Of a stretch of DNA of 64,000 bases, positions 1 to 64,000 are shown one piece after another. This DNA comes from Allosaccharopolyspora coralli. GTDB lineage: Bacteria > Actinomycetota > Actinomycetes > Mycobacteriales > Pseudonocardiaceae. The notes under the pieces are model-generated. The model saw only the letters and a program-made list of their open reading frames with translations. It was not told where the DNA came from and searched no databases. Where the stretch lies: positions 2,356,001-2,420,000 of the forward strand of contig NZ_CP045929.1 of the NCBI RefSeq assembly GCF_009664835.1. Reading direction: 5' to 3'. The first letter of the stretch is position 1; each line of letters opens with the position of its first letter. A program made the position numbers and the translations under genes.

Positions 1-161
1 CGGATCTCGGCCAGCGAGCGTTGCAGGTCGCTGATCCGGTGCTTGTCGGCCAGGGCCAGCAGCGTGGCCGGCTGCATGGACCCTTCCAGGTGCACGTGCA
101 GCTCGACCTTGGGAAGCGCAGCGAGGAAGTCTTCGAACGAAGGGGGCGTGGTCGCGGTCAT
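1..161 (-). CDS. add: Adenosine deaminase, N-terminal part (cut by window edge)
   Basis: The minus strand from ATG at 161-159 reads MTATTPPSFEDFLAALPK and then VELHVHLEGSMQP. The HxHxEG motif is the N-terminal zinc-ligand signature of adenosine deaminases, which hydrolyse adenosine to inosine in purine salvage. Only 53 codons are visible; the remaining roughly 300 lie to the left of the window. The start fits the family, whose N-terminus lies shortly before the LPK-x-ELHxHLEG motif. Adenine deaminase of the same superfamily is the only realistic alternative. Confidence 0.9.
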   Translation of the reverse strand, partial: MTATTPPSFEDFLAALPKVELHVHLEGSMQPATLLALADKHRISDLQRSLAEI

Positions 162-432
162 GACTGCTTCTCCAGCGGTCAGCTCGCACCGCGCGCCCGC
201 TGTGCTCGGGCGCGCGGCAACGGACGGGAACGAGGTGTCTCCAGCCCGTTTACCAGTCGAGATCGCCGCGTTCGTGATCTTGACCGTAAAGAGGAAGCGC
301 GGGCACCACCCACCCCACAACGCTGTTGGAAGGCGCCTGCGTCAACACACCGGCATGCTAGATCATGGCTCGACCCGCGTCGACTCCGCCGATTCGGGGT
401 CAGATGCAGAACTCGTTGCCCTCGGCACTTCT

Positions 433-540
433 GAGATCGACGCCGACTACGTCGACACTTACGGCGCCAGCGTCGTCGGTTTCGCCTTCCCCGAGCTCCT
501 CGGCTGCCTACCGAGGCTGAAGAGCATCGGGCCGCACTGA
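433..540 (+). pseudogene. Relic of a Tn3-family transposase (35 codons)
   Basis: Plus-strand frame 1 encodes [17 protein letters not shown], then PELLG and PRLKSIG, and stops at 538-540. This matches the region around the second catalytic Asp of the intact transposase at 11523-14447 ([30 protein letters not shown]). It is a diverged scrap of a related tnpA, not a copy of the local element, because it differs at many residues. No terminal repeat is seen beside it. The 270 bases between it and add (162-432) hold nothing recognisable. Confidence 0.75.
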
Positions 541-581
541 TCGTTTAGGATCTCCGCACTCGACGGCCGACGGGAGAGCGT

Positions 582-1043
582 GTGCGCAACCACTCCACCG
601 GTAGCGGGCGCGACCGCCCGCACCGGGTCCGGCGCTGGTGGTGGGCGACGAGCCTGCGGCTGCGGCTCGTCCCGGTGACCGCGCTCGTCGCTCTTGCCGT
701 ACTCGGTGGCGTGAGTGTCCTGATGTCCGGCAGCCGACAGCCGGTGCAGGCACAGCCCCCGCCACCGCCACCCTCCACGACGACGACCGTGGCACCGCCG
801 CCCCCACCACCGGAGCCCGAACCGACTCCGCTGCCACCCGAACCGACGACCACGACCCCGCCGACGACCACCCCGCCACCTCCGCCGGTGACGACGACCA
901 CGGAAGCGCCGCCACCCCCGCGGGAGAGGACCGTGTTCTTCGGGCAGCGCTGCGAAATCCAGGGCGAGCGCGCACGGCATTACGACGGCACGCCGATGGT
1001 GTGTGACTACCTCTTCGACACCTTGCGGTTCGTACCCGAGTGA
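582..1043 (+). CDS. Proline-rich single-pass membrane or secreted protein
   Basis: 153 residues from GTG 582. A basic N-terminus (about residues 1-28) precedes one hydrophobic segment (about 29-48), then a long Pro/Thr/Glu-rich linker (about 55-115) typical of wall-spanning regions. A small C-terminal module has two cysteines (GQRCEIQG and DGTPMVCDY) followed by TLRFVPE. The same module, C-x(3)-G ... G-x(3)-C-x-Y ... LR-aromatic, ends the unrelated protein at 4458-4763. It is probably an extracytoplasmic domain with a disulfide. No enzymatic family was recognised. The stop overlaps an alternative GTG of the downstream GNAT gene (1040). Confidence 0.7.
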   Translation: MRNHSTGSGRDRPHRVRRWWWATSLRLRLVPVTALVALAVLGGVSVLMSGSRQPVQAQPPPPPPSTTTTVAPPPPPPEPEPTPLPPEPTTTTPPTTTPPPPPVTTTTEAPPPPRERTVFFGQRCEIQGERARHYDGTPMVCDYLFDTLRFVPE

Positions 1044-1096
1044 GGACCGCGAGAAACGGCTCGCACCCGGAATGCGCCTACGGGCACGATGACGAC

Positions 1097-1588
1097 GTGC
1101 ATGTTCGTTCCGCCCGCTCCGACGATCTCCGGCTGCTTCCCGCTGTCGAGGCCGCCGCCGACACCGTGTTCGTGCCGTGGGGCATCACCGATCTCCCCCC
1201 ACCCGCCGGACCGGACGAACTCGCCACCGCACGGAAAGTCCTCGTCGCAGGCGACCCACCGGCGGGTTTCCTGCGGCTGGAGGAGATCGACGGCCGCGCC
1301 CACGTCGAACAGCTCTCGGTGCATCCCGACCACATGCGACGCGGCCTCGGCGGTGCCTTGCTGCAGGCGGCGCTCGGGTGGGCCGCCGACAGTGGATTCG
1401 CGGAAACGACTCTGGTGACTTACGCCGACATTCCGTGGAACGCGCCGTTCTACCGCAAGCACGGCTTTGTGCCGTTACCGCAGTTGAGCACGGGGCTGAT
1501 CGCGTTACGTGACAAGGAGATCACCCTGGGGCTCGACGAGCACGGCACACGGGTGGTGTTTTACCGGACCGTGACCGGTAGGGTCTGA
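1097..1588 (+). CDS. GNAT-family N-acetyltransferase
   Basis: 163 residues. The protein opens VHVRSARSDDLRLL, a usual GNAT N-terminus, so GTG 1097 is preferred; GTG 1040 would overlap the previous stop but adds 19 residues that do not fit the family. The acetyl-CoA-binding motif A is clear: VEQLSVHPDHMRRGLGGALL (beta4, then the R-x-x-G-x-G loop). It is followed by FAETTLVTYADIPWN and YRKHGF, typical motif B. It transfers an acetyl group from acetyl-CoA to an unknown amine. The substrate cannot be inferred from the neighbours. Confidence 0.85.
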   Translation: MHVRSARSDDLRLLPAVEAAADTVFVPWGITDLPPPAGPDELATARKVLVAGDPPAGFLRLEEIDGRAHVEQLSVHPDHMRRGLGGALLQAALGWAADSGFAETTLVTYADIPWNAPFYRKHGFVPLPQLSTGLIALRDKEITLGLDEHGTRVVFYRTVTGRV

Positions 1589-1644
1589 TCCGCCGACGGG
1601 GCGACCCGACGGCATGGTCGTTGCCGCCTGCAGAGTCGATACGG

Positions 1645-2139
1645 ATGACACTTCAAGACGATCGAGCTCGACATTGGTTCCAGCCCGCCGTCCCGCACGA
1701 CCGGGAAGAGCGCACCGCTGCCCCCCGGGCGGAGGCCGACTCTCGTTCGGGGCCCGACCCCAGATCCGCGCCCGACTCCGGATCCGGCACTGTGACGACG
1801 CGGTTCACCGGCGAGCTGCCGTTGGACGCGGTGCACACGCCCGCCCGTCCCGAGCCGTCGTTGCTCGAGGTGACTCAGCCTTTCATGCCCGCCATCCGCG
1901 GCCAGGCCCCCGAGTTCGCCAAGCGCCTCTCCCCTGGCGAGCCGACACCAGCGGCGGGGCCCGGCTCCCGGCAGCTGCCCACCGAACCACCGGCGCCGAC
2001 CAGAGTCGACCCGGCCGAAACCACGTCGCCGACACAGCCGCCCGCAGCGCCGCAGCCGAAACGACGCAGCCTCGCCCGCCGGGTGGTGCGCAGCATCCTC
2101 GGTCCCGACCTGCTCCGGAAAGACCCCAAACGTCGCTGA
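1645..2139 (+). CDS. Hypothetical proline-rich, low-complexity protein
   Basis: 164 residues from ATG 1645 (an upstream in-frame ATG at 1621 would add 8). Strong third-position GC supports coding. It is acidic/proline-rich and probably disordered up to about residue 130, and ends in a basic tail (PKRRSLARRVVRSILG ... RKDPKRR). There is no signal peptide or membrane segment. I do not recognise a family. It lies between a GNAT gene on the same strand and the AEC permease gene on the other. Confidence 0.55.
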   Translation: MTLQDDRARHWFQPAVPHDREERTAAPRAEADSRSGPDPRSAPDSGSGTVTTRFTGELPLDAVHTPARPEPSLLEVTQPFMPAIRGQAPEFAKRLSPGEPTPAAGPGSRQLPTEPPAPTRVDPAETTSPTQPPAAPQPKRRSLARRVVRSILGPDLLRKDPKRR

Positions 2140-2234
2140 ACGCCACTTTGCCGATGGTGCCCGGCCGCCTGGTCGCACCACGGCTGTGGTGCTGACGGTC
2201 GAGCTTGCTGAGGTCACCGACCGCGGAGACGGGA

Positions 2235-3161
2235 CTACGGGCCGAACAGCCACGTGATGCAGGCCAGGGTGCCCATCGAGAGCAGGGTCGTGACGAACAC
2301 CGTGTCGCGCACGAACGACGACACCAGGCGGAAATGGTGAGAGTAGACGAACACGTTCTGCGCGGTCGGCAGCCCGGAGCACAGCACGAGCGCCAACAAC
2401 GCCGGCCCGCTCACCCCGAGCACCGTGCCGACGGCAACGGCGATGGCGGGCTGCACGAGCAGCTTCATCACGGTGACGGTAACGATCTCTCCAGGACGGG
2501 AGGGCTCGTTCCCGCTGCCCACTCCCCGGTAGAGCGCCATACCGAGCACGAACAGCCCGGCGGGTACCGCGGCTCTGCCCAGCATCTCGACCGGCCGCAA
2601 CACCACCTCCGGCAGCTGCACCCCCGAGAGCAGCACCACCAGTCCGGCCAGCGAACCCACGACGATCGGGTTGCGGAACGGAGCCCTCAGCATCGGGAGC
2701 AAACCACGCCCCGCCCGGCCGGACGAGTACTCCACCAGTAGCAGGCACAGCGGCGTGAGCAGCACCGTCTGCAGCAGAATCACCGCGATGATGAACTCGG
2801 TGTTTCCCAGCACCTGCACGGCGACCGGGATCCCCAGATTGCCGGCGTTGACGTAGCCTCCGGCCATGCCGGTGAGGACCTGTTCCCCGCCGCGACGCTG
2901 CCACCACAGCCACGACACCAGCCCACCGGCGAGAAGCGTGATCACGCTGGTCACCACGAAGCCGGCGACCGCGGGCTGGAACACTCCGCGTGGGCTACTG
3001 GTCGCCAAGGTGGAGAACACCAGCGACGGGGCGGCGAAGGTGAACACGAACGCTGTCAGCGCCTGGCCCGCCCTGGCGTCCAGCACACCGGTCCTGCGCG
3101 CGAGGAACCCGACTGCCGCCAGTGCCCAGATCGGGACGAAACTCGGCAGCACGGTCAGCAT
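2235..3161 (-). CDS. AEC-family permease (auxin efflux carrier / malonate transporter type)
   Basis: 308 residues with about ten hydrophobic segments spread over the whole length. The first (FVPIWALAAVGFLARRTGVL) and the internal GGYVNAGNLGIPVAVQVLG loop, with its conserved Asn and NLG(I/L)P, are characteristic of the AEC family of the bile/arsenite/riboflavin transporter superfamily. The C-terminus has the matching motif LCSGLPTAQNVFVYS, which is the second repeat. It is an inner-membrane secondary exporter or importer of organic anions or related solutes. Substrate is unknown. The gene stands alone, transcribed toward the proline-rich gene. Confidence 0.9.
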   Translation of the reverse strand: MLTVLPSFVPIWALAAVGFLARRTGVLDARAGQALTAFVFTFAAPSLVFSTLATSSPRGVFQPAVAGFVVTSVITLLAGGLVSWLWWQRRGGEQVLTGMAGGYVNAGNLGIPVAVQVLGNTEFIIAVILLQTVLLTPLCLLLVEYSSGRAGRGLLPMLRAPFRNPIVVGSLAGLVVLLSGVQLPEVVLRPVEMLGRAAVPAGLFVLGMALYRGVGSGNEPSRPGEIVTVTVMKLLVQPAIAVAVGTVLGVSGPALLALVLCSGLPTAQNVFVYSHHFRLVSSFVRDTVFVTTLLSMGTLACITWLFGP

Positions 3162-3255
3162 CCACGCAGCCTTTCACGCGGCCCGCATCCCGCTCCGCAA
3201 CCGGGTTCCTGCACGACGGAACCCGGTGGATCACGTCACGTCGACTCTGGGCACC

Positions 3256-4023
3256 TCAGTCCACGGTGAGCACGACAGGCCCGTCATCGGTGATCGCCAC
3301 CGTGTGCTCCACATGAGCAGCACACTCCCCGTCCGCGGCGAGCACCGACCAGCCGTCCGCGCCGGTGTCGATCGCATCGCGGCCGCCGGTCACGAACATC
3401 GGCTCGATCGCCAAGACCAGCCCCGGACGCAGCGGCATCCCCCGGCCAGGAGCACCGTCGTTCGGAACGAACGGCGACTCGTGCCACTGTCTGCCGACAC
3501 CGTGGCCGCCCAACCGGCCCGGAATGCCGAACCCGGCGCTGCGTCCGACGATCCCGATCGCGTGAGAGATGTCGCCGATTCGGACCCCCGGGTGGGCGGC
3601 GTCGATGCCGTCCCACAACGCCTGCTCCGTCGTGGCGACGAGCTCACCGGCGATCGTGCCGCCCCGCCCCACGACGACGCTGATCGCCGCGTCCGCGCAC
3701 CACCCGTCGACCGAGGCGCCGCAGTCGATGCTCAACAGATCACCGTCGCCCAGCCGTGCGGGCCCTGGCGGCCCGTGCACGATGACCTCGTTCACCGACG
3801 TGCAGATCGCCCCGGGAAACGGCGACGGCGCCCACGAAGGCCGGTAACCGAGGAACAGCGGCTCGGCACCGGCGTCGGAGATGACCGATCTCGCAACGGC
3901 GTCCAGCTCGTCGAGACGGACACCGATCGCGGCGTATTCGCGGGTCGCGGCCAGGGCCCGAGCGACCACCCGTCCCGCCTCACGCATCGCCGCCAGCTCA
4001 CCCCGGGACTTGAGTTCGATCAC
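3256..4023 (-). CDS. map: Type I methionine aminopeptidase
   Basis: 255 residues, normal length for a type I enzyme without an SH3-like extension. It removes the N-terminal Met from nascent proteins. All five metal ligands are visible: Asp100 (LSIDCGA), Asp111 (WCADAA), His174 (GGHGVG), Glu207 (AIEPMF) and Glu239 (HVEHTV); the spacing matches the E. coli enzyme closely. It is probably a second MetAP, since the housekeeping copy normally sits in the ribosomal-protein/secY region. Divergent from a small XRE regulator with a 10-bp palindrome in the 34-bp gap, so it is likely controlled by it. Confidence 0.93.
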   Translation of the reverse strand: MIELKSRGELAAMREAGRVVARALAATREYAAIGVRLDELDAVARSVISDAGAEPLFLGYRPSWAPSPFPGAICTSVNEVIVHGPPGPARLGDGDLLSIDCGASVDGWCADAAISVVVGRGGTIAGELVATTEQALWDGIDAAHPGVRIGDISHAIGIVGRSAGFGIPGRLGGHGVGRQWHESPFVPNDGAPGRGMPLRPGLVLAIEPMFVTGGRDAIDTGADGWSVLAADGECAAHVEHTVAITDDGPVVLTVD

Positions 4024-4034
4024 GCATGATAACT

Positions 4035-4044
4035 ATACCGGTAT
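4035..4044. promoter_or_regulatory. Palindromic operator candidate between map and the XRE regulator
   Basis: ATACCGGTAT is a perfect 10-bp palindrome in the only AT-rich stretch of the 34-bp gap between two divergent starts (map at 4023, regulator at 4058). Both promoters must overlap here, so binding of the 80-residue HTH protein would control both genes. Assignment is by position and symmetry only. Confidence 0.5.
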
Positions 4045-4057
4045 TAGAATCACGAAC

Positions 4058-4300
4058 ATGGTGCGCGTCCCCCTGACTCGACACGAACGCGACCGCGGCC
4101 TGCGCCTCGGCGCCCTGCTCCGCGACGCCCGCGGCACCCGCAGCATCGTCGACGTCGCCGCCCATTCCGGCATCAGCGCCGAGACACTCCGCAAGATCGA
4201 GACCGGACGGATCCCCACCCCCGCCCTGTTCACGGTCGCCGCCCTCGCCCACACCCTCGACCAATCCCTCGACGCCCTCGTCGAAGCCGCTGGTGCGTGA
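4058..4300 (+). CDS. XRE-family helix-turn-helix regulator (80 residues)
   Basis: The ATG at 4058 gives an 80-residue protein made almost entirely of one XRE/Cro-C1 DNA-binding domain: ALLRDARGTRSIVDVAAHSG, then ISAETLRKIETGRIPTP as the recognition helix region, then a last helix LDQSLDALVEAA. There is no ligand-binding domain. It lies divergent to map and probably represses itself and map through the palindrome at 4035-4044. The stop codon is inside a long inverted repeat. A chromosomal antitoxin role is possible but no toxin partner is adjacent. Confidence 0.88.
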   Translation: MVRVPLTRHERDRGLRLGALLRDARGTRSIVDVAAHSGISAETLRKIETGRIPTPALFTVAALAHTLDQSLDALVEAAGA

Positions 4301-4338
4301 GCCTTTTTGGTTGCTATAGCCACCAAAAAGGCTCACGC
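4295..4338. terminator. Long near-perfect palindrome at the end of the XRE gene
   Basis: A 17-bp perfect inverted repeat (4295-4311 with 4322-4338, arms GCGTGAGCCTTTTTGGT) surrounds TGCTATAGCC, whose GCTATAGC core is itself a palindrome, so 44 bases are palindromic except for one position. The left arm contains the TGA stop of the regulator. The T5/A5 runs in the arms suit bidirectional termination. Confidence 0.6.
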
Positions 4339-4457
4339 GAGCACCCGGCTGGCGTGCGTCAGGCTCCAACGGGAATGGCAACGAGCGCCGAACCATCCCG
4401 CACCGCGCACCCGTTCGCTACGATCAAGCACCACAGGCACGGCGAACCAAGGTGGGA

Positions 4458-4763
4458 GTGTTCCTGGTGTCTCCAGGCCGCCCCGGGCAACTACGGCAAT
4501 GGTGGTGGCGCACGGCCGGCGTCGTGCGCATTCTCCCCGCACTCGCCACGATCGCCCTCGCCGCCGGTGCGGTCACCCACACCGTCGTCGACGTGCCCAC
4601 CGACAGCCCGTCTCCGGCCAGCGGCGCCGCCGGCCCCACCGGCACCCACACCACCCACGACGGCACCCCATGCCGATGGCACGGCACCCTGACCCCCGAC
4701 ACCACCGGCGCACTGCTCACCTGCACCTACCAGCACGGGATCCTGCGATGGACCCTTTCGTGA
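4458..4763 (+). CDS. Small membrane-anchored protein with a two-cysteine C-terminal module
   Basis: 101 residues from GTG 4458, chosen because AAGG lies five bases upstream (GTG 4452 is the alternative). Short basic head, one hydrophobic segment (about residues 22-42, RILPALATIALAAGAVTHTV), a Gly/Pro/Thr linker, and the C-terminal module PCRWHG ... GALLTCTY ... ILRWTLS. That module matches the end of the protein at 582-1043. The outside location is inferred. It overlaps the next gene by 16 bases, so the two are co-translated. No known family was recognised. Confidence 0.6.
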   Translation: MFLVSPGRPGQLRQWWWRTAGVVRILPALATIALAAGAVTHTVVDVPTDSPSPASGAAGPTGTHTTHDGTPCRWHGTLTPDTTGALLTCTYQHGILRWTLS

Positions 4764-5524
4764 ACAACCGCGACACCACCCTGCTCGCGGAACTCGAACA
4801 CCGGGCACCACCGTGTCCACGCGGACACGGACCCCTCACCCCGACTCCCGACGCCACAGCCGACACCGGCATGAGCCTGACCTGTCACACCTGCGGCGCC
4901 CGACGAGCCCTCGACGTCGCACTGCTCCGCGGCCTCCTCGGGTCCGACGAACCGTCTCCCCCTCCTGCTCATCGAGAGGAGCCGACAACCGTCCTGCCGG
5001 TCGTCACCACACCCGAACCACCCACGGCGACCGAACGCACGACGATCCTGACCCCCGTTCGCGACACGACGACGGCGCTGCCCGAAGCCACCGAACCGAA
5101 ACCGGCCACCGCACGCGGACTCCGCCCCGACGGCACCATCCGCACGACCGGCTGGTTCCAGGTCGGCACCGTCGCCATCAGCTCCGGCGTCTGGGCCGCC
5201 CTCCTCGGCCTCGCCGCAGCCTGCCTGCTCCTCCCGCACCAGCCGTTGCTGTCCCCGATCGTCGCCGTGTGCGGCTGGACGCTCTGGAAAGTCACCACCG
5301 TCTGGATCCGGCCGGCCTCCACCGCGATCAACCGCGACACGGTCGCCGCCGCCGACCTCACCCCCGGCACGTGCCTGCGGATCTACGGGTCGATCGGCCC
5401 TGTCGGCGTCCTCCACGGCATCTCCCCCGGCCGCCGCGGCCGCGTCCGCCTGCACTTCGGTCGCGACACCTACCGCTACGTGCCCGCCGACACGCCCTGC
5501 CACCGCGTCGAGATCCGCACCTGA
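4748..5524 (+). CDS. Membrane protein with N-terminal zinc-finger-like cysteines
   Basis: 258 residues from ATG 4748; GTG 4760, which overlaps the upstream TGA, is an alternative. The N-terminal 65 residues hold four candidate zinc ligands (PCPRGHG and LTCHTCGARRA). A Pro/Thr/Glu-rich linker (about 75-125) leads to a hydrophobic hairpin (about 140-185, VAISSGVWAALLGLAAACLL and LLSPIVAVCGWTLWKV). The C-terminal soluble part (DLTPGTCLRIYGSIG, VRLHFGRDTYRY) resembles a small beta domain. Function unknown; coupled to the small membrane protein upstream. Confidence 0.65.
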   Translation: MDPFVNNRDTTLLAELEHRAPPCPRGHGPLTPTPDATADTGMSLTCHTCGARRALDVALLRGLLGSDEPSPPPAHREEPTTVLPVVTTPEPPTATERTTILTPVRDTTTALPEATEPKPATARGLRPDGTIRTTGWFQVGTVAISSGVWAALLGLAAACLLLPHQPLLSPIVAVCGWTLWKVTTVWIRPASTAINRDTVAAADLTPGTCLRIYGSIGPVGVLHGISPGRRGRVRLHFGRDTYRYVPADTPCHRVEIRT

Positions 5525-5606
5525 CGCCGAGCGGGTTGGTCTGCGTCAGCGGCAGGGAGAAGCTGCGTCGCCTTGTGCCTGGCGCAGCCTCAAGCCGCGC
5601 GAGCGC

Positions 5607-6086
5607 TCACCGGCGCAGGAAGCGGGTCGTCAGCACGTGATTTTTCGTCGGGCCCGCCACCGACCAGCGCTGCCACCACTCGTCGCGGCCGCACACGACG
5701 AACTCGCCCCGATACAGGTCGTCCCGACACGGGTGCTGCGCCTGCCACCGGCCCGACGACAGATCCAGATCGTGAAAGAAGTCCCCGTAGTCGAAGTGCA
5801 CCCGGGCGCGCGCGCCGCCGTCGAGCCGGAAATGCAGCGTCCGATGGGCCGGAGCCCGGTGCACCCCCAACACCAACGTGCCCCACTCGTGAAAAACGAG
5901 CTCTCCTTCGCCCCTAGTGAAGGCCGCTTCCCCCGAGAACGCGCCCAACGACGAGCCCGCCTCGTCGGCGATATCTCGCTCCAAGCCCCATTGCCCGACG
6001 AAGAACTCCTCCAAATCGCGCAGCGGGAACATCCCACCGGCCGACACCTGCGGCCACCGCACGATCAGCGAACCGGCCTCACGCAC
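5607..6086 (-). CDS. DUF6314-type conserved protein
   Basis: About 159 residues. The sequence runs PLRDLEEFFVGQWGLERDI, GSFSGEAAF-like (LGAFSGEAAFTRG), LVFHEWGTL, ARVHFDYGDFFHDLDLSSG, HPCRDDLYRGEFV and WSVAGPTKNHVLTTRF, which is the pattern I associate with the DUF6314 family of lipocalin-like single-domain proteins. The start is uncertain: GTG 6086 overlaps the upstream phosphatase stop by 8 bases and is preferred for coupling, while ATG 6032 sits directly before the conserved domain. It is probably co-transcribed with the upstream histidine phosphatase. Biochemical role unknown. Confidence 0.7.
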   Translation of the reverse strand: MREAGSLIVRWPQVSAGGMFPLRDLEEFFVGQWGLERDIADEAGSSLGAFSGEAAFTRGEGELVFHEWGTLVLGVHRAPAHRTLHFRLDGGARARVHFDYGDFFHDLDLSSGRWQAQHPCRDDLYRGEFVVCGRDEWWQRWSVAGPTKNHVLTTRFLRR

Positions 6087-6789
6087 CGGTCGACCCGCCC
6101 ACCACGGCATCCGACTCCGCACCGCCGGACTCGCCGTCCTTCGCGGACTCCTCCGCAGGCGGCAACAACCCGGACACGTCCGAACCGGTGTCGTTGACCT
6201 TCACCACGAACGGCCGCACCTCCGTGTAGCGCACCACGCTCACCGAACACGGATCCACCACGATCCGCTGAAACGCGTCCAGGTGCGTGCCCACCGCGTC
6301 CGCCACGATCGACTTGATCACGTCACCGTGGCTGCACGCCACCCACAACGCGTTCGGCCCGTGCTGCTCGGTGATCCGAGCATCGTGCTCACGCACCGCC
6401 GCCACCGCGCGCGCCTGCACCTGCGCCAACCCCTCACCACCGGGAAACACCGCCGCCGACGGGTGCTGCTGCACCACCTTCCACAGCGACTCCTCCGTCA
6501 ACTCCTTGACCGCCCGACCCGTCCAGTCCCCGTAGTCGACCTCGGTCAGCCGCGGCTCCACCACCGGCGTCAGCCCCCGCGAGGCCGCCACCTCGGAGAC
6601 CGTCTCCGCACACCGCTGCAACGGCGAGACCACGAACTCCGCCACCGGCAACGCCCCCAGACGCTCGGCCAGCCCCGCAGCCTGAGCACGCCCCGAGTCG
6701 TCCAACCCCACCCCAGGGGACCGTCCCGCCAACGTTCCGGAACCGTTCGCCGTCGAGCGCGCATGCCGCAGCAGGATGAGAGTCGCCAC
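6079..6789 (-). CDS. Histidine phosphatase, MSMEG_4193-type
   Basis: 236 residues from GTG 6789, which places the catalytic motif LILLRHARSTANG at the N-terminus; longer frames add Gly/Arg-rich residues without homology. The phosphohistidine motif RHA, the second Arg (SPLQRCAET), the acid (LTEVDYGDWTGR) and the second His (VACSHGDVIKS) are all present. It belongs to the phosphoglycerate-mutase-like superfamily, actinobacterial MSMEG_4193 subfamily; the substrate is not established. The C-terminal 35 residues are acidic and low in complexity. Coupled to the DUF6314-type gene downstream. Confidence 0.88.
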   Translation of the reverse strand: MATLILLRHARSTANGSGTLAGRSPGVGLDDSGRAQAAGLAERLGALPVAEFVVSPLQRCAETVSEVAASRGLTPVVEPRLTEVDYGDWTGRAVKELTEESLWKVVQQHPSAAVFPGGEGLAQVQARAVAAVREHDARITEQHGPNALWVACSHGDVIKSIVADAVGTHLDAFQRIVVDPCSVSVVRYTEVRPFVVKVNDTGSDVSGLLPPAEESAKDGESGGAESDAVVGGSTGA

Positions 6790-6844
6790 GGCGCCGACTC
6801 TAGGTGCCACGACACGGCCACCGCACCAACCCCCACCCACGCAC

Positions 6845-6879
6845 GTGGGCCCCCGCCGCGCCACGCGGCAGGGGCCCAC
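6845..6879 (-). terminator. GC-rich stem-loop downstream of uppP
   Basis: Left arm 6845-6860 and right arm 6864-6879 pair over 15 of 16 positions (GTGGGCCCC with GGGGCCCAC, then GCCGCG with CGCGGC) around a 3-base loop. It lies between the uppP 3' repeat and the start of the phosphatase gene, so it probably ends uppP transcripts. There is no U-tract, as is usual in actinomycetes. Confidence 0.6.
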
Positions 6880-6890
6880 CACACGCTCGG

Positions 6891-7110
6891 CTCAGAGGGC
6901 GTTGTGGAACTGAGGTCGGTGGTCCGGTACCGCCGCCCCAGTTCGCGCCTCGCGGCGTTGGGGTCCTCTTGAGTACCAGGCGTACGCGGCGAGAACCCCT
7001 GCCTTGCGAGGCACGAACTCCGAACGACGGAGCCCCTCACCCTGCCGAGGCTGATCACGTGTGACCGTGCCCTACGGGCACCAACGACAGTTCCCAAAAG
7101 CCCTCTCAGG
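6891..7110 (-). repeat. 3'-end repeat, copy A (full length, inverted ends)
   Basis: This 220-bp segment is closely similar to the opposite strand of 47622-47833 along most of its length, and in part to 44857-44931 and 63091-63188. Its ends are imperfect inverted repeats (CTCAGAGGGCGTTGTGGAAC at the left, GTTCCCAAAAGCCCTCTCAG at the right). The right end contains the TGA stop of uppP (7108-7106), and the repeat extends downstream of that gene. It contains GGTACCGCCGCCCCAGTTCG and a GTGCCC/GGGCAC hairpin. There is no reading frame of its own. Confidence 0.8.
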
Positions 7111-7936
7111 GCGCCATCACACCGAACCCGAGCAGCGCATACACCAGCAGCCCCAACGCGATCCGATACCACACGAAGACGTACACGCTGTGCTGCTGGA
7201 CGAACCGCAGCAACCACGCGATCGCCGCGTACCCGACGAGACCGGCGATCACCGTGGCCACCACCATCTGCGCCCCGCTCGGCTGCAGACCGGGACCACC
7301 CGCCTCGAACACGTGCGGGATCTCCGAGATCCCCGCCGCCATCACCGCCGGAATCGCCAGCAGGAACGAGAACCGCACCGCCGTCGGACGATCCAGGCCC
7401 AGCGTCAACCCCGCCGTGATCGTCCCACCGGACCGCGACACACCCGGAACCAGCGCCAACGACTGAGCGAAACCCATCACCACGCCGTCGCGCAGCGTCA
7501 ACCCCGACATCGGCCGCTCCTGACGCCCGAACCGCTCCGCGAGTCCCATCAACACGCCGAACAGGATCAGCATCGTCGCCGTGATCCACAAACTCCGGAA
7601 CGCACCCCGGATCGCGTCCTGGAACAACAGCCCCAACACGCCGATCGGAATGCTGCCGATGATCACGTACCACGCCAACCGGTAGTCCTGCGTCTGCCGA
7701 ACCTCGGCGTCGCGGAACCCCCGCAGCCACGTCCACACCAGCCGAACGATGTCCTTGGCGAAGTAGAGCACCACCGCCAACTCGGTACCGATCTGCGTCA
7801 CCGCCGTGAACGACGCTCCCGCGTCATCCCCGAAGAACAACTCCGAAACGATCCGCAGATGCCCCGACGAGGAGATCGGCAGGAACTCCGTCAGACCCTG
7901 GACCACCGCCAACACCATGGCCTGCAACCACGACAA
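7106..7936 (-). CDS. uppP: Undecaprenyl-diphosphate phosphatase
   Basis: 276 residues, family length, eight predicted membrane segments. The protein recycles undecaprenyl pyrophosphate to the monophosphate lipid carrier for peptidoglycan synthesis and gives bacitracin resistance. The two catalytic signatures are present: [17 protein letters not shown] at the N-terminus (E and S/S/H) and [16 protein letters not shown] in the middle (PGxSRSG with the catalytic Arg). Start ATG 7936 gives the usual [14 protein letters not shown]. The stop codon lies inside repeat copy A. Confidence 0.97.
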
Positions 7937-8212
7937 CGAAAACCACTCCAGCGCACATCGACGAACCCGACACCCGCGCCCCTCCGCGGAACCACCCCTC
8001 CGCAGAATCTTCCAGCATCACCCACACGGTCGATCAACCGCCCCGACGCACACACCCGACGTCCGGCGCAGCCCTACCCGCGTGGAGCCTGTCGCCGACC
8101 GGCCCGACGTGCCAGGCTGAGCGCAAGACCACACGTGACCACGCCGCGACCGTCGGGGATGCTGGAGAAGCGAAGCGCCCCACCGAGGCGTCAACCACGA
8201 GGAGGTCGTCGC

Positions 8213-9199
8213 TTGCGTCGCCTGGTAGCCACCTGTCTGACCGCCGCCGTGCTCACCGGCTGCGCCACCAGCAACGCAACCGACCCACTGCAGGTCACCG
8301 ACGACCTCCGCGCCGCCGAACCCGCGCGCTCCCCCGCACCCGGCCAAGCCCCGGCAGGACGGGTGCTGCCCGCTGCAGCCGCGCAGCACACCAGCTACGA
8401 CCCGGCCACCGGCACCCTCACCGTCGCCACCGGACGCACCCTCGCGCTCTACGACACCGCCGCACTCGGCACACCACCCCGCACCCTCGAACTCCCCGGC
8501 GAGCCCGCGACGCTGAGCCCCAGCAGCCGCGACGGCCACCTCCTCGCCCCCGTCCCCGACGCCGACACCCTCGCCACCGTCGACCTCCGCACCGGACGTG
8601 TCGACACCCGACCCGCACCAGGCGGGCCCGTCGATGCCGACGACACCGGCGGCGCACTGACCCTCGCCCTCCGCGACGCCCGCACCGTCACCACCACCAA
8701 GGACGGACAGACCACGACCGTCCCCGGCTTCACCAGCCCCCACGAGATCCTCACCACCGGCGAAGGCAAAGCCGTCCTCGACGACCACACCACCTCACTC
8801 ACGGCACTCGACCCCGGCAGCACCGACAAAGGTGAAGCACTCCGCGCAGGCGAAGGCGCCACCCACGCCGTCACCGACCGCTACCAGCGGATCCTCACCA
8901 CCGACACTCGAGGCAACGAACTGCTCGCCTTCTCCACCGACCCCCTCATCCTCAAACAGCGCTACCCCGTCCCCGGAGCCCCCTACGCCCTCGCCTACGA
9001 CCCGCAACGGGACCTGGCGTGGATCACCCTGACCGAAACCAACGAACTCGTCGGCTACGACATCGCAGGCGGTGAACCGGTCGAACGGCACCGGTTCCCC
9101 ACCGTGCGGCAACCGAACGCCGCCACGGTGGACCCGGCCACCGGCACCGTCTACGTCACCTCCGCGACCGGCGACGGAATTCAGGTGGTGGCCCTGTGA
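8213..9199 (+). CDS. Lipoprotein with YncE/WD40-like beta-propeller repeats
   Basis: 328 residues from TTG 8213, chosen for the strong GAGGAGGT six bases upstream and because the signal sequence then starts immediately (MRRLVATCLTAAVLTGCATS). LTGC is a lipobox, so the mature protein is lipid-anchored at Cys19. Repeating blades follow, such as SYDPATGTLTVATGRTLALY, TLATVDLRTGRVDTRP, YALAYDPQRDLAWITLT and ATVDPATGTVYVTS, which fit a seven-bladed YncE-like propeller. No catalytic residues are evident; a binding or scaffold role at the membrane is likely. It overlaps the next gene by 4 bases. Confidence 0.85.
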   Translation: MRRLVATCLTAAVLTGCATSNATDPLQVTDDLRAAEPARSPAPGQAPAGRVLPAAAAQHTSYDPATGTLTVATGRTLALYDTAALGTPPRTLELPGEPATLSPSSRDGHLLAPVPDADTLATVDLRTGRVDTRPAPGGPVDADDTGGALTLALRDARTVTTTKDGQTTTVPGFTSPHEILTTGEGKAVLDDHTTSLTALDPGSTDKGEALRAGEGATHAVTDRYQRILTTDTRGNELLAFSTDPLILKQRYPVPGAPYALAYDPQRDLAWITLTETNELVGYDIAGGEPVERHRFPTVRQPNAATVDPATGTVYVTSATGDGIQVVAL

Positions 9200-9414
9200 G
9201 CGAGATGAGCGAGAACACCGACCCCGACTGGGAGTACCGGCCGCTGCGCCTGCCACCCGGGATCACCCGGATCAGCGCGGCGACCCAACTCACGATCCAC
9301 GCCGAATTCTCCGGCTGGGAACTCTCCCGCGTGCTCCTCTACTCCGACGGCAGCCGCAAGGTCTGGCTGCGCCGCAAACGCAGCACCCCCGGCATCCGCG
9401 AACTACGCACCTGA
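9196..9414 (+). CDS. DUF5703-type small protein
   Basis: 72 residues. The GTG start overlaps the preceding stop as GTGA. The sequence DWEYRPLRLPPGITRISAAT, then LTIHAEFSGWELSRVLLYSDG and RKVWLRRKR is the compact conserved pattern of DUF5703 proteins, which are common next to propeller lipoproteins in actinomycetes. It is soluble, probably one alpha-beta unit; function unknown. Overlap with the lipoprotein gene argues for a shared job. Confidence 0.82.
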   Translation: MSEMSENTDPDWEYRPLRLPPGITRISAATQLTIHAEFSGWELSRVLLYSDGSRKVWLRRKRSTPGIRELRT

Positions 9415-9537
9415 ACTTCTCGCACCGACGTCCGAGGGGTGTTGCGCTCAGCGACACTGCACCGACAGTCTTCGCACCGCCGACGCAGCTCGACCCGAGC
9501 GACCCTCAAGCGCATCCACCTGCGACGAAGGGAAGTC

Positions 9538-11115
9538 GTGGACTCCACCCTGCTCACCGGCGCCACCCTCGCCGACGGCACCGGCCGCCCCCTCCGCCCC
9601 GCAGAGGTCCTGCTCACCGGCGACCGCATCACCGCCGTCGAAGACCCGGGCGTGCTCCCCCGCGACCGGCCCGTCCGCGACCTCAACGGTCTCGTCCTCG
9701 CCCCCGGCTTCATCGACACCCACTCCCACGCCGACAACGCCCCGCTGCTGCCCGACGACGACACCACCAAGGTCCGTCAAGGAGTCACCACCGAGGTCGT
9801 CGGCAACTGCGGATTCAGCCTCGCCCCGCGCAGCCGGGACCACGGCTCCGAGCTCGACGCGTTCACCCGCCGCCTCTTTCCGCCGATCGAGTTCACCTGG
9901 TCCACCTTCGGCGAACTCACCGCCGCGCTCGACGACGCCGGCTACGTGACCCACCACTGCCCGCTCGTCGGGCACGGCACCCTCCGCATCGCCGCCACCG
10001 GCATGACCGACGCCGCGCCGGACGAACACGACCTCCGCCGGATGCGCCACGCACTCGAGGAGGCGATGCACGCCGGAGCGTTCGGCCTCTCCAGCGGACT
10101 CGTCTACCCGCCCGCCGTGTTCTCCGAGACCGCCGAACTGCTCCTGCTCGCTGAGGTCCTCGGCGGCCACGGCCTCTACGCCACTCACATGCGCGACGAA
10201 GGCGCCGGCCTGTTCGACGCCCTCGACGAGGCGCTCCGCATCGGCGCCGTCGCGGGCCGGACGCATGTGTCCCACCTCAAAGCAGCCGGTGACGCGAACT
10301 GGGGCAAAATACCCAGGGCACTCGCCCTGTTGCGCGGGGCCCGCGAGCGCGGCGCAGCCGTGACCCAGGACGTCTATCCGTACACGGCGTCGTCGACGAT
10401 GCTCACCTCGACGCTGCCGTCCGCGTATCTCGCCGGTGGAACGCAGGACGTGCTGCACCGGCTTCGCGACCATCGAGAACGCCTCACCGAAATCCTCGGC
10501 GGGGAGCTTCCCGGCAAGGACCCGGACCGCATCCTCATCGCGGGAACCGCCAGCCACCGACACGAAGGTCAGACGCTCCAGGAGATCGCGCGAGCGACCG
10601 ACAGCCGCCCGATCGACGCGCTCCTCGACATCCTGATCGCCGAGGAGCTGCAGGCCACCATGGTCCTGTTCTCGATGCACGAGGACGACCTGCTGACCGC
10701 ACTCGGCGACGAGAACACCATGATCGGATCGGACGGCCTCCCCCCGGGCACCGGCGGCAAGCCCCACCCCAGACTGTTCGGCACCTTCCCCCGCATGCTC
10801 AGCCGTTACACGCAAGCCGGACTGCACGAACAGCCCGGCACTGCCGCACCGCTCGACCTGCCCGAGGCCGTCCGCCGCATGACGTCGCTGCCCGCGGCGA
10901 CCTTCCGCATCCCCGACCGGGGTGTCGTGGCCCCAGGCCACATCGCGGACCTCGTTGCCTTCGATCCCGAGAACGTCACCGACGTCGGTGACTACCGCGA
11001 TCCGGTGCACTCCCCACTCGGCATCGACTGGGTGTGTCTCGCCGGGCGCACCGTCGTCCATCACGGCCAGTACATCGGCGGACGCCACGGCAAACGCCTC
11101 CAGCCAGCCCAGTGA
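9538..11115 (+). CDS. N-acyl-D-amino-acid deacylase (D-aminoacylase family)
   Basis: 525 residues from GTG 9538, with AAGGGAAG just upstream. Amidohydrolase superfamily: N-terminal beta-sandwich part, then the metal motif APGFIDTHSHAD (His62, His64), VVGNCGFSLAP with the conserved Cys ligand, GLSSGLVYPP, YATHMRDEG (His), THVSHLKAAG (His) and the Asp motif MIGSDGLPPG, ending in IADLVAFDP, the usual C-terminal sandwich. It hydrolyses N-acyl-D-amino acids to D-amino acids. The final stretch VHSPLGIDWVCLAGRTVVHHG fits the family. Single gene, followed by a short AT-rich spacer. Confidence 0.92.
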   Translation: MDSTLLTGATLADGTGRPLRPAEVLLTGDRITAVEDPGVLPRDRPVRDLNGLVLAPGFIDTHSHADNAPLLPDDDTTKVRQGVTTEVVGNCGFSLAPRSRDHGSELDAFTRRLFPPIEFTWSTFGELTAALDDAGYVTHHCPLVGHGTLRIAATGMTDAAPDEHDLRRMRHALEEAMHAGAFGLSSGLVYPPAVFSETAELLLLAEVLGGHGLYATHMRDEGAGLFDALDEALRIGAVAGRTHVSHLKAAGDANWGKIPRALALLRGARERGAAVTQDVYPYTASSTMLTSTLPSAYLAGGTQDVLHRLRDHRERLTEILGGELPGKDPDRILIAGTASHRHEGQTLQEIARATDSRPIDALLDILIAEELQATMVLFSMHEDDLLTALGDENTMIGSDGLPPGTGGKPHPRLFGTFPRMLSRYTQAGLHEQPGTAAPLDLPEAVRRMTSLPAATFRIPDRGVVAPGHIADLVAFDPENVTDVGDYRDPVHSPLGIDWVCLAGRTVVHHGQYIGGRHGKRLQPAQ

Positions 11116-11247
11116 CCTCGGTGCTGGTTTTTGGGAAGCGCAAGGGATGAAATAATGCCGATGGAGTAATTTTGGTCGACACTGAAACAATAGATACACT
11201 TAAAGTGTTTGGGCACACGCCAGTTCGCCCCTGCAAGGAGGCTCTGC

Positions 11248-11436
11248 TCAGCCGCGCCACCACCGCAGGCGATGCCACCATCGCACCGACGAGGTCGGTG
11301 TCCTCTCACTGACACCGACCGATACCGTGTTGCGCGCCGGGAGCTCAGGACGGTCGGCGCGCCACTGTTCCACCACGCGGTCGACGTTCAGCGGAGCCAA
11401 CGGCACCTGCGGGCCGTCAGCAGGCTTGCGCAACGA
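11248..11436 (-). pseudogene. DUF1992 (DnaJ-subfamily C28-like) gene, 3' half cut off by the transposon
   Basis: Reading the minus strand from the transposon boundary gives LRKPADGPQVPLAPLNVDRV, VEQWRADRPELPAR and a tail ending at 11248. This continues exactly the protein that stops at the other transposon end (37268): joining ...LNQRIVAS with LRKPADG... keeps the frame if one copy of the 5-bp duplication is removed. The family pattern N-R-I-V-x(2)-x-R-K-P-x-x-G-P is restored. The half cannot be translated alone. Confidence 0.92.
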
Positions 11437-11474
11437 GGCCCTGTACTCCCGAAGCTGTCCTGAGCCGCAAAGTA
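11437..11474 (+). repeat. Left terminal inverted repeat (38 bp)
   Basis: Starts GGCCCTGTACTCCCGAAGCT and ends GCCGCAAAGTA. Identical in reverse complement to 24354-24391 and 37230-37267. The family length of 38 bp fits Tn3 elements, although the outermost bases are GGCC rather than the usual GGGG. Confidence 0.93.
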
Positions 11475-11522
11475 GCGGAGGCTCCATCCAGGGCTGTGCT
11501 CGATGATCGATAGCGTGACGTT

Positions 11523-14447
11523 GTGCAGCGCGAGTGGCAGCCGGATGAGCTGGTGGAGTCGTGGACTCTGGTGGGCGATGACTGGCGTCTGGTGGGCAAC
11601 AAGTCCGGGTCGACGCGGCTCGGGTTCGCGTTGTTGCTGAAGTTCTTCGAGATCGAGGCGCGGTTCCCGCGGTATGCCGAGGAGGTCCCGTCGCAGGCGG
11701 TCGGCTACGTCGCTGAGCAGGTTGGCGTGCCTGCCGAGGAGTTCGGCCGCTACTCGTGGCGCTCTCGCTCGATCGAGTATCACCGCGCCCAGATCCGGAC
11801 CGCGTTCGGTTTCCGGGAGTTCTCCCGGGGTGATGAGGACAAGCTGGCCGGGTGGTTGGCCGAGGAGGTCTGCCCGGTTGAGCTGCGTGAGGATCGGTTG
11901 CGGCAGGCGGTGCTGGTGCGGTGTCGCGCCGACGGGATCGAGCCACCCGGACGGCTGGACCGCATAATCGGTTCGGCCCGCTCGACGTTCGAGCAGCGGT
12001 TTTGCCACCGCACGGTCGAGCGGTTGCCCGAGGCGAGTGTGGCCGCGCTGGAGGTGCTGATCGCCGAGGACGACTCCGCAGGCCGGGGGCTGTTGGCGGA
12101 GCTGAAAGCCGATCCCGGTCAGATCGGGTTGGAGACGGTGCTGGCCGAGATCGACAAGCTGACGGCAGTGTGGCAACTGGGGCTGCCGGAGGGGTTGTTC
12201 ACCGACACCTCGGAGAGGCTGGTGGTCGCCTGGCGGGCGCGAGCGATGCGTTCGTACCCATCCGATCTGCGTGAATCGCCCCGCGAGGTGCGGCTGACGT
12301 TGTTGGCGGCGCTGTGCTGGATGCGGCAAACCGAGATCACTGATGCGTTGGTCGACCTGCTGATCGGCCTGATTCACAAGATCAACACGAAGGCGGACCG
12401 GAAGGTCGAGCGCGAGCTCACCGACGATCTGCGCCGGGTGCGGGGCAAGGACGGCATCTTGTTTCGGATGGCCGAGACGGCGCTGGAACACCCGGACGAG
12501 CAGGTGCGCACCGCCCTGTACCCGGTGGTGGGTGAGACCACGCTGCACGATCTAGTCAAGGAAGCCAAAGCCAACCAGCAGGCTTTTCAAGCTCGGGTGC
12601 GTACGGTGTTGCGAGCCTCGTATTCGAACCACTATCGGCGGATGCTGCCGCCGCTGTTGGCCGCGTTGGATTTTCGGTGTAACAACACGGCCTACCGGCC
12701 GATCATGCACGCCCTGGAGCTGCTGCAACGCTATCGCGACGTCGACGGCAAGGTGCGTTTCTACGCCAGCGAGGAATCAGTGCCGGTCGACGGGGTGGTG
12801 CCGAAAGCCTGGCGGGAGGCGGTGATCGACGAGCGAGGTCGGATCGAGCGCATCCCGTACGAGCTGTGCGTGCTGGTGTCGTTGCGGGAGGCGCTGCGGC
12901 GCCGCGAGGTCTACGTGGCCGGGGCCAACCGGTGGCGCAACCCCGAGGACGATCTCCCGGCCGACTTCGAATCCACCCGGGACGTGCACTACGAGGCGCT
13001 GCGCAAGCCCCGCGAGGCCGAGACCTTCATCGCCGACCTTAAACAGCGCATGACCGCGGCGCTGGACCGCTACGACGCCGCTATGGACCAGGGAAGCACC
13101 GGCGGTGTGAGGATCACGCGACGCCGCGGCGAACCGTGGACCACGGTGCCCAAGCTGGAACCCTTGCCGGAGCCCCGGATGCTGACCGCGGTCAAGGACG
13201 AGGTGATCCGTCGGTGGGGCACGATGGACCTGCTGGATGTGCTCAAGGACGCCGACTTCCTCACCGAGTTCACCGGCGAGTTCTCCTCGGTGGCCTCCCG
13301 CGAAAACCTCGATCGGGACACTCTGCGGCGTCGGCTGCTTCTGGTGTTGTTCGCACTGGGCACCAACATCGGTATCCGCAAGCTCGTGGCCACCGGCGAA
13401 CACGAGGAGACCGAGCGCGAGTTGCGGCACGTGCGTCGGCACTTCATCACTCGCGACAACCTGCGGGCGGCGGTGGCCAAGTTGGTCAACGCCACGTTCG
13501 CGGCCCGTGATCCACGGTGGTGGGGCGAAGGGACCGCGTGTGCCAGCGACAGCAAGAAGTTCGGCTCGTGGGAGTCGAATCTGATGACCGAATGGCACCA
13601 GCGCTACGGCGGGCCCGGAGTGATGATCTACTGGCACGTCGAGCGCCAGCACACCTGCATCTACTCCCAGCTCAAATCCTGCTCATCGTCGGAGGTCGCG
13701 GCGATGATCGAAGGTTTGCTGCGGCACTGCACCAACGCTGACATCGAGGCGAACTACGTCGATACCCACGGCGCCAGCGTGGTCGGGTTCGCCTTCACCG
13801 AACTGCTCGGCTTCCGCCTGCTGCCCCGGTTGAAAAACATCGGCTCGATTCGGCTGTACCGGCCCGACGACGGCGGCAGCTGGGCGCATCTCGGACCGGT
13901 ACTGACCAGACCGATTAACTGGGAGCTCATCGCCCAGCAGTACGACCAAATGGTCAAATACGCCACCGCTCTGCGGTTGGGCACGGCCGAGTCGGAGTCG
14001 ATCCTGCGCCGGTTCACCCGCGGCGGGCCCAAGCACCCCACTTACCAGGCCCTGGAAGAACTCGGTCGCGCAGTGCGCACGATCTTCGTCTGCGACTACC
14101 TCGCCGACCCCGAATTGCGCCGCGAGATTCACGGTGGGCTGCAGGTCGTGGAGAACTGGAACTCCGGCAACGGCGTCATCTTCTACGGCAAGAACAGCGA
14201 ACTCACCGGCCCCGACCGCGAGACTGCTGAAGTTTCCATGCTCGCCCTGCACCTCCTCCAGTCGGCACTGGTGCACGTCAATACCCTGCTGCTGCAAAAC
14301 GTCCTGGATAGCCCCGGCTGGGACGAACTCCTCGGACCCGATGAACGCCGGGCGCTGAGCCCGCTGTTCTGGTCCAACATCAATCCCTACGGGCGCTTCC
14401 GCCTGGACATGACCACGCGCCTCGACCTCCCAGTCCCGTCTCACTGA
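11523..14447 (+). CDS. tnpA: Tn3-family transposase TnpA
   Basis: 974 residues, normal for Tn3 TnpA. The DUF4158-like N-terminal DNA-binding part (about 1-170, e.g. [20 protein letters not shown]) is followed by the large Tn3 catalytic region. The DDE residues are Asp676 ([11 protein letters not shown]), Asp747 ([13 protein letters not shown]) and Glu877 ([12 protein letters not shown]). It cuts at the 38-bp ends and drives replicative transposition through a cointegrate. Start GTG/TTG-type codon at 11523 lies 48 bp inside the IR. The first 1292 bp of the gene are repeated in the truncated copy at 35890-37181. The frame is intact, so the enzyme is probably active. Confidence 0.95.
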
Positions 14448-14492
14448 TCGATCCCGTTGCGGACGGAATCGAAGCTCTCGATCGAAACGGCG

Positions 14493-14518
14493 TGCCAGCG
14501 GAGTTCTCTGGGCTGGCA
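14493..14518. terminator. Stem-loop after tnpA
   Basis: TGCCAGC (14493-14499) pairs with GCTGGCA (14512-14518) around a 12-base loop, 45 bases after the tnpA stop and before the GNAT remnant. It is a plausible terminator insulating the cargo from tnpA. Confidence 0.4.
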
Positions 14519-14529
14519 GGATTTGTCAT

Positions 14530-15017
14530 GTGGAGTGCCTGGTCGAACTGCAGCCCGACGACGCGGGGGAGGTGCTAACGCTGCAGCGGGCCGCGTACGT
14601 CACTGAGGCGCAGACGTATAGAGATCCGTGTCTTCCGCCGCTGCTGGAGTCGCTTAATCAGGTCAGTGCCGAGCTCGCCGAGTCGGAGGTGATCGGGTTC
14701 GGCTGGCGCGAGTCGAACGGTCGGCTGGTGTCCGCAGTCCGGCTCGGGTCGGTAGGGCAGACCCGAGCCGTGCAGAGGTGTGCCGTCTGGCCGTCGCGCC
14801 GGATTGGCAGGGTCGGCAGCTCGCCAGCAGCTTGCTTCGAGGTATCGAGGAACGGTTGCCCAACGAGGTAACCGAGCTACGGCTGTTCACCGGCGAACAC
14901 AGTGCTGGCAACCTCCAGTTGTACGGGCGGCTTGGCTATACCGAGACGTGTCGAGAATCCACTCTGGACGGCTACGCGCTCGTACACCTCCGAAAATCTC
15001 GTACCGGCGCGAGCTGA
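14530..15017 (+). pseudogene. Frameshifted GNAT acetyltransferase
   Basis: Frame 1 from GTG 14530 encodes a typical GNAT first half (VELQPDDAGEVLTLQRAAYV, EVIGFGWRESNGRLVSAVRL). Homology then jumps to frame 3: AEVCRLAVAPDWQGRQLASS (the acetyl-CoA loop), ELRLFTGEHSAGNLQLY, YGRLGYTETCR, ending at 15017. The shift falls between about 14740 and 14770, near GGGTCGGTAGGGCAG. In one frame the motif A half is lost, so the gene as read is inactive, unless the shift is a sequencing error. It is the first cargo gene after tnpA. Confidence 0.75.
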
Positions 15018-15287
15018 GCACGCCGCGCATCAGCAGCTGTCACAAGCTGTCCGCAGCGGGATCCCTTATGAAAGCGGCCGAGGGGCGGGCGGGCGCATCC
15101 GCGTCTCGTTCGTGTCGGGGGATGTTTCCAGCGGCGATTTCGCCGGTGGCGATCAGCGCTCGACCGATGTCGTATCCGGGGTCAGGATGAGGTCGACGCG
15201 CCCGATGCGGCCTCGCCTGCGATCGCCGACCGCACAGTCTCGAGCGTGTGACCGCACCCCGATTCGCACCAGACCAGAGGAGTCGCC

Positions 15288-15914
15288 TTGAGCTCTGTGC
15301 ACCGTCCGCACGCCCGCCGCGTGCTGCCCTCGTTTGTCGAGCGCACGCCCTACGGAACGCAGGAGTCCGACCCGTACAACAAACTGTTCAGCGAACGCAT
15401 CGTCTTCCTCGGTGTGCCCGTCGACGACGTCTCGGCCAACGACATCATGGCCCAGCTGCTGTATCTGGAATCCGACGATCCCGACCGCGGCATCGATGTC
15501 TACATCAACTCACCCGGTGGTTCGTTCACCGCACTGATGGCCATCTACGACACCATGCAGTACCTGCGGCCCGAGATCAGCACCGTCTGCCTGGGCCAGG
15601 CAGCCTCGGCCGCGGCGGTGCTGCTCGCCGCGGGCACACCGGGCAAGCGCATCGCTTTGCCGAACTCGCGAATACTGATCCACCAGCCCTCCATCGAGGG
15701 CATCTACGGACAAGTCTCCGACCTGGAAATCCAGGCAGGCGAGGTGGAACGCATGCGCGGGCTTCTCGAATCGACCCTGGCCACCCACACCGGCAACACT
15801 CAACAGCAGGTCCGCGCGGACATCGAACGAGAAAAGATGCTCACCGGCGAGCAGGCCAAGGACTACGGCATCGTCGACGAGATCATGCCCTACCGCAAAC
15901 TCGCCAAGACGTGA
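15288..15914 (+). CDS. clpP: ClpP-type serine protease carried by the transposon
   Basis: 208 residues from TTG 15288, with AGAGGAG upstream. Catalytic Ser107 (CLGQAASAAAVLL), His132 (ILIHQPS) and a probable Asp178 (ADIEREK) are in place, as is the YINSPGG oxyanion-hole motif, so it should be an active 14-mer subunit. The usual second Asp of the D-x-x-R-D motif is Glu here. Chromosomal clpP genes come as tandem pairs next to clpX; this solitary copy in cargo is an accessory paralogue. Target-based resistance to ClpP-directed antibiotics is a known role of extra ClpPs in actinomycetes and one possible reason for mobility. Confidence 0.92.
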   Translation: MSSVHRPHARRVLPSFVERTPYGTQESDPYNKLFSERIVFLGVPVDDVSANDIMAQLLYLESDDPDRGIDVYINSPGGSFTALMAIYDTMQYLRPEISTVCLGQAASAAAVLLAAGTPGKRIALPNSRILIHQPSIEGIYGQVSDLEIQAGEVERMRGLLESTLATHTGNTQQQVRADIEREKMLTGEQAKDYGIVDEIMPYRKLAKT

Positions 15915-16001
15915 CGGATCTCGGTCTCACAGCGGGATCCCGGGTTCATGCGGTGAGCGACGGGTCTCAGCTCTTGCTTCACTGCTTCGCCCGTTGGGCC
16001 G

Positions 16002-16487
16002 CTACGTGACCCTGCGGAAGACCTCACGAATGTCGGTCTCCCATTGACCGTCGGGTGTCTTATGTACCCAATGGCCGGTGATCGTGTTGCCGTCCTCACT
16101 GATCGTCGCGGTGAAGCGCTGCGGGAACGGCTCACCCTCTCGCCAGAGCTTCCACTCGCGTTCGTCGATGCTCATCTGATAGACGCGGCAGATGCCGCGC
16201 TCGTCGGAGTGAAGTCGTACGTAGGTGTCGTTCGCCGCGTCACAGCCCATGATCGAGATGGCGTTGCCGGATGACGGCGGCGCCGTGTCGCCGCCGTCAC
16301 CACCGGGCGATTCCGGCATGTCGACTGTGGATCGCTCGATCAGGTGCGCGCCGGAGTCGTGCCACTCGATCGTGGCGCGTGCGTTACCCGGCCATGGAAG
16401 ACCGTCCGGTCCACTAGCTTCTAGGCTCCACTCGCCGACGAGCGGTTCGAGCCTCCTCAGGGCCTCCTCGGCGGTCGGCTGGTCCAT
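16002..16487 (-). CDS. Conserved lipocalin-like protein (DUF1579-like)
   Basis: 161 residues from ATG 16487. The start EEALRRLEPLVGEWSLEAS and the following ARATIEWHDSGAHLIERSTV fit the family of small proteins beginning L-x-x-L-x-G-x-W with a beta-barrel of repeated strands; GNTITGHWVHKTPDGQWETD forms the last strands. It is soluble and probably binds a small hydrophobic ligand, but there is no direct evidence. A remnant of the same C-terminal segment survives outside the transposon at 40837-40947, so the host lineage has or had a chromosomal relative. Encoded opposite to its neighbours. Confidence 0.6.
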   Translation of the reverse strand: MDQPTAEEALRRLEPLVGEWSLEASGPDGLPWPGNARATIEWHDSGAHLIERSTVDMPESPGGDGGDTAPPSSGNAISIMGCDAANDTYVRLHSDERGICRVYQMSIDEREWKLWREGEPFPQRFTATISEDGNTITGHWVHKTPDGQWETDIREVFRRVT

Positions 16488-16693
16488 TGATCAGGCTCCT
16501 TCCTCGGCTGGGGTGCTTGCCATACGACAAGTGGCATCACGAGTAGAGACCACCGAGCAGCTCGAAACTCATCGCTCATACTGACTATCTGTCCGCAGGG
16601 GATCGGCTCGCGGACGTGAGAGGTTCTGTCGGCGGCTGCGTGAGGCGCGAGAAAAAGGGGGCGCTCGGTCGTGTGCACGGTGTCACTACGATC

Positions 16694-17419
16694 ATGAGCA
16701 TGTTGTCTGCTGATCACCGCGATCTCGTTCGTGCGGCTGTGGCCCACGCGGAGTCCGTCAACGATGACGGTGACCACACGGTGGCGGCTGCGCTGCGGTT
16801 GCAGAGCGGCGCAGTTGTCCTCGGAGTCAACACCTACCACTTCCTTGGTGGACCCTGCGGCGAGATCAGCGCCCTGTCCAATCGCGCCGCTACCCGCCCC
16901 GACGACTCGATTATCGCGGTCGCCGCTGTGTATGGCCCGACCGGAGATGTCCTCCCACCGTGCGGGAAGTGCCGCCAGATCTTGCTCGACATCGCCCCCA
17001 CCATCCGCTGCGTTGTCCGCGACGCCAACGGGCTCACCGCTGTCCCGGTGCGTGACCTGCTCCCCCATGCCTTCGACTGGCGAGCCGCCGAGCAACCCCA
17101 GCGGCTCTACATGTGGGAAGGCTACGAAGACAGTATCCGCGACGGCAGCAAGCGCCAGACGATCCGTGTCGACGACCCGTTCCGCCCTGGCGAGGCCCGG
17201 ATCGTCTTCGAGAAGGATTCCGGCGACGTGGTGGAAATCCCGGCCGACATCGCCTCGGTCAACACTGCAGCACGCGCAGCACTCACCGAGCAGGACGCAC
17301 AGCATGACGGCTTCACCGACCTCGCGGAACTCCACGCCGCACTCGACCAGCACTACCCCGGGCTCGGGCCTGAAGATCCCATCGACATCGTGTCGTTCAC
17401 GCTCCACACCGACAAATAG
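16694..17419 (+). CDS. Blasticidin-S-deaminase-like cytidine deaminase fused to an ASCH domain
   Basis: 241 residues from ATG 16694. Residues 1-130 are a zinc cytidine deaminase fold: Cys55 and catalytic Glu57 (LGGPCGEISAL), Cys90 and Cys93 (LPPCGKCRQILLDI). HTVAAAL, GVNTYHF, GGPC and LPPCGKCRQ resemble blasticidin S deaminase more than housekeeping Cdd. Residues about 137-241 are an ASCH domain (LYMWEGYEDSIRDGSKRQTI, RVDDPFRPGEARIVFE, DPIDIVSF), a PUA-like RNA/nucleoside-binding fold that includes N4-acetylcytidine hydrolases. The predicted substrate is a cytosine nucleoside or nucleoside antibiotic. It precedes the nucleoside operon on the same strand but is separated by two other genes. 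Confidence 0.85.
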   Translation: MSMLSADHRDLVRAAVAHAESVNDDGDHTVAAALRLQSGAVVLGVNTYHFLGGPCGEISALSNRAATRPDDSIIAVAAVYGPTGDVLPPCGKCRQILLDIAPTIRCVVRDANGLTAVPVRDLLPHAFDWRAAEQPQRLYMWEGYEDSIRDGSKRQTIRVDDPFRPGEARIVFEKDSGDVVEIPADIASVNTAARAALTEQDAQHDGFTDLAELHAALDQHYPGLGPEDPIDIVSFTLHTDK

Positions 17420-17477
17420 CGCCTTCTGATGAGGATCGACAACCGGGACGATCAGCCAGTCTGACTGGTCTGTGTGC

Positions 17478-18011
17478 TCAGAGGCTGCGGGTGTAATGCT
17501 GCAGGAGGGCTTGCTCACCGGAAGGTGCGGTTCCTATTTCTGCGTTCCCGTGAGGAGCGAAGTCTGCATTGGTCAGCGTGCGCACAGAGGTCGTGTTGTC
17601 GTTGACGGTCCGGGCATGCAGCTCGCGAAGTCCCATGCGGGTGCCGAGTTCGGCCACACATTCCACAGCCTGGTGCGCAGCTCCGCGGCCACGTGCCGCT
17701 GCGGCGAGCCAGAATCCGATCTCGGCGCGGTTGTCGGCGATGTCGAAGAGTACGACGCTGCCCAGGAACTGGTCCGAGCTGTTGTCGGCGATGGCCAGTA
17801 CAGCGAGGTTGCCCGCGATGAGGCCGGGCGTGATGATCGAGTCGATCTGCTCGCTGACCAGAGCCGGGGTGTAGTGCGGTTCGGGAAGATGCGCGAACCG
17901 ACGCACGTCCGTGTCGTGGCTACCGTTGGCGTACGCGGCGGCGTCGCTGTGAGTTAACGGTCTGATCTTCACGCCTGCCTGTGTGACGGGCAACAGCGTC
18001 CGGATGTTCAC
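17478..18011 (-). CDS. GNAT acetyltransferase (RimJ-like)
   Basis: 177 residues from ATG 18011. VKIRPLTHSDAAAYANGSHD is a RimJ/RimL-type start; FLGSVVLFDIADNRAEIGFW precedes the CoA loop AAARGRGAAHQAVECV, and LHARTVNDNTTSVRTLTNAD is the usual motif B. It acetylates an amine of a protein N-terminus or small molecule. It is divergent from a TetR regulator with a clear operator in the 54-bp gap, so it is probably the regulator's main target. That arrangement suggests an inducible modification enzyme, for example for an antibiotic or nucleoside. Confidence 0.85.
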   Translation of the reverse strand: MNIRTLLPVTQAGVKIRPLTHSDAAAYANGSHDTDVRRFAHLPEPHYTPALVSEQIDSIITPGLIAGNLAVLAIADNSSDQFLGSVVLFDIADNRAEIGFWLAAAARGRGAAHQAVECVAELGTRMGLRELHARTVNDNTTSVRTLTNADFAPHGNAEIGTAPSGEQALLQHYTRSL

Positions 18012-18020
18012 CCAACCTCC

Positions 18021-18043
18021 TAAAGTGATTACCGTTCACTTAA
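18021..18043. promoter_or_regulatory. Operator for the TetR regulator
   Basis: TAAAGTGA (18021-18028) and TCACTTAA (18036-18043) form an inverted repeat matching at 7 of 8 positions with a 7-base centre, between the divergent GNAT and TetR starts. Symmetry, length and place fit a TetR-family operator controlling both genes. Confidence 0.65.
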
Positions 18044-18065
18044 CAGATTAGCAGGTGAGGTAGTG

Positions 18066-18725
18066 ATGTCGTACTGGTTGCAGGAGCGGCAGACGCCGCA
18101 GCGCAACCGCGCGCTGTCCCCGCAGACGATCGCGGAAGCCGCGCTGGCGCTCCTGAATTCCGAGGGCGATGACCAGTTGAGCGTGCGCACACTGGCGCAA
18201 CGGCTGGAGGTTGTGCCGTCGAGCCTGTATCGCCATGTCCGTAACCGCGACGACATCCTAGATCTGACGCTGGATGCAGCACTGGTCTCCGACCAGCAGG
18301 TCGCGGAGGCGATTACCAGTGAAGATCTCGTCGGACTGTTGCTGGTGTGGCGATCCCACCTACTCCGGCATCCCTGGGCAATCACCCACGTGATGCGGCG
18401 TCCCCCGCTCGGGCCTGGCTACCTCGCTCTGTCCGACCGATTGTGCGCGCTGTTGTACGAACGCGGTGTGCCCGACGAGGAGTTGCTGAACACGTCATAC
18501 GCAATGAGCGATTTCGTGCTCGGGTGCGTCCTAGCACAACGCCATGCCGAAACGACACGCCATCAGTGGCCAACATCACTGGTCAACGACAACCACCCCT
18601 ATCTGCACCATGCCGTGTCCGCACACCAGCCAAGCTGGCAAGCAGTCATTCGACGCGGACTCGAGCGCCTTGCAGGGAACTGTCCACAATGCCACCACAG
18701 CACTCGCGACGCGGCCTCGCACTGA
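18066..18725 (+). CDS. TetR/AcrR-family regulator
   Basis: 219 residues from ATG 18066 (GAGG six bases upstream; GTG 18063 adjacent). The HTH is LSPQTIAEAALALLNSEG ... LSVRTLAQRLEVVPSSLYRH VRNRDDIL. The C-terminal part (LLVWRSHLLRHPWAITHVMR, LYERGVPDEELLNTSYAMSD) resembles the TetR class C-terminal ligand domain. It should repress itself and the divergent GNAT gene through 18021-18043, and may respond to a compound handled by the cassette. Confidence 0.9.
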   Translation: MSYWLQERQTPQRNRALSPQTIAEAALALLNSEGDDQLSVRTLAQRLEVVPSSLYRHVRNRDDILDLTLDAALVSDQQVAEAITSEDLVGLLLVWRSHLLRHPWAITHVMRRPPLGPGYLALSDRLCALLYERGVPDEELLNTSYAMSDFVLGCVLAQRHAETTRHQWPTSLVNDNHPYLHHAVSAHQPSWQAVIRRGLERLAGNCPQCHHSTRDAASH

Positions 18726-18757
18726 GGAACCCCCTGCGTACGTACGGCAGGGGATCG
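18726..18757. repeat. Hairpin repeat, left copy (borders the nucleoside operon)
   Basis: GGAACCCCCTGCGTACGTAC followed by GGCAGGGGATCG: CCCCTGC pairs with GCAGGGG around a CGTACG core. 26 of 32 positions match the sequence at 22706-22737. One copy lies right after the TetR gene and the other right after the operon, so together they bracket 18758-22705. They could be related terminators or borders of an inserted cassette. Confidence 0.55.
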
Positions 18758-19010
18758 ACAAATGAAACAGTGCTTTGCTTCGGGTCCAGCCGCGAGTCTA
18801 GTTGTCACCGACGCGCGGATCCCGGTCGTCACAGCCTTCGCGAGGTAGTGATCTTCGGGAACGAAGGGTTCGGGCAGAGCTGTTGGCTCGTGGTCCACGG
18901 AGAGGATACGGTTTGCCAGTACACGGGAGCTCGCGCCGAGCGGGCTGAGAGGACGGCTAGGGCCGTCGACCGCTGAACCTGCTCCGGATAATTCCGGCGA
19001 AGGGAGCACG

Positions 19011-20045
19011 GTGACTGCGACCAATCGGCTGCAGTTCGAGGACAGCCCGTCGGGAAGCTACGACAGCTTCCATCACGCTTATGTCGAGCAGCTGCGTCGG
19101 GTGTTCTGCTCGCCGAGGTACCGCAACGCTCCTCGAGGGTTTGCCAGCCGGGAGCGGCTCGCTGCACAGTTTGACCTGACCGATCCTCGGCAGCGGGTGC
19201 CGTTCCTGCCTGCCCGGCGAACCAATATCGTGTTCAATTTCGCTGAAGCACTATGGTACCTCGCCGCCCGTGACGATCTGGACTTCATTGGCTACTACGC
19301 CCCGCGCATGCACCGGTACTCCATGGATGGGCGGTCGCTGACCGGCACCGCGTACGGGAAAAAGATCCTCGGTGGGCAACCAGGTCGTGATCAGTGGCGC
19401 ATGGTGGTCGATCAGCTGGTTGAGGACGCCGATAGCAAGCGCGCGGTGTTGCAGATCTTTGACGGGACTGAGTTGCGGGTGCCGGATAACCTCGATGTCT
19501 CCTGCACGTTGGGTCTGCAGTTCCTGTTGCGTGAGGGCACGCTGCACGCCATCGCCTACATGCGCGCCAACGATGCCTACCGGGGCCTGAGCAGCGATCT
19601 GTTTTCCTTCACTTTCCTGCAGGAGTTCCTGGCTACTCAACTCGGTGTCGCGCTGGGCAACTACACGCACACGGCTGGGTCGTTGCACATATACGCCCCG
19701 GATGACGACAACGTGCAGGCGGTGCTGACCGACCCCGCCGGGGCTGCTAGCCCGCCGTTTACCTTCCCTGCCATGCCAGCTCAGGACAATTGGGCGGCGC
19801 TCGGTGAGGTCTTGGAGGTGGAGGAAGCCCTGCGCACCAACCGACATGGGCTTTCCGCTGATCTCGGCGGGCTGGGACTACCGCACTACTGGGCCCAAGT
19901 GTTGGGGCTCTTTGAGGTGTATCGCCGACTCCGCCACGACGAGCCGGCGCCTGGGGAGATGCTCACCGCGCTCGACCCGATCTATCAGCATCTTCTTCTA
20001 CAGCGTTGGGGTCCTCGGCTCCGGACGGCAGAGGTGAGCGGGTGA
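19011..20045 (+). CDS. Thymidylate-synthase-superfamily enzyme, CMP/dCMP hydroxymethylase-like (MilA type)
   Basis: 344 residues from GTG 19011 with AAGGGAG upstream. The fold signatures are present: catalytic Cys165 (LDVSCTLGLQFLLREG), then YMRANDAYRGLSSDLFSFTF in place of the QRSxDxxLGxPFN phosphate/Asn region, and YTHTAGSLHIY near the end. Loss of the CH and QRS motifs of true thymidylate synthase argues against dTMP synthesis. CMP 5-hydroxymethylase of mildiomycin biosynthesis has this type of sequence, so the likely reaction is folate-dependent hydroxymethylation (or methylation) of a pyrimidine nucleotide, probably cytosine. First gene of a four-gene operon with 4-base overlaps. Confidence 0.8.
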   Translation: MTATNRLQFEDSPSGSYDSFHHAYVEQLRRVFCSPRYRNAPRGFASRERLAAQFDLTDPRQRVPFLPARRTNIVFNFAEALWYLAARDDLDFIGYYAPRMHRYSMDGRSLTGTAYGKKILGGQPGRDQWRMVVDQLVEDADSKRAVLQIFDGTELRVPDNLDVSCTLGLQFLLREGTLHAIAYMRANDAYRGLSSDLFSFTFLQEFLATQLGVALGNYTHTAGSLHIYAPDDDNVQAVLTDPAGAASPPFTFPAMPAQDNWAALGEVLEVEEALRTNRHGLSADLGGLGLPHYWAQVLGLFEVYRRLRHDEPAPGEMLTALDPIYQHLLLQRWGPRLRTAEVSG

Positions 20046-20776
20046 GCACCTCCTGGGAAGCTGACGAGATCGCCGCGGGCTTCGAGGCCTATGACGACCT
20101 GCCCGAGCGCATCCTGGGCTATCCGTGCGTGTTCGACGCCCTCCGGCTCGACGACGCCACTCGGGTGCTCGACTACGGCTGTGGACCGGGCAAGGTCGCA
20201 GAACGAATCGTGGGTGACTACGGCTGTGCTGTGGTCGCGGTGGACTCATCGCCGGCGATGCTCACGATCGCCCAACGGGAGCGTGCCCACCCTCGCATCG
20301 ACTATCACCACGTCAGCGGGGAACAGCTTTCCTTCCTGGCCGACGGCAGCATCGACGCGGCCATGGCTTGCTACGTATGCATCAACATCGGCTCCTTGGA
20401 CCGCATCAAGAGCATCGTCGCCGAGATGTACCGCGTCTTGCGCCCTGGCGGGCGCTACGCGGTACTCGACACCAACCCCAACACGACCGGTGTGCAGTTC
20501 TCGACTTTCCGTAGCGGTGAGCCCGGTCGCCGCTACAGCACCGGTCAGCAGCGCCGGGTTCTGCTCCGTCGACCCGATGGCCAGGGACTCGAACTGATCG
20601 ACTACCACTGGCCCTCGCGCACGTACCGGGAAGTACTGGCCGGTGCCGGTTTCCGCGACATCACCCTGCATGAGCCGGTATCGGGCGAAGGCGAGCGTCC
20701 GTCCAAGCCCCATGGGCCCGCGTGGGGCAACGAGACCACCCGGCCGCCGTTTCTGATTGTGGTGGGAGAGAAGTGA
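20042..20776 (+). CDS. SAM-dependent class I methyltransferase
   Basis: 244 residues from GTG 20042, overlapping the previous stop as GTGA. Motif I is TRVLDYGCGPGKVAERI (residues about 41-57), acidic motif II VVAVDSSPAML, then SFLADGSIDAAMACYVCINI and YRVLRPGGRYAVLD. This is a small-molecule type (Methyltransf_11/25), not a DNA or rRNA methylase. The context suggests a pyrimidine nucleoside or its sugar as acceptor. Translationally coupled on both sides. Confidence 0.9.
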   Translation: MSTSWEADEIAAGFEAYDDLPERILGYPCVFDALRLDDATRVLDYGCGPGKVAERIVGDYGCAVVAVDSSPAMLTIAQRERAHPRIDYHHVSGEQLSFLADGSIDAAMACYVCINIGSLDRIKSIVAEMYRVLRPGGRYAVLDTNPNTTGVQFSTFRSGEPGRRYSTGQQRRVLLRRPDGQGLELIDYHWPSRTYREVLAGAGFRDITLHEPVSGEGERPSKPHGPAWGNETTRPPFLIVVGEK

Positions 20777-21333
20777 GCAGCGACCATGCCAGCGACAGGG
20801 GCACCCCGCCGGTGGCCAGCCCAACGTCGGTGTTTCTCGCCGGCCCGTTCAAGGCGCTGGTCGACCCCGAGGCTGGCCAGCTCCGTTCGTTCGTGCGATC
20901 CCGTTACGAAGCCCTCATCGACCACCTGGAATCGGGCGGCTATACCGTCCACAACGCCCATAAGCGGGAAGGGTGGGGCGCTGATTTCCTCCAGCCGGAG
21001 GACTGCAGCCGCCTGGACTATGAGCAGATCCGGGGTTGCAGCCTGTTCGTGGCCTTCCCCGGTGATCCCGCTTCGCCTGGCACCCATATCGAAATCGGCT
21101 GGGCGGCCGCCCTGGGCAAACCGATCATCTTGCTCCTCGAGGACGGGCACACCTACGCCTTCCTCGTGCGTGGATTGCACACCATCGCCGACGTCACCTA
21201 TGTAGCCATGCCAGCCGACGAGATCGGCCTCGAAGGCTTCGCCACAGCGCTCGCTGCGCTCGAAGACCGTCTCGAGCTTTCCACAGTGGAGCACCCTCGC
21301 GAGACCTCCGAGCCACGGACAGGCCCTCGGTGA
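20773..21333 (+). CDS. Nucleoside 2-deoxyribosyltransferase-fold CMP N-glycosidase-like protein (MilB/BlsM type)
   Basis: 186 residues from GTG 20773, overlapping the upstream stop as GTGA. The pattern SVFLAGPFKALVDP (nucleotide loop), VHNAHKREGWGADF, LDYEQIRGCSLFVAFPGDPA, SPGTHIEIGWA (probable catalytic Glu107) and YAFLVRGL matches the hydroxymethyl-CMP/CMP hydrolases MilB and BlsM of mildiomycin and blasticidin S biosynthesis. Those enzymes split (hydroxymethyl)CMP into free base and ribose 5-phosphate. With the MilA-like enzyme two genes upstream the pair would first modify and then release a cytosine base. Confidence 0.82.
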   Translation: MSSDHASDRGTPPVASPTSVFLAGPFKALVDPEAGQLRSFVRSRYEALIDHLESGGYTVHNAHKREGWGADFLQPEDCSRLDYEQIRGCSLFVAFPGDPASPGTHIEIGWAAALGKPIILLLEDGHTYAFLVRGLHTIADVTYVAMPADEIGLEGFATALAALEDRLELSTVEHPRETSEPRTGPR

Positions 21334-21441
21334 GTGTCCCCACGGTGCTCGACGAGGTGCGCGCCACCCACTGTCGGAGCAGCCAACCTGCGGGCCTTTT
21401 CCAGCAACAGAGCCATACCTGGCAGGGAGGTGGAGTCAGTC

Positions 21442-22680
21442 GTGCTGGCCGAGCAGTTCGACACGTTCTTGATAGACCTTGACGGAGTTGTCTACCTCGA
21501 CAATTTCGCTCTGCCGGGCGCCGTTCAGGCACTGGCTCAGCTGCGCGCGCAAGGCAAGAGGGTGCGCTTTTTGACCAATGATCCACGCCCGGCACGAGAC
21601 GAAGTCCTGCAGCTGCTCGCCGAGATCGGGATCGAGGCCACACTTGAGGAGATCGTCACCTGCGGCTGGGCGACAGCCCTGCACCTGCGCGAGCAAGGAT
21701 GGAACCGGGTCTATGTTGTCGGCAGCGTGAGCCTGGCCTCCGAATTGCGTCGCGCCGGATGTGAGATCACCGAGACAGAGCAACCGCAGGCTGTCGTCAT
21801 CGGTTGCGATCAGCACGTGTCGTATCCGCATCTCGACCACGCAGCCACCCAAATCACCTCCGGGGCCCGATTCGTGGCCACCAACGCCGATGAGTCGTTT
21901 CCCAGTTCCACCGGGCCCCGCCCTGCCACTGGAGCACTCGTGGCCGCCGTGCAGACGGCCACGGGCCAGCGCCCGCTCATCATCGGCAAACCGTACCCAT
22001 CGATGTTTCGTGCCGCCCTGGAAGGAGTGCCGCCTGACGCCCGCGCCGTGGTGGTCGGCGATAGCCCACATACCGACATCCTCGGCGCCCACCAACACGG
22101 ACTACCCGCCATCCTGATCTCACCGACCCCCACAGTGTTCGCCTCCCCGCGGGACTTCCGCGCCCCCGACGCCACACTGTCGAACCTCACCGAGCTATTC
22201 ACCCCAGGAACCCATCACCGACAGTGGAGCACCCCCTCCTTTCCGTGGCCTGAGGCAGTCAAGGCAGGGGTCGCCGCCGTCGTGTTCAACCACTCCGGGC
22301 ACGTACTACTACAACGACGCGCCGACAACGGCCAATGGGGACTGCCCTCCGGACACGTAGAACCCGGTGAGACCGTCAACGAAGCCATCACCCGCGAGGT
22401 AGCCGAGGAAACCGGACTGCAAGTGCAGGTCTCGCACCTCATCGGTGTCTACTCCCACCCCAGCTCCCAAAGCTTCGCCTACCCCTCCGGGCAGGTCAGC
22501 CAATTCATCACCTCATGTTTCCGCTGCCAGACCGTGCAGGAAGAGCTGCATTGGGATGGAGTCGAAACGCTCGAGGCCGCATTCTTCTCTCCCGACAACC
22601 TGCCAGCCGACCTACTGCCCATGCACCCGCAGTGGCTCGCTGACGCCCTCGCCAACCACCCCACCGCCTACATCCGATAG
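21442..22680 (+). CDS. HAD phosphatase-Nudix hydrolase fusion
   Basis: 412 residues from GTG 21442, preceded by GGGAGGTGGAG; the more upstream GTG 21334 touches the previous stop but adds 36 residues without homology. Residues 1-255 are a NagD/HAD-IIA phosphatase: Asp12 and Asp14 (FLIDLDGVVYLD), RFLTND, IGKPYPSMF, VVVGDSPHTDILGA. Residues about 270-400 are a Nudix domain with the full box from Gly304 to Leu326 (GHVEPGETVNEAITREVAEE, then TGL). One polypeptide can thus hydrolyse a nucleoside diphosphate linkage and remove a phosphate. It ends the nucleoside operon. Confidence 0.88.
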   Translation: MLAEQFDTFLIDLDGVVYLDNFALPGAVQALAQLRAQGKRVRFLTNDPRPARDEVLQLLAEIGIEATLEEIVTCGWATALHLREQGWNRVYVVGSVSLASELRRAGCEITETEQPQAVVIGCDQHVSYPHLDHAATQITSGARFVATNADESFPSSTGPRPATGALVAAVQTATGQRPLIIGKPYPSMFRAALEGVPPDARAVVVGDSPHTDILGAHQHGLPAILISPTPTVFASPRDFRAPDATLSNLTELFTPGTHHRQWSTPSFPWPEAVKAGVAAVVFNHSGHVLLQRRADNGQWGLPSGHVEPGETVNEAITREVAEETGLQVQVSHLIGVYSHPSSQSFAYPSGQVSQFITSCFRCQTVQEELHWDGVETLEAAFFSPDNLPADLLPMHPQWLADALANHPTAYIR

Positions 22681-22705
22681 AACTCACTCATCCCACGTCC
22701 GCAGC

Positions 22706-22737
22706 GGAACCCCTTACGTACGTCCGGAAGAGGATTG
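22706..22737. repeat. Hairpin repeat, right copy (borders the nucleoside operon)
   Basis: GGAACCCCTTACGTACGTCC followed by GGAAGAGGATTG, the second copy of the 18726-18757 sequence (26 of 32 matches). CCCCTT can pair with AAGAGG with one mismatch. It lies 26 bases after the HAD-Nudix stop and 3' of the convergent membrane-protein gene, where a terminator is expected. Confidence 0.55.
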
Positions 22738-22753
22738 CTATTCTGATCCGCTT

Positions 22754-23380
22754 TCAGCGCGCGGCCTTGAGGCACCGCATCAGCTCGTTGCCGTAGGGCA
22801 GCACGATGGCCCCGCCGATGGCCACGCCGATCGAGGCGAGATAGCTGGTCGGCAGGCGGTGCTGCTTGAGTCGCAGCCTCCAGGCCTGTGGCTGCCTGGC
22901 GTCATGCAGCAACGCCTGGACTTGCTCCCAGTGCAGGCACAGCAGGGCCGAGGTGGTCATAAACGGCATCGCCTCCAGGAAGCTGTGGATGTGCTGCTCC
23001 CACGGACGCACCTCCCGCCCGCTTTCCACCGCGGTGCTGACATCCCACAGGGCGGTCGCCTCGTGCGCGGCGATCGCTACCGCGATCAGGACCAGCACCA
23101 GCGGGTTGATCTCGAAAGCGATCGCCACAAGGACCGGCAGCCCAACCTCGCTCATCATGAGCGCATGAATGAGCGACTCCCGGGTGCCGGCGGTGTGCTC
23201 GATATCGGTCCGCCGATGCTGGTACCAGTCCAGCAGGGCCGGGATGAACCAGGCCGGAAGCAGCCCGTAGAGCAGGTAACGCAGCGTCGCGGTCTCGACA
23301 TCGACGGCGCGTTTCGGAACCCGCAACATCGGGCGTGCACCGACGGCCCTTCGCAGACGTACCATCGGGCCCCGCCGCAT
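22754..23380 (-). CDS. Multi-pass membrane protein with conserved His/Glu motifs
   Basis: About 208 residues from ATG 23380 (preceded by GGAAGGGG); frames further upstream add basic residues. Four to five hydrophobic segments. Charged motifs lie at their edges: LLDWYQHRRTDIEHTAGTRE, AHEATALWDVSTA and PWEQHIHSFLEAMPF. Such conserved His and Glu clusters suggest a metal site or lipid-active enzyme in the membrane, but I know no characterised member. Convergent with the nucleoside operon and divergent from tnpR. Confidence 0.65.
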   Translation of the reverse strand: MRRGPMVRLRRAVGARPMLRVPKRAVDVETATLRYLLYGLLPAWFIPALLDWYQHRRTDIEHTAGTRESLIHALMMSEVGLPVLVAIAFEINPLVLVLIAVAIAAHEATALWDVSTAVESGREVRPWEQHIHSFLEAMPFMTTSALLCLHWEQVQALLHDARQPQAWRLRLKQHRLPTSYLASIGVAIGGAIVLPYGNELMRCLKAAR

Positions 23381-23619
23381 CTTCCACCCCTTCCGCGTGA
23401 GTGATGTCCCTTCGCCGTCACTGTCGCGCAAACAGACCCGTGCCGCATGTCCAGACCGAGCCAGCTGACTCTTCAGCGCGCCGACCCGGAACCGGGAAGT
23501 CACCGGAGAACGGGACTGTCGCCTCGCTTGCCGTACGGGCTCCAGCACACTCACCGAGTGACTGAAACCAAGATCAGAATGTTGCAGTTGACGAACCCCA
23601 ACCGCACATGATCCACATC

Positions 23620-23714
23620 ATGCACTGACCGTGTCCGACCACAACCTGCGGCGTTGCACATACCCCGTGCGGAATTTTTCGCAGCTGTCGGGGCCTATTC
23701 GTACGCTTCCGATC
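23620..23714 (+). other. Probable res (resolution) site
   Basis: Tn3 resolvases act at a site next to tnpR. The 95 bases before the ATG contain a pair TGTCGG (23686-23691) and CCGATCA (23709-23715) spaced like one resolvase subsite, and TGTCCGACC (about 23632-23640) as a candidate for a second. It also must hold the tnpR promoter (AT-rich GGAATTTTTCGCAG). Placement is inference. Confidence 0.45.
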
Positions 23715-24299
23715 ATGAACGCCCAGCTGATCGGCTACGCCCGCTGTTCCACCGACGAACAAGACCTCACTGCCCAACGCGACCGGTTGGCCGAGCTCGG
23801 CGTCGCCGCCGATCGGATCTATCTCGATCACGGCCTGACCGGAACCACACGTGCCCGGCCCGGACTCGATCAAGCTCTCGCGGCCGTGCGAGAAGGCGAC
23901 ACCCTGATCGTGACCAAACTCGATCGCCTCGCCAGAAGCGTGCCCGATGCACGCGCCATTGGTGACTCACTGGCCGAGCGCGGCATTAAGCTGTCCCTCG
24001 GTGGACAGGTCTACGATCCCACCGACCCGATGGGCAAGATGTTCTATTCGATCTTGGCTATCTTCGCCGAGTTCGAGGTCGACCTGCTGCGGGCGCGAAC
24101 GAAAGAGGGCATGGCCGTCGCCCGCGCGAAGGGCAAGCTACGCGGCCGTGCGCCGAAGCTCTCAGCCAAGCAACAGCGCGAACTCGTGCGCATGTACGGC
24201 ACTGGCGAGTACACCGTCGCCGATCTCGCCGACGTGTTCACCGTCTCCCGCGCCACGGTGTACCGCACTCTGCACCGCCGCAACGCTGCACAGCAGTGA
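23715..24299 (+). CDS. tnpR: Serine resolvase TnpR
   Basis: 194 residues from ATG 23715. It opens MNAQLIGYARCSTDEQDLTA, with the catalytic Ser12, and has TKLDRLARSVPDA and the helix E region YSILAIFAEFEVDLLRARTK. The C-terminal HTH is KQQRELVRMYGTGEYTVADL, ADVFTVSRATVYRTL. It resolves transposition cointegrates at res. The right IR of the inner transposon begins 54 bases after its stop, the classical end-on arrangement. Confidence 0.95.
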   Translation: MNAQLIGYARCSTDEQDLTAQRDRLAELGVAADRIYLDHGLTGTTRARPGLDQALAAVREGDTLIVTKLDRLARSVPDARAIGDSLAERGIKLSLGGQVYDPTDPMGKMFYSILAIFAEFEVDLLRARTKEGMAVARAKGKLRGRAPKLSAKQQRELVRMYGTGEYTVADLADVFTVSRATVYRTLHRRNAAQQ

Positions 24300-24353
24300 T
24301 GTGGGTTTGCTCGCCGACCTGGTGACAGTCCCCGATCGTTACCAGCCAGCCCT

Positions 24354-24391
24354 TACTTTGCGGCTCAGGACAGCTTCGGGAGTACAGGGCC
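24354..24391 (-). repeat. Internal right terminal inverted repeat (38 bp)
   Basis: Begins TACTTTGCGGCTCAGGACAG and ends AGTACAGGGCC: the exact reverse complement of the left IR and identical to 37230-37267. It closes the inner transposon after tnpR. The five bases outside (TAATC) do not match the left flank. Confidence 0.92.
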
Positions 24392-24455
24392 TAATCGGGC
24401 TGTTCCTACCTGGTGGAACGCTCTAGGCGGCGAGCGACAACAAGTGTAAATTCTC

Positions 24456-24471
24456 TACCAACTTAGTTTAG
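24456..24471. promoter_or_regulatory. Candidate Rrf2 regulator site upstream of the sulfur operon
   Basis: TACCAACTTAGTTTAG shares TACCAA-N3-AGT-Y-TAG with TACCAAAAAAGTCTAG at 34558-34573, in the gap in front of the Rrf2 gene and the TauE gene. These are the two AT-rich promoter spots of the sulfur module, so a common site for the encoded Rrf2 protein is reasonable. Confidence 0.4.
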
Positions 24472-24677
24472 TTTTCCCCACGGGATGCTTCCCGGCGCGC
24501 GAGAGGGGGTGCGGCATGCCGAAGCTGAGCTCAGCGTGGCAGGTCCCGACTGCAGCATGGTCGACCGCTTCACGGGTGCCTGTTGGTGTGCGTGCTGTCG
24601 TTGCGCTGTCGAAAAGGCGGCGGGAGGAGACCGCGGCTGGAGGAGAACCCGGCGGCCGGGTGCCCGAGCGGTTTTCC

Positions 24678-24773
24678 GTGCGCGCTCCTCGCGGTCTCAG
24701 CGGCGTTCTGCTCACGACCCGCGTGTGCGTCGATCTGGTGAGGATGGCCAGCGCACTGTGTCGCTGGTGCTGA
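24678..24773 (+). CDS. Putative Cys-containing leader peptide
   Basis: GTG 24678 opens a 31-residue peptide, MRAPRGLSGVLL then TTRVCVDLVRMASALCRWC, ending at TGA 24771-24773. Short actinomycete leader peptides of the form T-x-R-x-x-V-D-L-x-R-x-x-S-A-L-C-R are known in front of sulfur-assimilation genes, and cysteine-rich uORFs are proposed to act by cysteine-sensing attenuation. It lies 139 bases before the dioxygenase gene. A longer in-frame start at 24516 exists, but only the C-terminal 31 residues fit the family. Confidence 0.6.
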   Translation: MRAPRGLSGVLLTTRVCVDLVRMASALCRWC

Positions 24774-24912
24774 GGCGTTTTGCCCGCGTTCGCCTGTCCG
24801 TCGGTTTTCGTCGGGCTTCGGCTGGAACGCGCACCAATGGTTCCGAGTCCGGCCTTGCCCTGGGGGCATAGCCGTGGCGGGGCTGGCCAGCACGATCGAC
24901 GAGGAGATCAGC

Positions 24913-25836
24913 ATGACTGTTACTGAAAGTTCCACAATCAATATTCAGCCTGTGGCAGGTTCCCTGGGCGCTGTCGTGTCCGGTGTTCGGCTGGAGCCGG
25001 ATTTGCCGGAGGACGTTGTCGCGCGCATCCGGGCTGCGGTGCTAGAACACAAAGTTATCTACCTGCGCGGTCAAGACCATCTCGACGACGATGCCCAGGC
25101 CGTGTTCGCACGCCGGCTCGGCGATCTGACCACGGCTCATCCGACGGTGTCCGGTGTGCAGGACCAGGCCAGCGTGCTTCCCATCGATGCAGAGCGGGGA
25201 CGTGCCAACAGCTGGCACACCGATGTGACGTTCGTGGACCGTCCGCCCTCGTTCTCCCTGCTGCGCGCGGTCGTGTTGCCGCCCTATGGCGGCGATACGG
25301 TCTGGGCCAACACGGTCGCGGCGTACCAGAAGTTGCCGCATCAGCTGCGCGAACTCGCCGAAGGCTTGTGGGCACGGCACACCAACGACTACGACTACGC
25401 CGCCTCGCACGGTTCCGCCCCGGAGACTGAAGCCGCCGTGGAACACCGCAAGGCGTTCACCTCGACCGTCTATCAGACCGAGCACCCCGTGGTCCGGGTG
25501 CATCCGGAGACCGGTGAGCGTGCGCTGCTGCTCGGGCATTTCGCCCAGTCGTTTACGGGGTTGCCGAAGTCGGACTTTGGCGCGTTGTTCGCTTTGTTGC
25601 AGAGCTATGTGACCGAGCTGGAGAACACGGTGCGGTGGCAGTGGGCTCCCGGCGACCTCGCAATCTGGGATAATCGGAGCACGCAGCATTATGCGGTGTC
25701 GGACTATGCCCAGGACGTGCCGCGGCGGCTGCATCGGGTCACGGTGGCCGGGGAGATCCCGGTCGGTGTGAACGGGCAGCACAGTGTTGCCAAACGGGGC
25801 GACGCTGCCGCCTACTCCTCGCCCGCAGCCAGCTGA
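24913..25836 (+). CDS. TauD/TfdA-family Fe(II)/2-oxoglutarate dioxygenase
   Basis: 307 residues from ATG 24913, preceded by GAGGAGATC. The facial triad is His102 and Asp104 (NSWHTDVTF) and His274 (RRLHRVTVAGE); WDNRSTQHYAVSDY is the usual pre-triad segment. Family members oxidise taurine, alkyl sulfates or other sulfonates with 2-oxoglutarate and O2, releasing sulfite or sulfate. The position at the head of an SsuABC-monooxygenase operon supports an organosulfur substrate. First structural gene after the Cys leader peptide. Confidence 0.93.
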   Translation: MTVTESSTINIQPVAGSLGAVVSGVRLEPDLPEDVVARIRAAVLEHKVIYLRGQDHLDDDAQAVFARRLGDLTTAHPTVSGVQDQASVLPIDAERGRANSWHTDVTFVDRPPSFSLLRAVVLPPYGGDTVWANTVAAYQKLPHQLRELAEGLWARHTNDYDYAASHGSAPETEAAVEHRKAFTSTVYQTEHPVVRVHPETGERALLLGHFAQSFTGLPKSDFGALFALLQSYVTELENTVRWQWAPGDLAIWDNRSTQHYAVSDYAQDVPRRLHRVTVAGEIPVGVNGQHSVAKRGDAAAYSSPAAS

Positions 25837-26074
25837 CACCGTTCGCGGGTAAACCACTTTCATCCGAGGGTTTGAAAGAACCGGGATGCGGATTCGATAG
25901 CGGGTTCCGGCGAGGATCCGTTCGTGTCTTTGCCAGGAATCGCGGCGCAAGACGTCACGGTTCTTGCGAGAGCACCTCGGAAATAACGGTGGTAGTGCGC
26001 AGCAGGAGGCCATAGCGCCATTCGCCGCGAAACCGAAACACCCATGATCGCATCGAGAGAATTCGAGCGCACAC

Positions 26075-27106
26075 GTGAGTATTTCACATCTGCGGCCGGT
26101 GAGTAGACGAAAAGTGCTGCGATCCGGCCTCTCAATGATCGCCGCCGGTACCGTTCTCGGTGGATGCTCAGCCGGTGCCACCGGATCCGACCGCTCGGGA
26201 AAGGTGGTGCGCTACCAGGGATGGTCGGGGGACGTGACCTGGCCAGAGCTTGCCCAGGATCTGGGCCTGTTAGGCGATATTCGGCTGGAGTGGATCGGTA
26301 ATACCATCAGCGGACCGCAGGATGTCCAGGCCACAGTGACCGGTGATGTCGACATCGGCGGTGCGTTCAATGGGGCGATCCTGCGTCTCGCGGCCGCGGG
26401 CGCGCCGGTTACGGCCGTTTTGGGGTATTACGGGTCGGACCGGGGCAGCTACGCGGGCTATTACGTGCCCGAGGACAGCCCGATCCGATCCCCCCGGGAT
26501 TTCGTCGACAAGAAGGTGGGAGTCAATACCCTCGGGGCCCATCACGAGGACACGCTGTCGATCTACCTGGAACGCGGCGGGCTCACGCCGGAGGAAATTC
26601 GTTCCGTCCAACTGGTCGTCGTACCCCCGGTGAGCGCGGAGCAGGCATTGCGCTCGGGTCAGCTCGACGTCGCTGTATTGTCCGATTTCAAGCGGGAGAA
26701 AGCCGTCGCGCGCGGCGGGATCCGGCCGGTGTTCACCGATGTGGAACTGCTCGGGGCGTTCACCGGGGGCTGCTATGTCATGCGCGACGATTTCGTGGCG
26801 ACGAACCCGGACACGACCAGAACGCTGGTGGAGGGGAGCGCCCGGGCTTTGCGCTGGGCGCAAACACGCCCCCGCGACGAGGTCGTCGACCGGTTCGTGA
26901 GCCTGATCCGGCGGCGCGGGCGCAACGAGAACGCGGAGACCATACGTTTCTGGCGTAGCACCGGGGTGGCCGGTGTGGGCGGTTTGATCGCCGAGCGTGA
27001 ATTCACCATATGGCTGGACCACCTCATCGCCGACGGACGGGTCGAACCCGGCCAGATCGCTCCGCAACAGCTCTACACCAACGAATTCAACCCGTTCCGA
27101 CGGTAG
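26075..27106 (+). CDS. SsuA/TauA-like substrate-binding lipoprotein
   Basis: 343 residues from GTG 26075 (GTG 26099 possible). SRRKVLRSGLSMIAAG then TVLGGCSAG combines a twin-arginine-like motif with a lipobox, so the protein is exported and lipid-anchored. The body (VVRYQGWSGDVTWPELAQDL, TGDVDIGGAFNGAILRL, PIRSPRDFVDKKVGVN) is that of NMT1/SsuA-type periplasmic binding proteins for sulfonates. It delivers substrate to the ATPase and permease encoded next. The 238-base gap upstream (25837-26074) shows no gene. Confidence 0.88.
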   Translation: MSISHLRPVSRRKVLRSGLSMIAAGTVLGGCSAGATGSDRSGKVVRYQGWSGDVTWPELAQDLGLLGDIRLEWIGNTISGPQDVQATVTGDVDIGGAFNGAILRLAAAGAPVTAVLGYYGSDRGSYAGYYVPEDSPIRSPRDFVDKKVGVNTLGAHHEDTLSIYLERGGLTPEEIRSVQLVVVPPVSAEQALRSGQLDVAVLSDFKREKAVARGGIRPVFTDVELLGAFTGGCYVMRDDFVATNPDTTRTLVEGSARALRWAQTRPRDEVVDRFVSLIRRRGRNENAETIRFWRSTGVAGVGGLIAEREFTIWLDHLIADGRVEPGQIAPQQLYTNEFNPFRR

Positions 27107-27127
27107 CCAGACCCAATAGAGGAGATC

Positions 27128-27982
27128 ATGACCATCATCGATTTTCACGGGGTATCCAAAAGTTTCCGGGTGCGTCCGGACAAAGGGGAACAGGACGCCG
27201 AGCTCAGCGTGCTCGAGGACGTCGACCTGCGCATCAATTCCGGCGAGCTGGCCGTGATTGTCGGGCCCAGCGGCTCCGGCAAGTCGACCATGCTCGACCT
27301 GCTGGCCGGACTGACCGAGCCGACCCGAGGCGAGATCCGGTTGGACGGCACACCGATCACCGGCCCCGGGCTCGACCGGGGAGTGGTGTTTCAGCAGTAC
27401 GCATTGCTGCCCTGGCGAACGGCGCACGGAAACATCGAGTTCGGGCTCGAGGCCAAGAAAGTCCCCACTCAGCAGCGCCGCGAGCGTGCACTGGAGTATT
27501 TGGAGCTGGTCGGGCTCGCCGGTTTCGAGGACCGCTATCCGCACGAGCTCTCCGGAGGTATGAAACAGCGCGTCGCGATCGCGCGGAGTCTGGCCTTCGA
27601 TCCGGAAGTGCTGCTGATGGACGAACCGTTCGCCGCGCTGGATGCTCAGACCCGCGAGATTCTCCAGGAGGAGCTCCTCAACATTTGGCACCGCACCGGC
27701 AAAACGATCGTGTTCATCACCCACGGTATCGACGAGGCCGTGTACTTGGGGCAGCGAGTCGCCGTACTCAGCGCCCGGCCGGGACGGATCAAGCAGGTCG
27801 TCGATATCGAGTTGCGCGACCGCACGGAGCACGACGACATCCGTTCGGAGCCCGAGTTCGCCCACTACCGACACCAGGTCTGGAGCCTGGTCCGATCTGA
27901 AGTCGAGGCCGGCAACGGGCCGGCAGCGACAACCGGGGACACCGACGCGAAGAGCGAGAAGGAGGCGTTCCCCGTTGGCTGA
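27128..27982 (+). CDS. SsuB/TauB-like ABC transporter ATPase
   Basis: 284 residues. Walker A is [12 protein letters not shown], the Q-loop [13 protein letters not shown], the signature [16 protein letters not shown], Walker [13 protein letters not shown], and the H-loop [10 protein letters not shown]. The LPWRT after the Q-loop is typical of nitrate/sulfonate/taurine importers. AGGAG lies just before the ATG. It powers import of a sulfonate or sulfate ester at the inner face of the membrane. Overlaps the permease gene by 8 bases. Confidence 0.94.
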
Positions 27983-28787
27983 GGCAGTACTGGAGCGTCA
28001 GCGCAGTTCCGCTGCCGCACCAGTGACAGTGATCCGCGCCCACCTCATAAGGGCGTTCAAGTTATCGGTGGCGCTGGTCGCGTTCCTGCTGCTGTGGGAA
28101 ACGGTGCCGCGCATCGGCTTAGTCGAAAAGATCTTCCTGCCGCCGTTCAGCACAGTCGTGGCCACCTGGTTCGAGCTGCTGGTCAACGGGCAGCTACTGG
28201 CAAACCTCGGCGCGAGCCTGGCGCGGTCGCTGGCCGGATTCCTGATCGCGATCACGGTCGCGGTCCCGCTGGGCGTGGTAATCGGCTGGTACCGGATAGC
28301 CGACGAACTGCTCAACCCACTGCTCGAGGTGTTCCGCAACACCGCGGCCCTGGCACTACTACCGGTGTTCGTGCTGCTGCTGGGCCTGGGCGAGACCTCA
28401 AAGGTGTCGTTGATCGTGTTCGCCTGCACGTGGCCGATCCTGCTGAACACGATCAGTGCCGTGCGGACAGTGGACCCACTGTTGATCAAGTCCGCACGCT
28501 CCCTGGGATTCACACCGCTCCCACTATTCGGCAAGGTCGTGCTTCCCGCAGCGGTGCCGATGATTTTCACCGGGATCCGGCTAGCCGGGGCGAACTCGAT
28601 CCTGGTCCTGGTGGCAGCGGAGATGGTCGGCGCCAAAGCCGGGCTCGGATACCTGATCAACATGTCCCAGTACAACTTCCAAGTGCCGCAAATGTATGCC
28701 GGGATCGTCACGATCTCGCTGCTCGGACTCGCCTTCAACGCGGTGCTCGTCGGAATCGAACGCAGGTTGTCCCGCTGGCGGACATAG
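27975..28787 (+). CDS. SsuC/TauC-like ABC transporter permease
   Basis: 270 residues from TTG 27975 (AAGGAGG upstream), inside the end of the ATPase gene. Six membrane segments; the EAA loop is [20 protein letters not shown], which contacts the ATPase. [20 protein letters not shown] and [14 protein letters not shown] are typical of the sulfonate/taurine class. It forms the homodimeric channel with the SsuB-like ATPase. Confidence 0.93.
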
Positions 28788-28942
28788 GCGCCCGCCGGTC
28801 ATTGACGTATGCCCACCCGGACAGCGGCGAGATACCGACGGCCTCGGCGGGGATGAGCGTTCATCACGATCGCCCCCCGTCGGGGCCGGTTCCCCGGGAC
28901 GATCACGGAACCTCGCCTCCATTGACACGAAAGGTCTCAAGC

Positions 28943-30286
28943 ATGACCACGGCGCGTTTCATGCATCTCAATGCGTTTTTGATGACCACCGGCCACCACG
29001 AGGCCTCGTGGCGGCTGCCTGAATCCGACCCACACGCGGGAACCGACCTCGCCCACTTCACCCACCTGGCGCGGCTGGCCGAGACGGGCCGAATGGACTC
29101 GGTGTTCTTCGCCGACAGCCCCGGTCTTCAGGGTGATGTGGGACGGCGCCCCTCCGGGATCCTGGACCCGACGATGCTGCTGGCCGCTTTGGCCGCGGCC
29201 ACTGAGCATATCGGGTTGATCGCGACTGCCTCGACGACCTACAACGACCCGTTCAACCTGGCCCGCCGCTTCGCCTCCCTGGATCACCTCAGCGGTGGAC
29301 GGGCCGGGTGGAACATCGTCACCACTGCCAACGTCGAGGCGGCCCGAAACTTCGGTCTCGAGACCCAGCCCACCCATCACGATCGCTATGAGCGCGCGGC
29401 CGAGTTCGTCGACGTGACCCGCAAACTGTGGGACAGCTGGACCGACGACGCCGTGCTCGGCGACAAACAGGCTGGCGTCTGGGCCGAGTCCTCCCGGGTA
29501 CGTCCCATCAACCACCACGGCTGGCACTACCGCATCGGCGGGCCCCTCAACACCCCGCGGCCGCCGCAGGGGCACCCCGTGTTGGTGCAAGCGGGCTCGT
29601 CGACAGAAGGCAAGGACTTCGCCGCAGACCACGCAGAGGCCATCTTCACTGCCCAACAAACGCTGTCGCATGCGCAGACCTTCTACAGCGACGTCAAAAC
29701 CCGCATTTCCCATACAGGTCGTGATCCCGAACGGGTCAAGATCCTTCCCGGCGTGGTGCCGGTGATCGGCAGCACGGAAGCCGAGGCACGACAGGTCGCT
29801 GAGCAGCTCGACGAACTTATCGTCACCAAACACGCCCACACGCAGCTCGCCCGGACGCTGCGGCGGCATCCCGATGAGCTGCCGCTGGACCGGCCGCTGC
29901 CCGCCGATTTACCCACCGAGGACGACATCGAAGGGGCCAAGAGCCGCTACAGCCTCATCGTCACGCTCGCCCGCGAGGAGAACCTAACCGTGCGGGAACT
30001 CATCGGCCGCCTCGGCGGCGGACGCGGGCACCGCACCTTCACCGGCACCCCCGAACAGGTCGCCGACACGCTGCAGCACTGGTTCACCACGGGCGCCGCC
30101 GACGGGTTCAACATCATGCCCGCCGTACTGCCCTCCGGCCTGCAGGCCTTCGTCGAACACGTCATCCCACTGCTGCAGCAGCGCGGCCTGTTCCGCACCG
30201 ACTACACCGGCACCACCCTGCGCGAGCACTACGACCTGTCCCAGCCGGGCAACCAGTACGAACACGAGCACGCCGCGATTGCCTGA
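28943..30286 (+). CDS. FMN-dependent monooxygenase of the NtaA/SnaA/DszA family
   Basis: 447 residues from ATG 28943. A class C flavin monooxygenase TIM barrel: ARFMHLNAFLMTTGHHEASW, DSVFFADSPGL, TTYNDPFNLARRFASLDHLS, GRAGWNIVTTANVEAARNFG, HPVLVQAGSSTEGKDFAADH and the late RTFTGTPEQVADTLQHWF. The family includes dibenzothiophene-sulfone and nitrilotriacetate monooxygenases, which need FMNH2 from a separate reductase. One is encoded two genes downstream (31560-32108). Expected role: C-S bond cleavage of an aryl or alkyl sulfone or sulfonate. Confidence 0.92.
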   Translation: MTTARFMHLNAFLMTTGHHEASWRLPESDPHAGTDLAHFTHLARLAETGRMDSVFFADSPGLQGDVGRRPSGILDPTMLLAALAAATEHIGLIATASTTYNDPFNLARRFASLDHLSGGRAGWNIVTTANVEAARNFGLETQPTHHDRYERAAEFVDVTRKLWDSWTDDAVLGDKQAGVWAESSRVRPINHHGWHYRIGGPLNTPRPPQGHPVLVQAGSSTEGKDFAADHAEAIFTAQQTLSHAQTFYSDVKTRISHTGRDPERVKILPGVVPVIGSTEAEARQVAEQLDELIVTKHAHTQLARTLRRHPDELPLDRPLPADLPTEDDIEGAKSRYSLIVTLAREENLTVRELIGRLGGGRGHRTFTGTPEQVADTLQHWFTTGAADGFNIMPAVLPSGLQAFVEHVIPLLQQRGLFRTDYTGTTLREHYDLSQPGNQYEHEHAAIA

Positions 30287-30319
30287 TCCGCAGGAGCACA
30301 AACCCCTTCGGAGACTCCC

Positions 30320-31348
30320 ATGACCACCCACACCAACGGCCACACCACCGCGACCGCCGTGCATCGCGCCCTGGACGCACTGACCGCCGGGCGACCGATC
30401 GTGGTCGAGGCCGCAGGCACCAACAGCATTTTCCTCGTGCTCGCCGCCAGCCTGGCTCAGGGTGAGCAACTCGGCTGGATGGTGCGGCACACGAGTGGCT
30501 TCGTGCTTGCGGCGACCACCGCCGACCGGCTCGACACCCTCGACATCCCACCCATGATTAACCGACACGGGCCCGCATACGGAGGTTTCTCCGTGTCGGT
30601 CGACGCCGGTGTCGGCATCACCACCGGCATCAGCGGCCACGACCGAGCCTGCACGCTGCGTGTGTTGGCCTCGCCCGAATCTCATGCGGATGATCTGATC
30701 CGGCCCGGCCACATCATGCCGATACGCACCGACACCGACGGGGTCCTCGCGCACGCCGACGCCCCCGAGGCCGCTGTGGACCTCATGTGCCTGGCCGGCC
30801 TCGCGCCCGTCGCCGCGGTGTCTGCTCTCGTCAGCGAGCACGGAGATCTCCTCGGCTCGGCAGCAACCGCCCGGTTCGCCACCCAACACACCCTGGAGCG
30901 CGTACGTGTCACCGACGTGATTACCCACCGGCGGTACGGCGAACGGGCTACAACACGGCACCGGTTGCCCACTCGATTCCACCCGCACGGCACCTTCGCC
31001 ACACACCGCTACCGCGACACCCGTACCGGCGCCGAATACCTCGCGTTCCACCACCAGCCGGCGACGGCGCCGGAAGAGCCGATAGCGCTGTCACAGCATG
31101 CTTGGTCCGACGTGCTCACAGGCACCTGGGGCGGGCATGAACTCGACCGGGCACTGGCAACCGTCGCCACACGCGGCGGTGCGCTCGTCTGCCCGTGTCA
31201 CGGGGACTCTCCTGCCGGGCCAGAGGTCGGTCGGGTCGCTAGGGCCGTGATGCACGACCTCGGGTGGACACGGTCCACGTGCACGGTGGCCAGAACCGAC
31301 CAGACGGTACTCGCAACGTCGGAACGATCCTCCTGTTCGAGCAGGTAA
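30320..31348 (+). CDS. RibBA-like protein without the catalytic motifs
   Basis: 342 residues. The fold of dihydroxybutanone-phosphate synthase is clear (FSVSVDAGVGITTGISGHDR, DDLIRPGHIMPIRTDTDGVL, EAAVDLMCLAGLAPVAAVS), but the acidic loop D-D-x-R-E-x-E-G-D is replaced by VEAAGTNSIFLVL and the GHTEA motif by ADAPEA, losing its His. The C-terminal half resembles GTP cyclohydrolase II but lacks the zinc cysteines (LTGTWGGHELDRAL where C-D-C-G is expected). Probably not a riboflavin synthesis enzyme; it may bind flavin or a related phosphate and serve the FMN monooxygenase encoded just upstream. Confidence 0.75.
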   Translation: MTTHTNGHTTATAVHRALDALTAGRPIVVEAAGTNSIFLVLAASLAQGEQLGWMVRHTSGFVLAATTADRLDTLDIPPMINRHGPAYGGFSVSVDAGVGITTGISGHDRACTLRVLASPESHADDLIRPGHIMPIRTDTDGVLAHADAPEAAVDLMCLAGLAPVAAVSALVSEHGDLLGSAATARFATQHTLERVRVTDVITHRRYGERATTRHRLPTRFHPHGTFATHRYRDTRTGAEYLAFHHQPATAPEEPIALSQHAWSDVLTGTWGGHELDRALATVATRGGALVCPCHGDSPAGPEVGRVARAVMHDLGWTRSTCTVARTDQTVLATSERSSCSSR

Positions 31349-31466
31349 GTCACGCAACCTTCACCCCCGGCAGCACCGCCACGGCCTGAGCAGTGCGCCT
31401 ACCACACCCCCAGCGAACACACGCCGAGCATGTTGCGCGGGGGACCTCGTAAGCACGTTGTTCGGT

Positions 31467-31495
31467 CCGGTGCGCTGGAAGATCCAGCGCACCGG
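31467..31495 (+). terminator. Perfect 12-bp stem-loop between the RibBA-like and FMN reductase genes
   Basis: CCGGTGCGCTGG (31467-31478) pairs exactly with CCAGCGCACCGG (31484-31495), loop AAGAT. It lies in the 211-base gap and has no U-tract. It could be a terminator, attenuator or processing site that sets lower expression of the reductase. Confidence 0.55.
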
Positions 31496-31559
31496 CCGCT
31501 CCAGACTCACTGCCCCCCGCCACCCAACAACGGTCACATCCAAGTCCTGGAGGTTGCTC

Positions 31560-32108
31560 ATGTCCTCGATCATGCTGCTGTCCGGAAGCCCGTCACCGAC
31601 CTCACGCACAGCGGCGGTCCTCGACCGGCTCGGCGCGCATTTTCGCTCGCAGGACCACGAGGTCCACCAGGTCGGGGTACGAGACCTGCCGCCCGAGGCG
31701 CTGCTGGCCGCCCAAGCCCAGCACCCCCGTATTGCCGAGGCCACGGATTTGCTGGCAGAAAGCGATGGCCTCGTCATCGCCACCCCGGTCTACAAGGCCG
31801 CCTATTCCGGACTGCTCAAGGCGTTCCTGGACCTGCTGCCGCAATACGCGCTGGCTGGCAAGACCATCCTGCCGCTGGCGACCGGCGGTAGCACCGCCCA
31901 TGTGCTGGCCATCGACTACGCCCTGCGGCCGGTGCTGACCTCCATGGGCGCCGCCCACGTGCTACCCGGCTATTTCCTTCTCGACCAGGCGATCACCCGC
32001 ACTGAGCACGGCGCGGACCTCGACCCCGACACCGAAACGCCCCTGATGTCGGTGGTGGCGGCATTCACCGACGCACTACGCGACCGAGACCGCGTGGGCG
32101 TGCGGTAA
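31560..32108 (+). CDS. NAD(P)H-dependent FMN reductase (SsuE/MsuE type)
   Basis: 182 residues from ATG 31560, with TGGAGG nine bases upstream. Flavodoxin-like fold: IMLLSGSPSPTSRTAAVLD is the FMN phosphate loop, and DGLVIATPVYKAAYSGLLKA with the following FLDLLPQ is the SsuE signature. It supplies FMNH2 to the monooxygenase at 28943-30286. It converges with the methanethiol oxidase-type gene, with only one base between the stops. Confidence 0.92.
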   Translation: MSSIMLLSGSPSPTSRTAAVLDRLGAHFRSQDHEVHQVGVRDLPPEALLAAQAQHPRIAEATDLLAESDGLVIATPVYKAAYSGLLKAFLDLLPQYALAGKTILPLATGGSTAHVLAIDYALRPVLTSMGAAHVLPGYFLLDQAITRTEHGADLDPDTETPLMSVVAAFTDALRDRDRVGVR

Positions 32109-32109
32109 G

Positions 32110-33513
32110 TCAGCGGTAGCAGTAGGAGTCGGAGGAGGCATCGCCGCCTTCGACTCGGATCTGGTGCACGCGGCGACCGCGAAAGTCCTGCCCGTGGGGG
32201 AAGAACTGCGGGTCGATCGTCAGTCCGCCGGCGGGGTCGGCGTGGAGTGTGGCCATCCATGCTCCGACGCCGTCGGGGTAGAACTGGTCGTCCCAGGCAC
32301 CGTAGAGCGAGTTGGTGACGTAGACGCGGTTCCCGTCACGGCTGGTCTCGACCATCTGCGGCCCCCCGGCGAGTGCTTCGCCGGGCGCGGCGGGATGCGG
32401 CGTGCGGGAGACCACGCCGCCGAGGCGCACCGAACCGGTCTCGCGCGGGCTGGCGGGGTCGGTGACGTCGAACTGTTTGAGTTCGCCCGTGCCGTAGCAG
32501 GACACGTACAGCATCCGATCATCGACCGACAAGCTAATGTCAGTCACAAGCGGAGGAACGGCACCGAAGGGCCGCAGCACCGGCGGCAGTAGCTCAGCGG
32601 CGGCCGGTTCGGCCGGAATCGTGATGACCTTGTCGGCGACCCAGCGTTCACCGTCATGGTGCCAGTGCCACACCGAGGCGGACAGATCCTCGGTCGAGAC
32701 GACCACCCCGGCGAAGCCCCAGGTGGCTTCTGGATCGTGGGCCGGACGTAGTTCGAGCACCATCTGGTGCTGTTCGCCGAGGTCCACCCGTTGAATGTGC
32801 CGGCCCTCGGCGAGGTCCCAGAAGTGCAGCGCGTGCCCGTACTGGTTCGCCAGCAACAACTCAGGGTCCAGCCCGTTCTCGATCATCGAAGGGGTGCCCC
32901 ATTCGCTGGTGATCGCGGTGTTGCGCTGCAGGTGCCACCAAGCGTCGTAGGCCAGATACTGCGGCCCACGCTCAGTCTCCCACGCCCGCAGCACCTCGAA
33001 GCTGTCGTGGTCCAGCAGCGCGATCCCGCCCGGCCCCTCGGATCCGTTCGCACCGCCCAGGCAGGACAGGAAAATCCCATCCGGACCGCAGTGCAGCGTG
33101 TGCGGGCGGGAATACCCTGCCTTATCGGCCAACTCGTCGGCGCCGATGGTTTTCACCAGCCGCGGCTCCGTCGGATCGGGCTGGGTGTCGTAGATGTGGA
33201 TAGTTGAGCTGCGAATACCGGGCAACAGCAGATACCGGCGCGCCAACCCGTGCATGTCGTGGCCCTCGTGCATCAGGGCACTGCTGCAGGCGTTCCACCC
33301 GAAGTGATGCAGCTCGTCGCCATAGGTGGACAACTCGGCCCACCCAATCACGCGCCCGTAGGAGGCCGAGTCCGAGTCGACATTGACCACAGCTAGGGCA
33401 TCCGGCGACCGTCCGCTCCGGTCGAACGCGGCCACATAGGCCAACCGCTCGGCCGGGGCCGCTGCCGCCTCGGCCGGGCTACGGTAGAATGTCGGATCAG
33501 CGAATTCGGTCAT
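32110..33513 (-). CDS. Selenium-binding protein 56 family / methanethiol oxidase
   Basis: 467 residues from ATG 33513 (MTEFADPTFYRSP); an upstream in-frame start adds 18 unrelated residues. SBP56 motifs: YVAAFDRSGRSPDALAVVNV, ELHHFGWNACSSAL, YLLLPGIRSSTIHIYD, TLHCGPDGIFLSCLGG, SLYGAWDDQFYP and the final CYR. Bacterial members (MtoX) oxidise methanethiol to formaldehyde, sulfide and H2O2 with copper. In this operon it would process the CH3SH released from methylated organosulfur compounds. It is divergent in orientation from the upstream genes but clearly part of the module. Confidence 0.88.
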   Translation of the reverse strand: MTEFADPTFYRSPAEAAAAPAERLAYVAAFDRSGRSPDALAVVNVDSDSASYGRVIGWAELSTYGDELHHFGWNACSSALMHEGHDMHGLARRYLLLPGIRSSTIHIYDTQPDPTEPRLVKTIGADELADKAGYSRPHTLHCGPDGIFLSCLGGANGSEGPGGIALLDHDSFEVLRAWETERGPQYLAYDAWWHLQRNTAITSEWGTPSMIENGLDPELLLANQYGHALHFWDLAEGRHIQRVDLGEQHQMVLELRPAHDPEATWGFAGVVVSTEDLSASVWHWHHDGERWVADKVITIPAEPAAAELLPPVLRPFGAVPPLVTDISLSVDDRMLYVSCYGTGELKQFDVTDPASPRETGSVRLGGVVSRTPHPAAPGEALAGGPQMVETSRDGNRVYVTNSLYGAWDDQFYPDGVGAWMATLHADPAGGLTIDPQFFPHGQDFRGRRVHQIRVEGGDASSDSYCYR

Positions 33514-33535
33514 GGCTACTCCGTTCCTACGTGGT

Positions 33536-33555
33536 CGGCACGACCAGTCGTGCCG
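33536..33555. promoter_or_regulatory. Inverted repeat upstream of the methanethiol oxidase gene
   Basis: CGGCACGAC and GTCGTGCCG are perfect arms with a 2-base centre, 22 bases before the ATG on the minus strand. It could be an operator or a 5' UTR hairpin over the leader. Confidence 0.45.
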
Positions 33556-33572
33556 CTGAACGGTCATCGTCT

Positions 33573-33613
33573 TCTCACTGATGCTGTGGATGGTCCTCTC
33601 ACTGATGCTGTGG
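33573..33613. repeat. 24-bp tandem repeat, 1.7 copies
   Basis: TCTCACTGATGCTGTGG occurs at 33573 and again at 33597, 24 bases apart, in the 107-base gap between the TauE and methanethiol oxidase genes. The two may be paired binding sites in the leader. Confidence 0.6.
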
Positions 33614-33620
33614 CTGAGAG

Positions 33621-34538
33621 TTACGACCCTGCTGCGGTAGCCGCGTCCTCAGCCTCCACAGCAGGCTTGGTGCCCTGCTGGCGATCCAGCCGGGTGGCGC
33701 GGATGGCGAGGATGATCGCGGTGAGCCAGCCTGCAATCAACACGGCGTACAGGGGGACGCTGAGTAGGGTCTCGAAGCCGATCGCTTGCAAGAAGGTGCG
33801 CAGGTTAGTCAGCACGATTACCCCGCCGACCAGAGTGCCCAGCAGTCGGGCGTTGAGAAATCGCACCACCCAGGCCGCGATCGGCGCGGCGATGACGCCG
33901 CCGACCAGCAGCGCAGCCACCACGCGGAACGGGATCTCCGAGGCGGACAGGCCGAACAGGAACCCGAGGCTGGCTCCGATGGTGACGATGAATTCGCTGG
34001 CAGCGATGGTGCCCACGACTTTGCGCGGCTCCATGCGGCGCGACGCCAGCAGCGTCGAGGAGCCCACCGGTCCCCAGCCTCCGCCGCCGACGGCGTCCAT
34101 GAACCCTGCTACCACCGCCAGCGGAGTCAAGAACCGGCGCGGCACTGAACGCACCCGCACCACCGGGCCGGACCGATCGACCGCGAACTGCAACAGGATG
34201 TAAATCCCTACACCGAACAAGATCACCGCGACCACGGGCTCGGCCGCCGCAGCCGGGATCGATGTCAAAAACGTCGCCCCCACGAACGCGGAGATCCCGC
34301 CCGGTACGGCTAACCAGCCGATCTTGGGCCAGTCGACGTTGCCGAACCGCCAGTGCGATAAGCCCGAAGCCAGCGTCGTGCCCACTTCGGCCAGATGCGT
34401 GCTCGCCGAGGCCATCGCCGGGGCGATCCCCGCCGCCAGCAACACTGTGGTCGAGGTCACGCCGAACGCCATTCCCAGCGCCCCATCAACCAGCTGGCCG
34501 GCCAGCCCCGCCAACGCCAGCAACACGAAGCTACCCAT
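33621..34538 (-). CDS. TauE/SafE-family sulfite/sulfonate exporter
   Basis: 305 residues from ATG 34538. Eight or so membrane segments; the first conserved loop LVDGALGMAFGVTSTTVLLA and the mirror motif GFMDAVGGGGWGPVGSSTLL are the two family signatures. Family members export sulfite, sulfoacetate or other sulfur oxyanions. Here it would remove excess sulfite from desulfonation. Divergent from the Rrf2 regulator gene, with the shared site 34558-34573 in the gap, and upstream of the methanethiol oxidase gene on the same strand. Confidence 0.92.
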   Translation of the reverse strand: MGSFVLLALAGLAGQLVDGALGMAFGVTSTTVLLAAGIAPAMASASTHLAEVGTTLASGLSHWRFGNVDWPKIGWLAVPGGISAFVGATFLTSIPAAAAEPVVAVILFGVGIYILLQFAVDRSGPVVRVRSVPRRFLTPLAVVAGFMDAVGGGGWGPVGSSTLLASRRMEPRKVVGTIAASEFIVTIGASLGFLFGLSASEIPFRVVAALLVGGVIAAPIAAWVVRFLNARLLGTLVGGVIVLTNLRTFLQAIGFETLLSVPLYAVLIAGWLTAIILAIRATRLDRQQGTKPAVEAEDAATAAGS

Positions 34539-34557
34539 CAAACGCCTCCGAAAAGTA

Positions 34558-34573
34558 TACCAAAAAAGTCTAG
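34558..34573. promoter_or_regulatory. Candidate Rrf2 regulator site, second copy
   Basis: TACCAAAAAAGTCTAG, matching 24456-24471 at 12 of 16 positions, inside the AT-rich divergent promoter of the TauE and Rrf2 genes. Autoregulation plus control of both operon ends would follow. Confidence 0.4.
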
Positions 34574-34654
34574 ATAGTAGCGTTGCTGATGGGAGTCCTC
34601 ATGTCACGCGATACCACCATGTGGACCACCTGCTTCAGAAAGGATCATGACGGC

Positions 34655-35107
34655 GTGCGCATCTCCACCCGAACCGACTACGGCGTGCGCGCTCTGATCG
34701 AACTCGCTCGCGCGAACAGGTTGCTCAGCGCGGAGCAGATCGCGACCGCCCAGCACATCTCGCAGCCATTCCTGCTGACCCTGCTGGCAGAACTCCGCCG
34801 TGCCGGACTGGTCACCAGCCAACGCGGGAAGAACGGTGGTTGGTCGCTGGCACGTCCGGCGCAGGCCATCACAATCGCTGATGTGATCCGTGCCGTCGAC
34901 GGTCCCCTCATCAACGTTCACGGATCACGACCAGAAGACATCGACTACGGCAGCGCCGGACACGGCCTGCAACTCGTCTGGATCGCGCTGCGCAGTTCCC
35001 TCCGTGAAGTCCTTGAACATGTCACGATCACCGACGTCGCGGACGGAACACTGCCCCCATCAATCCACAGCCGCACCCAAGACGACGAGGTATGGCACAG
35101 CCGCTGA
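34655..35107 (+). CDS. Rrf2-family regulator (CymR-like)
   Basis: 150 residues from GTG 34655; the frame extends upstream but homology starts at MRISTRTDYGVRALIELARA. The winged HTH is LSAEQIATAQHISQPFLLTL, LAELRRAGLVTSQRGKNGGW, SLARPAQAITIADVIRAVDG. The cysteine cluster of IscR/NsrR is absent, so it does not carry an Fe-S cluster; like CymR it may sense the cysteine/sulfur status through a partner. It probably controls the whole sulfur module. Confidence 0.9.
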   Translation: MRISTRTDYGVRALIELARANRLLSAEQIATAQHISQPFLLTLLAELRRAGLVTSQRGKNGGWSLARPAQAITIADVIRAVDGPLINVHGSRPEDIDYGSAGHGLQLVWIALRSSLREVLEHVTITDVADGTLPPSIHSRTQDDEVWHSR

Positions 35108-35300
35108 CCCTCAGCGGCTGCCGATCCGTTCGTCATGGTGCCCGCACGCGGACCGTCACCACGACCGGCTCCGCTCAGGCGTGGCTTAAGTGAGCACGAC
35201 GACTCTGTATGGACGACCGGCCGCCAGCGCGCATTCGGGTTAGAAGCCGCCCACGCGGAATGTATGGGTGCGGAAGGTGTGGCGGGGCTCTCTGATTAAC

Positions 35301-35633
35301 GGTTCTGGCCCATTTTCGGTGGTGACGATCCGTCGTGCCCAAACCCGGACCACGACCCGCCGCCCGTCCACCGGTACATCAGCGAGTCCGCGTTCGGCAT
35401 AACCATGGACTCGCCCGGCCTCCACGCCGCATCCCGGGCAGGTCACCGGCCCCGGCGGCGTCGACGCCCGGACGACGAGCACCACGGTCGCATCCTCGAC
35501 CCCTCGATGACCAGGTATGACAACCCGGAGAGCACCAACGTCAGAAGTCGATCACCATCGCACCAGCGTCACCTGTCACAACCCGCCGTGACCGCCCGAA
35601 GCGGGCCGTCACCATCGAAAACGGGGCCAGAGC
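35301..35633. mobile_element. Remnant of an ISL3-type insertion sequence (333 bp)
   Basis: Terminal inverted repeats start GGTTCTGGCCCATTTTCGGT at 35301 and end with the reverse complement of GCTCTGGCCCCGTTTTCGAT at 35633. Between them the minus strand encodes only the start of an ISL3 transposase: VVLVVRASTPPGPVTCPGCG, then VEAGRVHGYAERGLADVPVD and GRRVVVRVWARR, the zinc-finger and oligomerisation part. The catalytic two thirds are deleted. No matching target repeats were found. It sits in the decayed end of the cargo. Confidence 0.75.
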
Positions 35634-35701
35634 TATCTCGAGGACGCTTGAGTGCTTCAACCATCCGTTGAATCGACTGCGCGGGTCGTGGCTCGGCTCA
35701 G

Positions 35702-35890
35702 TCAGTCGGGGTCACCGCGTTCACCGAACCAGTGTGCGAGTCTGCCGCGGCGGCTGACCGCGCGAAGTCGGCGTTCTGCAGCCTCGCGTTGTGTCTGCGT
35801 CGTCACGATGAGCAGTTCGTCTCCCACTCTGAGTCCCGTATTGGCTTCAGGAACAAAGGCCTGACCTTCGCGGACGACGAGCGTGATCAC
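35702..35890 (-). pseudogene. C-terminal fragment of a K+/H+ antiporter (TrkA-C domain)
   Basis: The minus strand reads ITLVVREGQAFVPEANTGLR, VGDELLIVTTQTQREAAERR, LRAVSRRGRLAHWFGERG and stops at 35702. This is the TrkA-C regulatory domain that ends NhaP2/CvrA-type potassium/proton antiporters. The membrane part is gone: at 35890 the sequence changes directly into the truncated tnpA copy. It marks a rearrangement inside the transposon. Confidence 0.75.
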
Positions 35891-37181
35891 GCCAGGCTTT
35901 CGGCACCACCCCGTCGACCGGCACTGATTCCTCGCTGGCGTAGAAACGCACCTTGCCGTCGACGTCGCGATAGCGTTGCAGCAGCTCCAGGGCGTGCATG
36001 ATCGGCCGGTAGGCCGTGTTGTTACACCGAAAATCCAACGCGGCCAACAGCGGCGGCAGCATCCGCCGATAGTGGTTCGAATACGAGGCTCGCAACACCG
36101 TACGCACCCGAGCTTGAAAAGCCTGCTGGTTGGCTTTGGCTTCCTTGACTAGATCGTGCAGCGTGGTCTCACCCACCACCGGGTACAGGGCGGTGCGCAC
36201 CTGCTCGTCCGGGTGTTCCAGCGCCGTCTCGGCCATCCGAAACAAGATGCCGTCCTTGCCCCGCACCCGGCGCAGATCGTCGGTGAGCTCGCGCTCGACC
36301 TTCCGGTCCGCCTTCGTGTTGATCTTGTGAATCAGGCCGATCAGCAGGTCGACCAACGCATCAGTGATCTCGGTTTGCCGCATCCAGCACAGCGCCGCCA
36401 ACAACGTCAGCCGCACCTCGCGGGGCGATTCACGCAGATCGGATGGGTACGAACGCATCGCTCGCGCCCGCCAGGCGACCACCAGCCTCTCCGAGGTGTC
36501 GGTGAACAACCCCTCCGGCAGCCCCAGTTGCCACACTGCCGTCAGCTTGTCGATCTCGGCCAGCACCGTCTCCAACCCGATCTGACCGGGATCGGCTTTC
36601 AGCTCCGCCAACAGCCCCCGGCCTGCGGAGTCGTCCTCGGCGATCAGCACCTCCAGCGCGGCCACACTCGCCTCGGGCAACCGCTCGACCGTGCGGTGGC
36701 AAAACCGCTGCTCGAACGTCGAGCGGGCCGAACCGATTATGCGGTCCAGCCGTCCGGGTGGCTCGATCCCGTCGGCGCGACACCGCACCAGCACCGCCTG
36801 CCGCAACCGATCCTCACGCAGCTCAACCGGGCAGACCTCCTCGGCCAACCACCCGGCCAGCTTGTCCTCATCACCCCGGGAGAACTCCCGGAAACCGAAC
36901 GCGGTCCGGATCTGGGCGCGGTGATACTCGATCGAGCGAGAGCGCCACGAGTAGCGGCCGAACTCCTCGGCAGGCACGCCAACCTGCTCAGCGACGTAGC
37001 CGACCGCCTGCGACGGGACCTCCTCGGCATACCGCGGGAACCGCGCCTCGATCTCGAAGAACTTCAGCAACAACGCGAACCCGAGCCGCGTCGACCCGGA
37101 CTTGTTGCCCACCAGACGCCAGTCATCGCCCACCAGAGTCCACGACTCCACCAGCTCATCCGGCTGCCACTCGCGCTGCAC
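35890..37181 (-). pseudogene. Truncated second copy of tnpA
   Basis: From its start at 37181 it encodes the same N-terminal 430 residues as the full tnpA ([20 protein letters not shown] ... [12 protein letters not shown]) with no amino-acid difference seen, then runs into the antiporter fragment. Together with the IR the copy spans 35890-37267, 1378 bp, matching 11437-12814. All DDE residues are missing. At the break the intact copy reads GGCGGGAGGCGGTGATCGAC and this one GGCGTGATCACG, so a short TGATC homology may have guided the deletion. Confidence 0.93.
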
Positions 37182-37229
37182 AACGTCACGCTATCGATCA
37201 TCGAGCACAGCCCTGGATGGAGCCTCCGC

Positions 37230-37267
37230 TACTTTGCGGCTCAGGACAGCTTCGGGAGTACAGGGCC
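37230..37267 (-). repeat. Right terminal inverted repeat (38 bp)
   Basis: Reverse complement of the left IR, ending AGTACAGGGCC. The next five bases, AACGA (37268-37272), equal those before the left end, which identifies it as the outer right end of the insertion. Confidence 0.93.
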
Positions 37268-37587
37268 AACGACGCCACGATCCGCTGATTGAGCAGCTCC
37301 ACCAGCTCCCGCACCGAACCCTCTTCGCGCAGATCACGCAGCGTTTCCGGGAGCCGGTCCACTTCCTTGCGCAGCCGCACGCCCTCCGGCAGCAGTGAGT
37401 CGCTCGACAAGCCTTCCTTGTCCAGCCGCGTCTTCACCCACGCCAGCGCAGTGTCCGAACCGCGATCGGGCGGAATCGGCTTGCCTGCACCCGGCAGGTC
37501 GTCCAGCTCGCCCCGTTCCTGCGCGGTCCGAATCTGCCGGTCGATCCACGACTCGTAGGACATCCCCGCAGGCTTGCGCTCCGTCAT
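37268..37587 (-). pseudogene. DUF1992 (DnaJ-subfamily C28-like) gene, 5' half
   Basis: ATG 37587 starts MTERKPAGMSYESWIDRQIR, TAQERGELDDLPGAGKPIP, then LRKEVDRLPETLRDLREEGS and ELVELLNQRIVAS at the transposon border. The first half, with SxxExWIDRQIxxAxxRGE and LPGxGKP, is the diagnostic start of DUF1992. The remaining codons are 25.8 kb away (11436-11248). Translation into the transposon adds only a few residues before a stop, so the gene is inactivated. Confidence 0.92.
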
Positions 37588-37639
37588 GACTCCGATTCTG
37601 CCGCACACACCCCGGAAACCGCACCGACAAGGAGACCGT

Positions 37640-38170
37640 ATGCGTTCGACAGGCAGTCGTCTCATCGTCCTCACAGGAGGCCCCGGGACAGGCAAGACGA
37701 CCGTTCTCACCCTCCTTGCCGACGCGGGGTTTCCGGTGATGCCTGAGTCAGCACGCGCGATCTTGCGCGCCCACCACGGAACTCCGTCGCCGGAGGAGTT
37801 CGCCCTTCTGATGTTGCGACGAGACCGCATGCAACACCGCCTCGCGTCCCGATCCCGGTCCACAGTGTTCTTCGACCGCGGACTCGGTGACATCCTCGGC
37901 CACCTGCGCCTGCACGGGCGTCCCGTCCCGCACGAACTTCGCCACGCCGCGCGGACGCTGCGCTACGACCACGTCGTCGTCGCTGCCCCCTGGCCCGAGA
38001 TCTACACCGCCGACACCGAACGCACTCAGACGTTCGACGAGGCCGTCGAAAGCAGCCGTGCCGTCACCTCGGCGTACGAGGAGCTGGGGTACCGCCCCTG
38101 TGCCTTGCCTCACGCCGACGTCGCCACGCGGGCTCGATTCCTCCTGCGCTGGGAGGGCGAGAACGACTGA
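37640..38170 (+). CDS. AAA-type P-loop ATPase (AAA_28-like)
   Basis: 176 residues from ATG 37640 with AAGGAGACC upstream. Walker A is VLTGGPGTGKTTVLTLLA at the N-terminus; FPVMPESARAILRAHHG, TVFFDRGLGDILGHLRLHG and VVVAAPWPEIYTADTERTQT, FDEA follow, which is the pattern of small predicted nucleotide kinases/ATPases with an RxxD-type lid. No substrate is known. It is the first intact gene right of the transposon, divergent from the broken DUF1992 gene. Confidence 0.85.
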   Translation: MRSTGSRLIVLTGGPGTGKTTVLTLLADAGFPVMPESARAILRAHHGTPSPEEFALLMLRRDRMQHRLASRSRSTVFFDRGLGDILGHLRLHGRPVPHELRHAARTLRYDHVVVAAPWPEIYTADTERTQTFDEAVESSRAVTSAYEELGYRPCALPHADVATRARFLLRWEGEND

Positions 38171-38268
38171 GAAGCACGCAGCTACTGAGCCCGAAGTGGA
38201 CTTGTTCTCCGGATCTCGGCAGTGATTTGTTCCGGAACACCGTCGGTGGTGAGGGGTGGAGGGTAATG

Positions 38269-38292
38269 TAATTTCGTTCATTACTGAAATTA
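38269..38292. promoter_or_regulatory. Inverted repeat in an AT-rich promoter region
   Basis: TAATTTC (38269-38275) and GAAATTA (38286-38292) are perfect arms with a 10-base centre; GTAATG and CATTAC overlap them as a second symmetric pair. The stretch 38255-38310 is much more AT-rich than its surroundings and lies upstream of the 60-residue reading frame, so it likely holds a promoter and operator. Confidence 0.4.
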
Positions 38293-38415
38293 TCGTGGCA
38301 GAGAAATCTACTTCTCGGTCGGGCGAATCCGACAACCACCACGGCGCGCCGAGCGTGCGAGGTGCAGTACAGCCAAGGACTATCGATGCACAAGCGCCGA
38401 GGAGAGGAGACCGCC

Positions 38416-38598
38416 GTGCCGTCTCGTGATCTGGACTCCGTGTCCACCGTGTCGCCGCTCTCCCCGGTCGCCACACGCCACTCGCCGGTGCGCGCCCCGA
38501 GACATCTTGATCCGGCACCGGACAGTCCGCTGGTGCCGGCGCAGACCGCGCTGGGCGACGACGTCGGCGAGGAACACTTGATCCGCGGATACGACTGA
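38416..38598 (+). CDS. Small hypothetical protein (60 residues)
   Basis: GTG 38416 follows a strong GGAGAGGAGA ribosome-binding site. The product, MPSRDLDSVSTVSPLSPVAT ... GDDVGEEHLIRGYD, has no cysteine, no membrane segment and many Pro/Ser/Asp, so it is likely disordered. In-frame ATG 38386 is an alternative that makes 70 residues. Not recognised; the ribosome site and the AT-rich promoter-like sequence upstream are the main support. Confidence 0.4.
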   Translation: MPSRDLDSVSTVSPLSPVATRHSPVRAPRHLDPAPDSPLVPAQTALGDDVGEEHLIRGYD

Positions 38599-38668
38599 GC
38601 CTCGCCGCTGCCCGGAACGTCGCCACTCCGTCAGATGGACGGCACTGAGTGCCAGGTGCTCACGGGCG

Positions 38669-39403
38669 TCAGCTCAAGTCTCGGAGCGCGTGTTCCATCC
38701 GCTCCCGTACCACCGCGACCTCGGCGCTCGTCCGCACGACTCCGACCACCACGTCGTGGGGCGTCACGTCTGTCGGAGAGGGTCCGTCCTCCCAACCGGA
38801 ACGCACCACGTCGAGCGCACTCCGCAGCCGTCCGGAGGCGTCGACCGTTCCGCGACTGCGCAACCAGTCCCGGAGCACCTGATTGTGCGCGGCCACCACT
38901 CCCCCGGCGACGATCGCGGCATGCAAGTCGCCCTCCGCACGGTCCCGGAACCGCTCGCGCAAGAAGCGGGCGAACACCCGCTGGTAGCGATCGACACTGG
39001 CCACTTCCTTGTCGCGGAGCGATTCGACCTGGCGTGAGAGGTCGAATCGCTTGAGCGAGAGCTCGGGTTCTGCCAGGTACATGTCGAGTACCACCTCGGC
39101 GGTGCGGCACACGACCAGCACCGGCGAACGGGAGGGATCGGCCGTCCGCAGCAGGTCGACGACCTGCGCGAGCCGCTCGTCATGGTCCGGGAACACGACG
39201 TCGTCCTTCGAGCGGAAGTAACGGAAGAACGTTCGTCGCCCGACACCGGCCGCCTCCGCGATCTGGTCGACGGTGGTGGCCTCGAAGCCGTGTTCGGCGA
39301 AGAGGTCGAGCGCCGTGACGGCCAGCTGCGACCGGAGCCTCCTGCGCCCCGAGGCCGTCCGCCCCGCGCGTGAGGCGCCCACCGGCTGCACAGACTCCGC
39401 CAT
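38669..39403 (-). CDS. TetR-family regulator
   Basis: 244 residues from ATG 39403. HTH: LRSQLAVTALDLFAEHGFEA, TTVDQIAEAAGVGRRTFFRY, FRSKDDVVF. The C-terminal domain has FDLSRQVESLRDKEVASVDR and an all-helical layout. It is divergent from the acyl-CoA dehydrogenase gene with about 150 bases between, so control of fatty or branched acyl-CoA oxidation is likely. Confidence 0.9.
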   Translation of the reverse strand: MAESVQPVGASRAGRTASGRRRLRSQLAVTALDLFAEHGFEATTVDQIAEAAGVGRRTFFRYFRSKDDVVFPDHDERLAQVVDLLRTADPSRSPVLVVCRTAEVVLDMYLAEPELSLKRFDLSRQVESLRDKEVASVDRYQRVFARFLRERFRDRAEGDLHAAIVAGGVVAAHNQVLRDWLRSRGTVDASGRLRSALDVVRSGWEDGPSPTDVTPHDVVVGVVRTSAEVAVVRERMEHALRDLS

Positions 39404-39557
39404 GCCCGCAACGTACCGCATCACGTTGTCCTGTGGCACTCGGTGCCGTTAGCATGGGTGTCCCGTGACCGTGTTTCACGGCGCGCGAGAAGACCCCCGA
39501 GAGGGTCTGCCCCAGCACCCGAGGCGCGCAGTGGCGCCGGAACCCAGGAGGCGTGTG

Positions 39558-40715
39558 GTGAACACCGGCTTCGAGACCTACCAGCTGGCCGAGGAGCACG
39601 AGGCCCTCCGCGAAGCCGTGCGCGCGCTCTCCGAGAAGGAGATCGCCCCGCACGCCGCCGAGGTCGACGAGCAGGAGCGCTACCCGTACGAAGCGCTGGA
39701 CGCGCTCGTGCGGTCCGGCTTCTCCGCGGTTCACGTGCCGGAGGAGTACGGCGGCCAGGGAGCCGACTCGGTGGCCACCTGCATCGTCATCGAGGAAGTC
39801 GCGCGGGTGTGCGCGTCCTCGTCGCTCATTCCGGCGGTGAACAAGCTCGGCACCATGCCGATCCTGTTGTCGGCCTCCGAAGACCTCAAGCAGCAGGTGA
39901 TGCCCGCGATCGCCTCGGGCGAGGCAACCGCGTCCTACGCGCTCTCCGAGCGCGAAGCGGGCTCGGACGCGGCGTCGATGAAGACCCGCGCGAAGCGCGA
40001 CGGCGACAACTGGGTCCTCAACGGGACGAAGTGCTGGATCACCAACGGCAGTGAGTCGACCTGGTTCACCGTCATGGCCGTGACCGACCCCGACAAGGGC
40101 TCCAACGGCATCAGCGCGTTCGCCGTGCACAAGGACGACCCCGGCTTCGTGGTGGGGCCGAAGGAGAAGAAGCTCGGCATCAAGGGCTCCCCCACCGTGG
40201 AGCTCTACTTCGAGGACTGCACCATTCCCGGCGACCGGATCATCGGCGACGAAGGCACCGGCTTCAAGACCGCGCTGCGCACCCTCGACCACACCCGCCC
40301 GACGATCGGCGCGCAAGCGCTGGGCATCGCGCAGGGGGCACTCGACGCGTCGGTCGAGTACGTCAAGGACCGCAAGCAGTTCGGCCAGGCCGTCGCCGAC
40401 TTCCAGGGCGTGCAGTTCATGCTCGCGGACATGGCGATGAAGATCGAAGCCGCCCGCCACATGGTGTACGTGTCGGCGGCACGCGCCGAGCGGGGCGAAG
40501 GCAACCTCGGCTTCATCTCGGCGGCGGCGAAGTGCTACGCCTCCGACGTCGCCATGGAGGTCACCACCGACGCGGTACAGCTCTTCGGCGGCGCCGGATA
40601 CACCCGCGACTTCCCCGTCGAGCGGATGATGCGCGACGCCAAGATCACCCAGATCTACGAGGGCACCAACCAGATCCAGCGCATGGTCATGGCGAGGTCC
40701 CTGCTCAAGGGCTGA
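39558..40715 (+). CDS. Acyl-CoA dehydrogenase
   Basis: 385 residues from GTG 39558, AGGAGG six bases upstream. FAD-dependent alpha,beta-dehydrogenation of acyl-CoA. Signatures: SYALSEREAGSDAASMKTRA and WITNGSESTWF (FAD/substrate), LDHTRPTIGAQALGIAQGAL, and QLFGGAGYTRDFPVERMMRD before the catalytic Glu about 368 (ITQIYEGTNQIQR). Position of Glu and length suit short- or branched-chain enzymes. Divergent from a TetR regulator; a stem-loop follows. Confidence 0.95.
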   Translation: MNTGFETYQLAEEHEALREAVRALSEKEIAPHAAEVDEQERYPYEALDALVRSGFSAVHVPEEYGGQGADSVATCIVIEEVARVCASSSLIPAVNKLGTMPILLSASEDLKQQVMPAIASGEATASYALSEREAGSDAASMKTRAKRDGDNWVLNGTKCWITNGSESTWFTVMAVTDPDKGSNGISAFAVHKDDPGFVVGPKEKKLGIKGSPTVELYFEDCTIPGDRIIGDEGTGFKTALRTLDHTRPTIGAQALGIAQGALDASVEYVKDRKQFGQAVADFQGVQFMLADMAMKIEAARHMVYVSAARAERGEGNLGFISAAAKCYASDVAMEVTTDAVQLFGGAGYTRDFPVERMMRDAKITQIYEGTNQIQRMVMARSLLKG

Positions 40716-40729
40716 CGGCGGTTCACGGG

Positions 40730-40752
40730 CGGCTCGGCACCAGGCCGAGCCG
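40730..40752 (+). terminator. Terminator of the acyl-CoA dehydrogenase gene
   Basis: CGGCTCGGC and GCCGAGCCG are perfect 9-bp arms around ACCAG, 15 bases after the stop, followed by the pyrimidine-rich TCCGTCTCGTCCTC. Confidence 0.75.
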
Positions 40753-40836
40753 TCCGTCTCGTCCTCCCCGGTGCCGTGCCTGCGTCGTGGTTCGGCCTCC
40801 GAGACGGCTGCCCCGGGTGCTCACGCCGCGGCTCAG

Positions 40837-40947
40837 CCCCCTGCGGTAGACGATGTCGAAGTCGGTTTCCCAGGTCTCGCCGTCTGGTGCCTTCTCCCAG
40901 CGACCCGCGACCGTGTTGCCGTCCACACCGACGGGCCGGTCAGTGTT
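40837..40947 (-). pseudogene. C-terminal remnant of a DUF1579-like protein
   Basis: The minus strand reads VGVDGNTVAGRWEKAPDGET then WETDFDIVYRR, parallel to DGNTITGHWVHKTPDGQWET then DIREVFRR at the end of the intact protein encoded at 16002-16487 in the transposon. The N-terminal three quarters are absent and the frame opens into unrelated sequence, so the gene has decayed. Confidence 0.6.
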
Positions 40948-41059
40948 CACGATGTCCTGAAACACCAACTGTTCACGATGTCCTGAACCGAGACACGACT
41001 GTTCTCCCGACACCGTCGCTCACACAGTGGATGCGTAACCCATCGTTTACACTTTCCGC

Positions 41060-41410
41060 GTGGACCTCGCCGAGGCAATCGCAGGTCCGGTGCGTCGGCA
41101 GATCCTTGAGTTGCTGCGCGACGCACGACTCACGGCCGGGGAGATCGCGGGGCACTTCCCGGTCAGCAGACCGGCGATCAGCAGGCACCTCCGAGTGTTG
41201 CGTGAGGCCCACCTGGTGCGGGATGTGCCGGAAGGACGTCAGCGGCGTTACGTGCTCGACTCGGCGCCGCTGGCCGAGCTCGCGGACTGGCTCGCGCAGT
41301 TCGACCCGGCGAGGACGTGGGCACAGCACCTGGAAACCGAAGTGCACCGCACTCGCCGGGAACGTCGCACTCGACCAGCCCCTTCGGAGCAGAAGGAGAA
41401 CACGGCATGA
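41060..41410 (+). CDS. ArsR-family regulator
   Basis: 116 residues from GTG 41060: MDLAEAIAGPVRRQILELLR, ARLTAGEIAGHFPVSRPAIS, RHLRVLREAHLVRDVPEGRQ, RRYVLD, a full winged HTH without metal-binding cysteines. This subtype usually overlaps an SRPBCC/AHSA1 gene. Here an ATGA overlap at 41407 begins MTPTPSASVAG, the kind of start seen in such partners, but homology ends at once and the opposite strand is occupied by the DUF1232 gene, so the partner is lost. Confidence 0.9.
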   Translation: MDLAEAIAGPVRRQILELLRDARLTAGEIAGHFPVSRPAISRHLRVLREAHLVRDVPEGRQRRYVLDSAPLAELADWLAQFDPARTWAQHLETEVHRTRRERRTRPAPSEQKENTA

Positions 41411-41427
41411 CGCCCACCCCAAGCGCG

Positions 41428-41889
41428 TCAGTCGCGGGCATCGAGCTCGCGGTCCGAGCTGTCCCGTTTGGCGACGTAATGCCCGGACTCGACGTACAGG
41501 GTACTCAGCAGCCAGGCACCCACGCCGAGGTCGTCGGAGATCCCCAGCAGCGGCAACAACTCCGGGATCAGGTCCACCGGCGAGACCAGGTACACCAGCG
41601 CGACCAACCACACGAGCGTCCGGCCGCGCGTGACCTCTGAGTACCGGCCCCGCCATGCGTCTCGCAGCAGAGCAGGCAGCGCGCGGATCCTGCGGACCGG
41701 CCCCCCTTCCGGACCGCGCGCGCCCTTCCACGCCGAGCGTGCCGCCCGCAGCACGAATAGTCGGCGGCGGAACGCCCACGCCAGCGCCACGAACAACACG
41801 AGCGTGGCGCCCACCACCACGAGCACAAGCACCCACCAGCCGCCGAAACCACCCGGGTCGCCCGCCTGCGCCAGATCGATCGCGCTCAC
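41428..41889 (-). CDS. DUF1232 (YkvA-like) membrane protein
   Basis: 153 residues from GTG 41889 (GGGAGG upstream; GTG 41901 possible). One membrane segment near the N-terminus (WWVLVLVVVGATLVLFVALA), a basic stretch, and then the DUF1232 signature LVWLVALVYLVSPVDLIPEL followed by LPLLGISDDLGV. Function unknown; the family motif YLVSPVDxIPD is unmistakable. Confidence 0.88.
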   Translation of the reverse strand: MSAIDLAQAGDPGGFGGWWVLVLVVVGATLVLFVALAWAFRRRLFVLRAARSAWKGARGPEGGPVRRIRALPALLRDAWRGRYSEVTRGRTLVWLVALVYLVSPVDLIPELLPLLGISDDLGVGAWLLSTLYVESGHYVAKRDSSDRELDARD

Positions 41890-41957
41890 CGCACCTCCCA
41901 CTCACGGATACTCCGCCGTCACGTTCCCACAGCGGAGTACCCGCGCCCGGGCGAGGC

Positions 41958-42500
41958 TCACGCCATCGTCTTCGCCCCGTCCAGGGACTCGCGGATGATG
42001 TCCGCGTGCCCGGAGTGCTGGGCGGTCTCGGCGATCAGGTGGTACAGCACGCGGCGGGCCGACCAGGCCGCGCCGGGCTCGAACCACGGGGCCTCCGGCA
42101 GCGGCCACGCCGCGCCGAGGTCCGCGACTTCGGCGACGGCCTCCTCCGTACGCCGCGCCACCGCGTCGTACTCGCCGAGCAGGCCCTGGACGGTCTCGCC
42201 CTCGACCATGCGGAAGCCGTCGGCCCAGTCCTCGCCGGCCTCCTCGTCGAACATCGCTTCGGCACCGCCGACCACGAACTTCACCCACTGCGCCTCGGTC
42301 GCCGCGACGTGCTTGACGAGGCCGCCGAGGGTCAACTCGCTGACGGTGGTGCGCTGCGCGGCTTGGTCGTCGGTCAGTCCGCGGATCGTGTAGCGCAGGA
42401 ATCCGCGATGCAACGCCAACGTCGCCAGCAGGTCCGACCGCTCGTCCCCCGTCACACCGCCCACCTGCGGTGTCGTCTCAGGCTGCTTGCTCGTGGTCAT
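41958..42500 (-). CDS. DinB-family (DUF664-like) protein
   Basis: 180 residues from ATG 42500. The four-helix DinB fold with its metal-binding His residues is visible: GGLVKHVAATEAQWV (His in helix 2), and RRVLYHLIAETAQHSGHADI (two His in helix 3-4). Members are thiol-S-transferase-like enzymes or unknown hydrolases; in actinomycetes mycothiol dependence is common. The next upstream gene on the same strand may be co-transcribed. Confidence 0.9.
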   Translation of the reverse strand: MTTSKQPETTPQVGGVTGDERSDLLATLALHRGFLRYTIRGLTDDQAAQRTTVSELTLGGLVKHVAATEAQWVKFVVGGAEAMFDEEAGEDWADGFRMVEGETVQGLLGEYDAVARRTEEAVAEVADLGAAWPLPEAPWFEPGAAWSARRVLYHLIAETAQHSGHADIIRESLDGAKTMA

Positions 42501-42587
42501 GATGTCCCCCGCCCCTTCGCCCGGTGCGCTCCGTCGTGATGCGGACAGCGTCGTGCCGATAGTAGGAGCGACCACCGACACCGGCGT

Positions 42588-43001
42588 TCACGGCGAGCGC
42601 GGTTCCGGGACGCCACCCAGGATCTCGTCGACGAAGGTCTCGACATCGTCGCGGAGGTGCTGCATCGCCCACGTGTGACCGGCGGTGTCCCATCCGACCA
42701 GTTCGGGCGAGGCCGCGGTGACGACGCGGGAGAGCGCTTCCGACGACCAGTACTGCGTCGCGTCCTCGGCCGGGATCGCCACCCACTCCCCCAGGTTGTC
42801 GGGATCCACGGCGTGCTGCTCCTCGGGTGACAACGCCGGAGACGGCACCTTGCCGCTCCAGCCGTGGCTGAACTCCCCCACTCGCGCCAAGCCGTAGAAC
42901 AGCCTGCCGACCGAGGCGACCGCACACTCGACGTCGCGATACGTCCACCGATCCAGCGCTCGCATTCCCGGCGGAAACTCCGCACGTACCACGTCGTCCA
43001 T
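42588..43001 (-). CDS. Hypothetical protein
   Basis: 137 residues from ATG 43001 (MDDVVRAEFPPGMRALDRWT). It contains several aromatic-rich turns (FYGLARVGEFSHGWSGKV, DNLGEWVAIPAEDATQYWSS) and an acidic C-terminus. Good coding bias. I do not recognise the family. It is upstream of the DinB gene on the same strand, and divergent from murJ. Confidence 0.6.
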   Translation of the reverse strand: MDDVVRAEFPPGMRALDRWTYRDVECAVASVGRLFYGLARVGEFSHGWSGKVPSPALSPEEQHAVDPDNLGEWVAIPAEDATQYWSSEALSRVVTAASPELVGWDTAGHTWAMQHLRDDVETFVDEILGGVPEPRSP

Positions 43002-43216
43002 CACCCGCGTCCCTCCGTCACACCCCAGTGACCGAAACTCCTGATCACAGCACCGATATCGGCGTGCAGGGCTCGGCCGTTGCGAGTGTGCGGCGCGCAT
43101 CCCCGCTTCGCACGCCGATCACGACCGCGGCCGCGGGCGGTCATCGCGCCAGCGGGCTCCGCCACGGCCGGTTACGGTCGATCCGACTCCGCACTCCACT
43201 GCGCAACGAGGTGGCC

Positions 43217-44851
43217 GTGGTCGACCAGCGAGACACGTCGACGGACCCCGACCGCACGCCCTCGCTGGCGAGGGCCAGCGGCACCATGGCGATCGCCACC
43301 GTTGTCAGCCGCGTGACCGGCCTCGTCTCGAAGGTCTTCCTCACCGCCGTCGTCGGACTCGGCGTCGTCAACGACTCCTACACTGTGGCCAACACCCTGC
43401 CCACGGTTGTCAACGAACTGCTGCTCGGGGGCGTGCTCACCAGCATCGCCGTGCCGCTGCTCGTCCGCGCCCACCAGCAGGGCCGGGACGAGGGCGAACA
43501 GTACGCACAGTGGATGATCACCATGGGTGCCGTGCTGCTCGCCGCGGCGACCGTGCTGTCGGTGGCGGCAGCCCCACTGCTGACCTACCTCTATCTCGGC
43601 CCCGACACCCGGGCCAACGCCGAACTCACCACCGCGTTCGCGTACCTGCTGCTGCCGGGCATCGTCTTCTACGGCCTGTCAGCGTTGCTGGCGGCGATTC
43701 TCAACACTCGCGAACGTTTCGCCGCCCCCGCGTGGGCCCCGGTGATGAACAACTGCGTCGTGATCACCGCGATCGCCGTGTACGCGATGGTGCCCGGCGA
43801 GATCTCGATCGACCCCGTCCGCATGGGCGACACGAAACTCCTGATCCTCGCCGTCGGCACAGTGCTCGGCATCGCCTGCCAGAGTCTCGTCATCGTCGCG
43901 GCGCTGCGCCGCGCCGGGTTCCGTTTCCGCTGGCGATGGGGCTGGGACCACCGGCTCAGCGAGTTCGGTTCGCTGGCGTTCTGGGTCGTGTTCTACACCG
44001 TGATCAGCCAGATCGGGATGATCGTCGCCATCCGGGTCACCGGCCAAGGCACGGAGGGCAGCGTCGCGACCTTCACCTACGCGTGGCTGCTCTCGCAGGT
44101 GCCCTACGGCGTCCTCGGCTTCTCGCTGCTCACCGCACTGATGCCCCGGATCAGCCGCGCGGCTGGCTCCGGGGACACGCCGCAGTTCATCGCGCACCTG
44201 TCGCTGGGAACCCGGATGAGCGGCGTGATGCTGCTGCCACTGAGCGCGCTCATGGTCATCGCGGGCGGGCCGATCGGGATCGCGCTGTTCTCGCTCGGCG
44301 AGACCAGCGTCTCCGCCGCCGACCGGCTGGGCACCACCCTCGCGTACTCCGCACTCGGCATCGTGCCCTTCGCGATCACGATGCTCCAGCTCCGCGCCTT
44401 CTACGCCATGAAGGACGCCCACACGCCCACGATCATCAACGCCATCATGGTCGTCGTCCGCGCGGCGCTGTGTTACGTCGCGCTCGCGGTCCTGGCTCCC
44501 GAGGACGTGGTCGCGGGCGTCGCGTTCGCGATGTCGCTGAGCTTCGTGCTCGGCGCGATCGTCGGGCAGGTGTGGCTGCACGTACGGGTGGGCCCGCAAC
44601 GGACCCGGCACACGCTCGTCAGTCTCGCGCGGGGACTGCTGGCCACCGGGATCGCGTGCCTCGTCGCGGTGCCCGCTGCACACGGCGCGGTCGCCGTGCT
44701 CGGTCCGTTCGGGCCGACCGGGACCGCGTGGCTCATGCTGACCATCGAGTCGATCATCGTCCTCGGCGGCTCGTTCGGGCTCCTGGCGTTGCTGCGTGCC
44801 CCCGAACTCGTACCCGCCACCGAACGACTGCGGGGCGTCCTGCGTCGATGA
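43217..44851 (+). CDS. murJ: Lipid II flippase MurJ
   Basis: 544 residues from GTG 43217 (GAGG five bases before; GTG 43211 possible). About fourteen membrane segments of the MOP exporter superfamily. ARASGTMAIATVVSRVTGLV then SKVFLTAVVGLG is the usual first helix with the conserved arginine, and VANTLPTVVNELLLGGVLTS follows. It flips lipid II for peptidoglycan synthesis. This is a shorter MurJ without the C-terminal pseudokinase extension of the MviN copy beside the trxB region, so it may be a paralogue. Convergent with gatD-murT, also acting on lipid II. Confidence 0.92.
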   Translation: MVDQRDTSTDPDRTPSLARASGTMAIATVVSRVTGLVSKVFLTAVVGLGVVNDSYTVANTLPTVVNELLLGGVLTSIAVPLLVRAHQQGRDEGEQYAQWMITMGAVLLAAATVLSVAAAPLLTYLYLGPDTRANAELTTAFAYLLLPGIVFYGLSALLAAILNTRERFAAPAWAPVMNNCVVITAIAVYAMVPGEISIDPVRMGDTKLLILAVGTVLGIACQSLVIVAALRRAGFRFRWRWGWDHRLSEFGSLAFWVVFYTVISQIGMIVAIRVTGQGTEGSVATFTYAWLLSQVPYGVLGFSLLTALMPRISRAAGSGDTPQFIAHLSLGTRMSGVMLLPLSALMVIAGGPIGIALFSLGETSVSAADRLGTTLAYSALGIVPFAITMLQLRAFYAMKDAHTPTIINAIMVVVRAALCYVALAVLAPEDVVAGVAFAMSLSFVLGAIVGQVWLHVRVGPQRTRHTLVSLARGLLATGIACLVAVPAAHGAVAVLGPFGPTGTAWLMLTIESIIVLGGSFGLLALLRAPELVPATERLRGVLRR

Positions 44852-44856
44852 GGCGC

Positions 44857-44931
44857 CTGAGAACTGGGATGGGTGGTCCAGTACCGGCGTGCCCTGCGGT
44901 GCACGAAAGCCAGTTGCCAGCGCCCTCTGAG
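44857..44931. repeat. 3'-end repeat, copy C (internally deleted)
   Basis: The first part (GAACTGGGATGGGTGGTCCA, GTACCGGCG) matches the start of copy A and the last part (GTGCCCTGCGGTGCACGAAA, CAGTTGCCAGCGCCCTCTGA) its end; about 140 central bases are missing. It fills the whole gap between the convergent murJ and gatD stops, so it probably terminates both. Confidence 0.65.
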
Positions 44932-45651
44932 TCACTTCCGCACGCGGGCGGGGCTCATCCGTTCGGCGCGCAGCGCAGTCAACTCCGGGAACTCCGGGAG
45001 CTGCTGCAGCGGCGCGCCGAGAGCCCACTCCAGCATCACGTCCGCCAGCGCGGGGTTCCTGGCGAGGACGGGGCCGTGCAGATAAGTGCACACAACGTGC
45101 CCGCAGACCGCCCCCTCGAGCTGCTCGTGACCGTTGCCGATCCCGCGCACGACGCGTCCCAGCGCTTGCGAATCGGGTCCCACGCGGGTGCGCCCGAGGT
45201 GGTTCTCGAATCCGGTCAGTGCGCCGAGCCCGCCCAGGAGGCCGTCCGTGGTGATCTCCCCGATCGCGCGGCCGGTCCCCGGCTCGGTGCTCACGTCGAT
45301 CAGGCCGAGTCCCTCGTGTCGCGAGCCGTCGCCGAGCACGAACGAGGTGCCGAGTACCTGCAGCCCGCCACAGATGCCCAGGACCGGCGCGCCGCCCGCC
45401 GCGGCCCGCTGCAACCCCGGCCCGCGCTGCAGGAACCGCACTGCGGACTGCTGCGCCACGTCCTCACCACCACCGATGAGGTAGAAGTCGCACGAGTCCG
45501 GCACGGCAGCCGCCGACGAGTCGACGGTCACGATCTCGCTGTCCACGCCGCGCCATCGCAGTCTGCGTTCGAGCACGAGCGCGTTGCCCCGGTCCCCGTA
45601 GGTTCCGAGCAGGTCGGGCAGCACCACCGCGATCCGCAGGCCGTCGCTCAT
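44932..45651 (-). CDS. gatD: Lipid II isoglutaminyl synthase, glutaminase subunit GatD
   Basis: 239 residues, ATG 45651 overlapping the murT stop by 4 bases. Class I glutamine amidotransferase: nucleophile Cys94 (VLGICGGLQVLG), catalytic His192 (CTYLHGPVLARNP); Cys94 has the same number as in Staphylococcus GatD. With MurT it amidates D-Glu of the peptidoglycan stem to D-isoglutamine. The start LRIAVVLPDLLGTYGDRGNA is family-typical. Confidence 0.95.
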   Translation of the reverse strand: MSDGLRIAVVLPDLLGTYGDRGNALVLERRLRWRGVDSEIVTVDSSAAAVPDSCDFYLIGGGEDVAQQSAVRFLQRGPGLQRAAAGGAPVLGICGGLQVLGTSFVLGDGSRHEGLGLIDVSTEPGTGRAIGEITTDGLLGGLGALTGFENHLGRTRVGPDSQALGRVVRGIGNGHEQLEGAVCGHVVCTYLHGPVLARNPALADVMLEWALGAPLQQLPEFPELTALRAERMSPARVRK

Positions 45652-46964
45652 GCGCGCACGCTCCTCGCATACAGGTCCCGGAAGGCCGTGTAGTTGGCGA
45701 TCACGTCCGGCGGCTCTCCGGTCTCGGTGGCCACCGCTTCGTCGACAGAGGGCACCACTTCGCAGCGCACGCCGGCGTAACGCAAGCGGACGGCCAGATC
45801 CAGTGCCCGGTCCCCCGCCACGCGCACTCTGCGCCCCTGCAACGACTCGAAGTCGATGTCCCAGAGCCAGGACACGTCCGCCCCGTCGGCCTCCCTGCTG
45901 TTGACCGAGAGCACCAGCGCACGGTCGTGGCCGGAGACGAGGTCGAGCATCTCCAGCCAGCTCGCCGGGTTCTTCGCCAGTAGCAGTCGAACCCGGTGTC
46001 CGCCGAGGATGACGGTGCCGTACCGACCCTGGGTCTGCTCGATGCTCTCGATCCGTTCGAGTGCCGCGCTCGGCGCGCAGCCGAGGACGGTGGCCGTGGC
46101 GAGTGCGAAACACGCGTTGATCCGGTTCACGTGCCCCGGCAGGTGCAAGGCGAGCGGATACACCATCGCGTCCGGACCGACCAGCCCTTCCTCGGTGATC
46201 GTCCAGTCCGCCTTCGGCCGAGCGAGCCCGCACTCGCAGTGCCAGTCCCGGTCGGCGGCCGCGATCGAGCGTCCGCAACGCGGACAGTTCATCGCGTCGT
46301 TCTGCCACCGCGCACCGCCGGAAACCCAGGTCACGTGGGGGTGGTCGGCAGCGGCGGAGACGATGTTCGGATCGTCGCGGTTGGCCACGACGTGTGCCCC
46401 CGGGGCCCGTCGTAGCGCGTCGCGGATGCTGCGTTCCACGGTGCGGATCTCGCCGACCCGGTCGAGCTGGTCGCGGCTGAGGTTGAGCAGCACCATCACA
46501 CTCGGCTCGAACTGGCGGGTCGCCTGCATCAGGTGCAGCTCGTCGACCTCGAGTGCGGCGAACGGCGCGTTCGGATCGGCCATCAACGCCGCGACGTGCC
46601 CGTCGAGCATGTTCGCGCCGGTGGCGTTGTGCACGGTTGCGCCTCGGGAGCGCAACGCCTCGGCCACCATTTGTGTGGTGGTCGTCTTGCCGTTCGTTCC
46701 GGTCACCATCACCACGTCACGGCCCTGCACCAGGTGACTCAGCGCCCGTGGTTGCAGCGCGAGGGCGAGGCGGCCGCCGATCATGCCGCCACTGCCGAGT
46801 CCGAGGCGCCGGGAGAGCCCGGAGGCGAACCGCCCCACGTCGACGGCCACGGTGGTGCGCAGGTCCCGCTGCCGCCCCATGCGGCGCACCGGCCCGCCCG
46901 GGCCGGGGACGACGCGCCACTGCTGGTCCGAGGTCGGCCGGCCCCGTCGCCTGGTCTCCGCCAT
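45648..46964 (-). CDS. murT: Lipid II isoglutaminyl synthase, Mur-ligase subunit MurT
   Basis: 438 residues from ATG 46964. The ATP-binding loop VMVTGTNGKTTTTQM (about 86-100), the LEVDELHL motif, LLNLSRDQLDRVGE and a zinc ribbon (Cys227, Cys230, Cys243, Cys245: NCPRCG, WHCECG) identify MurT rather than a canonical Mur ligase. The C-terminal DUF1727 domain carries WLWDIDFESL. It activates the stem-peptide Glu for amidation by GatD. The first 45 residues are basic and Pro/Gly-rich. Confidence 0.95.
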   Translation of the reverse strand: MAETRRRGRPTSDQQWRVVPGPGGPVRRMGRQRDLRTTVAVDVGRFASGLSRRLGLGSGGMIGGRLALALQPRALSHLVQGRDVVMVTGTNGKTTTTQMVAEALRSRGATVHNATGANMLDGHVAALMADPNAPFAALEVDELHLMQATRQFEPSVMVLLNLSRDQLDRVGEIRTVERSIRDALRRAPGAHVVANRDDPNIVSAAADHPHVTWVSGGARWQNDAMNCPRCGRSIAAADRDWHCECGLARPKADWTITEEGLVGPDAMVYPLALHLPGHVNRINACFALATATVLGCAPSAALERIESIEQTQGRYGTVILGGHRVRLLLAKNPASWLEMLDLVSGHDRALVLSVNSREADGADVSWLWDIDFESLQGRRVRVAGDRALDLAVRLRYAGVRCEVVPSVDEAVATETGEPPDVIANYTAFRDLYARSVRA

Positions 46965-47032
46965 CGGTGGCTCCCCCTTTCCGACGACGGCATCGCCGTG
47001 CGCCGGACGGGAACCCCGCCACGTTCAGGGAG

Positions 47033-47203
47033 TCACTCGTCCGCCAACCGCCGTCGTCTCCCCAGTGTGGTTCGTCTGCGACGAATCAGCGCGACGACGG
47101 CCAGCGCCAGACCTGCGAAGATCGCGAACAGGCCGACCCATCCGTGCTCGGTCGGGAGCTGGTGGGCGTCCGCGAGGACGACCGGCAACAACATCGGTGA
47201 CAC
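47033..47203 (-). CDS. Small single-pass membrane protein
   Basis: About 56 residues from GTG 47203 (or ATG 47194). MLLPVVLADAHQLPTEHGWV precedes one hydrophobic segment (GLFAIFAGLALAVVALI) and a basic tail RRRRTTLGRRRRLADE, so the C-terminus should be cytoplasmic. Start is uncertain, and support is mostly the clear membrane topology. It is upstream of murT on the same strand. Confidence 0.45.
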   Translation of the reverse strand: MSPMLLPVVLADAHQLPTEHGWVGLFAIFAGLALAVVALIRRRRTTLGRRRRLADE

Positions 47204-47562
47204 TGGTCTCTCGCCTCTCTCCCTCCCACGTGGATGCCGAGGTCGACGGCGGTGCGAAGATCCGATGCCGGCAGCGACGGCGATCGTCCGGTCGGATCTG
47301 CGACCACGGGCCCGACGGTGCGCCGCTGATCGCCTTCCACTTCGGACGCCACGCCGAAACATCACACGTTCGTGTTGCGTCCTCACCGATGACACGCACA
47401 GACACCGGATCGCGTTGCCGGCGTAGTCGATCGCGCGCAGTACCACGGCGCAGACAGCAGGGCGTCCCGCGACTGTCCCAGCCGGAGGGGATCAGTCCTC
47501 GAACCACGACGCCGGGGACACCGACCCCGAAGTCGGCATCCCCGGCGGGAGGGAAAAAGGGA
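47204..47562. other. Non-coding stretch between the small membrane protein and the terminator
   Basis: About 360 bases with no frame of convincing codon bias. It lies 3' of the rpf-like transcript's terminator and 5' of the small membrane gene, so it should contain the promoter of the latter and perhaps of murT-gatD. No specific sites recognised. Confidence 0.4.
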
Positions 47563-47605
47563 ACGGCGGTGCCCGTGGACTCTGTCTCGGCACGAGCACC
47601 GCCGT
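47563..47605 (-). terminator. Intrinsic terminator of the rpf-like gene
   Basis: On the minus strand ACGGCGGTGC (47605-47596) pairs perfectly with GCACCGCCGT (47572-47563), and the stem is followed by TCCCTTTTTCCCTCCC. A stem with a T-rich tail is a standard terminator. It lies about 230 bases after the stop of the rpf-like gene, beyond repeat copy B. Confidence 0.75.
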
Positions 47606-47621
47606 GATCACGGCAGCGTCA

Positions 47622-47833
47622 CTCAGGTTTTGGAACTGGCTTGTGTGCCCGCAGGGCACGGTCATACGTGCCCAGCCGGGGCACGGTGAGGGGCTCCGGC
47701 GTTTCAGTTCGTGCCTCGCAAGGCAGGGGTTCTCGCCGCGTACGCGTGGTACTCAAGAGGACCCCAACGCCGCTAGGCGCGAACTGGGGCGGCGGTACCG
47801 CACCACCCGCACAATTCCACAATGCCTTTCAGC
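47622..47833 (-). repeat. 3'-end repeat, copy B (full length)
   Basis: The minus strand of this segment matches copy A (6891-7110) closely: GGTACCGCCGCCCCAGTTCG, GGCGTTGGGGTCCTCTTGAG, GGCGAGAACCCCTGCCTTGC and CGGAGCCCCTCACC in the same order. It begins directly after the stop of the rpf-like gene (47834). The outer end toward 47622 (CTCAGGTTTTGGAACTG) lacks part of the inverted end. Confidence 0.8.
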
Positions 47834-48481
47834 TCAGACCGCGAGCTGCTGCCCCGGGAAGATCAGGTTCCGGTCCTGCAGCTGGTCCGAGTTCTGCTCG
47901 AACAACTGCTGCGGGCTCGTGCCCTGCTGCGCGGCGATGGTGCCGAGCGTGTCGCCGGGACGGACGGTGTACTCACCGCCGCCGGAGGGCGCCTGCTCGG
48001 ACTGTCCGCCCGCCGAGGCCTCACCGGAGGATTCCGAGCCGGACGTCTGGGCCGATCCGGAACCCCCGGCCGCGGGGTCCTGGTTCTCCAAACCGCCCTT
48101 CGTGAGGCCGGCTTCCTTGGAGCACACCGGCCACGCGCCCGGGCCCTGCTCCTGGAGCACGCGCTCGGCCACGGCGATCTGCTGTTCGCGGGTGGCGGCC
48201 TTCGCGTTGGAGGCGTATTCGGTGCCGCCGAAACCGCTCCAGGTCGAGGAGCTGAACTGCAGGCCACCGGTGTAGCCGTTCCCGGTGTCGATGTGCCAGT
48301 CACCGCCGCTCTCGCACTCCGCCACCTGGTCCCAGGTGTCCATCGAGGCCGCGTTCGCCGGAGCGGCGAATGCGAACGGTGCGGCGACCACGGCACCGGT
48401 CAGGGCGGTGCCGGTGAGCACGGAACGGGTGCTGCGCCGACGCGCGGAAATCCTGCGGTGCTTGCCGAACTGTCGAGACAT
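47834..48481 (-). CDS. Resuscitation-promoting-factor-like transglycosylase with LysM domain
   Basis: 215 residues from ATG 48481 (GAAGGAGACC upstream). Signal peptide about 1-45 (VLTGTALTGAVVAAPFAFAA then PANA). The Rpf catalytic domain is about 46-122: WDQVAECESGGDWHIDTGNG with catalytic Glu57 and YTGGLQFSSSTWSGFGG. A Ser/Gly-rich linker leads to a C-terminal LysM domain (about 168-215, YTVRPGDTLGTIAAQQGTSP). Secreted wall hydrolase that cleaves glycan strands and promotes resuscitation or growth. It sits beside murJ/gatD/murT, a wall-centred neighbourhood. Confidence 0.95.
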   Translation of the reverse strand: MSRQFGKHRRISARRRSTRSVLTGTALTGAVVAAPFAFAAPANAASMDTWDQVAECESGGDWHIDTGNGYTGGLQFSSSTWSGFGGTEYASNAKAATREQQIAVAERVLQEQGPGAWPVCSKEAGLTKGGLENQDPAAGGSGSAQTSGSESSGEASAGGQSEQAPSGGGEYTVRPGDTLGTIAAQQGTSPQQLFEQNSDQLQDRNLIFPGQQLAV

Positions 48482-48640
48482 GACGAGGTCTCCTTCAGCG
48501 CCGACGACCGTCTCGGCCGACCCGCCCGTCGTTGCTCCGTCGGGGTTCCGGGAGCCCGGCCCGGGCGGGGCGGCGCGGCCGGGCTCCTCGTGGTTCGCCG
48601 GTTCGGGGGGGACCGGCTGACGGAAACGCTAAGTAGTCAC
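48482..48640 (-). promoter_or_regulatory. GC-rich structured leader of the rpf-like gene
   Basis: The 5' region can form several stems: CCGGTCCCCCC-type against GGTTCG (GCCGGT/ACCGGC near 48600), and GAGCCCGGCC against GGCCGGGCTC (about 48553-48595). Actinomycete rpf genes are often controlled by long leaders such as c-di-AMP riboswitches, but the hallmark GGGGUGAAUC is not seen here. The AT-rich promoter candidate is at about 48640-48690 (minus strand CTTGGTTTTGTTTC). Confidence 0.4.
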
Positions 48641-48821
48641 GAAGTTGATATCAAACCGTGTCTTCATGGCTCTTGTCACAGAAACAAAACCAAGATCGTC
48701 TGCGACGTGATCGTCCATGCTGGGCAGGAAACCGATCGTCGGCGTCAGGCCCTCTCGAGATCGGGCACCGGCCGGTACCCCGGTTCCGGACATTTCAGAC
48801 GCGTGGCGCCGGGGCGACTCG

Positions 48822-49712
48822 CTAGGCGTGGGTCGCGATCGCCGGGTTCGCTCGTGCCGCGTCCTCGGTGGCGCCGCAGCGCCAGTAGCCGAGGAACGTG
48901 ATGCGCCTTCGGTCCACGCCGAACTCGTCGACCAACGTGCGCCGCACCGAGGTGACCGTTCTCGATTCGCCCGCGATCCAGACGTACGGGTCCGCGAGGT
49001 CGAGCGCCCGGACCTCGCGCAGCAGCACCTCTCCGCGCGGCCGATCCCCTCGCGCGAGCCATCGAATCTCGCCGGAGACGCCGGAGCGCAGATAGTGCGT
49101 GTCGACGACCTCCGGTACCTCGACCAGCGCGCGGACGCGCACGTCGGCGGGCACTTCGTCGAGGATGCTGGCCATCGCGGGCAGCGCCGTCTCGTCGCCG
49201 ACCAGCACGACGTCGTCGACGACCCGCTCGGTCCGGAACTCCACTCCGGACAACCGTTCGGGGTGGGGATGGTCGACATGCGGAACGAACACCGCGAGAC
49301 GATCACCGGGTCGCGCGTACCGGGCGAACGACGAGCCCGGACCGGCGTCGCCGTGCAGCACGACGTCCACGTCGAACTCGCGCTGCTGCGGCCGGTGGGC
49401 GCGCACCGTGTAGGTCCGCACGTGCGGACGCTGCTCCTCCGGCATCAGCCGCAGCGCCGGGTAACCGCGGTCGGCAGGCAGGACCGGTTCGTCCTGCCCC
49501 GACCGCGGAAACAGCAGCTTGATGCGCTGGTCGAGGCCGCCGTTGGTCATCCACGCGAGCTCCTCGCCTCCGAGGGTCAGCCGGACCATGTCCGGGGCGG
49601 GCTTGCGGACTGCGGTCACGGTCGCACGCAGAATCGCGAAAGCGGGGGCTGCGTCGGTACGCGCCGCGGGAGCGGACTCCCGGTGTGCGGGCGCCGTGGT
49701 CGTCGTGCGCAT
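48822..49712 (-). CDS. Siderophore-interacting protein (FAD-dependent ferric-siderophore reductase)
   Basis: 296 residues. N-terminal FAD-binding domain (RHVRTYTVR-type: RPHVRTYTVRAHRPQQREFD, then VDVVLHGDAGPGSSFARYAR, PGD) and C-terminal SIP domain (VVLVGDETALPAMASILDEV, YVWIAGESRTVTSVRRTLVD, ITFLGYWRCGATED). It reduces ferric siderophores in the cytoplasm with NAD(P)H. The palindrome at 49767-49782 upstream looks like an IdeR box, so it should be iron-repressed. Solitary, without siderophore genes next to it. Confidence 0.93.
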   Translation of the reverse strand: MRTTTTAPAHRESAPAARTDAAPAFAILRATVTAVRKPAPDMVRLTLGGEELAWMTNGGLDQRIKLLFPRSGQDEPVLPADRGYPALRLMPEEQRPHVRTYTVRAHRPQQREFDVDVVLHGDAGPGSSFARYARPGDRLAVFVPHVDHPHPERLSGVEFRTERVVDDVVLVGDETALPAMASILDEVPADVRVRALVEVPEVVDTHYLRSGVSGEIRWLARGDRPRGEVLLREVRALDLADPYVWIAGESRTVTSVRRTLVDEFGVDRRRITFLGYWRCGATEDAARANPAIATHA

Positions 49713-49766
49713 GCATGAGCTCCGTGGACGGCTTCGTCTCGGTCGGGCCGAATCGTATCCGGCAAG

Positions 49767-49782
49767 CTAAGCCTAGCCTTAG
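49767..49782. promoter_or_regulatory. IdeR/DtxR-type iron box
   Basis: CTAAGCCTAGCCTTAG: CTAAG and CTTAG arms around CCTAGC, inside AAGCTAAGCCTAGCCTTAGT, close to the consensus TTAGGTTAGSCTAACCTAA. It is 55 bases upstream of the siderophore-interacting protein start, at promoter distance. Confidence 0.7.
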
Positions 49783-49920
49783 TCACCGCGCCCGGTGCAC
49801 CCCCCGCCGCCACTCAAAAGTGAGACCGCCGTCACTCATCAAGAGTGGTGGGGTGGGGCTGCGGGGAGGACACGGTGCGCCGACTGTTTCCCCGCCTACG
49901 CGGATCGCCCACAGGCCCTC

Positions 49921-50784
49921 CTACCCACACAACAGGGGCAGGGTGAGGCAAGTCGGTCCTCCGTCGCCCTTCAGCGAGATCTCCGACCCGTCGTAGGTGT
50001 GCACCACACAGCCGCGTTCCCGCAAGGCCGCCTCGGTGCGCGGGTTGCCCTGGAGCATGACGACCTCGCGGGGCCGGACAGCGAGCACGTTGCACGCCAT
50101 TGCCCGGTACTCCTCGTCGTCGACCGCGACGAGCTCCACGCCTCGCTCACGCAGCAGCTGCAGAAGCCGGACCGGCGCCAACGGCGGGTACACCACGGCC
50201 AGGTCCGGTGCGACCGGGGAGAGCACCGACATCAGGTGCAGGACGTGCTCTGGTCCGCGATCGTGCGGAAGGTCGACGGCCTCCACTCGCGCACCTTCGT
50301 CGGCCAGTAGTGCGGACAGCTGCCGGATGCCTTCGTCGTTGGTGCGGTAACTGCGCCCGACGAGCAGGGTGTTCTCGTCCAGCCACACCATGTCCCCGCC
50401 TTCGGCACGTGCCGCACCGCTCAACCGGCCGAGTACGGGAATCCCGTTCGCGGCGAACCAGGAACCGAGCAACTCGGGTTCACCGCGCCGGGACGACTTG
50501 CCCATGTCGAACAGGATTGCTCCGCCGGAGGTGACCATCGCCGGGTCGCGCACGTAACAGGCGTCGACCAACCCGTCGGCGGGTTCGGCGACCTCGACGA
50601 CGCACCCGGCAGCAGCCAACACCTCGACGAATCGAGAGTGTTGGTCCGCGAGCAGGGCGGGGTCCGGCGAACGCCACTGCGCAGCCGTGAAGTCTCCGCT
50701 CACGGCCGGCCTGCGCAGCAGCACCCGTCGCAGGGGCGCGGTCGTCGAACGGACACCGAAGGTGGCGGACTCAGTGGAAGACAT
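49921..50784 (-). CDS. Dimethylarginine dimethylaminohydrolase / arginine-deiminase-like hydrolase
   Basis: 287 residues from ATG 50784. Guanidino-group-modifying superfamily: DACYVRDPAMVTSGGAILFD (Asp), GGDMVWLDENTLLVG, HVLHLMSVLSPV (catalytic His) and GGPTCLTLPLL (nucleophile Cys at the C-terminus). The short length and the GGPTCLTLP ending suit DDAH (dimethylarginine to citrulline) better than ArcA. Single gene at the 3' side of the sugar operon, separated from the ATPase gene by 89 bases. Confidence 0.88.
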   Translation of the reverse strand: MSSTESATFGVRSTTAPLRRVLLRRPAVSGDFTAAQWRSPDPALLADQHSRFVEVLAAAGCVVEVAEPADGLVDACYVRDPAMVTSGGAILFDMGKSSRRGEPELLGSWFAANGIPVLGRLSGAARAEGGDMVWLDENTLLVGRSYRTNDEGIRQLSALLADEGARVEAVDLPHDRGPEHVLHLMSVLSPVAPDLAVVYPPLAPVRLLQLLRERGVELVAVDDEEYRAMACNVLAVRPREVVMLQGNPRTEAALRERGCVVHTYDGSEISLKGDGGPTCLTLPLLCG

Positions 50785-50873
50785 GCCCGGCAACCTAGAA
50801 ATCGCCGGGCACACCGTCAACCGCCGATCCCACCGGCCGGTTCGACGCGCGTGTCGAACCGGCGCCCGCTTCC

Positions 50874-51968
50874 TCACCCCGTCAGGCGTTCTCCGGTCCG
50901 GACGGAGAACACGTGTTCCTGCCCCTCCTGCACTCGGAAGGTGACGCGTTGTCCGGTCCGCGGGACCGCACGAGGGTCGACCCGCGCGACGATCTCGCGG
51001 CTGCCACCCGCTTCGACGTCGACCGAGCAGTACGCGTACGCGTCGGCGCCGAGTTCTTCCACGAGGTCGACGGTCGCCTCGAACACGCCGGGTTCGCCGG
51101 AGACGGCCTGCTCCAACGCCTGGGGCCGGAAACCGAGCGTCACCGTCGTCTCGTCGCCTGCTGATCGGAGCACCTCACGACGCACCGGGACGACGGCCCC
51201 GCCGAACTCGACGCCGCCGTCGGTCACCGAGCAGTCGGTGAGGTTCATCGCGGGCGATCCGATGAATCCCGCGACGAACGCGTTCGCCGGAGTCTCGTAG
51301 AGCTCGCGCGGGCTCGCGCACTGCTGGAGAATCCCCGCGTCCAGCACGGCCACCCGGTCGCCCATCGTCATGGCCTCGACCTGGTCGTGCGTGACGTAGA
51401 CGGTGGTGACCCCGAGACGCCGTTGCAGCGCGGCGATCTGCGTCCGGGTGGACACGCGTAGCTTCGCGTCCAAGTTGGACAGGGGTTCGTCCATGAGGAA
51501 CACCTGCGGCTCACGGACGATGGCCCGCCCCATCGCGACCCGCTGGCGCTGACCGCCGGAGAGCACCTTGGGTTTGCGGTCCAGGTACTCCTCGAGGTCG
51601 AGCAGCACGGCCGCTTCCTGCACGCGCGTCGCGATGCGTTCCTTGGACTCCCCTGCGATCTTCAGCGCGAAGCCCATGTTCTGTCCCACCGTCATGTGCG
51701 GGTACAGAGCATAGTTCTGGAACACCATCGCGATGTCCCGGTCCTTGGGCGTGAGGTCCGTGACGTCGTGGCCGCCGATGGTGATGGCGCCGTCGTCGAC
51801 GTCCTCCAGCCCCGCCAGCATCCGCAGGCTCGTGGACTTGCCGCAGCCGGACGGGCCGACGAGGACGAGAAACTCGCCGTCGACCACGTCGAGGTCGAGC
51901 GCGTCCACCGCGGGCCGGTCGGTTCCGGGGTACCGCCGGGTGGTCTTGTCGAAGGTGATCGTCGCCAT
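50874..51968 (-). CDS. MsmK/UgpC-type sugar ABC transporter ATPase
   Basis: 364 residues, last gene of the sugar operon. Walker A LVGPSGCGKSTSLRMLAG, Q-loop MVFQNYALYPHMTV, signature LSGGQRQRVAMGRAIV, Walker B QVFLMDEPLSNLDAKL, H-loop VYVTHDQVEAMTMGD, then a TOBE/OB regulatory domain (from about 235) with GFRPQALEQAV. It energises the MalFG-like permease encoded upstream. Confidence 0.95.
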   Translation of the reverse strand: MATITFDKTTRRYPGTDRPAVDALDLDVVDGEFLVLVGPSGCGKSTSLRMLAGLEDVDDGAITIGGHDVTDLTPKDRDIAMVFQNYALYPHMTVGQNMGFALKIAGESKERIATRVQEAAVLLDLEEYLDRKPKVLSGGQRQRVAMGRAIVREPQVFLMDEPLSNLDAKLRVSTRTQIAALQRRLGVTTVYVTHDQVEAMTMGDRVAVLDAGILQQCASPRELYETPANAFVAGFIGSPAMNLTDCSVTDGGVEFGGAVVPVRREVLRSAGDETTVTLGFRPQALEQAVSGEPGVFEATVDLVEELGADAYAYCSVDVEAGGSREIVARVDPRAVPRTGQRVTFRVQEGQEHVFSVRTGERLTG

Positions 51969-52012
51969 GACTCACCCTCCGTTCTGGTCGCTTCGGATGG
52001 AGTTCACGGGTC

Positions 52013-53674
52013 TCACGCCGCCAGCCAGACAGCGGTCTCGGGCGGCAGGGCCGCCCGGTCGAGCGGACCGCTCTGGTGCAGGATCTCGCTGTGCTCCGGC
52101 AGTGCGTACGGCTCGGCCGAGAGGTTCACCACGCACACGAATCCCGGCTCGCGGGCGAAGGCCAACACGCCGTCCGGCGCGTCGAGCCACCGCAGGGTGC
52201 CCGCACCGAGCGCCGGGAGCTGACGCCGCAGCCACAGTGCACGCCGATAGAGCTCGAGCATCGAGCGGGAGTCGCCCTCCTGGTCCTCGACCGTGTGGTC
52301 CTTCCAGTGCTCCGGCTGCGGCAGCCACGGCTCGCGGGACCCGTCGGGGCTGAAGCCGAACGGGGTGACCTCGCCGGACCACGGGATCGGCACCCGACAC
52401 CCGTCACGGCCACGAACCGTGTTGCCGGACCGTTCCCAGGTCGGATCCTGAAGCACGTTCTCGGGCAGGTCCTCCACTTCGGACAGACCGAGTTCCTCGC
52501 CCTGGTAGATGTAGGCGCCTCCGGGCAACGCCAACGTGAGCAGCGCGGCGGCGCGGCTCCTGCGCAGGCCCAGCTCGACGTCCAGCCGGCCGTTCGGCTG
52601 GTACTGCTCCCCCGGCTTCCAGTCCTGCGCGGGCCGTCCGTAGCGGCTCAGGTGGCGGGTGACGTCGTGGTTCGACAGCACCCAGGTGGCCGGAGCACCC
52701 ACCGCGTTCAAGGCCGCCGTCGTCCGGTCGATCGACTTGCGCATTTCCCCTGCGTCCCACGGAGTCTGAAGGAAATCGAAGTTGAACGCCGTGTGCAGAC
52801 CGCCGGGTGCCACGTACCGTGCCAGCCGCTCCGGGGTTTCCGCCCACGCCTCGGCGACGAACGTGCGATCACCGTCGTAGGAGTCCGCGATCTCCCGCCA
52901 GCGCCGGTAGATCTCGTGCACCTCGTCCCGGTCCCAGTGCGGATGGGAGCCGTCACCGACCCGCACGTGTTCCGGAACGTCCGGCAGCTCCGGATCCTTG
53001 ATCAGTCCGTGCGCGACGTCGATGCGGAACCCGTCGATGCCACGGTCGAACCAGAACCGCAGCACATCCTCGAACTCCCGCCGGACCTCCGGGTGCTGCC
53101 AGTTCAGGTCGGGCTGCTCGGGCGCGAACAGGTGCAGGTACCACTGCCCCGGCGCGCCGTCCGGCTCCGTGACGCGCGTCCACGCGTCGCCGCCGAACAC
53201 CGCCTGCCAGTTGTTCGGCGGCAGTTCACCGTGCTCGCCCCGCCCCTCGCGGAACAGGTAGCGCTCCCGTTGCGGGCTGCCCCGCCCCGCCGCGAGCGCT
53301 TCCTGGAACCAGCGATGCTGATCGGAGGTGTGGTTCGGCACCAGGTCCGGGATCACCCGCAGGCCGTGCTCGTGTGCCTCGGCGACAAGCCGTTCCGCCT
53401 CGGCCACAGTGCCGAACATCGGGTCGATCTCCCGGAAATCCGCGACGTCGTAGCCCGCGTCGGCCATCGGGGACAGATACCACGGGTTGATCCAGAGCGC
53501 GTCGACGCCGAGGTCGCGCAGGTACGGCAGCTTCGCCCGGATTCCCGCGATGTCCCCGACGCCGTCGCCGTTGCCGTCCGCGAAACTGCGGATGTAGACC
53601 TGGTAGATCGCCGCGTCGCGCCACCAGGCGGCGGCACGGGTCGAGGTCGCCGGGCTGAGAACGTTCTCGGTCAT
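52013..53674 (-). CDS. Alpha-glucosidase, glycoside hydrolase family 13
   Basis: 553 residues, cytoplasmic (no signal peptide). GH13 regions: DVADFREIDPMFGT, LVPNHTSDQH, GFRIDVAHG with nucleophile Asp219, FVAEAWAE with acid/base Glu275 and VLSNHDVTRH with Asp337. QVYIRSFADGNGDGVGDIAG is the usual alpha-glucosidase/oligo-1,6-glucosidase start. It hydrolyses the imported alpha-glucoside (maltose, isomaltose or trehalose-like). It lies between permease and ATPase genes in the same operon. Confidence 0.95.
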   Translation of the reverse strand: MTENVLSPATSTRAAAWWRDAAIYQVYIRSFADGNGDGVGDIAGIRAKLPYLRDLGVDALWINPWYLSPMADAGYDVADFREIDPMFGTVAEAERLVAEAHEHGLRVIPDLVPNHTSDQHRWFQEALAAGRGSPQRERYLFREGRGEHGELPPNNWQAVFGGDAWTRVTEPDGAPGQWYLHLFAPEQPDLNWQHPEVRREFEDVLRFWFDRGIDGFRIDVAHGLIKDPELPDVPEHVRVGDGSHPHWDRDEVHEIYRRWREIADSYDGDRTFVAEAWAETPERLARYVAPGGLHTAFNFDFLQTPWDAGEMRKSIDRTTAALNAVGAPATWVLSNHDVTRHLSRYGRPAQDWKPGEQYQPNGRLDVELGLRRSRAAALLTLALPGGAYIYQGEELGLSEVEDLPENVLQDPTWERSGNTVRGRDGCRVPIPWSGEVTPFGFSPDGSREPWLPQPEHWKDHTVEDQEGDSRSMLELYRRALWLRRQLPALGAGTLRWLDAPDGVLAFAREPGFVCVVNLSAEPYALPEHSEILHQSGPLDRAALPPETAVWLAA

Positions 53675-53732
53675 CGTGCTCCTTTTCAGGGGTGTGCGGG
53701 TTCGTGTGCGTCGATGGTTCCGTCGCCGAGGC

Positions 53733-54620
53733 TCATTTCACTCCGCCGGTGGTGAGGCCGGCGATGATGCGACGCTGGAAGACCAGCACCGCGAGTACCA
53801 GCGGAACGGTCACCACCACGCCAGCGGCCATCTGAGTACCGAAAGGCTGCTCGAAGCCCTGGGCTCCGGTGAACTTCGAGATCGCGACGGTGACGGTCTG
53901 CATGGATTCCTTGTTCACCATCGACAGCGCGATGATGAACTCGTTCCACGCCACGATGAACGTGAGGATGGCGGTGGTGAACACGCCCGGCGCCGCCAGC
54001 GGAACGATCACCTTCCGGAACGCCTGTGCGGGAGTGCACCCGTCCACCATCGCGGCCTGTTCCAGTTCCACCGGCATCTGCCGGAAGAACATCGTCAGGT
54101 TCCACACCGCCAGCGGCAGCGCGAACGACAGGCTGGGCAACACCATCGCCTGGTAGGTGTTGATCCAGCCGAACGAGCTGAACAGCTTGAGCAACGGCAC
54201 GATCAGCGAAATGCCGGGGAACATGCTGGTCGCGATCACCAGTCCCAGCACGACGTTCTTGCCCCGGAACTCCAAGCGTGCCAGTGCGTAGGCGGTCAGC
54301 GAGGCGACGATGAGAGTGAGCACGGTGGTCGTGGTCGCCACGACCACGCTGTTGAGCAACGCCCGATGGAAGCCGACCGACGGATCGAAGACCGCCGCGA
54401 AGTTCTCCAGCGACCACACGCGCGGCAGCAACGTGTTGTCGAACTGGTCCTCGGGGCGACGGAACGCGGTCACCACCATCCAGTAGAACGGCGCCAGGCA
54501 GTAACCGACGATCACCACCAGTCCGACCATCGGCAGCGCGTCACTCCACTGCCGTGGGCGACGCCGCTTCGCGGGGGCGGTCTCGGTGGCGTGGGTTCTC
54601 GTTGTGGTCGCGGCGGTCAT
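53733..54620 (-). CDS. Sugar ABC transporter permease, MalG type
   Basis: 295 residues from ATG 54620, overlapping the MalF-type gene by 4 bases. Six membrane segments; the EAA loop is EQAAMVDGCTPAQAFRKVIV with PLAAPG. Family start LPMVGLVVIVGYCLAPFYWM. It pairs with the permease encoded just upstream for oligosaccharide import. Confidence 0.95.
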   Translation of the reverse strand: MTAATTTRTHATETAPAKRRRPRQWSDALPMVGLVVIVGYCLAPFYWMVVTAFRRPEDQFDNTLLPRVWSLENFAAVFDPSVGFHRALLNSVVVATTTTVLTLIVASLTAYALARLEFRGKNVVLGLVIATSMFPGISLIVPLLKLFSSFGWINTYQAMVLPSLSFALPLAVWNLTMFFRQMPVELEQAAMVDGCTPAQAFRKVIVPLAAPGVFTTAILTFIVAWNEFIIALSMVNKESMQTVTVAISKFTGAQGFEQPFGTQMAAGVVVTVPLVLAVLVFQRRIIAGLTTGGVK

Positions 54621-55645
54621 CGGGCCGCCTCCTTTCCGGCCGGGGCCGACCGTTTACGGCGCACCGAGGTCCGTGCATCGCCGATGACGTCGGCGCCGAG
54701 CATCTTGACGAAGGCGAAGGCCACCAGCGCGACGTAGGCGAACATGATCGTGGCGTAGGCGGCAGCCGGTCCGAACTGGATGTTCGTGGCCTCCGTCCAC
54801 GCCAGCATCGACAGGGTCTCGACAGAGTCCTTCTGCTGACCGATGAGCACGAACGGCAGGTCGAACATCCGCAGCGCGTCGAGCATCCGGAACAGCACGG
54901 CGACGAGCAGCGCGGGTTTGATCAGCGGCAGGGTGATCCGCCAGAACCGCGACCATCCGGAAGCGCCGTCGACCCGCGCGGCCTCGTGCACCTCCTGCGG
55001 GATGAGCTGCAGACCGGCCAGCACCAGCAGCCCGACGAACGGCGCCGTCTTCCAGACCTCCGCGGTGATGACCGCGACCTTCGCGGCCACCGCGTCGGCC
55101 GACCACAGGATCTGCCTACCGAGCGCCAGGTTCGCGATGCCGTCCGGCGCGAAGATCCACCGCCACATCAGTGCCGACACCGCCGTCGGCACGGCCCAGG
55201 GAACGAGGATGCTGGCCCGCACGAACGCACGGCCGCGCAGCGCGCGGTGCATCACCAGCGCCATCGCGACGCCGAGAACGGTTTCGAGCGCGACGGTCGT
55301 GACCGTGAAGAAGGTCGTGTTCCAGAAGGCGTTCCAGAACCGCTCCGCCTCGGGGCCGAACAGAATGTCCGTGAAGTTCCGAGCCCCGACGAAGACGTCG
55401 CCCTCGATCACGAAACCCTGCGCGTCCAGATCGTCGCGCGCACGGAACAACGACTCGTGCAGCGCCGACAGGATCGGGTACGCCACCACCAGACCGAGCA
55501 CGATCAGGGTGGGTGAAACCAGGATCGCCGCCAGGCGCCCGGTTCCCTTCTTCACGGATCGGCGGCGCCGCGTTCCGGTCGACGGCGCGCTGGAACTCTC
55601 GGGATCGTCGGTTCCGGGCGGTCTGCCGGTGACCTCCACGCTCAT
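54617..55645 (-). CDS. Sugar ABC transporter permease, MalF type
   Basis: 342 residues. Six membrane segments and the EAA loop EVHEAARVDGASGWSRFWRI, TLPLIKP. The N-terminal 30 residues are polar (PGTDDPESSSAPSTGTRRRR). It forms the transmembrane heterodimer with the MalG-type protein and takes substrate from the lipoprotein encoded upstream. Confidence 0.95.
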   Translation of the reverse strand: MSVEVTGRPPGTDDPESSSAPSTGTRRRRSVKKGTGRLAAILVSPTLIVLGLVVAYPILSALHESLFRARDDLDAQGFVIEGDVFVGARNFTDILFGPEAERFWNAFWNTTFFTVTTVALETVLGVAMALVMHRALRGRAFVRASILVPWAVPTAVSALMWRWIFAPDGIANLALGRQILWSADAVAAKVAVITAEVWKTAPFVGLLVLAGLQLIPQEVHEAARVDGASGWSRFWRITLPLIKPALLVAVLFRMLDALRMFDLPFVLIGQQKDSVETLSMLAWTEATNIQFGPAAAYATIMFAYVALVAFAFVKMLGADVIGDARTSVRRKRSAPAGKEAAR

Positions 55646-55694
55646 GGTCGAACCTCCACGGGGTGAGTCGAGAAGCTGGCCCTGCGGTGCGTGC

Positions 55695-56963
55695 TCACTG
55701 CTGCACCAACCTCTCCAGCCGTCGTTGGAGCTCCTCCAACGCCTCCTTGGTGCTGATTTCTCCGGTCATCGCCGCGTAACTGGTGTCCTGGATGGCAGCC
55801 GTCACCTCGGGGTAACGCACGACCTGAGGGCGCGGCTCGGCCCCGAGGATCGATTGCCGCAATACAGGCAGGTACGGCGCTTCTTGCCGTAGCGCGGGAT
55901 CGTCGTAGAGCCGGGTGTAGGTGGGTGCTTTCGACCCGACCAGGGTGTTCTGGCGCTGTTGCCGTTCCGAGGTCGCGAACCCGATGAAGTCCCGTGCGGT
56001 GGCCTTGTTCTTGCCGAACTTCGACACCGCGAGGTTGTGGCCACCCAACGAGGAGGTTCCGGGACCGTCGCGGCCGGGCAGCGGTGCCACCGCGAATTTT
56101 CCCTTCATGGACGGGTCTTCGGCCAATGTGGACCACTGGTATGGCCACTGGCGATGGAAGAGTAGCTTGCCGTCGACGAACGCCCGGCGGCCTTCTTCCT
56201 CCTTGAAGGTCAGTGCCTCGCGCGGAATGAGCCCTTCCCGGAACCCGTCGACGAGAAAACCCAAGCCCGACCGGGCCTGCGGGCTGTTCACCCGCGGTTG
56301 ACCGTTGTCGTCGATGATCTCTCCGCCCGCGCTGTTGATCACCTCGGCGACGTTGGCGGTGCCGCCCTCTGTTTTCTCCAGCTGTCCCGCGTAGCAGCCG
56401 ATGTCGGCGTTGGCAGGAATGTCACGCACCTGGGCACAGATCCGCTTCAGCTCGTCCCACGTCGTCGGAGGTGCCGCCCCGACCTTGTCGAGCAGGTCCT
56501 TGCGGTAGAACAGCAGCGCCCCGTCCGACGAGTTCGGTACCGAGTACAGGCGACCGCGATACATTCCCGTTTCGACGGTGGTCGGGAGCATCTCGTCGAG
56601 GTTGTAGCGCTCTGCGGGCAGCTCGTCGATCCAGCGATGTGCCGCGAACTCGGCGTTCCACACCACGTCGAGGTCGAGCACGGTGAACGCGTCCGATTTC
56701 AGCTGCGCGTTCTGCACCATGGCCTGACGTTGCATGTCGGGCGACTCGGGTAGTTCGATCAGGTCGACGGGCTGGTCCGGATGTTGGCGGTTCCACTCCG
56801 CGACGATGCCGGGCATCACGCCGCTGGGATCCTTGCCTTGGGCCAACGTGATCGGCCCGCGCCCGTTCTCCTCGCTGCCGTCGGCGGCGGCGCCTCCGCA
56901 GCCTGCGACCAACACAGTGGCCAGCAGTGCGGACAGCAGTGCCGTGACACGCCTCGGTCTCAT
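55695..56963 (-). CDS. Sugar-binding lipoprotein of the ABC importer
   Basis: 422 residues. Lipoprotein signal VTALLSALLATVLVAGCGGA (lipobox VAGC). MalE-type extracellular binding protein family 1: GVMPGIVAEWNRQHPDQPVD, DVVWNAEFAAHRWIDELPAE, YSVPNSSDGALLFYRKDLLD and FLVDGFREGLIP. It captures the alpha-glucoside and is the first gene of the operon SBP-MalF-MalG-GH13, ATPase. A symmetric operator candidate lies 35 bases upstream (56998-57013). Confidence 0.95.
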   Translation of the reverse strand: MRPRRVTALLSALLATVLVAGCGGAAADGSEENGRGPITLAQGKDPSGVMPGIVAEWNRQHPDQPVDLIELPESPDMQRQAMVQNAQLKSDAFTVLDLDVVWNAEFAAHRWIDELPAERYNLDEMLPTTVETGMYRGRLYSVPNSSDGALLFYRKDLLDKVGAAPPTTWDELKRICAQVRDIPANADIGCYAGQLEKTEGGTANVAEVINSAGGEIIDDNGQPRVNSPQARSGLGFLVDGFREGLIPREALTFKEEEGRRAFVDGKLLFHRQWPYQWSTLAEDPSMKGKFAVAPLPGRDGPGTSSLGGHNLAVSKFGKNKATARDFIGFATSERQQRQNTLVGSKAPTYTRLYDDPALRQEAPYLPVLRQSILGAEPRPQVVRYPEVTAAIQDTSYAAMTGEISTKEALEELQRRLERLVQQ

Positions 56964-56997
56964 CCGTTCCCTCGAATCCGTCGCACCAGCCCAGCGG

Positions 56998-57013
56998 ACT
57001 GGATCGGTCCAGT
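56998..57013. promoter_or_regulatory. Operator candidate in front of the sugar operon
   Basis: ACTGGA and TCCAGT are perfect arms with centre TCGG, 35 bases before the start of the binding-protein gene. It differs from the GCAA/TTGC operator near the lacI start, so a link to that regulator is uncertain. Confidence 0.4.
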
Positions 57014-57094
57014 TCTCATACGTCGACCATGCGGATGTTGATCGACTTCAGGCACAGTCCGGCCGGGTCGAAGCCGGATGCGCTGCGGTGTGGC

Positions 57095-58207
57095 CTACGG
57101 TGCGACCGGCGGTCGCCGGTGCGGGTCGCTGACCACGGACGTCGTCGACAGGGAGCCCGAGGAGGCGCCCGGTTCCTGTTCCCGCACTCCGGTGCGCGTA
57201 CCGCGCGGCGGCGCGGTGCTCGCCCGGATCACCAGCTCCGTCGGCATCGTGACCTGCGACGGCGAGCGCCCGTCCGCCGTCTCCAGCGCGTCCAGGACCA
57301 GCAAGGCCGCCTGGTTCCCCTGTTCCGGCACCGGCTGACGCACGGTGGTCAACCCGAACACCTCGGCCATGTCCTGATCGTCGAAGCCGATCACCGACAC
57401 GTCCTCCGGCACCCGCAGGCCGGCGCTGCGCAGCGTTCGCAGCGCACCGAACGCCATCTCGTCGCACTCCACGGCCACCGCCGTCGGCAGCTCCCGCCCC
57501 GACAGCAGCCACCCCATCGCCCGGGCTCCCCCGTCCACGCCGAAGCGGTCGTGCGCCTCGAGGTGCTCGTCGACCTCCAGGCCGCGTTCGGCCAAGGCCT
57601 GCCGGTAGCCGCGCGAGCGGTCGTCCGGGAAATGGTCGTTCGCGCCCCCGTGATGACCGATGCGCAGCAGACCGACCCGCTCGTGGCCGAGGTTGAGCAG
57701 ATGACGCATCGCCATCGCACCACTGGTCACGTCGTCGATGCAGACACTGCCGAACCCGGGAGCCTGCACGCCGACCATCGCGACCGGAACGTCGAGTTCC
57801 TTCAACGCCCGGACTTCGTGCTCGGCCAGCGGCAGGCACAACGCGATCACCGCATCCACCCGGCCACGCAGCGACGGCCGCTCGAAGAAGCGCTTACGCC
57901 CCTCGGCGTCACCGAGGTCGCAGAGCAGCAGGTCGTACCCCGCCTCCCGAAGGACGGCCGCCGCCCCCGCGATGACCTGCGAGAAGAACCAACGGTTCAC
58001 CAGCGGAGCGACCACGCCCACCGTCCTGGTGCGTCCGGAGGCCAGGCGCGAGGCGCTCGGCGAGACGGTGTAGCCGAGCTCGGCGGCGATGAGACGGACA
58101 CGGTCACGGGTGCTCTCCGAGACCCCCGACAGGCCTCGCAGCGCACGCGAGACGGTCGAGACGGACACCCCCGCCCGCTGCGCGACGTCTTCGACACTCA
58201 CCGACAT
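57095..58207 (-). CDS. LacI-family regulator of the sugar operon
   Basis: 370 residues from ATG 58207 (MSVSVEDVAQRAGVSVSTVS then RALRGLSGVSESTRDRVRLI). HTH and hinge (SPSASRLASGRTRTVGVVAP) are canonical, followed by the periplasmic-binding-like effector domain with TVRQPVPEQGNQAALLVLDA. A polar tail of about 40 residues follows the core. It should repress the operon encoded downstream and respond to its sugar. Its own promoter has a strong LacI-type operator (58240-58255). Confidence 0.95.
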   Translation of the reverse strand: MSVSVEDVAQRAGVSVSTVSRALRGLSGVSESTRDRVRLIAAELGYTVSPSASRLASGRTRTVGVVAPLVNRWFFSQVIAGAAAVLREAGYDLLLCDLGDAEGRKRFFERPSLRGRVDAVIALCLPLAEHEVRALKELDVPVAMVGVQAPGFGSVCIDDVTSGAMAMRHLLNLGHERVGLLRIGHHGGANDHFPDDRSRGYRQALAERGLEVDEHLEAHDRFGVDGGARAMGWLLSGRELPTAVAVECDEMAFGALRTLRSAGLRVPEDVSVIGFDDQDMAEVFGLTTVRQPVPEQGNQAALLVLDALETADGRSPSQVTMPTELVIRASTAPPRGTRTGVREQEPGASSGSLSTTSVVSDPHRRPPVAP

Positions 58208-58239
58208 GGATAAGGACGGTAAGTGACGGGCAACACACA

Positions 58240-58255
58240 ACGCAAGCGTTTGCGT
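58240..58255. promoter_or_regulatory. LacI-type operator upstream of the lacI-family gene
   Basis: ACGCAAGCGTTTGCGT: GCAA-N-CG-N-TTGC is the general LacI/GalR operator form with a central CG. It is 33 bases upstream of the regulator start, in the gap to the divergent ku gene; autoregulation is the simplest reading. Confidence 0.7.
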
Positions 58256-58465
58256 ATCTTTCGCTTGTCTTTCGCCTGTACATGTATTTTTCGCAGCTCA
58301 TGCCACTAGACACCGATTGCGCAAATCGGTCATCCGGTGTGCGTCACCACTCGTCGGGGGACGCTCGACGAGTCTGTGACGACCGCTCAGCGCTTGGCAC
58401 CGCCACCGCCGCGCGCTCATGCTGACAGCGACACCGCAGCGTGGAACACGCGGCGAGGAGGCGTC

Positions 58466-59452
58466 ATGGCACAGAAGATCTGGACGGGGTCGATCAACTT
58501 CGGGCTCGTGTCGATACCGGTCGGTCTCTACGCCGCGACCGAGGACCACTCGATCCCGTTCCACCAGTACGAGCGCGGCACCACCGACCGCGTCCGGTAC
58601 CGCCGGGTCAACGAACGCACCGGTGACGAGGTCTCCTACGGCGACATCGTCAAAGGCCGGGAGGTCGGCGACACGCTGGTCACCGTCGAGCCCTCCGAGC
58701 TGGAGGAGATCGCACCCCGCCGATCGCGCACCATCGACATCACCAGCTTCGTCGACCTGGACGAGATCGATCCGGTGTACTTCCAGAAGACCTACTGGCT
58801 CGCTCCCACCAGCAAGGACAACGCACGCCCGTACAGCCTGCTGCTGCGGGCGATGCGGGAGGCGAACCGCGTCGGAGTCGCCACTTTCGTCATGCGCGGC
58901 AAGGAATACCTCACCGCCATCCGAGCGGACCGGGACGCACTCGCGCTCGACACCCTGTATTTCGCCGACGAGATCCGGGACGCGAACGCCATGGTCGGCG
59001 AACTCGCCGCGCTCGACGGCAAGAGCAAGAACGCCGACCGCGAACTGTCCATGGCCACCGACATCATCGAGTCGATGACCGAGAAGTGGGACCCCGAGCA
59101 GTTCGAGGACACCTACACCGCGCGGGTCGAGCAGCTGCTGCAGGACAAGGCTGCGGGCAAGGAGCCGACGGTCGAGGAGACCGCCGAGCGCGACGAAGGT
59201 GTCATCGACCTCACCGAAGCACTGCGTCGCAGTGTCGACGCGGCCAAGCAGCGCCGGACGGGCGCCAAGTCCGGGACCAGCGCCGGAGCGGAGGCTCCCG
59301 ACCGCGACGTCGGTGAGATGACCAAGAGCGAACTCGACGGACTCGCCCGCGAACACGAGATCAAAGGCCGCTCCAAGATGAGCCGTGGTCGGCTCGAGGA
59401 TGCGGTCGCCCAGGCGCTCGGCACGCCGCGCCGGACGAAGAAGGCCTCGTGA
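58466..59452 (+). CDS. ku: Bacterial Ku, non-homologous end joining
   Basis: 328 residues from ATG 58466 with GAGGAG upstream. The Ku core begins AQKIWTGSINFGLVSIPVGL, YAATEDHSIPFHQ, and continues KTYWLAPTSKDNARPYSLLL and MTEKWDPEQFEDTYT. It encircles DNA ends as a homodimer. The C-terminal 70 residues are basic with a SAP/Rho-N-like helix pair (MTKSELDGLAREHEIKGRSK, MSRGRLEDAV), an extension seen in actinomycete Ku that helps DNA binding. One base separates it from the ligD polymerase gene. Confidence 0.97.
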   Translation: MAQKIWTGSINFGLVSIPVGLYAATEDHSIPFHQYERGTTDRVRYRRVNERTGDEVSYGDIVKGREVGDTLVTVEPSELEEIAPRRSRTIDITSFVDLDEIDPVYFQKTYWLAPTSKDNARPYSLLLRAMREANRVGVATFVMRGKEYLTAIRADRDALALDTLYFADEIRDANAMVGELAALDGKSKNADRELSMATDIIESMTEKWDPEQFEDTYTARVEQLLQDKAAGKEPTVEETAERDEGVIDLTEALRRSVDAAKQRRTGAKSGTSAGAEAPDRDVGEMTKSELDGLAREHEIKGRSKMSRGRLEDAVAQALGTPRRTKKAS

Positions 59453-59453
59453 C

Positions 59454-60365
59454 ATGGCCACCCGGACCAAGGTCACCGCGCAGGTCGAGGGACGCGAGCT
59501 CACGCTGTCCAACCTGGACAAGGTGCTGTATCCGACGCCGGGCTTCACCAAGCGGGACGTGCTCGAGTACTACCGCCGCATCTCCGCCGTGCTGCTACCG
59601 CACGTCAGCGACCGGGCCGCCACGTTGATCCGCTTTCCCGACGGCGTCGGCAAGGGCTCGTTCTACGAGAAGAACGTCTCTCGGCACGCGCCCGACTGGG
59701 TACGCACCGCCGCGCTGGTCAGCGGGGCACGCGGCCAGGGTCTGTCGACCAATCACCACGTCGTGGTCAACGACGTGCCGACCCTGATGTGGACCGCGAA
59801 CCTGGCGGCACTCGAACTCCACGTGCCACAGTGGACCGTCGGTCCGGACGCCGAACGACACACCCCGGACCTTCTGGTATTCGATCTCGATCCCGGACCT
59901 CCCGCGTCCATCGTGGAATGCTGCCGCGTCGCGTTGCGGTTGCGAGATGTCCTCGCCGACGAGGGATTCCGGCCGTATCCGAAGACGAGCGGCTCCAAGG
60001 GGATGCAGCTGTACTGCCCGGTCAGCACCACGGAACACGAGGCGACCTCCCGCTACGCCAAGAAGCTCGCGCGGCAGCTCGAACAGCAGTACCCGGACGA
60101 GATCATCGCGACGATGACCAAAGCGGCCAGAGCGGGAAAGATCTTCATCGACTGGAGCCAGAACAACCCGGCCAAGACCACCGTCGCGCCGTACTCGCTG
60201 CGTGCACGGGAGATGCCCACGGTGAGCACCCCGATCACCTGGCGTGAGGTGCACGCCTGTCGGAGCCCGGAGGACCTCGTGTTCCGCAGCGAGGACGTCC
60301 TCGCTCGGGTCGACGAGCACGGCGACTTCTTCGCCGACCTGCACGACTCCCCTCGCGCACTGTGA
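59454..60365 (+). CDS. ligD: Stand-alone LigD polymerase domain (NHEJ polymerase/primase)
   Basis: 303 residues from ATG 59454. LTLSNLDKVLYPTPGFTKRD then VLEYYRRISAVLLPH is the LigD PolDom start; RFPDGVGKGSFYEKN, NDVPTLMWTANLAALELHVP, LVFDLDPGPP (metal-binding Asp pair), KTSGSKGMQLYCPV and KIFIDWSQNNPAKTTVAPYS are the active-site motifs. It fills gaps at DNA ends with Ku. Ligase and phosphoesterase domains of mycobacterial LigD are absent and must be encoded elsewhere. Coupled to ku. Confidence 0.95.
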   Translation: MATRTKVTAQVEGRELTLSNLDKVLYPTPGFTKRDVLEYYRRISAVLLPHVSDRAATLIRFPDGVGKGSFYEKNVSRHAPDWVRTAALVSGARGQGLSTNHHVVVNDVPTLMWTANLAALELHVPQWTVGPDAERHTPDLLVFDLDPGPPASIVECCRVALRLRDVLADEGFRPYPKTSGSKGMQLYCPVSTTEHEATSRYAKKLARQLEQQYPDEIIATMTKAARAGKIFIDWSQNNPAKTTVAPYSLRAREMPTVSTPITWREVHACRSPEDLVFRSEDVLARVDEHGDFFADLHDSPRAL

Positions 60366-60472
60366 CGTGGACCAAGCCGAGGGAATGTCCGCCCCTCCCG
60401 GCATGTTCAGACGGTGAGACCGCCGGGTACCCCACCGGCGAGAAGCACCTCGCGTGAACGGGAGAGGCACAC

Positions 60473-63031
60473 ATGACCAGCTTCTTCGGACCGGGTGGAC
60501 AAGGGTCCAGCCCCTTCGACGACTTCCTCGCACGATTCCTCGGCGCGAGTGGCACCTCCCGACCGGTGCAACGCGTCGACATCACGCAGCTCATGACGCC
60601 GCCCGCGCAGGAACTGGTGGCGGGCGCCGTCCGCTTCGCCGTCGAGCGCGGCGCACGCGACCTGGACGCGCACCACTTGCTGTGGGCGGCGACCCAGCAA
60701 GACGGCACGCGCACGATGCTCGAACGCGCGGGTGCCGACGCGTCCCGTCTGGCGGAGACCATCGACGAGAACGTGCCGCGCCGCGAGGCAACCGAGGAGC
60801 CGCCGGTGCTGGCCCCCGCCGCCAAACGCGCGTTGCTCGACGCGCACCAGATCGCCCGTACGCTGGGCTCCTCCTACATCGATCCCGACCATTTGCTGCT
60901 CGCGCTCGCCGCGAACGACGAGTCCGTGGCAGGCAGGCTGCTGGCGTCCGCGAACATCACGCCGCAGGCCCTGCAGCAGACCGGTGGCGGCGCACAGCGC
61001 AGGTCCACTCCGCGGGGAGAGGAAACACAGCAGCAGAGCCAGACACCGACACTCGACGAGTACGGCCAGGACCTCACCGCCCGGGCACGCAACGGCGAGC
61101 TCGACCCGGTGATCGGACGCGCCGACGAGATCGAGCAGACGATCGAGGTCCTCTCTCGCCGCACCAAGAACAACCCCGTGCTGGTGGGCGAGGCCGGCGT
61201 CGGCAAGACCTCCGTGGTGGAAGGCATCGCGCAGCGGATCGTCGACAACGACGTCCCGGACGTGCTGACGAACAAGCGTATCGTGCAGCTCGACCTGTCC
61301 GGAGTCGTCGCGGGCACCCGCTACCGCGGTGACTTCGAAGAGCGGATGAACAAGATCATCGAGGAGATCGCCCAGAACGACGACCTCATCATCTTCATCG
61401 ACGAGCTGCACACCGTGGTGGGCGCCGGCGGCTCGGAAGGCGCGGTCGACGCGGGCAACATGCTCAAGCCCAAGCTCGCGCGGGGCGAACTGCACGTCGT
61501 CGGTGCGACCACGCTCGACGAGTACCGCAAGAACATCGAGAAGGACGCCGCACTGGAACGCCGCTTCCAGCCCATCACCGTGCCGGAACCGTCCGTCGAG
61601 GACACCGTGCAGATCCTGTGGGGCCTGCGGGACCGCTACGAGGCACACCACCAGGTTCGGTTCGGCGAGGACGCGATCCGCACCGCGGCCGACCTCTCGG
61701 ACCGCTACGTCACCGACCGTCAGCTGCCCGACAAGGCGATCGACCTCATCGACCAGGCCGGGGCACGCAAGCGGTTGCGTACCGGGACCCCGAACACCGA
61801 CGTCCGGGCGCTGGAACAGCAAGTGGACAAGCTGACCAGGGACAAGGATCAGGCGGTCTCCTCCGAGGACTACGAACGGGCCTCCAGTCTTCGCGACGAG
61901 ATCAGCCAGCTGCAGCAGCGGATCCAGCAGGAAAGGCACGGCCCGAGTGGCATCCCGGAGGTCACCACCGAGGACATCGCCGAGGTCGTCTCGCGTGCCA
62001 CCGGGATTCCCGCCACGCAGCTCACCGAGCAGGAGAAGACCCGGCTGAGCAACCTCGAGGAACAGCTGCACGAGCGGGTCGTCGGCCAGGACGAAGCGGT
62101 TACGGCCATCGCCAGGGCGGTTCGACGTTCCCGGACCGGCATGGGCGACCCCAACCGTCCGGTCGGCACCTTCCTGTTCCTCGGCCCGACCGGGGTCGGC
62201 AAGACCGAACTCGTCCGCGCACTGGCCGGATCGCTGTTCGGCGACGAGTCGGCGATGATCCGACTGGACATGAGCGAGTACCAGGAGAGCCACACCTCCG
62301 CCCGGATGGTGGGTGCTCCTCCCGGCTACGTCGGCTACGGCGAGGCGGGCCAGCTCACCGAACAGGTGCGCCGCCGTCCGTACTCGGTGGTGCTGCTCGA
62401 CGAGATCGAGAAGGCCCATCCGGACGTGTTCAACGTGCTGTTGCAGGTGTTGGAGGACGGCAGGCTCACCGACGGGCAGGGCCGCACGGTCGACTTCCGC
62501 AACACCGTGCTCATCATGACGAGCAACCTGGGCTCGGACATCGTCTCTCAGCGCTCCGGCGTGCTCGGCTTCTCCAGCCGCACCGACGAGCAGACCGACG
62601 AGCCGGCGCGGGAACGTCTGATGGGTCGGCTGAAGGACTCGTTCCGTCCCGAGTTCCTCAATCGCATCGACGAGATCGTCGTCTTCCGCAGGCTCACCCA
62701 GGAGCAGCTGCACCGCATCACCGAGCTGATGCTCGACGACACCCGCCGCCGTGTGCGGGCGATGGACATCGGGATCGAGTTCACCGAGTCGGCGCTGCAG
62801 TGGCTCACCGAGCACGGCCACCAGCCGGAGTTCGGCGCCCGGCCGTTGCGTCGCACCATTCAGCGTGAGGTCGACGACGCGCTGTCGGACATGCTGCTGG
62901 AGGGCTCGATCGCCGAGGGCCAATCGGTGCTGGTGGACGCCACGGACCCGTCCGGCGGGCTCACGTTCTCGGTCCGCCCGGGCGGCGCGGACGTCGGCGC
63001 CGAACACGCCACTCCCGGCCAGTCAGGCTGA
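60473..63031 (+). CDS. ClpC-type AAA+ unfoldase (Clp protease ATP-binding subunit)
   Basis: 852 residues. Clp N-domain repeats about 38-165, first AAA module with Walker A near 239-246 ([14 protein letters not shown]) and [16 protein letters not shown], a UVR-like coil near 464 ([20 protein letters not shown]), second Walker A near 569 ([12 protein letters not shown]). VLGFSS near 696 is an (L/I/V)-G-F loop for docking ClpP. The Gly-rich start ([20 protein letters not shown]) distinguishes it from the housekeeping ClpC1, so it is probably a ClpC2-like paralogue. Unfolds proteins for ClpP. Confidence 0.93.
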
Positions 63032-63041
63032 TCGACGACAG

Positions 63042-63078
63042 CGGTGCAGCCACTCTCACGAGCGGAGTGGCTGCACCG
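63042..63078 (+). terminator. Terminator of the clp gene
   Basis: CGGTGCAGCCACTC (63042-63055) pairs perfectly with GAGTGGCTGCACCG (63065-63078) around a 9-base loop, 11 bases after the stop. A TTCGTCCGTGT tail follows. Confidence 0.8.
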
Positions 63079-63090
63079 TTCGTCCGTGTG

Positions 63091-63188
63091 GCCGTTCTCG
63101 GCGCGTACGGCCTGCTACCCCCAACGCAGCGAAGCGAACCAGAGCGGCGGTACCGGACAATCCACCCAAGTCCCCGGACGCCCTCTCA
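63091..63188 (-). repeat. 3'-end repeat, copy D (partial)
   Basis: On the minus strand it begins at the stop codon of the right-edge gene (CTGAGAGGGCGTCCGGGGAC) and continues GTCCGGTACCGCCGCT, GGTTCG and GCGTTGGGGG, parallel to the first half of copy A. It decays after about 100 bases. Confidence 0.65.
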
Positions 63189-64000
63189 GCGACGCGGATC
63201 CTGCGCGGCCTGGAGGTTGCCTGCGGGGAGCCGATCGGCACCCCAGCTCCGTTCCAGGTATCCGATGATCCGGGCGATGTCCTCGTCGGGCACCCGGTCC
63301 GGCTCGCCCCGTTCGAGGGGGTCGAGATGGAAGATGTAGAGCCGTGAGGCGAACTGGTCGAACGGCAGCGAGGCCTCCCCGAACCGCTCGCCGTTGCCTG
63401 CGGTGGAGACGACGACGCCGTCTCCCCAGTTCTGCCCGCTGTCGTTGTTCGGGTTGAAAAAGTACACCCGCACGACGTCCTGCGGGTCGGGTGCGACCCG
63501 CAGGATCGTGATCGCGTGCCAGCCGACGTACCGGCCGGCGCTGTCCGTGACGGCGACACCGGCGGGCTGCGGGTGGATCAGCGGCTGCTCGCCGTTGTAG
63601 GCGGGGTGGTAGCTCGCGTGGAACTGGCGGAGGAAGTCGTCGAGGTCGACCAGGTTCCCGGTCGCGACCTCGACGTTGATCCGGAACCCGCGAGCAGCCC
63701 ACCAGCCGTGGAACTCGGGATTGACCCACCGGTGGGGGTCGCCCTCCCTACCGACGCAACGTCGGCCCATCTCGGCGTAGATCCGGTCGAGGTGCGGCAC
63801 CACGACCAACGAGACGGGGTCCAGGTCCATCGGCAGTGTGCTCGCGACACCGGTCGCACTGTCCTGCGACGAGATCGGCTGCCCTTCGAAATGCATGATG
63901 ACCTCGTCGTCGCGGGCCGCCCACACCACCATCTGCAGCAGGTAGTCCGGGTCGTTGTAGGCCCACATCGACAACGCCCGGGCCGCCTGACAGGTGGGGT
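63186..64000 (-). CDS. Hypothetical protein (5' end beyond the window)
   Basis: The frame is open to the right edge, reading PTCQAARALSMWAYNDPDYL as the first visible residues, so at least 271 codons are seen and the true start lies outside. It is soluble, rich in aromatic residues (NPEFHGWWAARGFRINVEVA, YVGWHAITILRVAPDPQDVV, YFFNPNNDSGQNWGDGVVVS) and ends with FASRLYIFHLDPLERG ... GYLERSWGADRL. The WHAITI and N-P-N-N-D-S-G segments resemble His/Asn positions of papain-fold enzymes, with CQAAR as possible Cys, but this is only a guess. Confidence 0.7.
   Translation of the reverse strand, partial: PTCQAARALSMWAYNDPDYLLQMVVWAARDDEVIMHFEGQPISSQDSATGVASTLPMDLDPVSLVVVPHLDRIYAEMGRRCVGREGDPHRWVNPEFHGWWAARGFRINVEVATGNLVDLDDFLRQFHASYHPAYNGEQPLIHPQPAGVAVTDSAGRYVGWHAITILRVAPDPQDVVRVYFFNPNNDSGQNWGDGVVVSTAGNGERFGEASLPFDQFASRLYIFHLDPLERGEPDRVPDEDIARIIGYLERSWGADRLPAGNLQAAQDPRR

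Follow-up and report, generated by a model that had tools for sequence, protein, structure and literature searches.

The Tn3-family transposon and its cargo

The window, meaning the whole stretch of DNA analysed, comprises 64,000 nt of Allosaccharopolyspora coralli (NZ_CP045929.1, 2,356,001-2,420,000). Its features are listed below in window positions.

11432-11436, no strand: target-site duplication AACGA, left copy, equal to 37268-37272
11437-11474, +: left 38-bp terminal inverted repeat, exact match (pair I1 with the internal repeat)
11523-14447, +: Tn3-family transposase, 974 aa (PF01526, E 1.4e-126)
16694-17419, +: blasticidin-S-deaminase-like/ASCH fusion, 241 aa, transposon cargo (Pfam, PDB)
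17478-18011, -: GNAT gene (Pfam)
18063-18725, +: TetR-family regulator, cargo (PF02909, PF00440)
18913-19022, +: putative TPP riboswitch (THI element), over the operon start codon (RF00059)
19011-20045, +: predicted MilA/BcmA-type CMP 5-hydroxymethylase of the TS (thymidylate synthase) fold (PDB match to MilA, key residues)
20042-20776, +: SAM-dependent methyltransferase, predicted O2-methyltransferase of 5-hydroxymethylcytosine (PF13649, E 2.9e-19)
20773-21333, +: predicted MilB/BcmB-type hydroxymethyl-CMP (hmCMP) N-glycosidase (PDB MilB, E 2.7e-46; hmCMP motif)
21442-22680, +: HAD-IIA/Nudix fusion, candidate detoxification (immunity) enzyme (PF13344, E 1.8e-22; PF00293, E 1.1e-22)
23631-24299, +: resolvase, a serine recombinase (PF00239, E 1e-39)
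24354-24391, -: internal 38-bp inverted repeat closing the left Tn3 unit on the right, exact match (pair I1)
35847-37181, -: second transposase copy, 3'-truncated (sequence comparison with the left end)
37230-37267, -: right 38-bp terminal inverted repeat, exact match
37268-37272, no strand: target-site duplication AACGA, right copy, matching the left copy
37273-37587, -: DnaJ C28-domain gene fragment, interrupted by the element (PF09350, E 1.1e-20)

A sequence-only reading had called the genes at 16694-22680 transposon-borne, which was correct and even understated, as the element spans 11437-37267. It is a composite Tn3-family transposon of 25,831 bp, bounded by exact 38-bp ends and flanked by AACGA target duplications, and it combines a Tn3 transposase, 38-bp terminal inverted repeats and a 5-bp target duplication. 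The 1378 bp inward from the right repeat are identical to the element's left end. Because the ends match, the target is duplicated and the DnaJ C28-domain gene is interrupted, the transposon was inserted as a single 25.8-kb unit. An element end at the internal repeat (24391) was rejected, since the 5-bp flanks mismatch there and match at 37268.

All five genes described in that reading were found intact, with open reading frames on the + strand. Four of them form an operon (19011-22680) that stops after the TS-like, methyltransferase, MilB-like and HAD-Nudix genes, and the reported 4-base overlaps are present as GTGA at the TS-like/methyltransferase and methyltransferase/MilB-like joints. The deaminase-ASCH gene had been placed directly before the operon, but it is not adjacent because the GNAT and TetR genes separate the two. 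This protein matched Pfam ASCH (E 3.9e-9) and, slightly below the cut-off of 25 bits, a cytidine-deaminase domain (24.2 bits, E 3.2e-5), and its nearest solved structures are blasticidin-S deaminase (E 6.1e-26). None of the 22 TS-containing loci carries a deaminase-ASCH gene (E<=1e-4), and only one of 121 genomes of the order does so at E<=1e-40, the source genome itself. Contrary to its earlier inclusion in the module, it appears to be cargo unlinked to the operon. The TetR regulator likewise had zero matches at E<=1e-4 across the 22 loci. An NMT1-like ABC transporter (26075-28787) was considered as an HMP transporter and rejected; its region looks like one for organosulfur use because its neighbours are TauD, a luciferase-like monooxygenase, an FMN reductase, SBP56 and TauE.

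The operon proteins and the riboswitch

Against solved structures, the TS-like protein matched MilA at E 2.8e-104 and the best thymidylate synthase at E 2.6e-13. Equivalents of E68, K133, C155, A176, D186, H216 and Y218 (MilA numbering) are all kept. Lys133 and Ala176 contact ribose, Asp186 contacts cytosine and Cys155 is the nucleophile; PMC5175136 gives K133 and A176 as the residues for CMP rather than dCMP, and D186 as the cytosine residue. In an alignment of 24 TS rows besides MilA, K133 was present in 23, and A176, D186 and C155 in all 24; a 25th row (L026) was left out, having yielded no more than a 39-aa frame. The claim that the protein lacks the dTMP motifs holds in part: the Pfam TS model does match (E 4.9e-19), but the six NCBIfam TS models listed score far under their cut-offs, with a best of 56.8 bits against 327. 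The PDB and NCBIfam scores both place the protein much nearer to MilA than to genuine thymidylate synthases, as the earlier reading had proposed. By homology and residues, it is a predicted MilA/BcmA-type CMP 5-hydroxymethylase and no thymidylate synthase.

Relatives of the methyltransferase are present in the 14 other loci with TS and methyltransferase genes, and its identity to homologues from thiaminase/bacimethrin operons is 35-68%. Solved methyltransferases are all distant (best E 5e-9), and the next-best match in its own genome reached only E 5.8e-7. Judged by these homologues, the methyltransferase is the third member of the published bacimethrin trio, which consists of TS, N-glycosidase and methyltransferase (PMC12345177, PMC5627462). 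A methyltransferase by itself is insufficient evidence for a bacimethrin operon because two of the six positive genomes in a survey of the order (G403 and G530) have no TS in the 20 kb examined. Loci L044 and L045 have a methyltransferase and no TS.

The solved structures closest to the MilB-like protein are MilB, a CMP N-glycosidase and BlsM, not plain deoxyribosyltransferases, which agrees with the earlier call. It contains FLAGPFKALV and GTHIEIGWA. According to PMC4081090, the hmCMP N-glycosidase motif is FL[GA][GA]PF[RK]xL[LVT], Arg or Lys occupies the hydroxymethyl-binding site and BcmB has Lys, while BlsM, which prefers CMP, has Met where the window protein has Lys. Lys occupies this site in 20 of 22 N-glycosidase rows besides MilB; L009 has Trp, and L007 has lost the region. 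We infer that the protein is a hydroxymethyl-CMP N-glycosidase.

The HAD-Nudix frame opens at 21334, and it has an N-terminal stretch outside the region alignable to relatives. The predicted start is likely GTG 21442, or else the in-frame GTG 21430, and the end is 22680; the Pfam scan was begun at 21439. The Nudix box and HAD motifs are intact in a single chain of ~410 aa, with HAD-IIA N-terminal and Nudix C-terminal. It may be of the same type as YzgD, a Nudix hydrolase with a HAD domain reported from the Paenibacillus bacimethrin/thiaminase operon (PMC5627462). A table in PMC5158307 lists the E. coli Nudix enzyme NudJ as hydrolysing MeO-HMP-PP and MeO-TPP and conferring bacimethrin resistance. 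This suggests that the fusion is likely a self-protection enzyme of the producer.

Upstream of the operon, 18913-19022 aligned with the full length of RF00059 (1-105) at 51.3 bits and E 3.8e-9, below the gathering score of 54.3. An Rfam scan of the window at the gathering threshold reported nothing, and the element surfaced in a whole-genome search instead. The genome's own TPP riboswitch upstream of thiC is also just sub-threshold (52.5 bits), and Actinopolyspora mortivallis has a counterpart at the equivalent place (45.3 bits). Free-energy folding of the region was unremarkable (z -1.80; 13 of 200 shuffles as stable). We consider it a putative TPP-sensing riboswitch of the operon. The sequence-only reading had overlooked this riboswitch, as well as the published bacimethrin trio and the parallel with YzgD.

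Distribution of related loci

The five-gene co-occurrence check bore out the earlier proposal only in part: TS, methyltransferase and N-glycosidase genes occur together elsewhere, but never with deaminase-ASCH in the 22 loci. The methyltransferase was found in ten of these loci, and TS without such a methyltransferase in another ten. Two loci of an Actinophytocola MAG (L027, L028) were not counted as operons, being short TS pieces at contig ends only. For seven of the ten loci with both genes, the stretch examined includes thiaminase I and/or thiamin genes, with thiaminase I in six of them, and the L016 and L018 proteins pass the NCBIfam thiaminase_BcmE cut-off. In two further loci a TPP riboswitch precedes the operon (L023, and L007 below the cut-off), and the tenth (L026) begins at a contig end. 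Thiaminase I was absent from the stretches examined of L007, L020, L023 and L026. In L042, from genome G482 of the same family as the source, ThiE, ThiD, TS, methyltransferase, N-glycosidase and HAD genes are consecutive and flanked by ThiG and TenA; the order from TS to HAD is that of the window.

A riboswitch precedes the operon in only five of the 15 loci with TS and methyltransferase, and just three (the window, L007 and L056) encode the full HAD-Nudix fusion. The HAD protein of L042 lacks Nudix, a separate Nudix gene is present in several others, and L008 and L055 have neither a HAD nor a Nudix match. A riboswitch and a thiamin gene were also searched for in L055, on a Streptomyces plasmid, and none was found. 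The window's fusion is 61% identical to the A. mortivallis protein and 50% to that of a Priestia transposon, and lies at the equivalent place in both. Haloarchaeal plasmids bear relatives (~49-50% identity) without the trio, with no bacimethrin or thiamin gene annotated near either of the two annotated ones. In surveys, the fusion was found in two of 249 genomes of the family (E<=1e-60), the source and A. mortivallis, and the TS in three of 396 genomes of the phylum (E<=1e-30), the source and two weak matches (L005, L006) with 34-37% identity and no N-glycosidase match.

In a TS tree built without any named ThyA, only two label changes were needed for the 14 rows with methyltransferase, against a mean of 8.5 after shuffling, and none of 500 shuffles came out as low. 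The window and A. mortivallis sequences paired with 100/100 support within an actinobacterial group, while most of the other methyltransferase-type rows lay elsewhere. MilA fell outside the window's clade, with deep branches unresolved.

Bacimethrin, rival readings and known systems

The hydroxymethylase, N-glycosidase and methyltransferase genes lie side by side, as in bacimethrin clusters. The link to thiamin consists of the sub-threshold riboswitch before the operon, and of relatives beside thiamin genes or thiaminase I. A Pfam scan and a protein search of the stretch showed that the operon encodes neither an exporter nor ThiD nor thiaminase, and Paenibacillus nuruki thiaminase I and ThiD gave zero matches in the window at E<=1e-8; the window thus lacks the thiaminase I and pyrimidine kinase reported within the operons of Clostridium botulinum and Paenibacillus.

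We consider it very probable that the operon (19011-22680) makes the thiamin (vitamin B1) antivitamin bacimethrin, and it may also protect its maker. Bacimethrin (4-amino-5-hydroxymethyl-2-methoxypyrimidine) is toxic and structurally analogous to HMP, the pyrimidine of thiamin. Going by family and residues, the TS-fold enzyme would convert CMP to 5-hydroxymethyl-CMP, which the N-glycosidase would split into 5-hydroxymethylcytosine and ribose-5-phosphate. By analogy with the published cluster, the methyltransferase would then O-methylate the 2-oxo group. Thiamin enzymes of competitors and of the host, whose genome encodes ThiC and ThiD-type kinases, would turn bacimethrin into 2'-methoxythiamin-PP, an inhibitor of thiamin-dependent enzymes (PMC12345177). 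We propose that the host survives because the HAD-Nudix protein hydrolyses the methoxy intermediates, first at the pyrophosphate and next at the monophosphate. Abundant TPP would lower operon expression through the riboswitch, so that the antivitamin would be made under thiamin scarcity. Since bacimethrin is reported to take three enzymes (PMC12345177), one would not expect to see a complete gene set for a peptidyl-nucleoside antibiotic.

The same pathway might yield a variant antivitamin, with 5-hydroxymethylcytosine methylated at N or at the hydroxymethyl O. Sequence does not reveal which position is methylated, the window's TS is placed apart from most methyltransferase-type rows and the best solved methyltransferase is remote, but homology to the bacimethrin-operon methyltransferases makes this very unlikely. 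That 5-hydroxymethylcytosine is made for a larger nucleoside antibiotic, as in mildiomycin synthesis, would fit the best solved matches (MilA and MilB) and the ten loci with no window-type methyltransferase. We regard it as very unlikely, considering that the operon has four genes, that the Pfam-scanned transposon genes (part of the ORFs) include no candidate for a further step, that the riboswitch and methyltransferase point to thiamin, and that MilA lies outside the window's clade in the incompletely resolved tree.

The sequence-only reading had left three options: a nucleoside maker, a resistance/salvage set or a phage defence. A maker with a self-resistance candidate is favoured. Salvage or detoxification of exogenous modified cytosine, with HAD-Nudix as the main function, would agree with its two hydrolytic domains and its occurrence in haloarchaea without the trio, yet is highly improbable given that the MilA-type TS is by family a synthetic hydroxymethylase with its catalytic residues kept, and that elsewhere the trio is accompanied by thiaminase I or a TPP riboswitch. 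The defence option is without support. The genes are transposon cargo, and PADLOC mad2 matches the methyltransferase (E 3.1e-15) and PDC-S07 the Nudix domain (E 1.4e-12), but both matches are limited to common domains, and TS, N-glycosidase and deaminase have none. The TS residues are of the ribonucleotide (CMP) type, no phage TS homologue was found at E<=1e-30 among 50,697 records, and a search of viral contigs for close relatives of the methyltransferase confirmed none. Nucleotide-based defence is therefore extremely improbable, and a phage origin of the operon was rejected on the same searches.

The bacimethrin reading leaves intact the earlier idea of a compact mobile pathway for a modified cytosine, which the MilA-like and MilB-like family matches and the transposon ends bear out. 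Tn3 elements carry the trio plus HAD-Nudix in two places, one on the actinobacterial chromosome analysed here and one on a Priestia plasmid. We tentatively suggest, as a possibility rather than an expectation, that antivitamin, HAD-Nudix immunity and TPP riboswitch form a self-contained competition module taken up at least twice by Tn3-family transposons. If so, hosts would be toxic to thiamin-scavenging neighbours when thiamin is scarce, and daughters losing the element would be penalised, a small-molecule parallel to a bacteriocin-immunity or addiction module. Bacimethrin is reported to act as an allelochemical in natural waters (PMC12345177, PMC12637900), and its genes travelling as Tn3 cargo, along with a thiamin sensor and a candidate for immunity, would help to explain their patchy spread across phyla. 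The operon would also offer a minimal expressible bacimethrin cassette, in which producer survival of its own antivitamin becomes directly testable via one protein, the HAD-Nudix fusion.

The bacimethrin pathway itself is already known; the literature searchable here contained no account of Tn3 elements in two phyla carrying an antivitamin with an immunity candidate. Like the window, the bcm operons of C. botulinum and Paenibacillus encode a CMP hydroxymethylase, an hmCMP N-glycosidase and a SAM methyltransferase, and those of Paenibacillus also have a TPP riboswitch, the Nudix hydrolase YzgD with HAD and a further HAD hydrolase (PMC5627462, PMC12345177). The window differs in its order (TS, methyltransferase, N-glycosidase), in an operon that lacks both thiaminase I and thiamin genes, and in its Tn3-family carriage. 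Mildiomycin MilA and MilB and blasticidin BlsM are the nearest solved structures, yet belong to another pathway context. A. mortivallis (L007, G511) shares the window's order of riboswitch, TS (70%), methyltransferase (68%) and HAD-Nudix, but an internal deletion leaves its N-glycosidase an 89-aa frame with the catalytic part gone, and the stretch examined has no Tn3 transposase match. Priestia megaterium plasmid pPmC-129-1 (NZ_CP069398, L056) carries, like the window, a Tn3-family transposase element with an inverted-repeat pair, between which lie a TPP riboswitch, N-glycosidase, TS, methyltransferase and HAD-Nudix. That element differs in its size (~7.8 kb, the sole other annotated gene inside being a tyrosine recombinase), its own terminal repeats, its N-glycosidase-TS-methyltransferase order and the lack of an exact target duplication, and its transposase is 49% identical to the window's over 993 aligned positions.

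Enzymes and riboswitch of the operon

The host genome is a single contig of 4.83 Mb, of which the window covers positions 2356001-2420000. All five genes that the sequence-only reading had assigned to a cytosine-nucleoside cassette were found here with open frames, and the 4-base joints it described are GTGA overlaps between the TS-like and methyltransferase (MT) genes and between the MT and N-glycosidase (NG) genes. GNAT and TetR genes lie between the deaminase-ASCH gene and the operon.

Genes of the cassette (window positions)
16694-17419, deaminase-ASCH
19011-20045, TS-like (MilA/BcmA-type)
20042-20776, SAM-dependent methyltransferase (MT)
20773-21333, MilB-like N-glycosidase (NG)
21442-22680, HAD-Nudix fusion

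The TS-like protein matched the CMP 5-hydroxymethylase MilA with an E-value of 2.8e-104, whereas the best true thymidylate synthase reached only 2.6e-13. It scored far under the cut-off of every NCBIfam thymidylate synthase model listed and was the sole PF00303 match in the host genome. According to PMC5175136, Lys133 and Ala176 set the preference for CMP over dCMP, and Asp186 that for cytosine over uracil. All three residues are found in the window protein and are conserved across 24 aligned sequences besides MilA, except for Lys133 in L024 (the locus L026, with a frame of only 39 aa, was left out). The NG matched MilB (E-value 2.7e-46) and carries the motif FLAGPFKALV with Lys as in BcmB, a motif type described in connection with hmCMP-specific enzymes linked to MilA homologues (PMC4081090). 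This Lys is present in 20 of 22 NG sequences besides MilB. As described for Clostridium botulinum, bacimethrin synthesis proceeds from CMP via hmCMP to 5-hydroxymethylcytosine, followed by methylation, with three enzyme kinds that also make up the Paenibacillus gene set (PMC12345177, PMC5627462). The window trio of TS, NG and MT comprises these same kinds.

Searching the whole host genome with the TPP riboswitch model RF00059 gave five matches, three of them above the cut-off. One of the two sub-cut-off matches lies at 18913-19022 of the window (51.3 bits, E-value 3.8e-9, gathering score 54.3) and the other upstream of the host thiC (52.5 bits). An alignment to the model bore out the match at 18913-19022, which a plain Rfam scan of the window alone did not report. 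Counterparts upstream of the operon were found in Actinopolyspora mortivallis (L007, 45.3 bits), L043 (63), a Priestia megaterium plasmid (L056, 79.8) and L023 (89.2), so that five of 15 TS+MT loci have a riboswitch before the operon. Among the ten without a match, eight were scanned at the gathering threshold only, and L042 and the Streptomyces plasmid L055 at a permissive threshold; L042 and L022 contain TPP riboswitches elsewhere in their stretches and none before the operon. Since the aptamer match crosses the GTG start at 19011, ligand binding could mask the ribosome site. Energy folding of the region gave a weak signal (z -1.80).

Thiamin-related genes at TS loci

A scan of genome contigs with the TS as query returned 22 loci: ten with an MT (L007, L008, L016-L020, L022, L023, L026), ten without (L009-L015, L021, L024, L025) and two fragments. 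The sequence-only reading had proposed looking for the five genes together in other actinomycete genomes. TS, MT and NG do occur together in the loci found, with a full NG in seven of the ten MT loci. L007 retains an NG remnant, and none was detected in the fetched stretches of L023 or L026, the latter of which begins at a contig end. By tblastn, thiaminase I was found in six MT loci (L008, L016-L019, L022) and thiamin genes in six (L016-L020, L022), with one or both in seven. The queries were L016 and L018 genes, first named by eye and afterwards checked against family models. Both thiaminases pass the NCBIfam cut-off of 175 bits (523.7 in L016, 330.8 in L018), as L016 ThiD passes its NCBIfam and L018 ThiG its Pfam cut-off; L018 ThiO and ThiF matched their named families best, at scores slightly under the cut-off.

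Within the window's order, 6 of 397 genomes were positive for the MT, which adjoins a TS in four and has none beside it in two. In L042, from the window genome's family, consecutive genes encode ThiE, ThiD, TS, MT, NG and a HAD protein that lacks Nudix, and ThiG and TenA genes flank this run on both sides. In a tree of 27 TS sequences, none a named ThyA, the window and A. mortivallis proteins grouped together (support 100/100) and were next joined by L042 and L055 (93/88). The MT label required two changes on this tree; shuffled labels averaged 8.5, and none of 500 shuffles was as low. Deep branches were poorly supported, and a single origin of the MT type appeared in 17% of bootstrap trees.

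All ten loci without MT encode a ThiD-like kinase downstream of the TS (29-38% identity to Paenibacillus ThiD), that of L012 scoring just over the NCBIfam HMP-P kinase cut-off. Seven of them, from Streptomyces and Nocardia, also have an oxidase in common; ThiO is its best NCBIfam match, at a score under the cut-off. Loci of this type may encode a second thiamin-analogue pathway starting from 5-hydroxymethylcytosine.

The A. mortivallis NG (L007, about 11724-11990) has an internal in-frame loss that includes the catalytic motif, and the TS, MT and HAD-Nudix frames are still open. In an Actinophytocola MAG, TS-region pieces of exactly 141 bp, 96-99% identical, lie at contig ends (L027 1-141; L028 9978-10118). 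These are probably assembly-graph overlaps, the contigs being named k141, and the sample may contain a near-identical operon.

HAD-Nudix as an immunity candidate

The host encodes ThiC and ThiD-type kinases and therefore probably synthesises thiamin, which would leave it exposed to the operon's predicted product. In favour of an immunity role for HAD-Nudix, a published table lists Escherichia coli NudJ as a hydrolase of methoxy-HMP-PP and methoxy-TPP that gives bacimethrin resistance (PMC5158307). Both the Nudix and HAD motifs of the window protein are intact. The E. coli HAD protein Cof was reportedly found in a screen like the one that yielded NudJ. We also count in favour that PLP, the reported substrate of the YzgD HAD domain (PMC5627462), appears to resemble HMP-phosphate. 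Against this role, YzgD is reported inactive on TMP, TPP and thiazole-P, the full fusion is present in only 3 of 15 TS+MT loci, and no thiamin or bacimethrin genes were found among the annotated neighbours of two haloarchaeal relatives (L057 and L058; L059 carries no annotation). In a six-sequence tree, the window protein grouped with the A. mortivallis and Priestia transposon proteins, apart from the three haloarchaeal plasmid relatives. The latter are full-length fusions on megaplasmids, about 49-50% identical to the window protein.

Haloarchaeal HAD-Nudix genes
L057, 6983-8230
L058, 7001-8233
L059, from about 6001

Tn3-family carriage of the operon

Three exact 38-bp repeats occur in the window.

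Exact 38-bp repeats (window positions)
11437-11474, + strand
24354-24391, - strand
37230-37267, - strand

AACGA stands before the first repeat and after the third, and is absent at the second. Over 1378 bp, the right end repeats the left end exactly in inverted orientation, and when the flanks are rejoined, a DnaJ C28-domain gene regains an open frame. Together, the end repeats, matching flanks and restored frame are most simply explained by the insertion of 11437-37267 (25,831 bp) as a single composite. GC content is 64-66% within the element versus 69% outside.

Other cargo includes a ClpP protease gene (15288-15914; PF00574, E-value 9.7e-71). In the right half, 24874-34541 encodes a TauD dioxygenase, an NMT1-like ABC transporter, a luciferase-like monooxygenase, a DHBP-synthase-like protein, an FMN reductase, SBP56 and a TauE exporter, an apparent organosulfur-use cassette. 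A further terminal-repeat copy with three mismatches lies elsewhere in the host genome (G000:C1:699310-699347).

On the P. megaterium plasmid NZ_CP069398, two inverted repeats (L056 7408 to 15198) are 85% complementary over 60 nt. Between them lie a tyrosine recombinase gene, a Tn3 transposase gene whose product is 49% identical to its window counterpart, a TPP riboswitch and the NG, TS, MT and HAD-Nudix genes. The 5-bp flanks of this unit, TACAA and TTCAA, differ in a single base, and the unit was found in one of 72,556 plasmid records. The window and L056 were the only two of the 15 TS+MT loci with Tn3 transposase matches (E-value ≤1e-6) in the fetched stretch.

We found no report of a transposon-borne bacimethrin or thiaminase gene cluster in the open-licence literature. 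The pathway itself is already known; what appears to be new is the Tn3 vehicle together with a four-gene layout that lacks thiaminase and includes a HAD-Nudix gene.
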